Assembly: GCA_029931535.1 (NCBI GenBank)
Contig: JAQPZY010001610.1
Span: forward strand, 5,307,501-5,371,500
Source: Margaritifera margaritifera
Taxonomy: Eukaryota; Mollusca; Bivalvia; Unionida; Margaritiferidae
Reading direction: 5' to 3'
DNA length: 64,000 nt
Made by a program: the position numbers and the translations under genes. Shown here one piece after another: positions 1 to 64,000 of the stretch; position 1 is the first letter of the stretch, and every line of letters starts with the position of its first letter. Below the pieces are notes generated by a model. It was not told the DNA's origin. It made no database searches and saw only the letters and a list, made by a program, of their open reading frames with translations.

Positions 1-554
1 TATCGATACGTATATCGATATGGCAAAAGTATCAATACATCGATATATCGATGAATCGTTTCACCCCTATATGTGATACACTAGGATCTATCTGTAATAC
101 TGAGCTCAGCCTGGAACACATTTCCCATTCTAGCCAAAAGTAATAACAGGTTGTGTCTAAAGGTAACAAGGGGCCAGCACACAAAATTCATCCTGTGTTT
201 TTCAAAAAAAAAAAAAAAATAAGCCCAATTTCTACTCTTCTCGGCCTGACCCTTTGTCATAGCCAAGTGAAGTACGTCGTCTTTCACACCTCTCAGCAGC
301 GGACAGAGCGAGAATCTCTCGGAAATGGAAGTTTTTTCTACCCCCATTTCAGGCTAAAGTTGTTAATAATGCCAGGGGAAAAAGCACTATCGTAAGTAGT
401 AGGAGGAAAAGCAGTTCTAACACACCCAAAATGTTCCTGCTCCATTCTACGTTCGAGGCGGGTGAGTTTATTGTATTAGAGTTTGATACATGATACTTAA
501 AATAGTGGACCTATTTGTAATCTTCCATTTTCTGAGCCATATTTCGGACAAGAT

Positions 555-1241
555 TCGGACAAGATTTTGCATACAAGCCTTCATTGCCCATGCGATGCTT
601 TTAACTAGATCTGGAAAAGGTTTCGCATGTAAACTTCCATCATCCGGACCATTTTTTTAATCTGATCCACACAAAATTGTGCATGCAAGGATACATCATC
701 GAATCGATGCTTTCAACCACATCCGGAAAAGAAATCGAATGTAAACTTCCTATGTGCGGACCAATTTTTTTATTCGATCCGGACAAAATTTGGCATGCAA
801 GGCTATATCATCCGGGCGATGCTTTTTAACCACATCCGGAAAGATATCGAATGTAATTTTTTAATGTGCAGACCAATTTTTTTACCTGATCCAGACCAGA
901 TTTTGGATGCAAGGCTACATCATCCGGGCGATGCTTTTTTAACACATCCAGAAAAGAAATCGAACGTAAACTTCCAATGTGCGGACTAATTTTTTTATCT
1001 GATCCGGTCAATATTTTTCATGCAAGGCTACATCATCAAGGCGATGCTTTTTTACCTCACCCGGAAAGATGTCGAATGTAAACTTCCCATATGCAGACCA
1101 ATTTCTTTATCTGATCCAGACAAGATTTGGCATGAAAGGCTATATCATCCGGATAATGCTTTTTTGCCACATCTGGAAATGAGTCAAACATAAACTTCCA
1201 ATGTGCGGACCAATTTTTTTTATCTGATCTGGACAATATTT
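555..1241. repeat. Representative array of ~112-bp monomers
   Basis: About six consecutive monomers are readable here. Each contains a GGACAAGATTT-like start, an ATGCAAGGCTA box, a CGATGCTTTT box, a CATCCGGAAA box and an AACTTCC..TGTGCGGACC box followed by a T-run. Neighbouring monomers differ by many substitutions, while the same monomer in different 4-kb units is almost identical. That is the usual signature of higher-order satellite evolution. Comparable arrays follow each spacer through to 22,544 and again in 43,949-47,331. Confidence 0.85.
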
Positions 1242-1555
1242 TACGTCGTCTTTCACACCTCTCAGCAGCGGACAGAGCGAGGATCTCTCGGAAATGGAAG
1301 TTTTTTCTACCCCCATTTCAGGCTAAAGTTGTCAATAATGCCAGATGAAAAAGCACTATCGTAAGTAGTAGGAGGAAAAGCAATTCTAACACACCCAAAA
1401 TGTTCCTGCTCCTTTCTACGTTCGAGGCGGGTGGGTTTATTGTATTAGAGTTTGATACATGATACTTAAAATAGTGGACCTATTTGTAATCTTCCATTTT
1501 CTGAGCCATATTTCGGACAAGATTCGGACAAGATTTTGCATACAAGCCTTCATTG
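1242..1555. repeat. Truncated spacer lacking the TATCGATA cluster
   Basis: After the monomer array the sequence jumps directly into the middle of the spacer (TACGTCGTCTTTCACACC box), skipping the TATCGATA cluster, the poly-A tract and the CCTGGAACACATTTCCC part. The same junction appears near 5,258, 13,664 and 17,676. Full and truncated spacers therefore alternate, which explains the ~2.49-kb units. Confidence 0.75.
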
Positions 1556-2324
1556 CCGATGCGATGCTTTTAACTAGATCTGGAAAAAGGTTCGCATGTA
1601 AACTTCCATCATCCGGACCATTTTTTTCATCTGATCCACACAAAATTGTGCATGCAAGGACACATCATCGAATCGATGCTTTCAACCACATCCGGAAAAG
1701 AAATCGAATGTAAACTTCCTATGTGCAGACCAATTTTTTTATTCGATCCGGACAAAATTTGGCATGCAAGGCTATATCATCCGGGCGATGCTTTTTAACC
1801 ACATCCGGAAAGAAATCGAATGTAATTTTTTAATGTGAAGACCAATTTTTTTACCTGAACCAGACCAGATTTTGGATGCAAGGCTACATCATCCGGGCGA
1901 TGCTTTTTTACCACATCCAGAAAAGAAATCGAACGTAAACTTCCAATGTGTGGACTAATTTTTTTATTTGATCCGGTCAATATTTTGCATGCAAGGCTAC
2001 ATCATCAAGGCGATGCTTTTTTACCTCACCTGGAAAGATGTCGAATGTAAACTTCCCATATGCAGATCAATTTCTTTATCTGATCCGGACAAGATTTGGC
2101 ATGAAAGGCTATATCATCCGGATAATGCTTTTTTACCACATCTGGAAATGAGTCGAAAATAAACTTCCAATGTGCGGACCAATTTTTTTTATCTGATCTG
2201 GACAATATTTTGCATGCAAGGCTATATCATCCTGGTGATGCTTTTAACCACACCTGGAAAAGAAATCCAACATAAACTTCCATCATCCAGGGCATATGTG
2301 ATAGGCGTGAAACCATACACCTGT

Positions 2325-2555
2325 GCCGCGTATCGATACGATTAACGATACAGAGCCTACGATACGATACATTATCGATTCTCATTTTAAAGAATAAGAA
2401 GGCAAACGACCAATATTTATTCATGACTGCTGACGATTAAAGTAACTTATATAGGATAGATATCGTTTTGTATCGATTCTTCATCTCTTGTATCGATACG
2501 TATATCGATATGGCAAAAGTATCAATACATCGATATATCGACGAATCGTTTCACC
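2325..2555. repeat. TATCGATA-rich spacer core, representative copy
   Basis: About 230 bp of the spacer contain a dozen or so CGAT-centred motifs, including several perfect TATCGATA octamers and a run of overlapping ATCGAT sites. Equivalent clusters begin near 3,855, 6,345, 7,865, 9,500, 10,733, 12,258, 14,750, 16,275, 18,764, 20,283 and 21,918, and near 44,720 and 46,248 in block 2; the window also opens inside one. In Drosophila TATCGATA is the DRE element and CGATA is bound by BEAF-32. Any equivalent role here is inference. Confidence 0.7.
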
Positions 2556-4095
2556 CCTATATGTGATACACTAGGATCTATCTGTAATACTGAGCTCAGC
2601 CTGGAACACATTTCCCATTCTAGCCAAAAGTAATAACAGGTTGTGTCTTAAGGTAACAAGGGGCCAGCACACAAAATTCATCCTGTGTTTTTCAAAAAAA
2701 AAAAAAAAAAAATAAGCCCAATTTCTACTCTTTTCGGCCTGAAACTTTGTCATAGCCAAGTGAAGTACGTCGTCTTTCACACCTCTCAGCAGCGGACAGA
2801 GCGAGAATCTCTCAGAAATGGAAGTTTTTTCTACCCCCATTTCAGGCTAAAGTTGTCAATAATGCCAGGGGAAAAAGCACTATCGTAAGTAGTAGGAGGA
2901 AAAGCAGTTCTAACACACCCAAAATGTTCCTGCTCCATTCTACGTGGGAGGCGGGTGGGCTTGTTGTATTAGAGTTTGATACATGATACTTAAAATAGTG
3001 GACCTATTTGTAATCTTCCATTTTCTGAGCCATATTTCGGACTAGATTCGGACAATATTTTGCATACAAGCCTTCATTGCCCTTGCGATGCTTTTAACTA
3101 GATCTGGAAAAGGTTTTGCATGTAAACTTCCATCATCCGGACCATTTTTTTCATCTGATCCACACAAAATTGTGCATGCAAAGATACATCATCGAAGCGA
3201 TGCTTTCAACCACACCTGGAAAAGAAATCGAATGTAAACTTCCTATGTGCGGACCAATTTTTTTATTCGATCCGGACAAAATTTGGCATGCAAGGCTATA
3301 TCATCCGGGCGATGCTTTTTAACCACATCCGGAAAGAAATCGAATCTATTTTTTTAATGTGCGGACCAATTTTTTTACCTGATCCAGACCAGATTTTGGA
3401 TGCAAGGCTACATCATACGGGCGATGCCTTTTTACCACATCCAGAAAAGAAATCGAACGTAAACTTCCAATTGTGCGGACTAATTTTTTTATCTGATCCG
3501 GTCAATATTTTGCATGCAAGGCTACATCATCAAGGCGATGCTTTTTTACATCACCCGGAAAGATGTCGAATGTAAACTTCCCATATGCAGATCAATTTCT
3601 TTATCTGATCCAGACTAGATTTGGCATGAAAGGCTATATCATCCGGATAATGCTTTCTTACCACATCTGGAAATGAGTCGAACATAAACTTCGAATGTGT
3701 GGACCAATTTTTTTTATCTGATCTGGACAATATTTTCCATGCAAGTCTATATCATCCTGGTGATGCTTTTAACCACACCTGGAAAAGAAATCCAACATAA
3801 ACTTCCATCATTCGGAGCATATGTGATAGGGGTGAAACCATACACCTGTGCCGCGTATCGATACGATTAACGATACACAGCCTACGATACGATACATGAT
3901 CGATTCTCAGTTTAAAGAATAAGAAGGCAAACGACAAATATTTATTCATGACTGCTGACGATTAAAGTAACTTATATAGGATAGATATCGTTTTGTATGG
4001 ATTCTTCATCTCTTGTATCGATACGTATATCGATATGGCAAAAGTATCAATACATCGATATATCGATGAATCGTTTCACCCCTATATGTGATACA

Positions 4096-7000
4096 CTAGG
4101 ATCTATATGTAATACTGAGCTCAGCCTGGAACACATTTCCCATTCTAGCCAAAAGTAATAACAGGTTGTGTCTAAAGGTAACAAGGGGCCAGCACACAAA
4201 ATTCATCCTGTGTTTTTCAAAAAAAAAATAAAAATAAGCCCAATTTCTACTCTTCTCGGCCTGACCCTTTGTCATAGCCAAGTGAAGTACGTCGTCTTTC
4301 GCACCTCTCAGCAGCGGACAGAGCGAGAATCTCTCGGAAATGGAAGTTTTTTCTACCCCCATTTCAGGCTAAAGTTGTTAATAATGCCAGGGGAAAAAGC
4401 ACTATCGTAAGTAGTAGTAGGAAAAGCAGTTCTAACACACCCAAAATGTTCCTGCTCCATTCTACGTTCGAGGCGGGTGGGTTTATTGTATTAGAGTTTG
4501 ATACATGATACTTAAAATAGTGGACCTACTTGTAATCTTCCATTTTCTGAGCCATATTTCGGACAAGATTCGGACAAGATTTTGCATACAAGCCTTCATT
4601 GCCCATGCGATGCTTTTAACTAGATCTGGAAAAGGTTTCGCATGTAAACTTCCATCATCCGGACCATTTTTTTAATCTGATCCACACAAAATTGTGCATG
4701 CAAGGATACATCATCGAAGCGATGCTTTCAACCACATCCGGAAAAGCAATCAAATGTAAACTTCCTATGTGAGGACCAATTTTTTTATTCGATCCGGACA
4801 AAATTTGGCATGCAAGGCTATATCATCCGGGCGATGCTTTTTAACCACATCCGGAAAGATATCGAATGTAATTTTTTAATGTGCAGACCAATTTTTTTAC
4901 CTGATCCAGACCAGATTTTGGATGCAAGGCTACATCATCCGGGCGATGCTTTTTTACCACATCCAGAAAAGAAATCGAACGTAAACTTCCAATGTGCGGA
5001 CTAATTTTTTTTATCTGCTCCGGTCAATATTTTTCATGCAAGGCTACATCATCAAGGCGATGCTTTTTTACCTCACCCGGAAAGATGTCGAATGTAAACT
5101 TCCCATATGCAGACCAATTTCTTTATCTGATCCAGACAAGATTTGGCATGAAAGGCTATATCATCCGGATAATGCTTTTTTGCCACATCTGGAAATGAGT
5201 CAAACATAAACTTCCAATGTGCGGACCAATTTTTTTTATCTGATCTGGACAATATTTTACGTCGTCTTTCACACCTCTCAGCAGCGGACAGAGCGAGGAT
5301 CTCTCGGAAATGGAAGTTTTTTCTACCCCCATTTCAGGCTAAAGTTGTCAATAATGCCAGATGAAAAAGCACTATCGTAAGTAGTAGGAGGAAAAGCAAT
5401 TCTAACACACCCAAAATGTTCCTGCTCCATTCTACGTTCGAGGCGGGTGGGTTTATTGTATTAGAGTTTGATACATGATACTTAAAATAGTGGACCTATT
5501 TGTAATCTTCCATTTTCTGAGCCATATTTCGGACAAGATTCGGACAAGATTTTGCATACAAGCCTTCATTGCCGATGCGATGCTTTTAACTAGATCTGGA
5601 AAAGGTTTCGCATGTAAACTTCCATCATCCGGACCATTTTTTTCATCTGATCCACACAAAATTGTGCATGCAAGGACACATCATCGAATCGATGCTTTCA
5701 ACCACATCCGGAAAAGAAATCGAATGTAAACTTCCTATGTGCAGACCAATTTTTTTATTCAATCCGGACAAAATTTGGCATGCAAGGCTATATCATCCGG
5801 GCGATGCTTTTTCACCACATCCGGAAAGAAATCGAATGTATTTTTTTAATCTGCGGACCAACATTTTTACCTGATCCAGACCAGATTTTGGATGCAAGGC
5901 TACATCATCCGGGCGATGCTTTTTTACCACAATCAGAAAAGAAATCGAACGTAAACTTCCAATGTGCGGACTAATTCTTTTATCTGATCCGGTCAATATT
6001 TTTCATGCAAGGCTACATCATCAAGGAGATGCTTTTTTACCTCACCTGGAAAGATGTCGAATGTAAACTTCCCATATGCAGATCAATTTCTTTATCTGAT
6101 CCGGACAAGATTTGGCATGAAATGCTATATAATCCGGATAATGCTTTTTTACCACATCTGGAAATGAGTCGAACATAAACTTCCAATGTGCGGACCAATT
6201 TTTTTATCTGATCTGGACAATATTTTGCATGCAAGGCTATATCATCCTGGTGATGCTTTTAACCACACCTGGAAAAGAAATCCAACGTAAACTTCCATCA
6301 TCCGGAGCATATGTGATAGGGGTGAAACCATACACCTGTGCCGCGTATCGATACGATTAACGATACACAGCATACGATACGATACATTATCGATTCTCAG
6401 TTTAAAGAATAAGAAGGCAAACGACAAATATTTATTCATGACTGCTGACGATTAAAGTAACTTATATAGGATATATATCGTTTTGTATCGATTCTTCATC
6501 TCTTGTATCGATACGTATATCGATATGGCAAAAGTATCAATACATCGATATATCGATGAATCGTTTCACCCCTATATGTGATACACTAGGATCTATCTGT
6601 AATACTGAGCTCAGCCTGGAACACATTTCCCATTCTAGCCAAAAGTAATAACAGGTTGTGTCTTAAGGTAACAAGGGGCCAGCACACAAAATTCATCCTG
6701 TGTTTTTCAAAAAAAAAAAAAAATAAGCCCAATTTCTACTCTTTTCGGCCTGACCCTTTGTCATAGCCAAGTGAAGTACGTCGTCTTTCACACCTCTCAG
6801 CAGCGGACAGAGCGAGAATCTCTCGGAAATGGAAGTTTTTTCTACCCCCATTTCAGGCTAAAGTTGTCAATAATGCCAGGGGAAAAAGCACTATCGTAAG
6901 TAGTAGGAGGAAAAGCAGTTCTAACACACCCAAAATGTTCCTGCTCCATTCTACGTGGGAGGCGGGTGGGCTTGTTGTATTAGAGTTTGATACATGATAC

Positions 7001-8105
7001 TTAAAATAGTGGACCTATTTGTAATCTTCCATTTTCTGAGCCATATTTCGGACAAGATTCGGACAAGATTTTGCATAGAAGCCTTCATTGCCCATGCGAT
7101 GCTTTTAACTAGATCTGGAAAAGGTTTTGTATCTAAACTTCCTTCATCCGGACCTTTTTTTTAATCTGATCCACACAAAATTGTGCATGCAAGGATACAT
7201 CATCGAAGCGATGCTTTCAACCACATCCGGAAAAGAAATCGAATGTAAACTTCCTATGTGCGGACCAATTTTTTTATTCGATCCGGACAAAATTTGGCAT
7301 GCAAGGCTATATCATAATGGCGATGCTTTTTAACCACATCCGGAAAGAAATAAAATGTAATTTTTTAATGTGCAGACCAATTTTTTTACCTGATCCAGAC
7401 AAGTATTTGGATGCAAGGCTACATCATCCGGGCAATGCTTTTTTACCACATCCAGAAAAGATATCAAACGTAAACTTCCAATGTGCGGACTAATTTTTTT
7501 ATCTGATCCGGTCAATATTTTGCATGCAAGGCTACATCATCAAGGCGATGCTTTTTTAATCCACCCGGTAAGATGTCGAATGGAAACTTCCCATACGCAG
7601 ATCAATATCTTTATCTGATCCGGACAAGATTTGGCATGAAAGGCTATATCATCCGGATGATGCTTTTTTACCACATCTGGAAATGAGTCGAACATAAACT
7701 TCCAATGTGCGGACCAATTTTTTTTATCTGATCTGGACAATATTTTCCATGCAAGGCTATATCATCCTGGTGATGCTTTTAACCACACCTGGAAAAGAAA
7801 TCCCATGTAAACTTCCATCATCCAGAGCATATGTGATAGGGGTGAAACCATACACCTGTGCCGCGTATCGATACGATTAACGATACACAGCCTACGATAC
7901 GATACATGATAGATTCTCAGTTTAAAGAATAAGAAGGCAAACGACAAATATTTATTCATGACTGCTGACGATTAAAGTAACTTATATAGGATACAGATCG
8001 TTTTGTATCGATTCTTCATCTCTTGTATCGATACGTATATCGATATGGCAAAAGTATCAATACATCGATATATCGATGAATCGTTTCACCCCTATATGTG
8101 ATACA
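4096..8105. repeat. ~4.01-kb higher-order unit, copy 2
   Basis: This unit is 4,010 bp from landmark to landmark. It has the same short-plus-long structure as its neighbour, with a truncated spacer starting near 5,258. It is nearly identical to 16,515-20,523. Confidence 0.85.
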
Positions 8106-11100
8106 CTAGGATCTATATGTAATACTGAGCTCAGCCTGGAACACATTTCCCATTCTAGCCAAAAGTAATAACAGGTTGTGTCTTAAGGTAACAAGGGGCC
8201 AGCACACAAAATTCATCCTCTGGTTTTTAAAAAAAATAAAAAAATAAGCCCAATTTCTACTCTTTTCGGTCTGACCCTTTGTCATAGCCAAGTGAAGTAC
8301 GTTGTCTTTCACATCTCTCAGCAGCGTACAGAGCGAGAATCTCTCGGAAACGGAAGTTTTTTCTACCCCCATTTCAGGCTAAAGTTGTCAATAATGCCAG
8401 GGGAAAAAGCACTATCGTAAGTAGTAGGAGGAAAAGCAGTTCTAACACACCCAAAATGTTCCTGCTCCATTCTACGTGGGAAGCGGGTGTTTTTGTTGTA
8501 TTAGAGTTTGATACATGATAATTAAAATAGTGGACCTTTTTGTAATCTTCCATTTTGTGAGCCATATTTCGGACAAGATTCGGACAAGATTTTGCATACA
8601 AGCCTTCATTGCCCATGCGACACTTTTAACTAGATCTGGAAAAGGTTTCGCATGTTAACTTCCATCATCCGGACCTTTTTTTAAATCTGATCCACACAAA
8701 TTTGTGCATGCAAGGATACATCATCGAAGCGATGCTTTCAACCACATCCGGAAAAGAAATCGAAAGTAAACTTCCTATGTGCGGACCAATTTTTTTATTC
8801 AATCCGCACAAAATTTGGCATGCAAGGCTATATCAATTGGGCGATGCTTTTCAACCACATCCGGAAAGAAATCGAATGTAATTTTTTAATGTGTGGACCA
8901 ACTTTTTTACCTGATCCAGACCAGATTTTGGATGCAAGGCTACATCATCCGGGCAATGCTTTTTTACCACATCCAGAAAAGAAATCGAATGTAGTTTTTT
9001 AATGTGCAGACCAATTTTTTTTACCTGATCCAGACCAGATTTCGGAAGCAAGGCTACATCATCCGGGCGATGCTCTTTTACCACATCCAGAAAAGAAATC
9101 GAACGTAAACTTCCAATTTTCGGACTCATTTTTTTATCTGATCCGGTCAATATTTTGCATGCAAGGCTACATCATCAAGGCGATGCTTTTTTACCTCACC
9201 CGGACAGATGTCGAATGTAAACTTCCCATATGCAGATCAATTTCTTTATCTGATCCGGACAAGATTTGGCATGAAAGGCTATATCATCCGGATAATGCTT
9301 TTTTACCACATCTGGAAATGAGTCGAACATAAACTTCCAACGTGTGGACCAATTTTTTTTATCTGATCTGGACAATATTTTGCATGCAAGGCTAGATCAT
9401 CCTGGTGATGCTTTTAACCACACCTGGAAAAGAAATCCCACATAAACTTCCATCATCCAGAGCATATGTGATAGGGGTGAAACCATACACCTGTGCCGCG
9501 TATCGATACGATTAAGGATACACAGCCTACGATACGATACATTATCGATTCTCAGTTTAAAGAATAAGGAGGCAAACGACCAATAATTATCCATGACTGC
9601 TGAAGATTACAGTAACTTATATCAGATAGATATCGTTTTGTATCGATTCTTTACCTCTTGTATCGATACGTAAATCGATATGGCAAAAGTATCAATACAT
9701 CGATATATCGATGAATCTTTTCATCCCTATATGTGATACACTTGGAGTTATCTTTAATAGTGAGCTCCGCCTGGAACACATTTCCCAGTTCTAACACACC
9801 CAAAATGTTCCTGCTCCTTTCTACGTGGGAGGCGGGTGGGCTTGTTGTATTAGAGTTTGATACATGATACTTAAAATAGTGGACCTATTTGTAATCTTCC
9901 ATTTTCTGAGCCATATTTCGGACAAGATTCGGACAAGATTTTGCATACAAGCCTTCATTGCCCATGCGATGCTTTTAACTAGATCTGGAAAAGGTTTTGC
10001 ATGTAAACTTCCATCATCCGGACCATTTTTTTCATCTGATCCACACAAAATTGTGCATGCAAGGATACATCATCGAAGCGATGCTTTCAACCACATCCGG
10101 AAAAGAAATCGAATGTAAACTTCCTATGTGCGGACCACTTCTTTTATTCGATCCGGACAAAATTTGGCATGCAAGGCTATATCATCCGGGCGATGCTTTT
10201 TAACCACATCTGGAAAGAAATCGAATGTAATTTTTTAATGTGAAGACCAATTTTTTTACCTGAACCAGACCAGATTTTGGATGCAAGGCTACATCATCCG
10301 GGCGATGCTTTTTTACCACATCCAGAAAAGAAATCGAACGTAAACTTCCAATGTGTGGACTAATTTTTTTATTTGATCCGGTCAATATTTTGCATGCAAG
10401 GCTACATCATCAAGGCGATGCTTTTTTACCTCACCTGGAAAGATGTCGAATGTAAACTTCCCATATGCAGATCAATTTCTTTATCTGATCCGGACAAGAT
10501 TTGGCATGAAAGGCTATATCATCCTGATAATGCTTTTTTACCACATCTGGAAATGAGTCGAAAATAAACTTCCAATGTGCGGACCAATTTTTTTTATCTG
10601 ATCTGGACAATATTTTGCATGCAAGGCTATATCATCCTGGTGATGCTTTTAACCACACCTGGAAAAGAAATCCAACATAAACTTCCATCATCCAGGGCAT
10701 ATGTGATAGGCGTGAAACCATACACCTGTGCCGCGTATCGATACGATTAACGATACAGAGCCTACGATACGATACATTATCGATTCTCATTTTAAAGAAT
10801 AAGAAGGCAAACGACCAATATTTATTCATGACTGCTGACGATTAAAGTAACTTATATAGGATAGATATCGTTTTGTATCGATTCTTCATCTCTTGTATCG
10901 ATACGTATATCGATATGGCAAAAGTATCAATACATCGATATATCGATGAATCGTTTCACCCCTATATGTGATACACTAGGATCTATCTGTAATACTGAGC
11001 TCAGCCTGGAACACATTTCCCATTCTAGCCAAAAGTAATAACAGGTTGTGTCTTAAGGTAACAAGGGGCCAGCACACAAAATTCATCCTGTGTTTTTCAA

Positions 11101-12499
11101 AAAAAAAAAAAAAAAATAAGCCCAATTTCTACTCTTTTCGGCCTGAAACTTTGTCATAGCCAAGTGAAGTACGTCGTCTTTCACACCTCTCAGCAGTGGA
11201 CAGAGCGAGAATCTCTCGGAAATGGAAGTTTTTTCTACCCCCATTTCAGGCTAAAGTTGTCAATAATGCCAGGGGAAAAAGCACTATCGTAAGTAGTAGG
11301 AGGAAAAGCAGTTCTAACACACCCAAAATGTTCCTGCTCCTTTCTACGTGGGAGGCGGGTGGGCTTGTTGTATTAGAGTTTGATACATGATACTTAAAAT
11401 AGTGGACCTATTTGTAATCTTCCATTTTCTGAGCCATATTTCGGACAAGATTCGGACAAGATTTTGCATACAAGCCTTCATTGCCCTTGCGATGCTTTTA
11501 ACTAGATCTGGAAAAGGTTTTGCATGTAAACTTCCATCATCCGGACCATTTTTTTCATCTGATCCACACAAAATTGTGCATGCAAAGATACATCATCGAA
11601 GCGATGCTTTCAACCACACCTGGAAAAGAAATCGAATGTAAACTTCCTATGTGCGGACCAATTTTTTTATTCGATCCGGACAAAATTTGGCATGCAAGGC
11701 TATATACTATGGGCGATGCTTTTTAACCACATCCGGAAAGAAATCGAATCTATTTTTTTAATGTGCGGACCAATTTTTTTACCTGATCCAGACCAGATTT
11801 TGGATGCAAGGCTACATCATACGGGCGATGCCTTTTTACCACATCCAGAAAAGAAATCAGACGTAAACTTCCAATTGTGCGGACTAATTTTTTTATCTGA
11901 TCCGGTCAATATTTTGCATGCAAGGCTACATCATCAAGGCGATGCTTTTTTACATCACCCGGAAAGATGTCGAATGTAAACTTCCCATATGCAGATCAAT
12001 TTCTTTATCTGATCCAGACTAGATTTGGCATGAAAGGCTATATCATCCGGATAATGCTTTCTTACCACATCTGGAAATGAGTCGAACATAAACTTCGAAT
12101 GTGCGGACCAATTTTTTTTATCTGATCTGGACAATATTTTGCATGCAAGTCTATATCATCCTGGTGATGCTTTTAACCACACCTGGAAAAGAAATCCAAC
12201 ATAAACTTCCATCATTCGGAGCATATGTGATAGGGGTGAAACCATACACCTGTGCCGCGTATCGATACGATTAACGATACACAGCCTACGATACGATACA
12301 TGATCGATTCTCAGTTTAAAGAATAAGAAGGCAAACGACAAATATTTATTCATGACTGCTGACGATTAAAGTAACTTATATAGGATAGATATCGTTTTGT
12401 ATCGATTCTTCATCTCTTGTATCGATACGTATATCGATATGGCAAAAGTATCAATACATCGATATATCGATGAATCGTTTCACCCCTATATGTGATACA
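8106..12499. repeat. ~4.4-kb higher-order unit, variant copy 3
   Basis: This unit is 4,394 bp and has a rearranged interior. Around 9,788 the spacer jumps from its early part straight to its late part, losing roughly half a kilobase present in other units. From about 10,200 on, it matches 1,795 onward at a constant offset of ~8,405 bp, so this part was copied from another unit of the array. Confidence 0.8.
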
Positions 12500-15400
12500 C
12501 TAGGATCTATCTGTAATACTGAGCTCAGCCTGGAACACATTTCCCATTCTAGCCAAAAGTAATAACAGGTTGTGTCTAAAGGTAACAAGGGGCCAGCACA
12601 CAAAATTCATCCTGTGTTTTTCAAAAAAAAAAAAAAAATAAGCCCAATTTCTACTCTTCTCGGCCTGACCCTTTGTCATAGCCAAGTGAAGTACGTCGTC
12701 TTTCACACCTCTCAGCAGCGGACAGAGCGAGAATCTCTCGGAAATGGAAGTTTTTTCTACCCCCATTTCAGGCTAAAGTTGTTAATAATGCCAGGGGAAA
12801 AAGCACTATCGTAAGTAGTAGGAGGAAAAGCAGTTCTAACACACCCAAAATGTTCCTGCTCCATTCTACGTTCGAGGCGGGTGAGTTTATTGTATTAGAG
12901 TTTGATACATGATACTTAAAATAGTGGACCTATTTGTAATCTTCCATTTTCTGAGCCATATTTCGGACAAGATTCGGACAAGATTTTGCATACAAGCCTT
13001 CATTGCCCATGCGATGCTTTTAACTAGATCTGGAAAAGGTTTCGCATGTAAACTTCCATCATCCGGACCATTTTTTTAATCTGATCCACACAAAATTGTG
13101 CATGCAAGGATACATCATCGAATCGATGCTTTCAACCACATCCGGAAAAGAAATCGAATGTAAACTTCCTATGTGCGGACCAATTTTTTTATTCGATCCG
13201 GACAAAATTTGGCATGCAAGGCTATATCATCCGGGCGATGCTTTTTAACCACATCCGGAAAGATATCGAATGTAATTTTTTAATGTGCAGACCAATTTTT
13301 TTACCTGATCCAGACCAGATTTTGGATGCAAGGCTACATCATCCGGGCGATGCTTTTTTAACACATCCAGAAAAGAAATCGAACGTAAACTTCCAATGTG
13401 CGGACTAATTTTTTTATCTGATCCGGTCAATATTTTTCATGCAAGGCTACATCATCAAGGCGATGCTTTTTTACCTCACCCGGAAAGATGTCGAATGTAA
13501 ACTTCCCATATGCAGACCAATTTCTTTATCTGATCCAGACAAGATTTGGCATGAAAGGCTATATCATCCGGATAATGCTTTTTTGCCACATCTGGAAATG
13601 AGTCAAACATAAACTTCCAATGTGCGGACCAATTTTTTTTATCTGATCTGGACAATATTTTACGTCGTCTTTCACACCTCTCAGCAGCGGACAGAGCGAG
13701 GATCTCTCGGAAATGGAAGTTTTTTTCTACCCCCATTTCAGGCTAAAGTTGTCAATAATGCCAGATGAAAAAGCACTATCGTAAGTAGTAGGAGGAAAAG
13801 CAATTCTAACACACCCAAAATGTTCCTGCTCCTTTCTACGTTCGAGGCGGGTGGGTTTATTGTATTAGAGTTTGATACATGATACTTAAAATAGTGGACC
13901 TATTTGTAATCTTCCATTTTCTGAGCCATATTTCGGACAAGATTCGGACAAGATTTTGCATACAAGCCTTCATTGCCGATGCGATGCTTTTAACTAGATC
14001 TGGAAAAAGGTTCGCATGTAAACTTCCATCATCCGGACCATTTTTTTCATCTGATCCACACAAAATTGTGCATGCAAGGACACATCATCGAATCGATGCT
14101 TTCAACCACATCCGGAAAAGAAATCGAATGTAAACTTCCTATGTGCAGACCAATTTTTTTATTCGATCCGGACAAAATTTGGCATGCAAGGCTATATCAT
14201 CCGGGCGATGCTTTTTAACCACATCCGGAAAGAAATCGAATGTAATTTTTTAATGTGAAGACCAATTTTTTTACCTGAACCAGACCAGATTTTGGATGCA
14301 AGGCTACATCATCCGGGCGATGCTTTTTTACCACATCCAGAAAAGAAATCGAACGTAAACTTCCAATGTGTGGACTAATTTTTTTATTTGATCCGGTCAA
14401 TATTTTGCATGCAAGGCTACATCATCAAGGCGATGCTTTTTTACCTCACCTGGAAAGATGTCGAATGTAAACTTCCCATATGCAGATCAATTTCTTTATC
14501 TGATCCGGACAAGATTTGGCATGAAAGGCTATATCATCCGGATAATGCTTTTTTACCACATCTGGAAATGAGTCGAAAATAAACTTCCAATGTGCGGACC
14601 AATTTTTTTTATCTGATCTGGACAATATTTTGCATGCAAGGCTATATCATCCTGGTGATGCTTTTAACCACACCTGGAAAAGAAATCCAACATAAACTTC
14701 CATCATCCAGGGCATATGTGATAGGCGTGAAACCATACACCTGTGCCGCGTATCGATACGATTAACGATACAGAGCCTACGATACGATACATTATCGATT
14801 CTCATTTTAAAGAATAAGAAGGCAAACGACCAATATTTATTCATGACTGCTGACGATTAAAGTAACTTATATAGGATAGATATCGTTTTGTATCGATTCT
14901 TCATCTCTTGTATCGATACGTATATCGATATGGCAAAAGTATCAATACATCGATATATCGACGAATCGTTTCACCCCTATATGTGATACACTAGGATCTA
15001 TCTGTAATACTGAGCTCAGCCTGGAACACATTTCCCATTCTAGCCAAAAGTAATAACAGGTTGTGTCTTAAGGTAACAAGGGGCCAGCACACAAAATTCA
15101 TCCTGTGTTTTTCAAAAAAAAAAAAAAAAAATAAGCCCAATTTCTACTCTTTTCGGCCTGAAACTTTGTCATAGCCAAGTGAAGTACGTCGTCTTTCACA
15201 CCTCTCAGCAGCGGACAGAGCGAGAATCTCTCAGAAATGGAAGTTTTTTCTACCCCCATTTCAGGCTAAAGTTGTCAATAATGCCAGGGGAAAAAGCACT
15301 ATCGTAAGTAGTAGGAGGAAAAGCAGTTCTAACACACCCAAAATGTTCCTGCTCCATTCTACGTGGGAGGCGGGTGGGCTTGTTGTATTAGAGTTTGATA

Positions 15401-16514
15401 CATGATACTTAAAATAGTGGACCTATTTGTAATCTTCCATTTTCTGAGCCATATTTCGGACTAGATTCGGACAATATTTTGCATACAAGCCTTCATTGCC
15501 CTTGCGATGCTTTTAACTAGATCTGGAAAAGGTTTTGCATGTAAACTTCCATCATCCGGACCATTTTTTTCATCTGATCCACACAAAATTGTGCATGCAA
15601 AGATACATCATCGAAGCGATGCTTTCAACCACACCTGGAAAAGAAATCGAATGTAAACTTCCTATGTGCGGACCAATTTTTTTATTCGATCCGGACAAAA
15701 TTTGGCATGCAAGGCTATATCATCCGGGCGATGCTTTTTAACCACATCCGGAAAGAAATCGAATCTATTTTTTTAATGTGCGGACCAATTTTTTTACCTG
15801 ATCCAGACCAGATTTTGGATGCAAGGCTACATCATACGGGCGATGCCTTTTTACCACATCCAGAAAAGAAATCGAACGTAAACTTCCAATTGTGCGGACT
15901 AATTTTTTTATCTGATCCGGTCAATATTTTGCATGCAAGGCTACATCATCAAGGCGATGCTTTTTTACATCACCCGGAAAGATGTCGAATGTAAACTTCC
16001 CATATGCAGATCAATTTCTTTATCTGATCCAGACTAGATTTGGCATGAAAGGCTATATCATCCGGATAATGCTTTCTTACCACATCTGGAAATGAGTCGA
16101 ACATAAACTTCGAATGTGTGGACCAATTTTTTTTATCTGATCTGGACAATATTTTCCATGCAAGTCTATATCATCCTGGTGATGCTTTTAACCACACCTG
16201 GAAAAGAAATCCAACATAAACTTCCATCATTCGGAGCATATGTGATAGGGGTGAAACCATACACCTGTGCCGCGTATCGATACGATTAACGATACACAGC
16301 CTACGATACGATACATGATCGATTCTCAGTTTAAAGAATAAGAAGGCAAACGACAAATATTTATTCATGACTGCTGACGATTAAAGTAACTTATATAGGA
16401 TAGATATCGTTTTGTATGGATTCTTCATCTCTTGTATCGATACGTATATCGATATGGCAAAAGTATCAATACATCGATATATCGATGAATCGTTTCACCC
16501 CTATATGTGATACA
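12500..16514. repeat. ~4.01-kb higher-order unit, copy 4
   Basis: Near-identical to 81-4,095 at an offset of 12,419 bp. The differences I noticed are mostly in homopolymer length, for example the poly-A run near 2,700 versus 15,115. This copy marks the second period of the 12.42-kb unit. Confidence 0.85.
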
Positions 16515-19500
16515 CTAGGATCTATATGTAATACTGAGCTCAGCCTGGAACACATTTCCCATTCTAGCCAAAAGTAATAACAGGTTGTGTCTAAAGGTAA
16601 CAAGGGGCCAGCACACAAAATTCATCCTGTGTTTTTCAAAAAAAAAAAAAAAATAAGCCCAATTTCTACTCTTCTCGGCCTGACCCTTTGTCATAGCCAA
16701 GTGAAGTACGTCGTCTTTCGCACCTCTCAGCAGCGGACAGAGCGAGAATCTCTCGGAAATGGAAGTTTTTTCTACCCCCATTTCAGGCTAAAGTTGTTAA
16801 TAATGCCAGGGGAAAAAGCACTATCGTAAGTAGTAGTAGGAAAAGCAGTTCTAACACACCCAAAATGTTCCTGCTCCATTCTACGTTCGAGGCGGGTGGG
16901 TTTATTGTATTAGAGTTTGATACATGATACTTAAAATAGTGGACCTACTTGTAATCTTCCATTTTCTGAGCCATATTTCGGACAAGATTCGGACAAGATT
17001 TTGCATACAAGCCTTCATTGCCCATGCGATGCTTTTAACTAGATCTGGAAAAGGTTTCGCATGTAAACTTCCATCATCCGGACCATTTTTTTAATCTGAT
17101 CCACACAAAATTGTGCATGCAAGGATACATCATCGAAGCGATGCTTTCAACCACATCCGGAAAAGCAATCAAATGTAAACTTCCTATGTGAGGACCAATT
17201 TTTTTATTCGATCCGGACAAAATTTGGCATGCAAGGCTATATCATCCGGGCGATGCTTTTTAACCACATCCGGAAAGATATCGAATGTAATTTTTTAATG
17301 TGCAGACCAATTTTTTTACCTGATCCAGACCAGATTTTGGATGCAAGGCTACATCATCCGGGCGATGCTTTTTTACCACATCCAGAAAAGAAATCGAACG
17401 TAAACTTCCAATGTGCGGACTAATTTTTTTATCTGCTCCGGTCAATATTTTTCATGCAAGGCTACATCATCAAGGCGATGCTTTTTTACCTCACCCGGAA
17501 AGATGTCGAATGTAAACTTCCCATATGCAGACCAATTTCTTTATCTGATCCAGACAAGATTTGGCATGAAAGGCTATATCATCCGGATAATGCTTTTTTG
17601 CCACATCTGGAAATGAGTCAAACATAAACTTCCAATGTGCGGACCAATTTTTTTTATCTGATCTGGACAATATTTTACGTCGTCTTTCACACCTCTCAGC
17701 AGCGGACAGAGCGAGGATCTCTCGGAAATGGAAGTTTTTTCTACCCCCATTTCAGGCTAAAGTTGTCAATAATGCCAGATGAAAAAGCACTATCGTAAGT
17801 AGTAGGAGGAAAAGCAATTCTAACACACCCAAAATGTTCCTGCTCCATTCTACGTTCGAGGCGGGTGGGTTTATTGTATTAGAGTTTGATACATGATACT
17901 TAAAATAGTGGACCTATTTGTAATCTTCCATTTTCTGAGCCATATTTCGGACAAGATTCGGACAAGATTTTGCATACAAGCCTTCATTGCCGATGCGATG
18001 CTTTTAACTAGATCTGGAAAAGGTTTCGCATGTAAACTTCCATCATCCGGACCATTTTTTTCATCTGATCCACACAAAATTGTGCATGCAAGGACACATC
18101 ATCGAATCGATGCTTTCAACCACATCCGGAAAAGAAATCGAATGTAAACTTCCTATGTGCAGACCAATTTTTTTATTCAATCCGGACAAAATTTGGCATG
18201 CAAGGCTATATCATCCGGGCGATGCTTTTTCACCACATCCGGAAAGAAATCGAATGTATTTTTTTAATCTGCGGACCAACATTTTTACCTGATCCAGACC
18301 AGATTTTGGATGCAAGGCTACATCATCCGGGCGATGCTTTTTTACCACAATCAGAAAAGAAATCGAACGTAAACTTCCAATGTGCGGACTAATTCTTTTA
18401 TCTGATCCGGTCAATATTTTTCATGCAAGGCTACATCATCAAGGAGATGCTTTTTTACCTCACCTGGAAAGATGTCGAATGTAAACTTCCCATATGCAGA
18501 TCAATTTCTTTATCTGATCCGGACAAGATTTGGCATGAAATGCTATATAATCCGGATAATGCTTTTTTACCACATCTGGAAATGAGTCGAACATAAACTT
18601 CCAATGTGCGGACCAATTTTTTTATCTGATCTGGACAATATTTTGCATGCAAGGCTATATCATCCTGGTGATGCTTTTAACCACACCTGGAAAAGAAATC
18701 CAACGTAAACTTCCATCATCCGGAGCATATGTGATAGGGGTGAAACCATACACCTGTGCCGCGTATCGATACGATTAACGATACACAGCATACGATACGA
18801 TACATTATCGATTCTCAGTTTAAAGAATAAGAAGGCAAACGACAAATATTTATTCATGACTGCTGACGATTAAAGTAACTTATATAGGATATATATCGTT
18901 TTGTATCGATTCTTCATCTCTTGTATCGATACGTATATCGATATGGCGAAAGTATCAATACATCGATATATCGATGAATCGTTTCACCCCTATATGTGAT
19001 ACACTAGGATCTATCTGTAATACTGAGCTCAGCCTGGAACACATTTCCCATTCTAGCCAAAAGTAATAACAGGTTGTGTCTTAAGGTAACAAGGGGCCAG
19101 CACACAAAATTCATCCTGTGTTTTTCAAAAAAAAAAAAAAATAAGCCCAATTTCTACTCTTTTCGGCCTGACCCTTTGTCATAGCCAAGTGAAGTACGTC
19201 GTCTTTCACACCTCTCAGCAGCGGACAGAGCGAGAATCTCTCGGAAATGGAAGTTTTTTCTACCCCCATTTCAGGCTAAAGTTGTCAATAATGCCAGGGG
19301 AAAAAGCACTATCGTAAGTAGTAGGAGGAAAAGCAGTTCTAACACACCCAAAATGTTCCTGCTCCATTCTACGTTCGAGGCGGGTGGGCTTGTTGTATTA
19401 GAGTTTGATACATGATACTTAAAATAGTGGACCTATTTGTAATCTTCCATTTTCTGAGCCATATTTCGGACAAGATTCGGACAAGATTTTGCATAGAAGC

Positions 19501-20523
19501 CTTCATTGCCCATGCGATGCTTTTAACTAGATCTGGAAAAGGTTTTGTATCTAAACTTCCTTCATCCGGACCTTTTTTTTAATCTGATCCACACAAAATT
19601 GTGCATGCAAGGATACATCATCGAAGCGATGCTTTCAACCACATCCGGAAAAGAAATCGAATGTAAACTTCCTATGTGCGGACCAATTTTTTTATTCGAT
19701 CCGGACAAAATTTGGCATGCAAGGCTATATCATAATGGCGATGCTTTTTAACCACATCCGGAAAGAAATAAAATGTAATTTTTTAATGTGCAGACCAATT
19801 TTTTTACCTGATCCAGACAAGTATTTGGATGCAAGGCTACATCATCCGGGCAATGCTTTTTTACCACATCCAGAAAAGATATCAAACGTAAACTTCCAAT
19901 GTGCGGACTAATTTTTTTATCTGATCCGGTCAATATTTTGCATGCAAGGCTACATCATCAAGGCGATGCTTTTTTAATCCACCCGGTAAGATGTCGAATG
20001 GAAACTTCCCATACGCAGATCAATATCTTTATCTGATCCGGACAAGATTTGGCATGAAAGGCTATATCATCCGGATGATGCTTTTTTACCACATCTGGAA
20101 ATGAGTCGAACATAAACTTCCAATGTGCGGACCAATTTTTTTTATCTGATCTGGACAATATTTTCCATGCAAGGCTATATCATCCTGGTGATGCTTTTAA
20201 CCACACCTGGAAAAGAAATCCCATGTAAACTTCCATCATCCAGAGCATATGTGATAGGGGTGAAACCATACACCTGTGCCGCGTATCGATACGATTAACG
20301 ATACACAGCCTACGATACGATACATGATAGATTCTCAGTTTAAAGAATAAGAAGGCAAACGACAAATATTTATTCATGACTGCTGACGATTAAAGTAACT
20401 TATATAGGATACAGATCGTTTTGTATCGATTCTTCATCTCTTGTATCGATACGTATATCGATATGGCAAAAGTATCAATACATCGATATATCGATGAATC
20501 GTTTCACCCCTATATGTGATACA
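16515..20523. repeat. ~4.01-kb higher-order unit, copy 5
   Basis: Near-identical to 4,096-8,105 at an offset of 12,419 bp. Visible differences include the poly-A tract near 16,640, one base near 18,947 and a 3-base change near 19,372 that matches a different unit type. Confidence 0.85.
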
Positions 20524-22544
20524 CTAGGATCTATATGTAATACTGAGCTCAGCCTGGAACACATTTCCCATTCTAGCCAAAAGTAATAACAGGTTGTGTC
20601 TTAAGGTAACAAGGGGCCAGCACACAAAATTCATCCTCTGGTTTTTAAAAAAAATAAAAAAATAAGCCCAATTTCTACTCTTTTCGGTCTGACCCTTTGT
20701 CATAGCCAAGTGAAGTACGTTGTCTTTCACATCTCTCAGCAGCGTACAGAGCGAGAATCTCTCGGAAACGGAAGTTTTTTCTACCCCCATTTCAGGCTAA
20801 AGTTGTCAATAATGCCAGGGGAAAAAGCACTATCGTAAGTAGTAGGAGGAAAAGCAGTTCTAACACACCCAAAATGTTCCTGCTCCATTCTACGTGGGAA
20901 GCGGGTGTTTTTGTTGTATTAGAGTTTGATACATGATAATTAAAATAGTGGACCTTTTTGTAATCTTCCATTTTGTGAGCCATATTTCGGACAAGATTCG
21001 GACAAGATTTTGCATACAAGCCTTCATTGCCCATGCGACACTTTTAACTAGATCTGGAAAAGGTTTCGCATGTTAACTTCCATCATCCGGACCTTTTTTT
21101 AAATCTGATCCACACAAATTTGTGCATGCAAGGATACATCATCGAAGCGATGCTTTCAACCACATCCGGAAAAGAAATCGAAAGTAAACTTCCTATGTGC
21201 GGACCAATTTTTTTATTCAATCCGCACAAAATTTGGCATGCAAGGCTATATCAATTGGGCGATGCTTTTCAACCACATCCGGAAAGAAATCGAATGTAAT
21301 TTTTTAATGTGTGGACCAACTTTTTTACCTGATCCAGACCAGATTTTGGATGCAAGGCTACATCATCCGGGCAATGCTTTTTTACCACATCCAGAAAAGA
21401 AATCGAATGTAGTTTTTTAATGTGCAGACCAATTTTTTTACCTGATCCAGACCAGATTTCGGAAGCAAGGCTACATCATCCGGGCGATGCTCTTTTACCA
21501 CATCCAGAAAAGAAATCGAACGTAAACTTCCAATTTTCGGACTCATTTTTTTATCTGATCCGGTCAATATTTTGCATGCAAGGCTACATCATCAAGGCGA
21601 TGCTTTTTTACCTCACCCGGACAGATGTCGAATGTAAACTTCCCATATGCAGATCAATTTCTTTATCTGATCCGGACAAGATTTGGCATGAAAGGCTATA
21701 TCATCCGGATAATGCTTTTTTACCACATCTGGAAATGAGTCGAACATAAACTTCCAACGTGTGGACCAATTTTTTTTATCTGATCTGGACAATATTTTGC
21801 ATGCAAGGCTAGATCATCCTGGTGATGCTTTTAACCACACCTGGAAAAGAAATCCCACATAAACTTCCATCATCCGGAGCATATGTGATAGGGGTGAAAC
21901 CATACACCTGTGCCGCGTATCGATACGATTAAGGATACACAGCCTACGATACGATACATTATCGATTCTCAGTTTAAAGAATAAGGAGGCAAACGACCAA
22001 TAATTATCCATGACTGCTGAAGATTACAGTAACTTATATCGGATAGATATCGTTTTGTATCGATTCTTTACCTCTTGTATCGATACGTAAATCGATATGG
22101 CAAAAGTATCAATACATCGATATATCGATGAATCTTTTCATCCCTATATGTGATACACTTGGAGTTATCTTTAATAGTGAGCTCCGCCTGGAACACATTT
22201 CCCATTCTAACCAAAAGGAACAACAAGTTGTGACTTAAAGGAACAAGTGGCCAACGCACCAAAATTCATCCTGTGTTTTTCAAAAAAAAAAAAAGTCCAA
22301 TTTCTACTCTTTTCGGCCTGACCCTTTGTCATAGCCAAGTGAAGTACATCGTCTTTCACACCTCTCAGCAGCCGACAGAGCGAGAATTTCTGTGTAACGG
22401 AAGTTTTTTTCTACCCACATTTCAGGCTAAAGTTGGCAATAATGCCAGGGGAAAAAGCACTATCGTAAGTAGAGGAGGAAAAGCAGTTCTAACACCGAAA
22501 ATGTTCCTGCTCCATTTTACCTGGGATGATGGGTGGCAGTTGTT
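20524..22544. repeat. ~4.01-kb unit, copy 6, truncated by retrotransposon junction
   Basis: Matches 8,106 onward until about 22,203. There copy 3 has its internal deletion and this copy continues into an undeleted but more diverged spacer. Similarity to the satellite ends at about 22,544, immediately before reverse-transcriptase sequence of the adjoining element. Confidence 0.8.
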
Positions 22545-23045
22545 CATCGTTATAAGCGTCACAATTATCAAGACCAGATGTTATCATGTTCATCAGACGT
22601 TGAAACGTTGCAGGCGAATTTTTCGTTCCAAATGGCATGTCTTTATATTGATAAAGGCCATCTGGAGTTACAAATGCTGAAATTTCTTTTGCCCTTTCCG
22701 TCAGTGGAATTTGCCAGAATCCTTTTAAAAGGTCAAACTTTGTGACATATTTCGCATTTCCAATTTTATCAATACAATCGTTCATTTTTGAGATTGGAAA
22801 TGAATCTGTTTTGGTGACACTGTTGACTTTCTATAGTCAGTACACATGCGGAATGTATTATCTGGCTTGCGAACAAGAATACATGGTTGACTTCAGTTAC
22901 TTTTACTTGGTTCTATGAAATCATTCTCCAGTAGATACTGAAATTCTTTCTTCAAATAGTTCTTTTTGAGAGTATTCATCCTATAAGGATGCTGCTTCAC
23001 AGGCGCAGAATCTACAATGTCAACGTCATGATAAATTTTACTTGT
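22545..23045 (-). pseudogene. Reverse transcriptase fragment of the LTR element
   Basis: Begins near HDVDIVDS and VKQHPYRMN, typical of the start of a Ty3/gypsy RT. It continues through LVRKPDNTFRMCTDYR and KFDLLKGFWQIPL (first catalytic Asp) to FGTKNSPATFQRLMN. It stops at AYND, where the YxDD catalytic box is expected, and then runs into satellite. A stop codon and frame changes lie near 22,800-22,900. No RNase H is present. The protein is inactive as it stands. Confidence 0.85.
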
Positions 23046-23249
23046 TCGTGTTGGAATATCAGGAAACAAGTGCTCATAGTCATTGTTGTATATATGAAAG
23101 TTTCTGGTCTAGATTGTTCAATATTTCTAAATTCCGAAGATTGGTTATACCAGAGTCACTATAATCTGATTGTACTCCATCGTTGATATCTTCACTGTGT
23201 GGGACAGGTACAACTAAATTAACTGAATAATTAGCTGGGCTATCTCTGT

Positions 23250-24290
23250 CAAAATATTCCTTTAACATATTTATATGACAAAGTTGTGTCTATTTCCGTC
23301 TCCCAGGAGTGTTACTGATATAATTTAAGTCATTTACTTTCTTTTCAACGGTATAAGGACCATAAAATTTAGCCTGAAGAGGATTCTGAGGTATGGGCAA
23401 GAGAGCCAGAACTTTATCACCAGGTTTAAAACTCCTTTCCTGTGTATTTCTGTCATACCTTAATTTCATTTTTGACTAGGTTGTGTGAAGATTAGTTCTT
23501 GCTACTTCACAGTCCTTTGACAACTTGTATTTAAAATCAGAGACATAGTCAAGAAAATTAATCTTTGAATCTTCGTTTGAAAGAAGTTTCTCTTTCAATA
23601 ATTTCAATGGTCCACGGACAGTATGACCAAAAACTAGTTCAAAGGGACTAAAACCCAACGACTCTTGAACTGATTCCCTAACAGCAAACAACAACAAATG
23701 AACACCCTCATCCCAATCCTTTTCTGTATCAAAGCAATATGATCGAATCATATTCTTCAAAGTTTGATGAAATCTTTCCAAAGCACCTTGACTTTCAGGG
23801 TGATAGGCAGAAGATTTAAACTGTTGGATGCCTAATTCATGCATAACTTGTTGGAAAATTCCAGACATAAAATTTGACCCTTGATCCGACTGGACAGATT
23901 TGGGAAGACCAACAAGTGTAAAAACTTCACCAAAACTTTCACAATAGTTTTAGTTTTTATATTTCTCTGAGGAATTGCCTCTGGAAATCTTGTAGATGCA
24001 CACATAATGGTCAACAAGTATTGATTGCCTGACTTGGTCTTAGGTAGAGGACCAACACAGTCTACCATTATTCTACTAAATGGTTCATTAAATGCAGGAA
24101 TAGGTTGCAAATGAGCCTTTGGTATCTTCTGATTGGGTTTTCCTACCATTTGACAAGTGTGACAAGATCTGCAATATTTAGAAACATCACTTTTGAGTTT
24201 CGGCCAATAAAAATGATTCAACATCTTGTGATAAGTCTTACGGACTCCTAAATTACCAGCCAAAGGAGTTTCATGGGCTAGATTATGACT
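23250..24290 (-). pseudogene. Integrase of the LTR element, frameshifted
   Basis: The zinc-binding HHCC module is visible: His in AHETP, His in TYHKM, and CRSCHTC. The DDE core follows with its first Asp in DCVGPLP, its second in SDQGSNF and its Glu in ESQGALERF. The coding frame shifts by one register near 23,900, between the first and second catalytic Asp. The C-terminal part contains KFYGPYTVEKK, a GPY/F-like module, and ends near CHINMLKEYF. It lies between protease and RT rather than after RNase H, which is the unusual feature of this element class. Confidence 0.8.
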
Positions 24291-24633
24291 TTCCTGTCGA
24301 TATGACTAAGGAATAACAATTGGATAGCTCACTGACCACTCGTCACCAGCGGGTACCTCGGGTGGTCACCATTTCCTCATAAGGACCCCATATTTCACAA
24401 AGTAACACACTGGAACTTGTGTGGCTTCAGTTTCACTAATAGCCCTCTGAAACAAACAAGATATCTCGGGATCTTGCTCCTGTTCAACGACAAGGGATTG
24501 TCGTTTGTCACCCTGATTAGAACAAAGAGAATGAGTTGCCAAAAGAGGATGACTGAAAGCAATGTCGTTGGATTGATCATTACCTGAGGAAAAAGTGACC
24601 TCATCAAAAGACTAACCAATACATATGTGAGAG

Positions 24634-25950
24634 CTAATTGAATAATATCCTGATCAACATCACTCTAAAGAGCTCTTTTTGCCATAGCTCTAGTAACTGC
24701 ACAAGCAGGGTACAAATCAAAACTTTCTGATCCAAACAAGGCTTGTCAGTTACAAGTGGATTAACCACAACCTTATCTCCAGCTAGGTCATTGCCTAGTA
24801 ATAAATGAACACCCTCTATGGGTAAAGAAGTCACTACCCCAACAGTCACAGGTCCGGAAACTAAGTCTGATGCCAAATTTACACAATAAAGAGGAACAGT
24901 TACAAAGCCGCACTCTACTCCCTGAACAAGAACACTTTCACTTGAGGAAGACTCCTTAGACAAAGGCAAAGTACCTGATAATAAAAGACTCTGAGAAGCT
25001 CCAGTGTCCCTTAATATTTTAATTGGGATAGGCTTGACAGAATCACCAATAAGTGATAAAGAACCTTCTGACATGAATGGTTCATAAGCCTCCAAAATAG
25101 AATCAGACTGGGATTTGTTTGACAAAACAAATGTATTGCTTTTAATACAAGACCGTGACCTTAACCTCTTTGAAATAAGAGCATTCGGAAAAGCTCTGTC
25201 TTTACTCTGTTGCTTATTTTTCAACTTGAAGCAATCAGAAATAACGTGCCCTTTCCTTTTACAATAAGTGCAAGTAGGAAGAGATAAGGATTTCTGATCA
25301 GTCTTATCATATGTTTGATAGCTAACAGTTGTGCTGTTGTTAAATTTGGAAGTACTCGTATGAGATTGAAATGGTGTTTTACCAGAAAATTGCTGAGAGG
25401 ACGACTTATTGCTAAATGAAATTTTGTGAGTCAAGGAATAATCATCAGCCATACGAGCAGCATTTTCCAAAGTTTCTACATTCTGCTGGTCCAGATAGGT
25501 TTTAACATCACTACGGATGCACCTCTTGAACTCTTCAATTAATACAAGATGTCTGAGGTTATCATAATCTTGATCAACTTTCTTGGCTGAACACCACCTA
25601 TTAAATAGTTGTACTTTTTCCCTTGCAAATTCGACATGAGTTTGTCCGGTTTCATTTCTACAATTCCTAAACCTTTGTCGATATGCCAACTCATAAGCTT
25701 TCAAGATGTACTCCTTAACCACATCATAATCAGTGCTTTGTTGTACTGACAGGGAAGTGTAGACTTCACGAGCTTTACCAATAAGTACACTTTGTAATAA
25801 CAAAGTCCAATGCTCTCTGGGCCATTTCAAATTTTCAGCAATTTTCTCGAAATGAAGAAAGTATTTATCTACCTTTTTTTCCTGAAAAGGGGGTACTAAC
25901 CTAATATATCTAGTAACATCAACACCTGAAGTTGTGTTTAAAGGAGTGGA
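24634..25950 (-). pseudogene. Gag capsid, zinc knuckle and protease of the LTR element
   Basis: An open stretch of ~400 residues starts at 25,830; the likely frame extends upstream to ~25,930 without Met (VPPFQEKKVDKYFLHFEK). The capsid part (KWPREHW... through the RFRNCRN and VEFAREKVQLFNRWC segments) resembles the SCAN-like capsid of Gmr1 elements. A CCHC zinc knuckle, CTYCKRKGHVISDC, follows. The aspartic protease motif DTGA is at about 24,998-25,009, with the later LLGNDLAG strand. Gag and protease are in one frame here. The frame fails near 24,640, before integrase. Confidence 0.8.
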
Positions 25951-26508
25951 GTGTGCTCTGTTTGCCAGTTATAATTCTCTTAATTTAAATTGCATTTACC
26001 TTTATTCTCTTTCTCTCTCTCTCTCTCTGCATCTACCTCTACTCTCTCTCTCTCTCTCCATCTGCATCTACCTCTCCTCTTTCTGCATCTGTATCTGCTT
26101 CTCCTCTTTCTGCATCTGTATCTGCCTCTCTTCTTTCTCTCTATCCATCTGTATCTGCCTCTCTTCTTTCTCTCTCTCCATTTGCATCTGCCTCTCTTCT
26201 TTTTCTCTTTCTCTCTGAATCTGAAGCTTTGTCAATTCTAAATCCATCTGGTTCCTTAACTCTAATTCCCTTAATTTCCTATCAGAACCAGATACTTGCT
26301 TTCTCTTCAGACTGAAAGCACTATTATCCAAAATTCCCTTTCCTACTAAATATTGAATTAAAATAATCTTTATCTCCTGTTTTGTCAATGTTGCTTTCGC
26401 CTCAGACAGACTGTATTTTCTGGCAAGTTCGAGTAACTCATCCTTTCTCATACATTCTAACTTCTCCTGGGTAGGTTTTGAAATGAAATTCTGAACATTA
26501 GATGCCAT
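25950..26508 (-). pseudogene. Gag N-terminal region (coiled coil) of the LTR element
   Basis: Begins at a Met ~145 bases downstream of the primer site. The first ~65 residues are a basic, Leu-rich helical segment (MRKDELLELARKYSL, then KQEIKIILIQYL) that loosely resembles a SAP-type helix-turn-helix. Next come repeated REKEERQ(M/I)QM heptad-like units that read as a long charged coiled coil. The coding DNA of these units is the CT-rich stretch near 26,000-26,215. The frame closes at 26,068, so an indel separates it from the capsid region, and the copy is not functional as read. Confidence 0.65.
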
Positions 26509-26652
26509 TGTGAATGCTTGTTGGTTTCACACAAAAAATTTCTCTATTTAAAATCTTTCCCAAAGACAAAAAGAAAAAAAAAATTCCGAGACAAAATCAA
26601 TATGAATTTCAAAGATAATTTTAATATCTCTAATATTCTTTAAAGAAATTCT

Positions 26653-26670
26653 ATCCCTGAACGGCCCCCA
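26653..26670 (-). promoter_or_regulatory. Primer binding site, tRNA-Pro-like
   Basis: The minus strand reads TGGGGGCCGTTCAGGGAT just inside the LTR. By my alignment 14 of 18 bases match the 3' end complement of tRNA-Pro used by many retroelements. It lies ~5 bases from the proposed LTR end and upstream of the Gag start, as expected for minus-strand DNA priming. Confidence 0.6.
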
Positions 26671-26675
26671 ATTTC

Positions 26676-27418
26676 TGTTACGACTCTATGGTCTAGAAAA
26701 ATGTAACAGAAAGAAAGTGAAACCAACAACTCAAGTAAAAATCAATTTATTTCTAGATAATTCAAATGAACAATTAAAAAGACACTTACAGTAATGTGTA
26801 TTAAAATCCAAATAATCAGATAAGAATTAGTGTTCTAATCACAAGTCCTAAATATAGAATGTTCCTAATTCACGACTGTATCCTTGAATGTTATGATGTG
26901 CTAATGGTCTTCAACGTCCTGATGTACTAGTAGTCTTTAATGTGCTGATGTCAAAATGAAGTACTCCAAAATATATCTGAATAAGTTCACATAAATTCCA
27001 AAATCATCAATTAAAAATCCAAAATCCAAAAGTCTATGAGCACTGATATAATTCAATGAATATTTAAATAATTCCTCTCTTAGAATTTTAAATTACATTC
27101 CACAACTGTAATAGCTCTTTACAAGACTGATAGTAATATCGAAACTGAAAAACTGTCCACTAAACATAGTATATATAAAGATTGGTCAATTGACAGAATG
27201 TTCTAGAATATGTGTCATCTTAATGGAATTTTGCTTGTATGGACATGACTTTTTACACATAACTCCAAGGATTTTCCAGTTTTATCTGTAAACAAAATCA
27301 AACTTGACCTCAAATTGAGTAAACATTTTGTTTATCAAAACTATCCTTTAGCTCAAATCTGAAGTAAACAACCTAATTCAAGGACATTAGTTAAACATAT
27401 TTTGTCTCATACACAACA
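26676..27418 (-). mobile_element. LTR of the Gmr1-like element (5' LTR)
   Basis: The proposed ends are TGTTGTG... and ...CGTAACA on the minus strand, giving ~743 bp with TGTT...AACA termini. On that strand a CCAAT box followed by TTTATATATACT lies near 27,165-27,190, which would fit a core promoter. An AATAAA signal lies at 26,746-26,751. The boundary is inferred from the terminal dinucleotides and the adjacent primer site. No second LTR is in the window, so it cannot be confirmed by pairing. Confidence 0.6.
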
Positions 27419-27865
27419 TTAAGATTAAGCAAATATTAAAGTCAAGAAACATTTATAATTTCCTAAAATATCTATAATATTATATAAACATTATACATAA
27501 CAATATGTATATATATATATATATATATATATGTACATAGATACATACTTAAGAATGAGACAAATGCACACACATATATCATAGTATTTCTCATGTATTG
27601 AATCATTGCATTGAAACCTTTGAAAAATGTCTCAACAAAAAGGAAAATGATCACAGTTGGCAATAGTGTGTGTCTTTGTTAGTACATTATAAATGTGCAT
27701 CTTTGTTACTGAGATATGCTTTGTAATGCGACACTTTCCTTAAATAATACATAGTTAGCAACATGCATACAACTCTTGAAATAAACATGCATGTAATATT
27801 AAAGCCGGGCTTGAAAAAACGAGAATTTTCATTATATTTTAGCATGTGTGCCTGTTTGTTTGGCT
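27419..27865. other. Non-coding flank with microsatellite-anchored repeat
   Basis: Outside the LTR there is an (AT)n run near 27,507-27,531. A ~100-bp segment ending before the (TATG)n tract (27,740-27,820, with ATACAACTCTTGAAATAAAC) recurs near 51,063-51,120 (minus) and 61,470-61,530 (plus). No gene is seen. Confidence 0.6.
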
Positions 27866-28106
27866 GTATGTATGTATGTATGTATGTATGTATGTATGTA
27901 TGTATGTATGTATGTATGTATGTATGTATGTATGTATGTATGTATGTATGTATGTATGGATGTATGTATGTATGGATGCATGCATGCATGTACGTATGTA
28001 CGTATGTATGTATGTATGTATGTACGTATGTATGTATGTATGTATGTATGTATGTATGTATGTATGTATGTATGTATGTATGTATGTATGTATGTATGTA
28101 TGTATG

Positions 28107-28136
<30 letters not shown>
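27866..28136. repeat. (TATG)n microsatellite, ~270 bp
   Basis: Near-perfect tetranucleotide repeat with a few variant units (GATG, CATG, TACG) around 27,958-28,024. Long frames of Met-Tyr-Val-Cys or Tyr-Ile-His-Thr in every register follow from the repeat and are not genes. Confidence 0.95.
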
Positions 28137-28137
<1 letters not shown>

Positions 28138-29711
28138 GGATGGATGGGTGGATGTCTTCGTTCATTTTTCTGTCTGTCCATTTGTCAGTGCGTCAGGTTT
28201 TGTTCCATATCTTTATCTGCTTTAACTGCGTGTGAACTAAAGGTATCTCAGCTGAAAAGGGTTAATCTTTGAGTAGTGATTCAGGTTTCATTGCTTTTTA
28301 TTAGGGTCAGGGTTCATTCAATATTTACAAAACTTGTTTGCAAAAGCAGAGCGAGTTTCTCTTCATGGTCTAGTACTGGCTATAGCCACATTAGACATCT
28401 TTTCATGACCTATTCATCACAGAGCTCTTGTTAAGCTGATTGTCTATTGCTGTCGGCGAATTGAGCAGCCCGCAAATCTAGATATTGTTTGAAGTATGAT
28501 CAGCTGTTTCTTATCCTAATTATACAAGTTGGCCGAACAAAGAGTCCGCTGTTTCCTGGTCATATGTAAGCTGTCAATTAGTAGTGAAATCAGTGTTTTG
28601 TCATGGTATACAGAACTATCTAAAATCATTGTGATTTTGTCTGTGTTTAAGATTCGGTGATGATTTAGTTTATACAATGGGTTAAAATAGGAATCATACA
28701 ATAATCTTGCGTGGAGACTAATATGTTGGGCTCAAACGTGGATGCAAATGTAACATATCAAGCTATGTCCCTATACTAACTGGTTGGTGTGGGTCTTTAA
28801 TATATTAGTTTAAATTTTGTTTTTCTGAACGAATACATAGCAAAACCTGATTAGATTTACAAGTCATATAAAGTTGATTAATGGCTGTTTTCAAACAATA
28901 TTGTGCTGTTGGGGAGGATATATGTTTAGATAGTTGCAGCATTTGAATACTAAATATGTTCTATCAATGTTAGTCATCAAAGTTTGGATGCAGTTTTTCC
29001 TTTTCAATATGGAAGTTTTTTACTTCATTTCTGAACCGATGTTTGTTCAGTAATACCTTATTAATGGCTGTATTGTTTTGTTTGATATAATCCCTGTTTT
29101 CATTTCGAAAATTATAAAATATTCTAATGGAAGCAGAATCGTATATTTTGTTCCTTTTTGTTTATTTTGTTTAGTTTTTACTATTAATAGCTGAGAAAAT
29201 AGGTTAAATACATTTTACTCTGCTGCAATGTTTGAGACTGGAGAAGAGAATGGTGATAGAAGACTCGCATATTCTACAGAGTTGCAATTTCGAGAAATGC
29301 TACTATGTTTCTTTGGAAGTAATGGATAATCCATTGGTTGTAAATTCCATGGAAATATATTAATATGACACAAAATTAATGAATATCCTAAATATTGTCA
29401 CAAAAACAAGTATGTTAGGTCTCAAAATCATAGATATGTCCGCTCTCCTGGCCAGAGTGTACTTTCTATGGTTTTCAAATATTTAGCGCATGATTTAAGA
29501 ATTGCCACCAGTACAGACTTTACTCTCCATCTCTTACTTTCTTGAATGGAAGTGTTTCAAATAAGTTGGATAAATTAATGTTGATTTTTAGAGACTATTC
29601 CATTTCTTCGTTGGACAAAATGTGTTTTATTTACTACCAATTCCATATCCCACTCAAAACGACTGGAATATTTTGCCTTTTGTTTTCGCCTGGTATACAG
29701 TACGAAGATAT

Positions 29712-29713
<2 letters not shown>
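28137..29713. other. Intergenic DNA, nothing recognised
   Basis: AT-rich sequence with no open frame that resembles a protein, no paired splice-site exons I could defend and no clear repeat boundary. The short frame at 28,516-28,701 on the minus strand has no recognisable motif. Confidence 0.5.

Positions 29714-29773
<60 letters not shown>
29714..29773. repeat. (CT)n microsatellite
   Basis: Perfect dinucleotide run of about 60 bp, directly followed by TGTGTCTG. It sits at the edge of a diverged repeat that also occurs in the palindrome arms. Confidence 0.95.
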
Positions 29774-29774
<1 letters not shown>

Positions 29775-29777
<3 letters not shown>

Positions 29778-30100
29778 CTGTTCGTTTGTATATCTATATG
29801 TTGATCCCTAATCCGTCTGTCTGTAATTATTTTCGTTTTAGGAGCATAACTCTGTGCCTTTAGTATTCAAATTTTTTAATTTTCACTATTTTTGTCTGTT
29901 TATCTCCGTGTTTAGTTCATCACTCTAACCGGTTTCCTCACTTTTATTTCCAGGGCAAAACTTTAAAGCAACGGAAACCTCATTTATTTCTCCTACAGCG
30001 AATGATGCTTTGATTGATTCATTGATTCCTTTAGTGATTGATACATTGATTGATTGATTGACTCATTTGTACATTCATTGATTTCTTTGTTAATGTGATG
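29775..30100. repeat. Diverged dispersed repeat, related to palindrome outer arms
   Basis: The order of short matches (AATCCGTCTGTCTGTAATTA, GGAGCATAACTCTG, TTTCACTATTT, GTCTGTTTATCTCC, then ATTGATTGATT-rich DNA) parallels 32,500-32,815 in the left arm and its counterpart in the right arm. This looks like a third, older copy of the same repeat. Confidence 0.5.
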
Positions 30101-30152
30101 TTTTGGGTTACTTTCGAAAGCGAAGGTTTATTTCAACAATTGTAATATATTG

Positions 30153-30154
<2 letters not shown>

Positions 30155-30224
<70 letters not shown>

Positions 30225-30242
30225 ATATATATATATATATTA
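30155..30242. repeat. (AT)n microsatellite
   Basis: Dinucleotide run interrupted once by AAAC near 30,221-30,224. Confidence 0.9.
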
Positions 30243-31374
30243 TTATAGGGTTCTGATTCATAATTTTACAATCCATGTCTGTGTCAAATTCCTAATCTTG
30301 TCAAAGTATTATAAGTAAATTTATATAAAATTAGGAGATTTTTGTGAAAGCGGGGCCAGGTATGTGTAGACCTATACTTTCATCTGTGTAAATCAACTAA
30401 CGATGCATTGTGAATACTATTTGGACGGTTTGTGAGTAGTATACAAATAATCACAGCTAGCAATGTGTGAAATTTAAATTAGTCTGTATGCAGCTCTAAT
30501 AGTTCTCCTGATCATTGAGCCCGGCGTAAACAGACAGAGATATGCGGTCCTCAGGAATTTTTTTTAGCCTTAACTAACTGAATATTCCCAGCGGAATACG
30601 TCCGATAGTAATTATGGTAATGTATGTTGCTCTGGACCTTGTTTTGCACGCATTGCTTTAAGCATGACTACAGTATATTTTCATTAAGACTGTACATAAA
30701 CGTTCCTCCACGTTCAATAAATAAATAAATACATCAATAAATTCATATTCTAGCACTGTCTTTGTTTATGTGGTAGAACAATTAAATACAGATATTTTCT
30801 ACGGACATTAACAAAATACATAGAAAAGTTAAGCAAATGGCATAATGCATCAAAAACAGGATATAAATAATTATATCAAGAACTAGACAGAAATCGTGCC
30901 AATATTAACCAATACGAACAAAAACATAGAAGGTCACAAACAGATAATCACTAGCGCAGGTGCAGTTCAGGGAACACCAAATGTCGATATTCAATTATAC
31001 TAAAAACTTCACAGTGTAAGTAAGCACGTTCTATGACGTTGGCTTATATTAGTAGCTAGATAAACGGAAATCCAAGATTAGTAGTCTACTAATATCCACT
31101 TTAAACCGGTTAACCACGTTTCATCTACTTTAAACCAGTTACGTTTTCAAAATATTTTCAACTAGCAAGTAGCCGTCCACCATTTGTATTTAAATAAAAA
31201 ACTGACAAGCAAAAAATAATATTGCATGTTAAACCCTAGTCCACCCCATTCCTATTCTTTAAAATGTCATGGAATACTATAGGCTACTGGCGCAGCTTCT
31301 TTCCTAACATTTTGAAGTACCAGTGGTCCAGTGTTTTTGCTTAAAATACATTTCTAAACACTACTGGCCCAGAT
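30243..31374. other. Intergenic DNA, nothing recognised
   Basis: AT-rich, without a convincing coding frame or a named element. Short simple-sequence stretches such as AAATAAATAAATA near 30,718 are the only structure noted. Confidence 0.5.
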
Positions 31375-31757
31375 AAGGTCTCTCTTTCATCTTATGATGA
31401 TAAATTCTATTTAGTGGATAAAATAAACACATTTCCATATGGCTAATATTCCATCTTGTAATCAAATAGTAATTCACGTTGAATAAGGTTTCTCTTTCAT
31501 CTTATGATGATAAACACTATTTAGAGGATAACATAAATACATTTGCATATGGCTACTATTCCATCTTGTAATCAAATAGGAATTCGCTTCGAATGAGGAA
31601 TATCTTTCGTCTTATGATGATAAACGTTATTTAGTGGATAACATAAACACATTTCCATATTGCCATTATTCCATCTAATGATGATAAACGCTATTTAGTG
31701 GATAACATAAACACATTTCCATATGGCTACTATTCCATCTTATGATGATAAACGTCA
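31375..31757. repeat. Minisatellite with 110-bp and ~64-bp units
   Basis: Units start near 31,375, 31,485 and 31,595 (110 bp apart). Shorter units follow, with the landmark ATGATGATAAAC at 31,615, 31,679 and 31,742 (64 and 63 bp). The outer end of the palindrome falls inside this minisatellite. Confidence 0.75.
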
Positions 31758-32719
31758 TTTATTGAATAATATAACCTGGTTAAGTGTGTTGCATTTTCTA
31801 CATGCTCTAAATTTACACTGTCATCAATATTAAACAAAGTATAGGTTTATTAATAAAGTCCAATTAATAACATTAACCATTTATCTAATTGTTCACAATG
31901 ATCAAATAGTATTACATCATTGTCTTTATCTAACCATTTCCTATTAAAAGACTTGTCGTAAGTAAATGTTGGACAGAATAAAATCAAAGAATCCTTTATA
32001 TTATTTTTCTATTAAATCTCATGCATATATTATTTTTCCACAACTGGATACACTGCGCATTATCATATTATGAGGATATTGTAAATACGCTGTTCTAGAA
32101 CTTGCTGATTACCTTTCGATATTTAAATACCATTTAACAACTTTATCGTTTCATCCAAGACATCTGTAAAACCTTTACTTTATCAAGCATAATTAGTCCT
32201 ACTTTTATGTTTTAGAAACCAAAAATAATCTTCTTAGATAAATTGGTAGTGATTTAATTGTTGAGGGTTATGTTATGTTAACTTCAACACTTGCTAAAAT
32301 ATACAGTTCATAATTCATCGAATAAGAAAGAATATTATATCGATCTATGCTGGAACTTAGTCACGTTGCTCTCATTATATCCTAGATGCATAAAAGTAGT
32401 TAATATTATACATATTTAACGTGTTATTTATCTTCAGGGAAAGAGAATATAGCCATCTCAGTTAAGCTATATTTCCTCTGTCCGTCTGCATGAATGTCGG
32501 TTCGTTCTTAATCTGTCTGTCTGTCCGTAATTAATTTTGTTTCCGGGGCATAAATCTCAAAGCGTTAGAGGTATCTCTATACATCTTGGTACACATATTA
32601 AACTAGTGGTACAGACGTGTCTTTTGTTATTGACAGTTCTTAAATTTCACTATATTTACGCTTTGTCTGTTGTATCTCCATCACTCTATTAATTGTCCAA
32701 ATCTAAGAAAACCTATATT

Positions 32720-32913
32720 TTCATGCAGTAATTGACTGATTGGTTCACTGATTCATTGGATGAATGATTGCTTCAGTGACTGATACATTAGTTGATCCAT
32801 TCACATTATTCGCTTTATCATGCCGAGGAAATGAGAGTTAAATGCATTTCCCAAGGACACACCATGACCTTTGGATTACGAATCTAACGCTCTACCATCT
32901 GAACTACAGCAAC
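32720..32913 (-). mobile_element. tRNA-derived SINE, left arm
   Basis: Read on the minus strand, it starts with a tRNA-like head (TAGCTCAGATGGTAGAGC, an A-box-like segment) and an anticodon-arm-like TTCGTAATCCAAAGGTC. A degenerate B-box region and a CCTTGGGAAATGCACTTAA motif follow, as seen in many aquatic invertebrate SINEs, and the tail is ATTGATT-rich. It is not an intact tRNA because the 3' half does not fold into a T arm. Confidence 0.6.
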
Positions 32914-33411
32914 TCCCGAATATTGACGAGATTGATCGAAGTTTTTTTCCCTGAATTTGGTACAACACTTAAACACCTCGAGAAGTTATTAACTGATTTG
33001 GATGGAAGTTTCACTGTCAATTTTGCTCTTTATGTTTATTATATAAATATTTCTAAGCTTTAGTGTTCCGTGAAGAAACATTGAAGAGACTTCATAGTTA
33101 CTTGTTGGATTAACTATCCAATGTTTCCTGGCCATAAAATGGTAATTAGGAATTTCTGTTATAATGAGTACTTACCATTGTTCATCGTAAAGCTATGTTT
33201 CTCTTTCTGAAGTTGATTAACATCGTATATTACTTGCCTTGGATATTTTATTCCTTTATTGAACCTTATTTTTTTATTTTAAGTACATCTTATTTATTTA
33301 CTTCTTTTTTGTTTTTGTGTTGATTTGTTTTCTTCTTTTCTGCCGCTTGTGATGTTTGATAATTTATATGACTATATTTGTATGGGAAATTGCTTATCTT
33401 GTGAGAAATTG

Positions 33412-33518
33412 TCCCGGAGATATAGCCGTTCTGGTGAAGGTGGTGTTTTTGGCCACTTTTTCAAAGATGGGGAGAGGGAAAGCTCGACCCTCCGTGGAGA
33501 CCATACCCCTAGAAATTG
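33412..33518. other. 107-bp segment present only in the left arm
   Basis: Flanked by direct AGAAATTG repeats (33,404-33,411 and 33,511-33,518). The right arm, near 42,225, has a single AGAAATTG at this point. The segment is less AT-rich than its surroundings. The pattern fits a microhomology deletion in the right arm. Confidence 0.7.
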
Positions 33519-34001
33519 CAGCCCGACCTCTTTTACCTAATTAGCAAAATAAAATATGTTGAAACTAATTGATAACTAGAGAGATGGATAGATAGGTGTT
33601 AAGGTGTATAAGGTTAAATCTGTGTTGTGAGTACGTTAACATTTTTATAACGGTACATACTGCTAATAGTTACATACCTTTACAGTTTTGAATAATGTCT
33701 GTTAAAAGTCTAATTTATAAGAATGAACTTGTACGTCGTAAGGCAGTTTCAGTGTAGTTTCAAAGCATTTTCAGTGAAATTGGAACTTGATATTTCTAAA
33801 GTGTCAGTAAATTATTGGAAAGTAAGGTTTCTGCAGCTTGAAGCTCGAATAGACTACACAGAAAGTTCAGAGGAGGTACCATTATTTAGAAACTTGGCTG
33901 AAATCAGTGTTGTTTTCGTCCAGTTTCAATACTGCACGACCTCATTTTTCATGCAGTGATTGATTGATTGATCAATTAATTCATTCATTAAGTTAAACTC
34001 A

Positions 34002-34007
34002 TTTATT
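34002..34007 (-). terminator. Polyadenylation signal AATAAA, left gene
   Basis: TTTATT on the plus strand reads AATAAA on the minus strand, 120 bases beyond the stop codon at 34,127-34,129. Confidence 0.55.
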
Positions 34008-34126
34008 CATGTTTAAAACAAAACAGGTATATTTCAAATGTTTGACTATTTTTCTGGCTTGGATCCTATTTTGAGTTACGCGTCGAACTATATCTGGGCC
34101 TGGCGTCTCCGTTATATTTCTGCCAG

Positions 34127-34597
34127 CTATATCATTTTCTGATCGGCAATCCAATGATCGAACCCTTCCAAAAATTCAGACTGGATGATAGTCCCATCGG
34201 CTGAAATATATATATTCACCATGATGATGCAAAAGCGCTTGAAGGAATAGCGGATGTAAATAAATGATTTCCTGTCAAAATTACATAAAGAAACAACTCA
34301 AACAATGATAGTCATTAGAATAAAGTCAAAAAGAGAAATTGAGTACTATCACAACAACAACAACAACAACAACAATAAGAACTAATTCATGTAGTTAGAT
34401 GAGAACATTTTGACTTTATATCGATTGAGCTTTTGTTGTCACTATTACATCCAATGAATCTTCTAAACACATGACTTAATTAATTATCATGATATATATT
34501 TTATCATTTTATTCCTGCTGAGAAAAAACCCCAGTTAAATCTATTTAGGTTATATATCTAACAAAATAATAGCTGTTTGCTAGTGTGTATAAAGAAG

Positions 34598-34659
<62 letters not shown>

Positions 34660-35448
34660 ACGATAGAGAGAGAATATAAACATAAATTCTCTGTTCTACT
34701 CACAATCCAAATCAAATATGTGAAACCATCTCTTTAGGGTGCCGTCGTGCGCAAATTCAAAATCCTTGAACTTCAGTTGTTCTAGTACACGGTTTGAGAA
34801 ATTTAATTTCTTAAGGAAGGCACTCAATTCCCCCCTAGAGTAGATACCATCATCTAACAATGAAATAAAAAAAATTGTGGTTATATATCAGGTTCATTGT
34901 ATATTCATCAAAAGCAAGGTATCGTAACATCCATCCCAAAAGCAAATACTGAATGTAATTTACAGAATAGCTTTAGTTTGTAATGCAAATAGATACAATT
35001 GTTTCAAACGATTTTATAAATGAGGACCAAAATAGATTTATTACTGGTGGACTTATTTCGGGAAATAATAGAATAATATATGATATTTTATTTGAATAAA
35101 AAAGGAAGATATCACTGGTCTAATTTTGTCTATAGATTTTGAAAAGGCATTTGATACAGTTTAGTGAAAATTTATAAATAGAACTTTAAGATACTTTAGT
35201 TTTGTGGATTTAGTACTGAAATGGATAAAACTCTTTTATTAGGGAGGTAATTCGTGTATATTGCAAGAAGCATATATGTCAGTCTTTTAATCTGAAACAA
35301 GATTGTAGACAAGAAGACCCAAGTTCTCCATACGTATTTATTTTGAGTGTTGAGGTTCTTGGGAAAATGTTTCTTTCCATTTAAAAGGTCGAAAATAAAG
35401 GTAATACAGGTGTGTGTGATAGATGAATGGATTATGTAAGAAATAAAA

Positions 35449-35479
<31 letters not shown>

Positions 35480-37486
35480 CATACATACATACATACATAC
35501 ATACATACATACATACATACATACAGACATACATACATACATTAAACGATTTAAAAGGAGATATATAAGCCAATGGGAGGTTTTATAGAGAAAGTGAGAG
35601 ATAGAGGTATTCACCGTTTCTATCAAGCTCGGACGAAGCTTTCAGGAATTCACTTAATGTAACAGTATTGTCCTGTTTAATCTTATTATCCATTATTGAG
35701 AACATAACCCGCATTGCGTCATGATCTTGGTTTCGGAATAATGTTCTACTGCCGCTCAGCTGCTTGGTTCCTCCAAAACTAGATTATAACAGGAACAGCA
35801 AATATTATTGCTTTTTTTAGCTTTACTTGCATAAATACAATACCGTTTACAACTAATTTTATAAGGCTTCCATTGTTTCTAAGGGTATTGATCCTTAACG
35901 AATTTGAAGGTGATATTTAACGGAGTTATATGTCTTATTCAAAACTCGTTTTTGTATCACCCAATCAACTCTTTTGAAGGTTCTGTCAAGTGAATCTGAG
36001 AAAAAAGACTTTCTTGACTGGCACCATGACACATTTTTCAAGGCGTACGACTGGAAATGATTTAAAGCTATCAGAATCGTGATGACGCAAAAAGCAAAAC
36101 TGACTTTTAAAAAATAGAACAGAAAAAATACATTATGTAAGATATGGTGACAAGTTTATATATCATTTAATACAAAAAATCTATAATACACCCACATTTA
36201 TGTCTTATTATTTCATGCCTTAATTTATTTAATATAATTAAATGGCATTCCCTTCTAACATGCAAGAACTGGTGAATGATTAGAGTATTTACTGCTGTCG
36301 TGCAAAATGCAAACAATTGAAGGTTGAGGTTTGTAGTCAACATAACACATACACCTTTGCGCCTTGGGGAGGCTTTCAATACACTTGTTTTAGATAATGT
36401 CATTGCCTGTAGAAGGTTTTCTCCATCAGTTTAACCGCCAGGTGTCGTGAGCGTAAAATAGAACGATTACCCAGTTTTCGTCTGTTGATATGGGCAAGTA
36501 TTTATAGTTTTCCGTTCGAATGTAATTCTATTTATCTAATTTTGTAACCTGGAGATATTACTTATTTTCGTATTAAGAAACATCTGCGTGTTCGATGTTT
36601 TTGATGTACTGAGAGATAAAGGATTCTCAAACGTGGTTTCTTTTTAGCTTTGTAAACAATTTATTCTAAATATTTTGCGGGAAAATAAATATCTTATGAT
36701 TTAAATAAGCACCTAAATTAATCATCCATATCAAGTAAATTACTCTTCCTCATTGTTGATGATAGTCATATTGTATATGATATATAGGTACCGTGCGACA
36801 CAACTTCTGCATTATTTCCAACCGGTAACTGAGGACGCAAAAGAAGGATAACTATCCACAGAGAAGACTATTACTAAATCGTTAACAACTGCTCTGGAGC
36901 TTGATTCAAATATAATATATGACGCTTATTAAATATATATTTTCTAAACGGTGATTTAAGCTTTTCTCTTGTTTTTTTATAAGTCCTTTGATTACCAAAA
37001 AGAGCAATAAAATATCCCTTATAATTTTTGAACTTGTTTCATTTGTCAATGACAGATTATAGATAAGTAAGACAAATATTAATAATAGACAGAAAATTAA
37101 AAATATACACCACGATTGTTTCACAGCACATAAAGGACAAATATGTTATGAGGGCTTTAATAACAATTAATTTATTACAGTATGGATTAAAGTAAATTAC
37201 AATGCAAATATAACGACTAATGTCACGATTGTTTCTTCACTTAAGCTCGCACATATTTAGGTCGTATCAATTAATCCATGGAAAGAAAAGAAACAATGGA
37301 AGTAAACTTTTGAATAAAACAATGAATGAACTGTTTCTGTCATATATTCAACATCTGCCAATACTATCTAATTCTAAATTCGTTCAGTCTATTTTTGTTC
37401 CAGTATAAAATAACCTTTAAATACAGAAGAATTACTCACCTCACAAGGCACAGGCAGACCAATCCAAATAGCATCAAATACTTCAT
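34127..37486 (-). CDS. Secreted EF-hand calcium-binding protein, left-arm copy
   Basis: Four coding exons on the minus strand: 37440-37486, 35615-35778, 34704-34853 and 34127-34200, joined by GT..AG introns whose phases agree. The predicted protein is 144 residues. It starts with a hydrophobic signal peptide ([15 protein letters not shown]). A degenerate EF-hand-like loop lies around residues 46-59. Canonical loops follow at 68-79 ([12 protein letters not shown]) and 118-129 ([12 protein letters not shown]), both with Asp/Asn at 1, 3 and 5 and Glu at 12. Both good loops are completed only by splicing, which strongly supports the model. The exons I compared match the right copy except residue 82, Ala here and Gly there. 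An AATAAA lies at 34,002-34,007 downstream. I cannot name the subfamily; calcium binding in the secretory pathway or outside the cell is inferred. Confidence 0.85.
34351..34375. repeat. (CAA)n microsatellite, left arm
   Basis: Short trinucleotide run, mirrored at 41,361-41,385. Confidence 0.85.
34601..34655. repeat. (GA)n microsatellite, left arm
   Basis: Dinucleotide run in intron 3 of the left gene. The mirror (CT)n is at 41,087-41,135 and differs slightly in length. Confidence 0.9.
34960..35375 (+). pseudogene. Non-LTR (LINE) reverse transcriptase remnant, left arm
   Basis: The decayed frame retains [11 protein letters not shown], then [11 protein letters not shown], then [11 protein letters not shown], the RT block with the first catalytic Asp, and later a weak echo of the RQGDPxSPYxF block. 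Several stops and frameshifts are present. It lies in intron 2 of the EF-hand gene, antisense to it, so the gene tolerated the insertion. Confidence 0.75.
35452..35543. repeat. (ATAC)n microsatellite, left arm
   Basis: Tetranucleotide run in intron 2, with one ATACAGAC variant near its right end that is conserved in the mirror copy. Confidence 0.9.
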
Positions 37487-37777
37487 CTGCAAAATAAAAT
37501 GCATTATTTGAAGACAAAATATAATTGCATTGCATTTATTTACCTATGCGCCGTCCAACAAAATATTGATGAAAACAATAAACCTAGTTACATTAGAATG
37601 AGATAGGTTAATTAAACAAATTATCAGACCATGTTCATATTTGATGATGGCACGCTCACACATATACATACATACTTACCAGTATATACATCAATACATT
37701 TATTCATTTTTTTCAGACAATAGTACCGTATATATCTTGTGTAATTTTCTACATTTTAAATAATTCATCTAACTGTT

Positions 37778-37954
37778 ATATGTATACATACATAAATAAC
37801 AATACAATAAGAAATAAAGCATATATCAAAGAATGCAAGAAAAAATTAGAAATAGTCATGATGACAGATAAATATATAATAAATGTAATATAAATATATT
37901 TGTATTAAATATTCACTATGTGTTTCCCTATTGTGATATAACATTATTTACACA
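37778..37954. other. Palindrome spacer (177 bp)
   Basis: Unique AT-rich centre between the arms. The inner arm ends are AATTCATCTAACTGTT on the left and its reverse complement AACAGTTAGATGAATT on the right. It lies between two divergent start codons ~760 bp apart, so it could include or border promoter sequence for both genes. No clear promoter motif stands out. Confidence 0.85.
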
Positions 37955-38245
37955 AACAGTTAGATGAATTATTTAAAATGTAGAAAATTACACAAGATAT
38001 ATACGGTACTATTGTCTGAAAAAAATGAATAAATGTATTGATGTATATACTGGTAAGTATGTATGTATATGTGTGAGCGTGCCATCATCAAATATGAACA
38101 TGGTCTGATAATTTGTTTAATTAACCTATCTCATTCTAATGTAACTAGGTTTATTGTTTTCATCAATATTTTGTTGGACGGCGCATAGGTAAATAAATGC
38201 AATGCAATTATATTTTGTCTTCAAATAATGCATTTTATTTTGCAG
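37955..38245 (+). promoter_or_regulatory. Putative 5' UTR exon, intron and promoter region of right copy
   Basis: A donor CTG|GTAAGTAT at 38,053 and the acceptor TTTTGCAG just before the start codon define a possible ~193-base 5' intron. The leader exon and promoter would then lie between the palindrome spacer and 38,052. The mirror image (37,487-37,777) serves the left gene. This is inferred from splice signals only. Confidence 0.45.
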
Positions 38246-40262
38246 ATGAAGTATTTGATGCTATTTGGATTGGTCTGCCTGTGCCTTGTGAGGTGAGTAA
38301 TTCTTCTGTATTTAAAGGTTATTTTATACTGGAACAAAAATAGACTGAACGAATTTAGAATTAGATAGTATTGGCAGATGTTGAATATATGACAGAAACA
38401 GTTCATTCATTGTTTTATTCAAAAGTTTACTTCCATTGTTTCTTTTCTTTCCATGGATTAATTGATACGACCTAAATATGTGCGAGCTTAAGTGAAGAAA
38501 CAATCGTGACATTAGTCGTTATATTTGCATTGTAATTTACTTTAATCCATACTGTAATAAATTAATTGTTATTAAAGCCCTCATAACATATTTGTCCTTT
38601 ATGTGCTGTGAAACAATCGTGGTGTATATTTTTAATTTTCTGTCTATTATTAATATTTGTCTTACTTATCTATAATCTGTCATTGACAAATGAAACAAGT
38701 TCAAAAATTATAAGGGATATTTTATTGCTCTTTTTGGTAATCAAAGGACTTATAAAAAAACAAGAGAAAAGCTTAAATCGCCGTTTAGAAAATATATATA
38801 TTTAATAAGCGTCATATATTATATTTGAATCAAGCTCCAGAGCAGTTGTTAACGATTTAGTAATAGTCTTCTCTGTGGATAGTTATCCTTCTTTTGCGTC
38901 CTCAGTTACCGGTTGGAAATAATGCAGAAGTTGTGTCGCACGGTACCTATATATCATATACAATATGACTATCATCAACAATGAGGAAGAGTAATTTACT
39001 TGATATGGATGATTAATTTAGGTGCTTATTTAAATCATAAGATATTTATTTTCCCGCAAAATATTTAGAATAAATTGTTTACAAAGCTAAAAAGAAACCA
39101 CGTTTGAGAATCCTTTATCTCTCAGTACATCAAAAACATCGAACACGCAGATGTTTCTTAATACGAAAATAAGTAATATCTCCAGGTTACAAAATTAGAT
39201 AAATAGAATTACATTCGAACGGAAAACTATAAATACTTGCCCATATCAACAGACGAAAACTGGGTAATCGTTCTATTTTACGCTCACGACACCTGGCGGT
39301 TAAACTGATGGAGAAAACCTTCTACAGGCAATGACATTATCTAAAACAAGTGTATTGAAAGCCTCCCCAAGGCGCAAAGGTGTATGTGTTATGTTGACTA
39401 CAAACCTCAACCTTCAATTGTTTGCATTTTGCACGACAGCAGTAAATACTCTAATCATTCACCAGTTCTTGCATGTTAGAAGGGAATGCCATTTAATTAT
39501 ATTAAATAAATTAAGGCATGAAATAATAAGACATAAATGTGGGTGTATTATAGATTTTTTGTATTAAATGATATATAAACTTGTCACCATATCTTACATA
39601 ATGTATTTTTTCTGTTCTATTTTTTAAAAGTCAGTTTTGCTTTTTGCGTCATCACGATTCTGATAGCTTTAAATCATTTCCAGTCGTACGCCTTGAAAAA
39701 TGTGTCATGGTGCCAGTCAAGAAAGTCTTTTTTCTCAGATTCACTTGACAGAACCTTCAAAAGAGTTGATTGGGTGATACAAAAACGAGTTTTGAATAAG
39801 ACATATAACTCCGTTAAATATCACCTTCAAATTCGTTAAGGATCAATACCCTTAGAAACAATGGAAGCCTTATAAAATTAGTTGTAAACGGTATTGTATT
39901 TATGCAAGTAAAGCTAAAAAAAGCAATAATATTTGCTGTTCCTGTTATAATCTAGTTTTGGAGGAACCAAGCAGCTGAGCGGCAGTAGAACATTATTCCG
40001 AAACCAAGATCATGACGCAATGCGGGTTATGTTCTCAATAATGGATAATAAGATTAAACAGGACAATACTGTTACATTAAGTGAATTCCTGAAAGCTTCG
40101 TCCGAGCTTGATAGAAACGGTGAATACCTCTATCTCTCACTTTCTCTATAAAACCTCCCATTGGCTTATATATCTCCTTTTAAATCGTTTAATGTATGTA
40201 TGTATGTCTGTATGTATGTATGTATGTATGTATGTATGTATGTATGTATGTATGTATGTATG

Positions 40263-40293
<31 letters not shown>

Positions 40294-41082
40294 TTTTATT
40301 TCTTACATAATCCATTCATCTATCACACACACCTGTATTACCTTTATTTTCGACCTTTTAAATGGAAAGAAACATTTTCCCAAGAACCTCAACACTCAAA
40401 ATAAATACGTATGGAGAACTTGGGTCTTCTTGTCTACAATCTTGTTTCAGATTAAAAGACTGACATATATGCTTCTTGCAATATACACGAATTACCTCCC
40501 TAATAAAAGAGTTTTATCCATTTCAGTACTAAATCCACAAAACTAAAGTATCTTAAAGTTCTATTTATAAATTTTCACTAAACTGTATCAAATGCCTTTT
40601 CAAAATCTATAGACAAAATTAGACCAGTGATATCTTCCTTTTTTATTCAAATAAAATATCATATATTATTCTATTATTTCCCGAAATAAGTCCACCAGTA
40701 ATAAATCTATTTTGGTCCTCATTTATAAAATCGTTTGAAACAATTGTATCTATTTGCATTACAAACTAAAGCTATTCTGTAAATTACATTCAGTATTTGC
40801 TTTTGGGATGGATGTTACGATACCTTGCTTTTGATGAATATACAATGAACCTGATATATAACCACAATTTTTTTTATTTCATTGTTAGATGATGGTATCT
40901 ACTCTAGGGGGGAATTGAGTGGCTTCCTTAAGAAATTAAATTTCTCAAACCGTGTACTAGAACAACTGAAGTTCAAGGATTTTGAATTTGCGCACGACGG
41001 CACCCTAAAGAGATGGTTTCACATATTTGATTTGGATTGTGAGTAGAACAGAGAATTTATGTTTATATTCTCTCTCTATCGT

Positions 41083-41138
<56 letters not shown>

Positions 41139-41609
41139 CTTCTTTATACACACTAGCAAACAGCTATTATTTTGTTAGATATATAACCTAAATAGATTTA
41201 ACTGGGGTTTTTTCTCAGCAGGAATAAAATGATAAAATATATATCATGATAATTAATTAAGTCATGTGTTTAGAAGATTCATTGGATGTAATAGTGACAA
41301 CAAAAGCTCAATCGATATAAAGTCAAAATGTTCTCATCTAACTACATGAATTAGTTCTTATTGTTGTTGTTGTTGTTGTTGTTGTGATAGTACTCAATTT
41401 CTCTTTTTGACTTTATTCTAATGACTATCATTGTTTGAGTTGTTTCTTTATGTAATTTTGACAGGAAATCATTTATTTACATCCGCTATTCCTTCAAGCG
41501 CTTTTGCATCATCATGGTGAATATATATATTTCAGCCGATGGGACTATCATCCAGTCTGAATTTTTGGAAGGGTTCGATCATTGGATTGCCGATCAGAAA
41601 ATGATATAG
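38246..41609 (+). CDS. Secreted EF-hand calcium-binding protein, right-arm copy
   Basis: Coding exons 38246-38292, 39956-40119, 40889-41038 and 41536-41609. Donors are GTGAGT, GTGAAT and GTGAGT; acceptors are TCTAG, TTAG and TTTCAG. Split codons are AG|T, G|AT and T|CC. The protein is 144 residues with a signal peptide of ~16 residues and two canonical EF-hand loops at 68-79 and 118-129, each interrupted by an intron. A degenerate first hand spans about 46-59. The ATG follows directly on TTTTGCAG, so an upstream non-coding exon is likely; a GTAAGT donor at 38,053 would fit. AATAAA at 41,729-41,734 is 120 bases past the stop. Intron 2 holds an antisense LINE RT remnant and a (TATG)n run. The neighbouring copy is divergent and nearly identical. 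Family membership is firm; biological role is unknown. Confidence 0.87.
40192..40292. repeat. (TATG)n microsatellite, right arm
   Basis: Mirror of the left-arm run but about two units longer, as expected of independent slippage since duplication. Confidence 0.9.
40363..40778 (-). pseudogene. Non-LTR (LINE) reverse transcriptase remnant, right arm
   Basis: Mirror copy of the remnant in the left arm with the same stops, so the LINE inserted and decayed before the palindrome formed or was homogenised. Again antisense within intron 2. Confidence 0.75.
41087..41135. repeat. (CT)n microsatellite, right arm
   Basis: Mirror of the left-arm (GA)n run, about 6 bp shorter. Confidence 0.9.
41361..41385. 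repeat. (TTG)n microsatellite, right arm
   Basis: Mirror of the left-arm CAA run. Confidence 0.85.
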
Positions 41610-41728
41610 CTGGCAGAAATATAACGGAGACGCCAGGCCCAGATATAGTTCGACGCGTAACTCAAAATAGGATCCAAGCCAGAAAAATAGTCAAACATTT
41701 GAAATATACCTGTTTTGTTTTAAACATG

Positions 41729-41734
41729 AATAAA
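41729..41734 (+). terminator. Polyadenylation signal AATAAA, right gene
   Basis: Canonical AATAAA 120 bases after the TAG stop. The mirrored hexamer at 34,002-34,007 lies at the same distance from the left gene's stop. Confidence 0.55.
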
Positions 41735-42712
41735 TGAGTTTAACTTAATGAATGAATTAATTGATCAATCAATCAATCACTGCATGAAAAATGAGGTCGT
41801 GCAGTATTGAAACTGGACGAAAACAACACTGATTTCAGCCAAGTTTCTAAATAATGGTACCTCCTCTGAACTTTCTGTGTAGTCTATTCGAGCTTCAAGC
41901 TGCAGAAACCTTACTTTCCAATAATTTACTGACACTTTAGAAATAATAAGTTCTAATTTCACTGAAAATGCTTTGAAACTCCACTGAAACTGCCTTACGA
42001 CGTACAAGTTCATTCTTATAAATTAGACTTTTAACTTACATTATTCAAAACTGTAAAGGTATGTAACTATTAGCAGTATGTACCGTTATAAAAATGTTAA
42101 CGTACTCACAACACAGATTTAACCTTATACACCTTAACATCTATCTATCCATCTCTCTATTTATCAATTAGTTTCAACATATTTTATTTTGCTAATTATG
42201 CAAAAGAGGTCGGGCTGCAATTTCTCACAAGATAAGCAATTTCCCATGCAAATATAGTCATAGAAATTATCAAACATCACAAGCGGCAGAAAAGAAGAAA
42301 ACAAACCAACACAAAAACAAAAAAGAAGTAAATAAATAAGATGTACTTAAAATAAAAAAATAAGGTTCATAAAGGAATAAAATATCCAAGTCAAGTAATA
42401 TACGATGTTAATCAACTTCAGAAAGAGAAACATAGCTTTACGATGAACAATGGTAAGTACTCAGTATAACAGAAATTCCTAATTACCATTTTATGGCCAG
42501 GAAACATTGAATAGTTAATCCAACAAGTACCTATGAAGTCTCTTCAATGTTTCTTAACGGAACACTAAAGCTTAGAAATATTTATATAATAAACATAAAG
42601 AGCAAAATTGTCAGTGAAACTTCCATCCAAATCAGTTAATAACTTCTCGATGTGCTTAAGTTGTACAAAATTCAAGGAAACAAACTTCGATCAATCTCGT
42701 CAATATTCGGGA

Positions 42713-42905
42713 GTTGCTGTAGCTCAGATGGTAGAGCGTTAGATTCGTAATCCAAAGGTCATGGTGTGTCCTTGGGAAATGCACTTAACTCTCATTTCCT
42801 AGGCATGATAAAGCGAATAATGTGAATGGATCAACTAATGTATCAGTCACTGAAGCAATCATTCATCCAATCAATCAGTGAACCAATCAGTCAATTGCTG
42901 CATGA
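42713..42905 (+). mobile_element. tRNA-derived SINE, right arm
   Basis: Mirror copy of the left-arm SINE, with the A-box-like TAGCTCAGATGG near 42,719. It lies in the outer, more diverged part of the palindrome; several substitutions distinguish the two copies. Confidence 0.6.
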
Positions 42906-43948
42906 AAATTGAAGTTTTCTATGATTTGGACAATTAATAGAGTGATGGAGAAAAAACAGACAAAGCGTAAATATAGTGAAATTTAAGAACTGTCAATAAC
43001 AAAAGACACGTCTGTACCACTAGTTTAATATGTGTACCAAGATGTATAGAGATACCTCTAACGCAATGAGATTTATGCCCCGGAAACAATAATAATTACG
43101 GACAGACAGACAGATTAAGAACGAACCGACATTCATGCAGACGGACAGAGGGAATATAGCTTTAAATGAGATGGCTATATTCTCTTTCCCTGAGGATAAA
43201 TAACACGTTAAATATTTATAATATTAACTACTTTGATGCATATAGGATATAATGAGAGCAACGCGAGTAAGTTCCAGCATAGATCGATATACTATTCATT
43301 TTTATTCGATGATATATTAACTGTATAATTTAGCAAGTGTTGAAGTTAACATAAAATAACCCTCAACAATTAAATCACTACCAATTTATCTACGAAGATT
43401 ATTTTTGGTTTCTAAAACATAAAAGTAGGACTAATTATGCTTGATAAAGTAGAGGTTTTACAGATGTCTTGGATGAAAAGATAAAGTTGTTAAATGGTAT
43501 TTAAATATCGAAAGGTAATGAGCAAGTTCTAGAACAGCTTATTTACAAGATCCTCATAATATGATAATGTGCAGTGTATCCAGTTGTGGAAAAGTAATAT
43601 ATGCATGAGATTTAATAGAAAAATAATATAAAGGATTTTTTGATTTTATTCTGTCCAACATTTACTTACGACAAGTCTTTTAATAGGAAATGGTTAGATA
43701 AAGACAATGATGTAATACTATTTGATCATTGTGAACAATTAGATAAATGGTTAATGTTATTAATTGGAGTTGATCTATAACCCAATACTTTGTTTAATAT
43801 TGATGACAGCGGAAATTTAGAGCATGTAGAAAATGCAAGACACTTAACCAAGTTATATTATTCAATAAATGACGTTTATCATCATAAGATGGAATAGTAG
43901 CCATATGGAAATGGGGTTATGTTATCCACTAAATAGCGTTTATCATCG

Positions 43949-46900
43949 TGTGATGCTTTTAACTAGATCTGGAAAAGGTTTCGCATGTAAACTTTTATCA
44001 TCCGGACCATTTTTTAAATCTGATCTACACAAAATTGTGCATGCAAGGATACATCATCGAAGCGATGCTTTCAACCACATCAGGAAAAGAAATTGAATGT
44101 AAACTTCCTATGTGCGGACCAATTTTTTTATTCGATCCGGACAAAATTTGGGATACAAGGCTATATCATCTGGGCGATGCTTTTTAACCACATCCGGAAA
44201 GAAATCAAATGTAATTTTTTAATGTGCGGACCAATTTTTTTACCTGATCCAGACCAGATTTAGGATGCAAGGCTACATCATCCGGGCGATACCTTTTTTT
44301 ACCGCATCCAGAAAAGAAATCGAACGTAAACTTCCAATGTGCGGACTAATTTTTTTATCTGATCCGGTCAATATTTTGCATGCAAGGCTACATCATCAAG
44401 GCGATGCTTTTTTACCACACCCGGAAAGATGTCGAATGTAAACTTCCCATATGCGGATCAATTTCTTTATCTGATCCGGACAAGATTTGGCATGAAAGGC
44501 TATATCATCCGGATGATGCTTATTTAAAACATCTGGAAATGAGTCGAACATAAACTTCCAATGTGCGGAGCAATTTTTTGTATCTGATCTGGACAATATT
44601 TTGCATGCAAGGCTATGTCATCCTGGTGATGCTTTTAACCACACCTGGAAAAGAAATCCCACTTAAACTTCCATCATCCGGAGCATATGTGATAGAGGTG
44701 AAACCATACACCTGTGCCGCGAATCAATACGATTAACGATACACAGCTTACGATACGATACATTATCGATTCTCAGTTTAAAGAATGAGAAGGCAAACGA
44801 CAAATAATTATTCATGACTGCTGAAGATTAAAGTAACTTATATAGGATAGAGATCGTTTTGTATCGATTCTTCATCTCTTGTATCGATACGTATATCGAT
44901 ATGGCAAAAGTATCAATACATCGATATATCGATGAATCGTTTCACCCCTATGTGTGATACACTAGGATCTATCTGTAATACTGAGCTCTGCCTGGAACAC
45001 ATTTCCCATTCTAGCCAAAAGTAATAACAGGTTGTGACATAAGGTAACAAGGGGCCAGCGCACAAAATTCATCCTGTGTTTTTCACAAAAAAAAAATAAA
45101 TAAATAAATAAGTCCAATTTCTACTCTTTTCAGCCTGACCCTTTGTCATAGCCAAGTGAAGTACGTCCTCTTTCACAAATCTCAGCAGCGGACAGAGCGA
45201 GAATCTCTCGGAAACGGACGTTTTTTCTACCCCCATTTCAGGCTAAAGTTGTCAATAATGCCAGGGGAAAAAGCACTATCGTAAGTAGTAGGAGGAAAAG
45301 CAGTTCTAACACACCCAAAATGTTCCTGTTCCATTCTACGTGGGAGGGGGAGGGGGTAGTTGTATTTTAGTTTGATACATGACACTTAAAATAGCTGACC
45401 TATTTGTAATCTTCCATTTTCTGAGCCATATTTCGGACAAGATTCAGACAAGATTTTGCATACAAGCCTTCATTGCCAATGCGATGCTTTTAACTAGATC
45501 TGAAAAAGATTTCGCATGTAAACTTCCATCATCCGGACCATATTTTTAATCGGATCCACACAAAATTGTGCATGCAAGGCTACATCATCAAGGCGATGCT
45601 TTTTAACCACATCCGGAAAGAAATCGAATGTAAACTTCCTATGTGCAAACCAATTTTTTTATTCCATCCGGACAAAATTTGGCATGCAAGGCTATATCAT
45701 CTGGGCGATGCTTATTAACCACATCCGGAAAGAAATCGAATGTAACTTTTTAATGTGCGGACCAATTTTTTTACCTGATCCAGACCAGATTTTGGATGCA
45801 AGGCTACATCATCCGGGCGATGCTTTTTTACCACATCCAGAAAAGAAATCGAACGTAAACTTCCAATGTGCGGACTAATTTTTTTATCTGATCCGGTCAA
45901 TATTTTGCATGCAAGGCTACATCATCAAGGCTATGCTGTTTTACCATACCCGGAAAGATGTCGAATGTAATCTTCCCATATGCGGATCAATTTCTTTATC
46001 TGATCCGGACAAGATTTGGCATGAAAGACTATATCATCCGGATGATGCTTATTTACCATATTTGGAAATGAGTCGAACATAAACTTCCACTGGGCGGACC
46101 AAATTTTTTTAAATGATCTGGACAATATTTTGCATGCAAGGCTATGTCATCCTGGTGATGCTTTTAACCACACCTGGAAAAGAAATCCCACGTAAACTTC
46201 CATCACCCGGAGCATATGTGATAGGGGTGAAACCATACACCTGTCCCGCGTATCGATACGATTAACGATACACAACCTACGATACGATGCATTATCGATT
46301 CTCAGTTTAAAGAATAAGAAGGCAAACGACAAGTAATTATTCATGACTGCTGAAGATTAAAGTAACTTATATAGGATAGAGATCGTTTTGTATCGATTCT
46401 TCATCTCTTGTATCGATACGTATATCGATATGGCAAAAGTATCAATACATCGATATATCGATGAATCGTTTCACCCCTATATGTGATACACTAGGATCTA
46501 TCTGTAATACTGAGCTCAGCCTGGAAAACATTTCCCATTCTAGCCAAAAGTAATAACAGTTTTTGACTTAAGGTAACAAGGGGCCAGCGCACAAAATTCA
46601 TCCAATGTTTTTTTTTTTAAAAAAAAATAAATAAATAAGTCCAATTTCTACTCTTTTCGGCCTGACCCTTTGTCATAGCCAAGTGAAGTACGTCCTCTTT
46701 CACAAATCTCAGCAGCGGACAGAGCGAGAATCTCTCGGAAACGGACGTTTTTTCTACCCCCATTTCAGGCTAAAGTTGTCAATAATGCCAGGGGAAAAAG
46801 CACTATCGTAAGTAGTAGGAGGAAAGCAGTTCTAACACACCCAAAATGTTCCTGCTCCATTCTACGTTGGAGTGGGGTGGGGAGTGGGGGGGTAGTTGTA

Positions 46901-47331
46901 TTTTAGTTTGATACATGACACTTAAAATAGCTGACCTATTTGTAATCTTCCATTTTCTGAGCCATATTTCGGACAAGATTCGGACAAGATTTTGCATACA
47001 AGCCTTCATTGCCCATGCGATGCCTTTAACTAGATCTGGAAAAGGTTTCGCATGTTAACTTCCATCATCCGGACCATTTCTTAAATCTGATCCACACAAA
47101 ATTGTGCATGAAAGGATACATCATCGAAGCGATGCTTTCAACCACATCTGGAAAATAAATCGAATGTAAACTTCCTATGTGCGGACCAATTTTTTTATTC
47201 GATCCGGACAACATTTGGCATGCAAGGCTATATCATCCGGGCAATGCTTTTTAACCACATCCGGAAAGAAATCGAATGTAATGTTTTAATGTGCGGACCA
47301 TTTTTTTTTACCTGATCCAGACCAGATTTGT
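43949..47331. repeat. Satellite block 2 (diverged, ~3.4 kb)
   Basis: The same ~112-bp monomers, TATCGATA clusters (near 44,720-44,940 and 46,248-46,470) and conserved spacer as block 1, in the same orientation. Two spacers are present. This block is more diverged from block 1 units than those units are from each other; examples are extended AAATAAATA tracts and a G-rich GGGGTGGGGAGTGGGGG stretch near 46,875. It starts within a monomer at the palindrome end and stops within a monomer at 47,331. Confidence 0.92.
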
Positions 47332-47981
47332 TATTCTTCATTTATTTATTTATTTTTGAATTATGTCAAGTTTTGTATTTATAATTACTTATATCTGTTT
47401 TTACCTTTGTTCTTTTTAAAAATGCTAATGCGAATTTTATTTTCTCCATTGAGCATGCGCATTAAAATGTTCGTATTGCAATTCTACTGCCAGTCATGAC
47501 TTCATATAATCTGCTTCCTGTCTTTATAAATGTAATAAACTTTGACCTAAATATCTTGACGCTGGCAGCGATCTTGCATTTAAAAAGTCACTTGATATTT
47601 TATATCATAAATGCGTTTCAGGCCCACTCGACATTATATCAACATGGGAGCAAGGATGTGTGCTGGATTCAATGTTGATAACCCAAAATGGCACCCTAAT
47701 GTTAAATTCTAATATGTATCCCTTTCCAAACCACAATGTTAAATTCCCACAGACATCCATACCGACCCAATGTTAACCTTATAGATGATTTTTACGTTAG
47801 ATACCTACTTTGCCTCATACTTGGCCAAACCAATATGGTCGTATAATGATTTTCTTGCCCTTCCCCATACAGGCCCCCATCCCACATACTGCCCTTGTCC
47901 CCATAATTACTTGTGAAACAATTAGCTTATTTTCATTTATGTTATTTTCATATAATACAAAATATTAATGTTTTCTTCATA

Positions 47982-47986
<5 letters not shown>

Positions 47987-48046
<60 letters not shown>
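47987..48046. repeat. (AT)n microsatellite
   Basis: Dinucleotide run inside repeat family A copy 1. At the matching place copy 2 has a (TG)n-rich run near 52,065. Confidence 0.9.
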
Positions 48047-48055
<9 letters not shown>

Positions 48056-49033
48056 AGTAGCTAATTTCCTAACACGTAATACAGTTTGAGATTATTGCAC
48101 TTTCCATGAGGCAGACTAATGACAGATATAATAATTATTTTTATATGACTTACAACAAAAAGAAAGGCAAATGATTATTTTCATATAATTACCTGTAAGT
48201 CAATACAGCTTTAATGTGTTGAGCTTTTCATACATTCTTTCAGAATTAGAACTTTTGCCATGTAGGGCCAGATATTACTGTATTTATCCAATGATACATC
48301 GACCCTTCCATTTACAAAATTTTGCAAAACACCCTAGGCCTGTCATGGGAGAAATACATTATGCAACGGTTGTGATGAATTACTAAAGATCAAACCATGA
48401 AAAACCTACCCCTTTATGAGATAAATTGTGTCTGAACAAGGGGATGTGATGGTGATGGATGGTTCATAAAACCAAATATGTCATGGTTATCCTGCAGCGT
48501 GTATAGAAAAAAATATGGATTCATAAAATTATTATAAAATTTGTACTGGACAGTGATCACATAAATAAGCACGCGTTTTACTAATATATATAACACTGAT
48601 GATTGTGTTTTGTAGTCTTAGGGGGATTAATTATAATAAACCATTACCTGTTACTATGAAGTCCACTGCTAGATTTTATGCAACATTTAAGTGATATTTT
48701 TCAACAGACATGATCCTTGCCTTTCGTATTCAATTTGGGACTTGCATAACTCTCCTTTTAACTCTATGCTAATATTTGTACACCTGAAAAGTTTTATTAG
48801 TTTACTTAGATACCTAACGGGCAAATGTAGAATAGCCCTACATTTAACATTATTTGTGGCAAATACAGATTGGGAAGTAGACTAGAAGGTATTTATCCGG
48901 TTACGCAGGACTGTGAAACGATCTAAACTCGACAATAGATCGATTGTTTAAGGATCAGCTCTCAGGGACTAGACTTTGTCTGGGATTATTTAGAACTATC
49001 CCATCATCAAGTCTCTACACCGAGGCGAAATAA

Positions 49034-49035
<2 letters not shown>

Positions 49036-49100
<65 letters not shown>
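49036..49100. repeat. (AT)n microsatellite
   Basis: Dinucleotide run followed by a T-run. Confidence 0.9.
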
Positions 49101-49109
<9 letters not shown>

Positions 49110-49506
49110 TATGATACGCAACTATTTACAAATAGTTTTGATTGTGTATATTTCCCTCAAGAAAGACACATACATTATATTATGACGTTAAAGATTATAT
49201 TATATTTTATTATTTTCTCAAAATTACGAATATCGATCTGAATGACGAGTGATAAGTATCTTACAGTTCGTATGCCTAAATACTGCATAGACATGTTTTC
49301 AATTTGTACCCTAAAAGCGCATCACATTATATATATATATAAAACCATTTGTCATCACTTATATATTATTTGTTTTTCTCATATGCCACCTGTGTGTAGC
49401 CTGAAATTTAGATACAAATAACGTGCTATTTTTCTTTTAAAATAGAAAGACCGGGCAGAGGATACTCGATCAAACTTGCGTTATATCGGAACATAAGCTC
49501 CATTTA

Positions 49507-49529
49507 AGAGAGAGAGAGAGAGAGAGAGA
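49507..49529. repeat. (GA)n microsatellite
   Basis: Short run inside repeat family A. Its counterpart in copy 3 is the longer (CT)n at 62,532-62,600. Confidence 0.85.
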
Positions 49530-49965
49530 TATAGCGACAGACAGACAGACAAAGAGACAGACAGACAAACATACACAGAGAGAGACAGGCATGCAGAAAG
49601 ACAGTGAGACAGAGACAGCGTCTATCCTCACGTACATACATAAAAACCCTATATTCCAATTGAAATCCGATATATGAATAGGTTTAAACATATGTATTAA
49701 TGATCTTTCTTGGCACAGTAAGAACTTAATACCCACATTAGAACATTGCTGATCAATCGGAACATATTAAAATACTCCCGTGTAAAGAATACACTGACCT
49801 GTATGATATTTCCAATTCGAATATCAACAAGTAGTGCACTGATGAAGAAGCGAGAATGTTTAGGATTTAAAAATGTTGGCTGATTTCTATTGGACTTCGG
49901 CTGTTTTTAAAATGGTACATCGGATGAACGAAATTTTCTGCTGTACGAGCTGTTCTTTTTTTTTT

Positions 49966-50541
49966 TTTTGTTTTTGTTTGTTTGTTTTTTTGAATATTTC
50001 AATTGAGAAAAAGAAAGTATGGAGTGGAAAACAATGAATACAAGCTTACAAACATAATTAAAGTGAGAAAGAATCCGCGAATAAAAAAAAAGATTTTTTA
50101 AATGAAAGGTACAATCAGTAATAAGCCATACAAAACGATAAAAGGCCTCGAACTGTGTTATCTATAAAATAATTTTCAATAAAGCACACAATGCGCAAAT
50201 AGTCATGTGTAGTCGCTTATAACGGATTAAGATACCACGTGCTGGTGGCCCTTCATTCATGGCAGGGTCGTCAGCAGGAAACCATTGTACCGTTAGCGCC
50301 TGTACTTAGACTTAGTGTACTTTAGCACTTGTGTTGTGTTTCAGTTTATTTGGTAAATTTATATTACACCTCTCCCCACCGCCAAGAACACGCTATTGCT
50401 ATTTTTACTATTATTATTATTATTATTATTAATATTATTATTGCTATTACTATTAGTATTATTACTACACTAGCATAAATATTTTGTGATATAATAGACA
50501 CTTTTCAGGCGACAAATGGCGTTTACAAAGTTAATTTCCAG
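49966..50541. other. Non-coding DNA with T-rich and (TTA)n simple sequence
   Basis: Holds a (TATTAT)n stretch near 50,405-50,460. No gene is seen. Confidence 0.5.
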
Positions 50542-50603
50542 TATACATACATAGATACATAGATACATACATACATACCTACATGCCTACATGCCTACAT
50601 GCA

Positions 50604-50682
<79 letters not shown>

Positions 50683-51120
50683 GTGCATACATACATGCAA
50701 TATGCGAATAATTAAAACATTTTCCCAGTCGCACTCACATTGTTGTCGCATTATTTTGATCAAATATTGATCTTCGTATGACCTTATCCATCATGAGTGA
50801 CATATATTAAACATAGTACATGCATCAGTACATATATACATGCATACATAGGCAAATGCATATTGCCTTCAATCAAGTACATGTATATACGCATACATAC
50901 TTTGAGACAGACATGTAGACAGTTGGACGAATACATGCATGCATACATTCATACATGCATTCGCACAGGTATACATACATGGATACATGAAATAATAAGT
51001 CCATGCATGCACACATATATACATACAGTATGAGGTTACAAAAAAGTGTTCGTTTGTTCCTAATTTCTCCTTTAATATTACATGCATATTTGTTTCAAAT
51101 GTTGTATCCATTATGTCAGC
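50542..51120 (-). repeat. Microsatellite-anchored repeat, copy 2
   Basis: (ATAC)n and (AT)n runs at 50,542-50,690 and imperfect ATACATGC DNA to ~51,030. A segment at 51,063-51,120 follows whose reverse complement matches the DNA beside the (TATG)n tracts at 27,866 and 61,598 (TGGATACAACATTTGAAACA). Confidence 0.6.
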
Positions 51121-51237
51121 TACGTCTTATTTTAAAAATGTTTTTGTATTATAATTAAATATCATTGATACATATGTACGTGTATAGCCTAGTAAGAACA
51201 ACACATAATGCTACCGGCATTCAATAAACAAATCGTT

Positions 51238-52610
51238 CCCCAATCTGTATTTGTCACGACTCATATTAAATCTAGGGCTATTCTACATTTGCCCCTTAGG
51301 TATCTAAGTAAACTAATACAACTTTTCAGGTGTACAAATATTAGCATAGAGCTTAAAGAAGAGTTATGCAAGTTCCAAATTGAATACAAGAGGCAAGGAT
51401 CATGTATGTCGAATAATCTCACTTAAACTTTGCACAACATCTAGCGGTGCACGTCATAATAATAACAGGTAATGGTGTATTATAGTTCATCCCCATAAGA
51501 CTACAAAAGACGATCGTCAGTGTTAAATATATAAGTAAAACGTGTGCTTGGTCATGTAACCACTGTCCAATACAAATTTTATAATAATGATATTAACGCA
51601 TTATTGTTTGTCTATATATGCTGCTAGATAACCAGGACATATTTGTTTTTTTTTAACCATCCACCACCATAACATCCTCTAGTACACACAAAATGTATCT
51701 TAGAAAGGGTTAGTTTTTTATGATTTAATCTTTAGTAATTCATCACAATCGCTGCATAATGCATTTCTCCATGACAAACCTTGGGTGCTTCGCACAATGT
51801 TCTAAATGGAAGGGTGTGTGTATCATTGGATAAATACATTAATAATTGACAACACTTAGCAAAAACTAATTCTATGATAACGAATCAAAAGCTCTACACA
51901 TGCAAGCAGTATTAAGTTACAAGTTAATTTATGCGAGGAACAATTTGCCTTTCTTTTTGTAGTAAATCACATTCAAAAAAAATTATTGTGTCTGGCATTA
52001 GTCTGCTTCATGGAAAGCGCAATATTCTCAAGCTGTATTGCGTGTTAGGAAAATAATTACTTCTATGTGTGTGTGTGTTTGTGTGTGTGTGTATGTATAT
52101 ATAGCCATCTTGGTTTGGCCAAATATGGGACAAAATAGGTATATAACGTCACAATCATCTATACGGTTAACATTGGGGTCGGTTTGGATGTCTGTGGGAA
52201 TTTAACATTGTGGCTTGGTATAGGATACATATAAGAATTTAAAATTAGGGTGCCACTTTGGGGGTCCTATGGGAGATTAACATTAAATCCAACACACAGC
52301 CATACTACCATGTTGATATAATGTCGACTGGGCCTGAAACGCATTTATAATATAAAATATCACGTGACTTTTTAAATACAAGATCGCTGCCAGCGTCAAG
52401 ATATTTAGGTCAAAGGTTATGATATATCTGAAGACAGGAAGTAGATTTTATGATGTCATGACTGGCAGAAAAATTGCACAACGAATATTTGAATGTGCAT
52501 GCTCAATGGTAAAAATGCGCATAACCTATAAAAAATGAACAAATATAAACGCAGATATAATTAATTATAAATATAAAACTGGACGGAATTTTTAAAAAAG
52601 AATAATAGCA
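51238..52610 (-). repeat. Dispersed repeat family A, copy 2
   Basis: Reverse complement of 47,345-48,885 with numerous substitutions and indels. The two form an old inverted pair around ~2.3 kb of intervening DNA. The copy ends at CCCAATCTGTATT, short of the sequence that copies 1 and 3 continue into. Confidence 0.7.
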
Positions 52611-52779
52611 ATTTACAGACACATTGCATAATGAAGAAAAAAAGTACTATTTGAAGGGTTTAGTAAAAGGAAGACGATATTTAAGAAGCTTGTGAACAAC
52701 TAATTAATGAAAGAACACCAGGAAAGACACAGTTAGATGAAGGAAAATAAGTTTGCATCCGAAAAGTTAAGGAATTAGT

Positions 52780-52985
52780 GCGACAGGTAAATATCGAATA
52801 CATTTCCTACTCAAATAAAGAAGGGTCACTAGCGGAACGGTTTTATCAAACTATTACGACCGTAATGTGGAATTTCATTGAAAATGAAATCAGAAAATGA
52901 GTAGATATATCATAAAGCTTCAGTGATGAATATAATACTTCATATGAAATATGAAAAAGTATGTCACAAATTAAAGTGACCTGAA
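52780..52985 (+). pseudogene. Decayed integrase-like fragment
   Basis: One frame reads IEYISYSNKEGSLAERFYQT, then TVMWNFIENEIRK, stop, VDIS, stop, SFSDEYNTSYE. The spacing resembles the C-terminal part of the rve core in transposon-derived integrases (the ERFNRTLKTxMWKYF region with the catalytic Glu, then the YN..YH region). At least three stops are present. The parent class (for example Maverick/Polinton or a related element) cannot be told from this piece. Confidence 0.4.
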
Positions 52986-54440
52986 AAACAGTTTAAGTTA
53001 GGAATAGTGTATTTAGTTATCTAACAACAAATAGTTATGGAATGCCTAAATACAAAAAAGTGAGACAGATAGGATCTCAAAATACAAAATTTGTTTTACC
53101 CAAGGTTATCTCAGAGTTTCACAATCAGACACGTTATTTTAGGAGACCCTTTTGTAAATAAATCGTTAGACTTAAGGGTAGAGGATATTAAAGGAATAGT
53201 TTGCGAGGAGGTGCTCTCTCTGTGCAACAAAAAAGATGCCTCTTGAAAGTAAGATTATTTTGTAAACCAAACAGTTTAATGGTTAAAATATATGTGGTGA
53301 CAAAAGTGAAATAGTACAATGAAACCCCTAATAGTTGGAAATCTGGAGAAAATACTGCGTCAATGATTAAGAATCTTGCAGTCCAAAAATAGCATTAGGC
53401 CATGTTTATGCAAAACATTATTTTAAGTAAATAGAATGAATGTTTCATATGTATTGAAGATAAACTCATTTATCAAATTACACCTACATAGCACCCCAAT
53501 CCAAAAAATACAAGGACAAATAATGAAAGGCGGAAGGTCAGACATTTTATATCGAGCTGGACAGAATCTAGAGAATACGTAGAATCTCCGTTAATGTTAT
53601 GGTATCTATTAGCTGACATTCATACCAGTGTGATGATGTGGATCCGTTTTCAGTGTATACCGGTCGATGTTTACGAGACAATGACGCGAGGGTGCCCATT
53701 TTGTCGTTAGCAGGCGACCGTCCTCCAAATTTAATATTCTTCTCGCTGGTAAGTTGATTTTCCCTTTCTCCATAGCTGCATCAGTGCCGGTTTTGATCTT
53801 CTAATTGAGGCGGGTGTGTGGATCAACGGTATTTAATGGTGTGTTGTCCATTTTTTCATTTGCCCAAGTCTTGGATATGATTTTGTTCAAAACAGAATCC
53901 ACGTTAACAAAAATTCTACTCTCGAGTGAGCCTTGTCGAAGAAAAAAATAAATATATGTTATACCCTTAAAATTTGAATCTAAAGAAGGTGCGAACGCAC
54001 GGACTGACTAATTAGTGAATTAATTAGGAATTTGATTGAATTCTCATAAACCAATCCCTATCTGTTTTACCTAGAGGAATATTGTTGTTTCCTGGTTGCA
54101 TAGTTACCAGTTACCTTTGTAATAATTACTTGTTTTGAATGCCAACATTTGTCGACCTAGCTACAATATTTGTAAACTGCACGGCATGTACACGTCCTGG
54201 AACCAGTAACTGAGTCATGCACGAAGTTTTCGTAGCATAGTGTACAGCAAAACATTATTCGTATTCAGTACGAGCGAAATCACGTAATGTTCATATGAGC
54301 AGCCAACTAACAAGAAAAGAGAGCTTACATGTCCTGAATATAGACTTGACACAAACATAATACAGCAAAAGAGCGAATCTGAACAAGTGAAACTGTCAGT
54401 GTCAGAATTCCCTAAGTTCAGATAAAGCAATCGGAAACCG
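52986..54440. other. Intergenic DNA, probably decayed elements
   Basis: No convincing coding frame. Sequence just downstream of the integrase-like fragment may belong to the same dead element. The 80-codon frame at 54,215-54,457 (minus) lies opposite the LINE ORF1-like remnant and has no motif of its own. Confidence 0.4.
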
Positions 54441-54870
54441 CAGCTAAATTCGGACAAGGCGGAACAGTATAGTCGTCGAAACTTTTCGAATCACAGGAGT
54501 ACCATATATTCATGAAGACGACACTGGCAAAAACGTCCTGAACATGTATAAGTCCCTCGGCTTAGATTTTGATTTAAAGGACATTGACAGATAACACATA
54601 ATGAAACGTAATGGGCAGTCATACAAATCCAGGGATATACTTATCAAATTTGCTACTTAGCGTGCCCGTCAGAAACTGTATACACTGACAGGGGTTACGG
54701 TGGAATCTGTATTAATGGCAATCTAACCTGAGGAAGAAGTAATCTGTTTCGGAAGCCAGGAAACTAGACAATGCTAAACGCCTAGCTAAAGCCTGGATAT
54801 CTCATGGGACGATGTTGTTAAACGTTCGATCGTTAAAAATGCACCTCATCAATTATGATGAGGGCCTTTA
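54441..54870 (+). pseudogene. Decayed LINE ORF1-like fragment
   Basis: With stops and frame changes it reads DKAEQYSRRN, RITGVPYIHEDD, GKNVLNMYKSLGLDFDLKDI, then RDILIKFAT and RARQKLYTL. This order matches the RRM-type ORF1 proteins (Transposase_22-like) of L1-type and related LINEs in aquatic invertebrates. It is a single-copy remnant with no neighbouring RT. Confidence 0.6.
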
Positions 54871-55394
54871 GGAACTTTTACCTGGCGTTGATTTGAATTC
54901 TCTTTGCAAGGAACCTTCGGAGCCTTTCCCATCTAGCACTGAGGGAGATACAGAACTCCAGTTCATGACACATGAAAGCCTCAGTTAGTAATAACCCAAG
55001 CACAGTGTTGGTCTATTGTTACGTACATTCTTAAAGGTGCAATACACTTTTCCTCACTTTAGTTTGCTTTTTTGTTGATTTTGTCTTTTGTAATTGCAGC
55101 ATGTTCCCTCTCGCCCCTACGTCCAACTGACAATTTAGTTGCAATGTCCACTCAGTATTGCAGTATTGTAAATTTGTGTAGATTCTTCTGCACTTTAATT
55201 GTTACTGTCGCAGATTTCATCATTTTACGCACTACTAGAGAAGAGTGTTATAAATTAGTACTAATAAAATTTAATACTATGTATTTACTACGAATGTCTG
55301 CAACAATTTATGTTATAATTGTTTATATGTTAACCAACATTATGTGGTCACTCAACGTACGTGATATCACAAATTATTATTGTAGCAACTAATT

Positions 55395-56300
55395 AGCACA
55401 TTGCATCTTGGTTTACGTACTCCTTCTTCACAGTTGATAATATCATACATACAGAAATCTATATAAGTACCTCTGCATTACGTTCTTACAAGACCCCTTA
55501 GAAACTCCAAATGTAATCACCAAAGATGTGTGTTTTATCTTACAACGCTGTAAGGCATATTTATGTAAATATTTAAGATGCTCACACTTTCATCACAAGA
55601 TAGCCAAAAAAAGACCTTTCTTTAGATATTCTTTCTTGTATATTTTGCATCTATTATTCTGTATGACCCATGAGTGGCAAAAAAATCATCCTAACACAAG
55701 TATGTTGTTATTCAATTGCTTCTTTCGCCCCAAACATGGCCGACATTTTTTTTCTCAACGAAAAAACTTACACATTCATGTCTTGTATTGTTCATGTTCG
55801 TATCTTCTTTCTGCACATTAATTGCTGATTGCTAATTTCGCAGAGTATGGCATCTATACACTGCAAGAGGGGCATTTTGTTAATAAATTGATGATATATT
55901 TTTTTGTCTGACACATGTTCAACAAACATAAAGAAAAATGTGGTTAACGAACGCCATCATTACCTAATTGTAAATTTTAAATTTACTAAATTCTCATTCC
56001 TAATATCCATAGGCGAAAAACTAAGATAGCTATGTTGCACACCGCATCTATGTCTATTTAGTATTCCCTTGTTCCTAGCTGATAATATCGGAGTTGGTAC
56101 AGAAACCTTTGCTTTTATCTTCCAGTTATTTTATTACAAGATCCCTGTTTAACTCAAAATTGCAGTACAAAAAGACAGATAGTTTATTTTACAACACTAT
56201 CATGCAGAATAATGTCAACAATTAAGATCCTCATTCTTCGATCACAAATTAAGAACGAAAGAACTTTTTCTACTCAAGGTATCTCATACATCGTTGTTTT
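55395..56300. repeat. Possible old tandem duplication, ~630-bp offset
   Basis: Segments near 55,395-55,665 and 56,025-56,300 share the order GCATCT, GCTGATAATATC/GTTGATAATATC, ACAAGACCCC/ACAAGATCCC, TTACAACGCT/TTACAACACT, TTAAGATGCTC/TTAAGATCCTC and ATCACAA. Divergence is high. The open frames here (55,528-55,821 and 56,212-56,418) match no family I know. Confidence 0.35.
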
Positions 56301-56709
56301 TGTGTTCCATCTTTGGGTTTTACTTCTGTTTACAATTATTCTTTACTGTGTTCCTCTTCCTTGTAGAGAGAAATCATACGGGTATCTGATAAGAGCATTG
56401 TTATGTTATGTGGGTTAGGTAGAATTCATTTTCATGGTTGCAACGCATTTGTTTCTTCATCGACTTCTGACATTTACATAACTTTCTGTATAAGCATCCC
56501 TGTTGCCCTCATGAGGTTATATCGTCCTACTTTCAACTTTTATCTACTGCTCCATGTTTTGATCGATATTATTTTGTGCTTGAACCTTTCCACAATACAA
56601 TTTACATCGCTAGTACGTGTGCACAAGTTTAACAACTTGATGATGGGTTACAAGTTAACTAGTTTTAAAGAAAGCTGCTTTTGCAACACAATCAGGGGAT
56701 ATTAACGGA

Positions 56710-59700
56710 TGAAAAAATCTAAAGAAATATTGCAAATTTCCATGCAGATTTTCATATTGGAGAATCAGTTAGAAGGTATATAAGTTGGTCTTCGTCAGCA
56801 ACCGATTTATATGCCAAGGATAACGAAATATTCATAATAGTTTCGAGAGTACACTAACAGCGCGGAAATTGTCAAACGATACATGGAGTCCAAAGAAATG
56901 AATAAAACAAACAATGATACTGGCCAGACTTTCACTGCGTTGAGTAGGCAAGTCCAGCTGCTGGTAGTTTATCGAGGATGTTGTTAAAGTATGTCAACAT
57001 TCTTGATAATTACTTTCGGTCGACTTATTTGTAGAATCTATACATCGTATAAATAGTGTTTCAGTCCGAGCTCATTGAATGGCGGTAAATATGCCTTCAG
57101 TAGGCCTCTAATTTTTTTCAAACACATCTTTGCTGTACATCATTGTGGTTTGCATACTTAACGTATGGTTATAGTTAGCAAACTATTGATAATATTTATC
57201 TTTCTAAGAATCCTTTATATGTATCGCCCCCCACAAAAAAAAAAAAAAATTACAAAAATGTATAAAGAATAACCAACATTTATTTTATGAGTGTGGAATA
57301 TTTTATAAGTTTTGTATATTTTTTAGATCAAACTTTGAAAGCTTCGTCAATAATAATAATGTATATTTACTCACTAATTTATTTATTGAGAGTGGAATGA
57401 AGGTTTTGACAACTGTGTCCCTACAAATGAGGACCAATTTTATCAGAGTTTCTTTAAAATGAAAGGGAGAATAGTGTGTTTTTGCCTTGGGGCTATTTCA
57501 ACGCCGACGAGATTACTCCTGTGCTTGTACATATAGGTAAAACCGCAACTAATCTTTCAAAGGATGTACTTTGATTAAATGGTTAGAAGTCTCAAATATT
57601 TAGCATTTAATACTTACGATGAACTTTCTAATAAATTAAAATAATGTGCAATCTTCACCTAAGGAAATCTCTATTTTTCAGTTCAGCAGAATAATAATTC
57701 AAATTTGGAAAATGAAAACTTTACAGGTTTATGAATATGTCAATCTCTTGTATAGAAATAATTGGCTTAGATATGGACACATTAACGAGGTTGATGCAAA
57801 GACGTTAGATTATGCAACGTCAGAATTAATGCATACTTTTAACACGTTAGCGGTTATTTGTAACGCGTTGTGAATTGGGAATGAGTTATACGATAGTTAA
57901 CAAGTTTTAAAGAATTCACGAGTTACGTGCAATATCTAATACAATCAAGATATAACCTCTCTCCAAACAAAGGTTTTTACATAAATTTCTTGATGCAAGA
58001 AATCTATTATCTTCTTCATCTTATACATCACTTACGAGTAAAAAGCTCTAGCACGTTTTAATTCGTTAGAAGTATATACTAACGCCTTAGCAGAAAGTTG
58101 TCACTAGCTAGTTGCATAATGTAATACATTTGAAACAGGCGTCTAATCCCTCTAAATATTTTGTGTTCTTCAGTTACACGATAGTTATACTTACGTACAT
58201 ATGAATTAACTCACTCAAATTTAAAAATTGATCAAAATTGCACCGGTTGGACATAATTTACTGCGCTCATCAAACACACATTCAAACAAAAGTAGGTTGG
58301 TGAGTGAAGTTTTCAGTATAATACAGTTATTGATATCATATCGATGTTCAATAAGAGAGCGCCTGTTCTGCCGGTTTATGGTAGGTCATAAATCGATACG
58401 GATTTCCCAAGTTCTAGTTTATTATTTCCTTCACAGGACTTATATTGCTATCATTAAAACTTTACAAGCAATTTTTTCTTATTTAATAACAAACGGAATT
58501 TGACACTAGGTAACTTTTCCTTCAATATTATTCGTACCCATAGTTCGACGATATATTTATGTAACAATAACGTCATGTCGATTACGTCGTAATGTACTGA
58601 TCACGCCATTTTGAGCTGTACTCTAGGCGTTGATTTCAAAAATGGACATCTTTACATGGGTATAAATGGCAGTTGCATGTCATTTGCTATGAAAGAATTT
58701 TGACCTTAAAAGCTTAAATGTGCCTATTTACACCTCACTTCATACGTAAGAGAAACTCTGATCGATATCTGCGCCATTTCGAATCTGGCAAGCTAAGGCA
58801 TGAAAAAGAGTTTATGAAACAGTAGAGAAGCTGTAAACGTGAAAACAGGTATTGAAATTTCGAGTTAACCTACATATAGTATAATAAAATGAATATGCTA
58901 AGGTATTAGAACTGTGTGTGTGTTGTCTTTGACAAGTGATATTTGGGTTGCTAACTTCCCGAATTATGTGTTTTTCTCGACATGTTTCCAGGACTACAGC
59001 GTATCCAGCTTCAAATGTTAGAAATACTATTGCTGCGGTCTGTGCAGTAACTGTAATCTAGCACATATATATCAGAATAAATCAAAATATAATTTACATT
59101 CAGGCAATGCGGATGTAAATAGTGCCTGTATCATGTATTAATGGCAAACATTAGGTATCACTTTTCCGACTGTGGTTGAAGCCGTGTTTTAAGAATATAA
59201 TTCCGTGCTAAGGTCATGTCATAACGTTTTTGAATATCTACATTAAGTGTATCTTCTACATCAATTGATGGATTGAACTATAACTTTGGAATAATACTAT
59301 TATATATGTCTAACGTTTGTTCTCTAATATACCAGGAGTTTCTCTCTCATCTTTGTGAGATATGTTTGCTGATTTATTGGTTTCATTCTCCAGATCAAAA
59401 ATGTTTTTTTTTTACAGACAACGAGTAGCTTCTGTGTGGTTCTTATATCCCTGTTGTCCAGTGGTAAATTGTATCAAGGTGTTTACATCAGAAAACCTAT
59501 ATTACTGTGTGCATTTATTGATTTAAATTTGAGAATCCACAGAATTGCAAAATAAAACATAGTTCATGATGCCTTCATTTAATCCTACTAATAATGCTGT
59601 TATACAACAAATCATATCATGTTGTGTTATAGTTAACTTGTTTCTTATCCTAATAAGATAACAAGTTTTAATTCATAGCAAAAATAGCAAATATGCCGAT
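56710..59700. other. Intergenic DNA, nothing recognised
   Basis: About 3 kb of AT-rich sequence with short open frames (for example 57,646-57,873 and 58,228-58,503) that lack recognisable motifs or paired exon signals. An A-run after CCCC lies near 57,232. Confidence 0.45.
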
Positions 59701-60006
59701 ACTGTTATAATTAAGAAACTTCAGTTGATTGTATAACATTGGTCACTGTTACAAGATAACCGTGTTGGATTTCGGATTTATAACAGGACACTTTTGATAG
59801 TGATACAAATGCAATGTTTATTGATGAATGACTTGAATGGGAAAAGAGTTATGATTTATACTGGATTAATATTGGACAAATTAACACAATCCGCACGAAC
59901 CTAATAATTTAACCCAAATGTGAATACAAATAAATAACCTTACACAGTACAAGGACAAAGGTTAATGATTCACAGTAATTTCAGACGACGTAAAGAATGA
60001 TGGGTT

Positions 60007-60108
60007 TTACTCAAATAGTAAAAATGATGTACTTTACTCATATAGTAAAAATGTATCCGCTCAAATAATGAAAAATGAGGTATTTTATTCAAATAATAAA
60101 ATGATGAA
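60007..60108. repeat. Short minisatellite, ~33-bp units
   Basis: Three to four imperfect copies of a TACTCAAATAGTAAAAATGA-type unit. Confidence 0.6.
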
Positions 60109-60254
60109 AACAATGGGATATATATCACACAAAATATCTTTACAATCCCAAACCACTGGGTATAACAAACCCCAAAATTAGCCCACGGCTGAAAGATTAC
60201 ATGTATGGAGTAACACAAAACACTCAGTCTCTGGCACACTTGGCTACCAGTCAC

Positions 60255-60470
60255 CCTGGTCAATCAAGCACCGACCACCGACCACCATTCAATTCCTTGG
60301 TCAATCAAGCAATCAGCGCCCATCAATCGGTCAGCAACGCCCGATCACCTGCTACTCAACCAGCAACACACTGTTAATTCAGCTCTGCGGCTGCTATAGT
60401 CAGCTTTACAGCTGCTATGGTCAACTTGTATGGTCAGCTCTACAGCTTTGGCCTCGTCGACTGTGACCAG
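60255..60470. repeat. Less AT-rich block with imperfect short repeats
   Basis: Repeats of GGTCAATCAAGCA and of a CAGCT-containing ~24-bp motif (GCTGCTATAGTCAGCTTTAC and variants). No coding assignment; it could be part of an unrecognised LTR or minisatellite. Confidence 0.4.
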
Positions 60471-60539
60471 CTCAAAATAAATCTAACACCGTGTATTATG
60501 ATTGACACGGGCATATACGACAACACGTAATGACGTTAT

Positions 60540-61440
60540 ATACGGTAAGTTTTACAAATTACATTATCGGCACAACATTACTAAGCAATAAACAAGTTCA
60601 GAAGTGAACCTACCTGTGTCCGATAAACGTTTCCTAAAAATGCCACTTTATATTGCTAATAAAAAGCTCTTGTTAAATCACAAATAAGAATAGAAAATAT
60701 TTGCATTGTACTACGCAAGCCGAAGCTACATAGAAAATATACATCAGAAATGACTAAATAACTTACATACCTCTACAGCTGAAGATGTGCAAATCTTTAA
60801 ATAGACTGCTCACTGACAAGACGTTCCGTAATGTACAGATTTAGTCTTACGGTGAGGCATTTATGCACAGACGATGCAGCCCTACCTCGTCCGTACGCTT
60901 GATGTATTCGGTTTTTCCCATCGAAAGCACTTCGCACGTGCGGCATAGGGTGAACCGAGCTCACTGTTTTGAAATATTGTACAATATACATAAATCACAA
61001 TCGGGTATCGTTGTACACGAAAAACGAAACCCGAGTACATGTATTTAATAAATAAATGGATTTATACAATTCCGTGACAGTCACCTTTCATGTCAATTCA
61101 TATGTATCCAGATCATAATCACTGCTCACAATGGATATCTTATTCGCAATACAGTTTCCCACCTATTCCCAGCAAAAGCCAATTGTTGTACGCTTTTTAA
61201 AGTATGAATCATTCTAATTTTTCTGATAATTTTCTATAAAAAATTGCAATGATAGCAAAGTATTTCTGAAACACTTAATCGTCCCACAGAAACCATTGAA
61301 AAGCTTTAGAGAAAAAAAGAACAAAAACATACCCCCCCCCCCCAAAAAAAAACAACAACAAAACAACTATTTGGTTTCAGAATCACGGTAACATCACGTG
61401 CCTTTCAGAATTGGTGATAATGAACATATGTATCAATGTT
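60540..61440. other. Non-coding DNA, nothing recognised
   Basis: Overlapping frames on both strands around 60,797-61,048 are in a locally less AT-rich stretch but show no motif. A C-run followed by A-runs lies near 61,332. Confidence 0.4.
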
Positions 61441-61469
61441 ATTTAATTATAACTCGAATACTTTTTTAA

Positions 61470-61910
61470 GTAATATATAGTTAACAAAATGGATACAACT
61501 CTTGAAACAAATATGCATGCAGTATTTAAGGGGGGAATTAGAAAAAAAGAACACTTTCTTTGTACCTTATATGTATATGTCGATATATACTTTTGTTTGT
61601 ATGTACGTATGTATATATGTATGTATGTATGCATGCATGCATGCATGCACGCACGCATGCATGTATGTATGTATGTATGTATGTATGTATGTATGTATGT
61701 ATGTATGTATGTATGTATGTATGTATGTATGTATGTATGTATGTATGTATGTATGTATGTATGTATCAATGTATGTATGTATGTATGTATGTAAGGATGT
61801 ATGTATGTATGTATGTATGTATGTATGTATGTATGTATGTATGTATGTATGTATGTATGTATGTATGTATGTATGTATGTATGTATGTATGTATGTGTGT
61901 ATGTATTTAT
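61470..61910 (+). repeat. Microsatellite-anchored repeat, copy 3, with (TATG)n
   Basis: The anchor at 61,485-61,530 (GGATACAACTCTTGAAACA) is followed ~100 bp later by ~310 bp of (TATG)n with CATG/CACG variants near 61,631-61,665. This is the same order and orientation as at 27,740-28,136. Confidence 0.75.
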
Positions 61911-61990
61911 GTTGGAACTTAACATTGTTAACACCACAACAGCTGTTGCCTGAAAAGTGACTGGTATCTTAAACCATGTTTATTTTAGTG

Positions 61991-62008
61991 TACTACTACT
62001 ACTACTAA

Positions 62009-62043
<35 letters not shown>

Positions 62044-62044
62044 G
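61991..62044. repeat. (ACT)n/(AAT)n microsatellite
   Basis: Trinucleotide run changing from TAC to TAA units. Confidence 0.85.
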
Positions 62045-62209
62045 CTTACTACAGATAGTAGCTTTCTTTTCTAAAAAATTGAAATATTTGTTGTTTTTTT
62101 TATTGGAGGACTCATTCTCTAGTTAATTATGGTTGTAAACTTTAATTCATTGTTTTTCTGTCTATACTTTCCTTTTGCAATTTAAAGATTCAAAATAAAT
62201 GTACGTGTT

Positions 62210-62525
62210 TTGGAAAAGAAATAACAAAACAGCTCCTACAGCGGAAAATGTGGTTCAGCTGATATGATATTTTTACAACAGCTGAAGCTTCTTCATCAGT
62301 GCACTGTTCGTTGATAGTCGAATTGGAAATATTATACAGGTCAGTTGATTGTTTACATGCGAGTATTACAATATTTTCCGCTAGGTCAGCAGTGTTCATA
62401 TTGGTGCTTTATGTTCATACTGTGTCAAGAGAGATCACTAATGTAGATTTTTAGACCCATTGAGCGATTGGATTTATGTTGGATATATGTTGTTTTTTTT
62501 TGTAAGCACGTTAAGACCGACACTA

Positions 62526-62603
<78 letters not shown>

Positions 62604-64000
62604 GAATTAAGCTTGTATTCCGATATGACGCAAGTTGGACTAAGTGTCCTTAGCCCAGTATTTCTATTTTAATATAATAATAACACGTTATTTGTATTTA
62701 AATATCAGGCTGAACGCAGGTGGCATATGAGAAAAACAAATAATATATAAGTGGTGACCAATTCTATCTTTTTTATATTGAATATGAGGCGCTTTTAGGG
62801 TACACATTGTAAACGTATAAATGCGGTAATTAGGATTATGAATTGAGAGACGATTATAGCTTGTCATTCACATCTATATTACTAATTCAAAACAAAATGA
62901 GAATTATCTAACCATACATTACTATGCACATTACTATGCACAATATGTAGCAAATGTATACTGAAGAACAATGAACTAGTATATAATCTTTAACATAATA
63001 ATATACTGCTTGTTTCTTTGGTGAGGCATATATTCAAAGTGAAAAATAGTTGCTATTAGTTGCTATTAGTTGCGTATCATAGAAAGATATGGTTATTTTG
63101 CCTAAGAGTAGGGGCTTACTGATGGGAAAGTAATACAATTCTCCCAGACAAAGTCTAGTCCCTGAGAGCTGATCCTTAAACAATCGATCCTTCTAAATTC
63201 TAAAGTTTAGATCCTTCTAAAGTCCTGCATAACCGGATTAATACCTTCTGGTCTGCTTCCTAATTTGTATTTGCCACGACACATATTAAATCTAGGGCTA
63301 TTCCACATTTGCCCCTTAGGTATCTAATTAAACAAATACAATTTGTCAGGTGTACAAATATCAGCATATAGGTAAAATGAACGTTATGCAGTTCCAAATT
63401 GAATACGAAAGGCAAGGACCATGTCTGTTGAATAATATCACATATAGCAGTGCATTGCAAAATAACAGGTAATGGTGTATTCAACTTCATCCCACTAAGA
63501 CATTACAAAAACACAATCATCAGTGCTAAAACTATTTAAGTAAAACGTGTGCTTAGTTATGTGACAACTGTACAGTACACATTTTATAATAATGACATTA
63601 TCCATTATTTTGTTCAATATATGTATGTTAGAAAGGGGTAGGTTTTTCATAGTCAAATCTTTAGTAATTCATCACAATCGTTGCATAATGTATTTATCCC
63701 ATGACAAGCCTAGGGTGCTTTGCAAAATTTAGTAAATGGTATGATGAGCGAATCATTGGATAAATACAGTAACATCTGGCCCTACTTGACAAAAGCTCGA
63801 ATTCTGAAAGAATGCATGCAACTCTGTACACATTAAAGCAATATTGAGTTACAAGTAATTATATGCAAATAACCATTTGCCTTTCTTTTTGTTGTAAGTC
63901 ATATAAAAAGAAGTAGTATATATGTTAGTAGACAGACATACTCATTGAAAGCGCAATACTCCCTAAATGTATTGCATATTAGGAAATTAAGTACTTATAT
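62210..64000 (-). repeat. Dispersed repeat family A, copy 3 (runs off the window)
   Basis: Reverse complement of about 48,053-49,965. It includes a (CT)n tract at 62,532-62,600 where copy 1 has a shorter (GA)n, and the shared CACTGATGAAGAAG and CATATGCCACCTG landmarks. The end facing the window edge is not reached. Confidence 0.7.
62532..62600. repeat. (CT)n microsatellite
   Basis: Perfect dinucleotide run within repeat family A copy 3. Confidence 0.95.

Follow-up and report, generated by a model that had tools for sequence, protein, structure and literature searches.

Palindromic gene pairs and secreted EF-hand proteins

Some linked gene pairs lie as mirror images of each other and exchange sequence. 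In Drosophila, Hsp70Aa/Ab and Amy-p/Amy-d are described as palindromic paralog pairs that undergo ectopic gene conversion (PMC3924832). Among molluscan secreted proteins with EF-hands, the abalone shell matrix protein Hdh-SMP5 is described as Asp-rich with a pI of 4.31 (PMC10741955). The locus considered here, from the freshwater pearl mussel Margaritifera margaritifera, combines a palindromic gene pair with a predicted secreted EF-hand product. A literature search found no description of this palindrome locus.

Structure of the palindrome

The window, the whole 64-kb stretch of DNA that was analysed, contains two inverted arms of 6,106 bp (left) and 6,001 bp (right) around a short AT-rich spacer (Table 1). 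A sequence-only reading of the window had proposed a palindrome of ~12.3 kb with arms of ~6.1 and ~6.0 kb and a 177-bp centre, and arms and spacer were both recovered. When aligned in full, the arms differ by 82 substitutions, by a 107-bp segment that has no second copy elsewhere within the 64-kb window, and by six smaller length differences (1, 2, 1, 6, 8, and 2 bp), of which the final three fall in microsatellite-like runs. Transitions account for a low share of the substitutions (26 of 82). Sequence error was considered as the cause and rejected, as seven other repeat pairs in the window range from 30:57 to 69:69 transitions to transversions.

The differences are unevenly distributed. A change-point test places a break in arm-to-arm divergence at 33790 (likelihood ratio 154), outside which 80 of 2,119 sites differ (3.8%) and inside which only 2 of 3,987 differ. 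The arms remain collinear across this boundary. The whole gene falls within the inner ~4.0-kb core of each arm, most of which is intron, and the introns are as alike between arms as the exons are.

A second palindrome lies on another contig of the same assembly, C625, with a centre of ~27 kb compared with 177 bp in the window. It has the same outer junction between arm and satellite, with ~1% divergence around it, and the 40 bases across the junction are identical (starting near 99719 on C625). The left flank of the window is ~5% diverged from C625. The spacer joins the left arm at a shared 4-bp TGTT and resembles the 5' flank of the C625 gene copies, minus an internal deletion.

Table 1. Features of the palindrome, in window coordinates
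Feature	Position	Strand	Remark
Left palindrome arm	31672..37777	+	arm-to-arm comparison
Outer left arm, diverged	31672..33790	+	80/2,119 sites
107-bp segment	33404..33510	+	left arm only; flanked by copies of the 8-bp word AGAAATTG
Homogenised core, left half	33791..37777	+	2 substitutions/3,987 bp vs right arm
Left gene, first AATAAA past stop	34002..34007	-	
Left gene, coding exon 4 and stop	34127..34200	-	
Left gene, coding exon 3	34704..34853	-	carries Ala of the Ala/Gly difference
Left gene, coding exon 2	35615..35778	-	
Left gene, coding exon 1	37440..37486	-	signal-like leader
Spacer	37778..37954		177 bp, 19% GC
Right palindrome arm	37955..43955	-	arm-to-arm comparison
Homogenised core, right half	37955..41946	-	arm-to-arm boundary 41946
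Candidate donor GTAAGT of non-coding first exon	38053..38058	+	inferred; TATATA at 37998
Right gene, coding exon 1	38246..38292	+	
Right gene, coding exon 2	39956..40119	+	
Right gene, coding exon 3	40889..41038	+	
Right gene, coding exon 4 and stop	41536..41609	+	
Right gene, first AATAAA past stop	41729..41734	+	
Outer right arm, diverged	41947..43955	-	
Outer right junction, arm/112-bp satellite	43936..43975	+	same 40 bases unchanged on C625

Across the window, Rfam gave no matches at the gathering threshold and no tRNA genes were found. A six-frame Pfam scan of 26.5-31.4 kb and 47.3-64.0 kb returned no domain above cut-off and only low-scoring DUF3915 hits, and the two of six left-arm frames that were scanned gave two matches, both below cut-off. 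The three minus-strand frames of 22.3-26.6 kb gave retroelement domains, and a gag frame of the window's retroelement has 2,039 relatives.

The gene pair and its predicted product

An open model of 144 codons plus a stop is present on each arm. Its four coding exons measure 47, 164, 150, and 74 bp, with exit phases of 2, 1, and 1, and its introns are GT..AG. The two copies differ at a single codon (Ala in the left, Gly in the right), and their start codons lie head to head ~760 bp apart. The four coding exons with matching splice phases, the stop, and the AATAAA of the sequence-only reading are thus present on both arms. A non-coding first exon is possible upstream, ending at the GTAAGT donor.

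The predicted product contains two EF-hand loops, the coding sequence of each being interrupted by a phase-1 intron, and both loops retain ligand positions 1, 3, 5, and 12. They had been described as two canonical loops split by introns; the split and the ligands hold, while neither loop matches the strict PROSITE EF-hand pattern, and the two are preceded by a third hand of 14 residues (46-59), which is degenerate. In the 4-kb core, the gene strand has three spliced EF-loop motifs and the opposite strand none. Two of the three correspond to the introns of the model and the third to a join that skips exon 3. Just one of 200 first-order Markov simulations yielded even one such motif. The product matches PF13405 (26.1 bits; cut-off 25), and matches to PF13499, PF13202, PF00036, and PF13833 fall under their cut-offs.

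A signal peptide had also been proposed, and the N-terminus is signal-like as judged by eye and hydropathy. The calculated pI is 5.8 for the whole product and 5.5 from residue 17, beyond which there are 21 acidic and 17 basic residues. The protein search that had been suggested took both the 144-residue product and the exon-3 frame as queries and gave no homologue in a protein collection where spliced genes may be under-represented, and a PDB search returned generic EF-hand matches only (E of 0.004 and weaker). The gene pair is predicted to be transcribed, and its product is probably a small secreted calcium-binding protein.

The gene belongs to a family with 41 exon matches on 17 contigs, six of the 41 being the window's own. 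Together with the second palindrome, these matches bear out the earlier suggestion of an amplified gene family. Direct copies occur on contig C1079. Both genes of the C625 palindrome appear broken or doubtful: the copy in arm B is missing its start region, and its exon 2 contains an in-frame TAG; in the arm A copy AT replaces AG before exon 2. The splice sites of exons 3 and 4 are retained in the copies seen, as are the exon 2 acceptors in eight of nine.

Evidence for gene conversion between the arms

The two palindromes allow the history of the arms to be compared at columns where all four arms are aligned, that is, the left (L) and right (R) arms of the window and arms A and B of C625. In the core, 107 sites group the arms by locus (LR|AB) and none show LB|RA or LA|RB. 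In the outer arms the pattern is the opposite, with no LR|AB sites, 15 LB|RA sites, and four LA|RB sites. Only in the core do the two arms of one locus resemble each other more than they resemble the corresponding arms of the sister locus. The history of the outer arms was not a simple split since L is as far from R as it is from B, with 61 differing sites in each comparison. Comparison of the right arm with C625 arm A gives a similar boundary: noncoding divergence is 42 of 1,303 sites in the core (3.2%) and 38 of 3,292 (1.15%) outside it into the satellite, with the best change point at 41954 (41486-42055 within 2 log units; likelihood ratio 24.9), in agreement with the arm-to-arm boundary at 41946.

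These patterns show the signature of a core that would have been homogenised by arm-to-arm gene conversion, most simply from left to right. Copying between mirror arms seems to have kept the gene pair alike. Assembly correction and polishing could also have evened out small differences between the arms.

Accelerated divergence of family exons

The strongest and more surprising result, absent from the sequence-only reading, is the acceleration of the exons. Exons of close copies diverge ~3-6 times more than flanking DNA, with an exon to noncoding ratio of 2.8-5.8 over six segments in the three pairs profiled. Between the right window copy and C625 arm A, the four exons give a dN of 0.173 and a dS of 0.033, and nonsynonymous change (53.2 of 344.8) exceeds noncoding change (115 of 3,529; P ~1e-17). 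As neither C625 gene is clearly intact, part of the divergence between window and C625 exons may have accrued without constraint. Exons 2 and 3 of another pair, C1079_316 and C1592_46, give a dN of 0.148, a dS of 0.008, and a noncoding divergence of 0.035. The dN/dS ratios of the strongest pairs are 5-8 and 19. The signal is weaker in others (nonsynonymous versus synonymous P = 0.03 for C1079_108 and C1079_316, and a non-significant P = 0.16 for C625 A and B), and dN/dS is at most 1.0 in five of the 37 rows of the pairwise table. Several noncoding distances of C1079_108 look inflated, probably by alignment across an insertion, and were given no weight. Calcium-ligand positions are conserved, with the majority residue in 46 of 48 cells compared with 549 of 729 elsewhere. 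Fast exons with retained ligands are expected of an extracellular arms-race or recognition protein, or of a fast-evolving secreted matrix.

Origin of the locus

The account that we regard as probable joins an inverted duplication, conversion of the core, and diversifying selection on the family exons. A real inverted duplication carrying two head-to-head copies would predate the split of the window locus from its sister palindrome on C625. A central deletion (~27 kb relative to C625) may then have brought the start codons close together, and a recent conversion, most simply from left to right, would have copied the ~4-kb core with the whole gene. The family exons would be under strong diversifying selection that spares the calcium-ligand residues. 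We infer the direction of conversion, the order of events, and any role from these comparisons; the likeliest role would be in extracellular conflict, recognition, or matrix.

PacBio CLR reads can yield palindromic artefacts, although a literature search on fold-back artefacts of long reads returned no paper. The M. margaritifera assembly was built from such reads (the read table of its paper gives 14,339 bp as insert size), and library preparation or assembly might have copied one arm in reverse. Such a fold-back is unlikely, indeed scarcely credible, because the outer arms differ by 3.8% (and by the 107-bp segment) and the same arm/satellite junction, within slightly diverged surroundings, occurs on C625; moreover, 15 arm-specific outer variants are common to the matching C625 arm. 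Divergence of ~3% occurs between haplotypes in very heterozygous molluscs, and the noncoding DNA of the window and C625 is ~3% apart, as it would be if C625 were an allele of the window locus or if two alleles or haplotypes had been joined head to head. This is quite unlikely given a heterozygosity of ~0.163% in M. margaritifera and the unlike centres of the two palindromes.

The identity of the inner arms might instead have arisen without conversion. Purifying selection at the protein level cannot make introns as alike as exons. A second, recent inverted duplication of the core would give near-identity too, and the direction and number of conversion events are themselves reconstructed, yet the arms are collinear across the 33790 boundary; an origin without conversion is judged unlikely. 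The fast exons, in turn, could reflect relaxed constraint in a decaying family, as the broken arm B copy and the damaged acceptor of the arm A copy on C625 might suggest. Relaxation alone lifts dN to the noncoding level, not 4-5 times above it, and the conserved ligand residues, the retained splice sites, and a highest-ratio pair (C1079_316 and C1592_46) that includes neither C625 copy make this explanation very unlikely. Inverted duplication followed by conversion and diversifying selection is preferred. A bolder extension would make the palindrome an animal gene cassette, in which conversion between arms and between loci copies a whole diversifying extracellular gene to the opposite arm and so immediately doubles a favoured variant, with the outer arms and the satellite left in place, the family being a recognition or conflict system; it is given a small probability.

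Comparison with known systems

Two processes would meet at this one animal locus, conversion making a gene pair uniform and selection diversifying the family to which the pair belongs. A natural comparison of cases in which conversion aids or impedes adaptive change is offered by the C625 sister palindrome together with the C1079 direct copies, and the family is a candidate for a fast-evolving secreted family in the freshwater pearl mussel. Exons that evolve faster than introns are a feature of venom and gamete-recognition families. The mussel genes resemble these in form: they encode small, predicted secreted proteins, have several copies, and show accelerated exons.

Hdh-SMP5, as described, has 134 residues, a leader of ~16 residues, and three hands (PMC10741955). 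The mussel product, of 144 residues, has a similar plan, with a putative leader of about that length (judged by eye and hydropathy) and three hands, the first of which is degenerate. The spacings between last glutamates, taken for Hdh-SMP5 from its printed hand positions (PMC10741955), are 20 and 56 compared with 20 and 50 here. The two proteins, compared by description, differ in acidity, the mussel pI of 5.5-5.8 lying well above that given for the Asp-rich abalone protein (PMC10741955).

The sex-chromosome palindromes described in mammals (PMC8981503) and willow (PMC7023750) likewise have gene-bearing arms kept near-identical by arm-to-arm conversion, and the site-pattern test used here resembles that described for willow (PMC7023750). 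Unlike those palindromes, the mussel arms are merely 6 kb long, and the likeness is one of arm organisation, apart from any sex linkage. As described for the Drosophila Hsp70Aa/Ab and Amy pairs, tightly linked genes in mirror orientation are kept alike by conversion (PMC3924832). Homogenisation of Amy in the melanogaster group is reported as confined to coding sequence (PMC3924832), whereas here it extends to introns and flanks. Unlike the Drosophila pairs, the mussel pair belongs to a wider family whose exons diverge unusually fast.

Palindrome and Predicted Genes

The palindrome (coordinates below) is imperfect, its arms differing by 82 substitutions, a 107-bp segment that only the left arm has, flanked by copies of an 8-bp word, and six smaller length differences (1-8 bp each; three fall within microsatellite-like runs). 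An assembly fold-back is a very unlikely source. Substitutions are unevenly distributed, with a change point at 33790 (likelihood ratio 154): the outer stretch has 80 differing sites in 2,119 and the inner one, termed the core, 2 in 3,987.

Coordinates of features in the window and on contig C625
Feature	Position	Remarks
Left arm (L)	31672-37777	
Spacer	37778-37954	
Right arm (R)	37955-43955	
112-bp satellite	1-22543; 43952-47319	Left block also repeats at about 12.42 kb (two units: 35 differences in 10,113 aligned sites)
Gypsy-like retroelement fragments	22489-26526 (minus strand)	Unusually ordered pieces of SCAN-type gag, integrase and reverse transcriptase
Second, older inverted repeat	47346-49047 / 51239-52605	About 83% alike, enclosing simple repeats; partial copies at 61.4-64.0 kb; perhaps a transposon family
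Presumed tRNA-derived short repeat	32800-32965 and right-arm counterpart	Resemblance by eye
LINE-like reverse transcriptase fragment	34980-35440 and right-arm counterpart	Decayed; in the intron separating coding exons 2 and 3 (by eye)
C625 palindrome arms	about 99.7-110.7 and 137.4-147.9 kb	Centre about 27 kb
Extra intron DNA of C625 arms	about 103.3-108.0 and 140.1-144.7 kb	No counterpart in window

The sequence-only reading had proposed a gene-bearing palindrome with two apparently intact copies of an EF-hand gene, and this is borne out in the sequence. Each arm carries an open model, reading outward from the centre, whose four coding exons (47, 164, 150 and 74 bp) are separated by GT..AG introns (exit phases 2, 1 and 1) and encode a predicted product of 144 residues; the copies differ in a single codon (Ala/Gly). 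The two EF-hand loops (residues 68-79 and 118-129) have the usual ligand residues and, as had been claimed, are each completed across an intron, which cuts after base 1 of codon 4. A degenerate 14-residue hand lies at residues 46-59, and the hydrophobic N-terminus (hydropathy maximum starting at residue 5) looks by eye like a putative signal peptide. Pfam EF-hand_6 scores above its cut-off and four more EF-hand profiles score below theirs. On the real gene strand of the core, three spliced EF-loop motifs were found (the model's two introns and a join skipping exon 3), while any such motif appeared in 1 of 200 Markov-simulated cores. GC content is 0.40 in exons versus 0.28-0.31 in introns. The first AATAAA past the stop is at 41729 (right) or 34007 (left), so the predicted unit falls within the homogenised core.

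Family Copies and Sister Palindrome

Searches for further copies covered the window's own assembly (2,453,371,941 bases, 1,696 contigs), where the window itself is C105:5307501-5371500. An intron probe gave at least 54 matches, two of them the window's own, and the protein search that had been suggested gave at least 41 exon matches on 17 contigs, including six from the window. Within the stretches fetched, contig C1079 holds three same-direction copies, two of which belong to segmental duplicates that are about 94-97% identical.

A second palindrome lies on contig C625 (A, satellite-side arm; B, array-side arm), each arm about 4.7 kb longer in the intron that separates coding exons 2 and 3. 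Its A gene has AT in place of AG before exon 2, and its B gene is missing the start region and is interrupted in exon 2 by an in-frame TAG. The satellite-side outer junction has the same 40 bases in both palindromes. Save for an internal deletion, the window's spacer matches the sequence flanking the C625 copies on their 5' side, and the left arm meets the spacer at a shared TGTT; both fit deletion of an old centre from the window's palindrome, an order of events that we infer.

Signature of Gene Conversion in the Core

Arm history was examined at columns in which L, R, A and B all align; window positions 32399-32806, without counterpart in the B stretch used, contribute none. In the core, 107 sites group L with R and A with B, and none supports LB with RA or LA with RB; in the outer arm the counts are 0, 15 and 4, respectively. 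The outer arms thus keep an older arm identity that has been lost from the core. In noncoding DNA, R and A differ at 42 of 1,303 sites in part of the core (40373-41946) and at 38 of 3,292 onward to 45250 in the satellite. The best change point, 41954 (likelihood ratio 24.9; positions 41486-42055 lie within 2 log units), falls at the independently found L-R boundary. On the simplest reading, R would have received its core as a copy of L's, and with it L's distance from A. A simple history is opposed by the outer arm, where L is equally distant from B and R (61 sites each), and by the window's left flank, which diverges about 5% from C625. If the assembly is M. margaritifera, allelism is unlikely to account for the roughly 3% differences between loci, since the heterozygosity given for that genome is about 0.163% (PMC10189783).

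Accelerated Exon Divergence

Divergence between family copies
Pair	Exons	dN	dS	Noncoding	Test
R, C625A	four	0.173	0.033	0.033	
R, C625B	four	0.197	0.059	0.031	
C625A, C625B	four	0.068	0.026	0.028	N vs S: no significant excess, P = 0.16
C1079_316, C1592_46	2 and 3	0.148	0.008	0.035	N vs S, P = 2e-4; N vs noncoding, P = 1e-9
C1079_108, C1079_316 (same contig)		0.144	0.053		P = 0.03

The palindrome is more interesting than was earlier stated because exons of this family evolve unusually fast. Among nine copies, dN/dS exceeds 1 in 32 of 37 rows as printed (36 pairs, one in two rows), which are non-independent and in many cases cover exon 2 only. Exon/noncoding divergence profiles give 0.100/0.036 and 0.161/0.028 for R and C625A, 0.130/0.041 and 0.099/0.021 for the C1079 pair, and 0.085/0.028 and 0.133/0.030 for C1592 and C1079_316. 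Synonymous and noncoding rates did not differ significantly in the four pairs tested, so the exon excess is nonsynonymous. Across exons 2-4 of six copies, 6 of the 8 ligand columns show no variation, versus 35 of 122 other columns (P = 0.012).

Comparison With Known Systems

Literature searches found no description of this palindrome locus. The nearest protein found in print, the secreted abalone shell matrix protein Hdh-SMP5, is similar in plan but more acidic (PMC10741955), and the SMP5 label was not adopted. Conversion in palindromic pairs has been described for Drosophila (PMC3924832), mammals (PMC8981503) and willow (PMC7023750).
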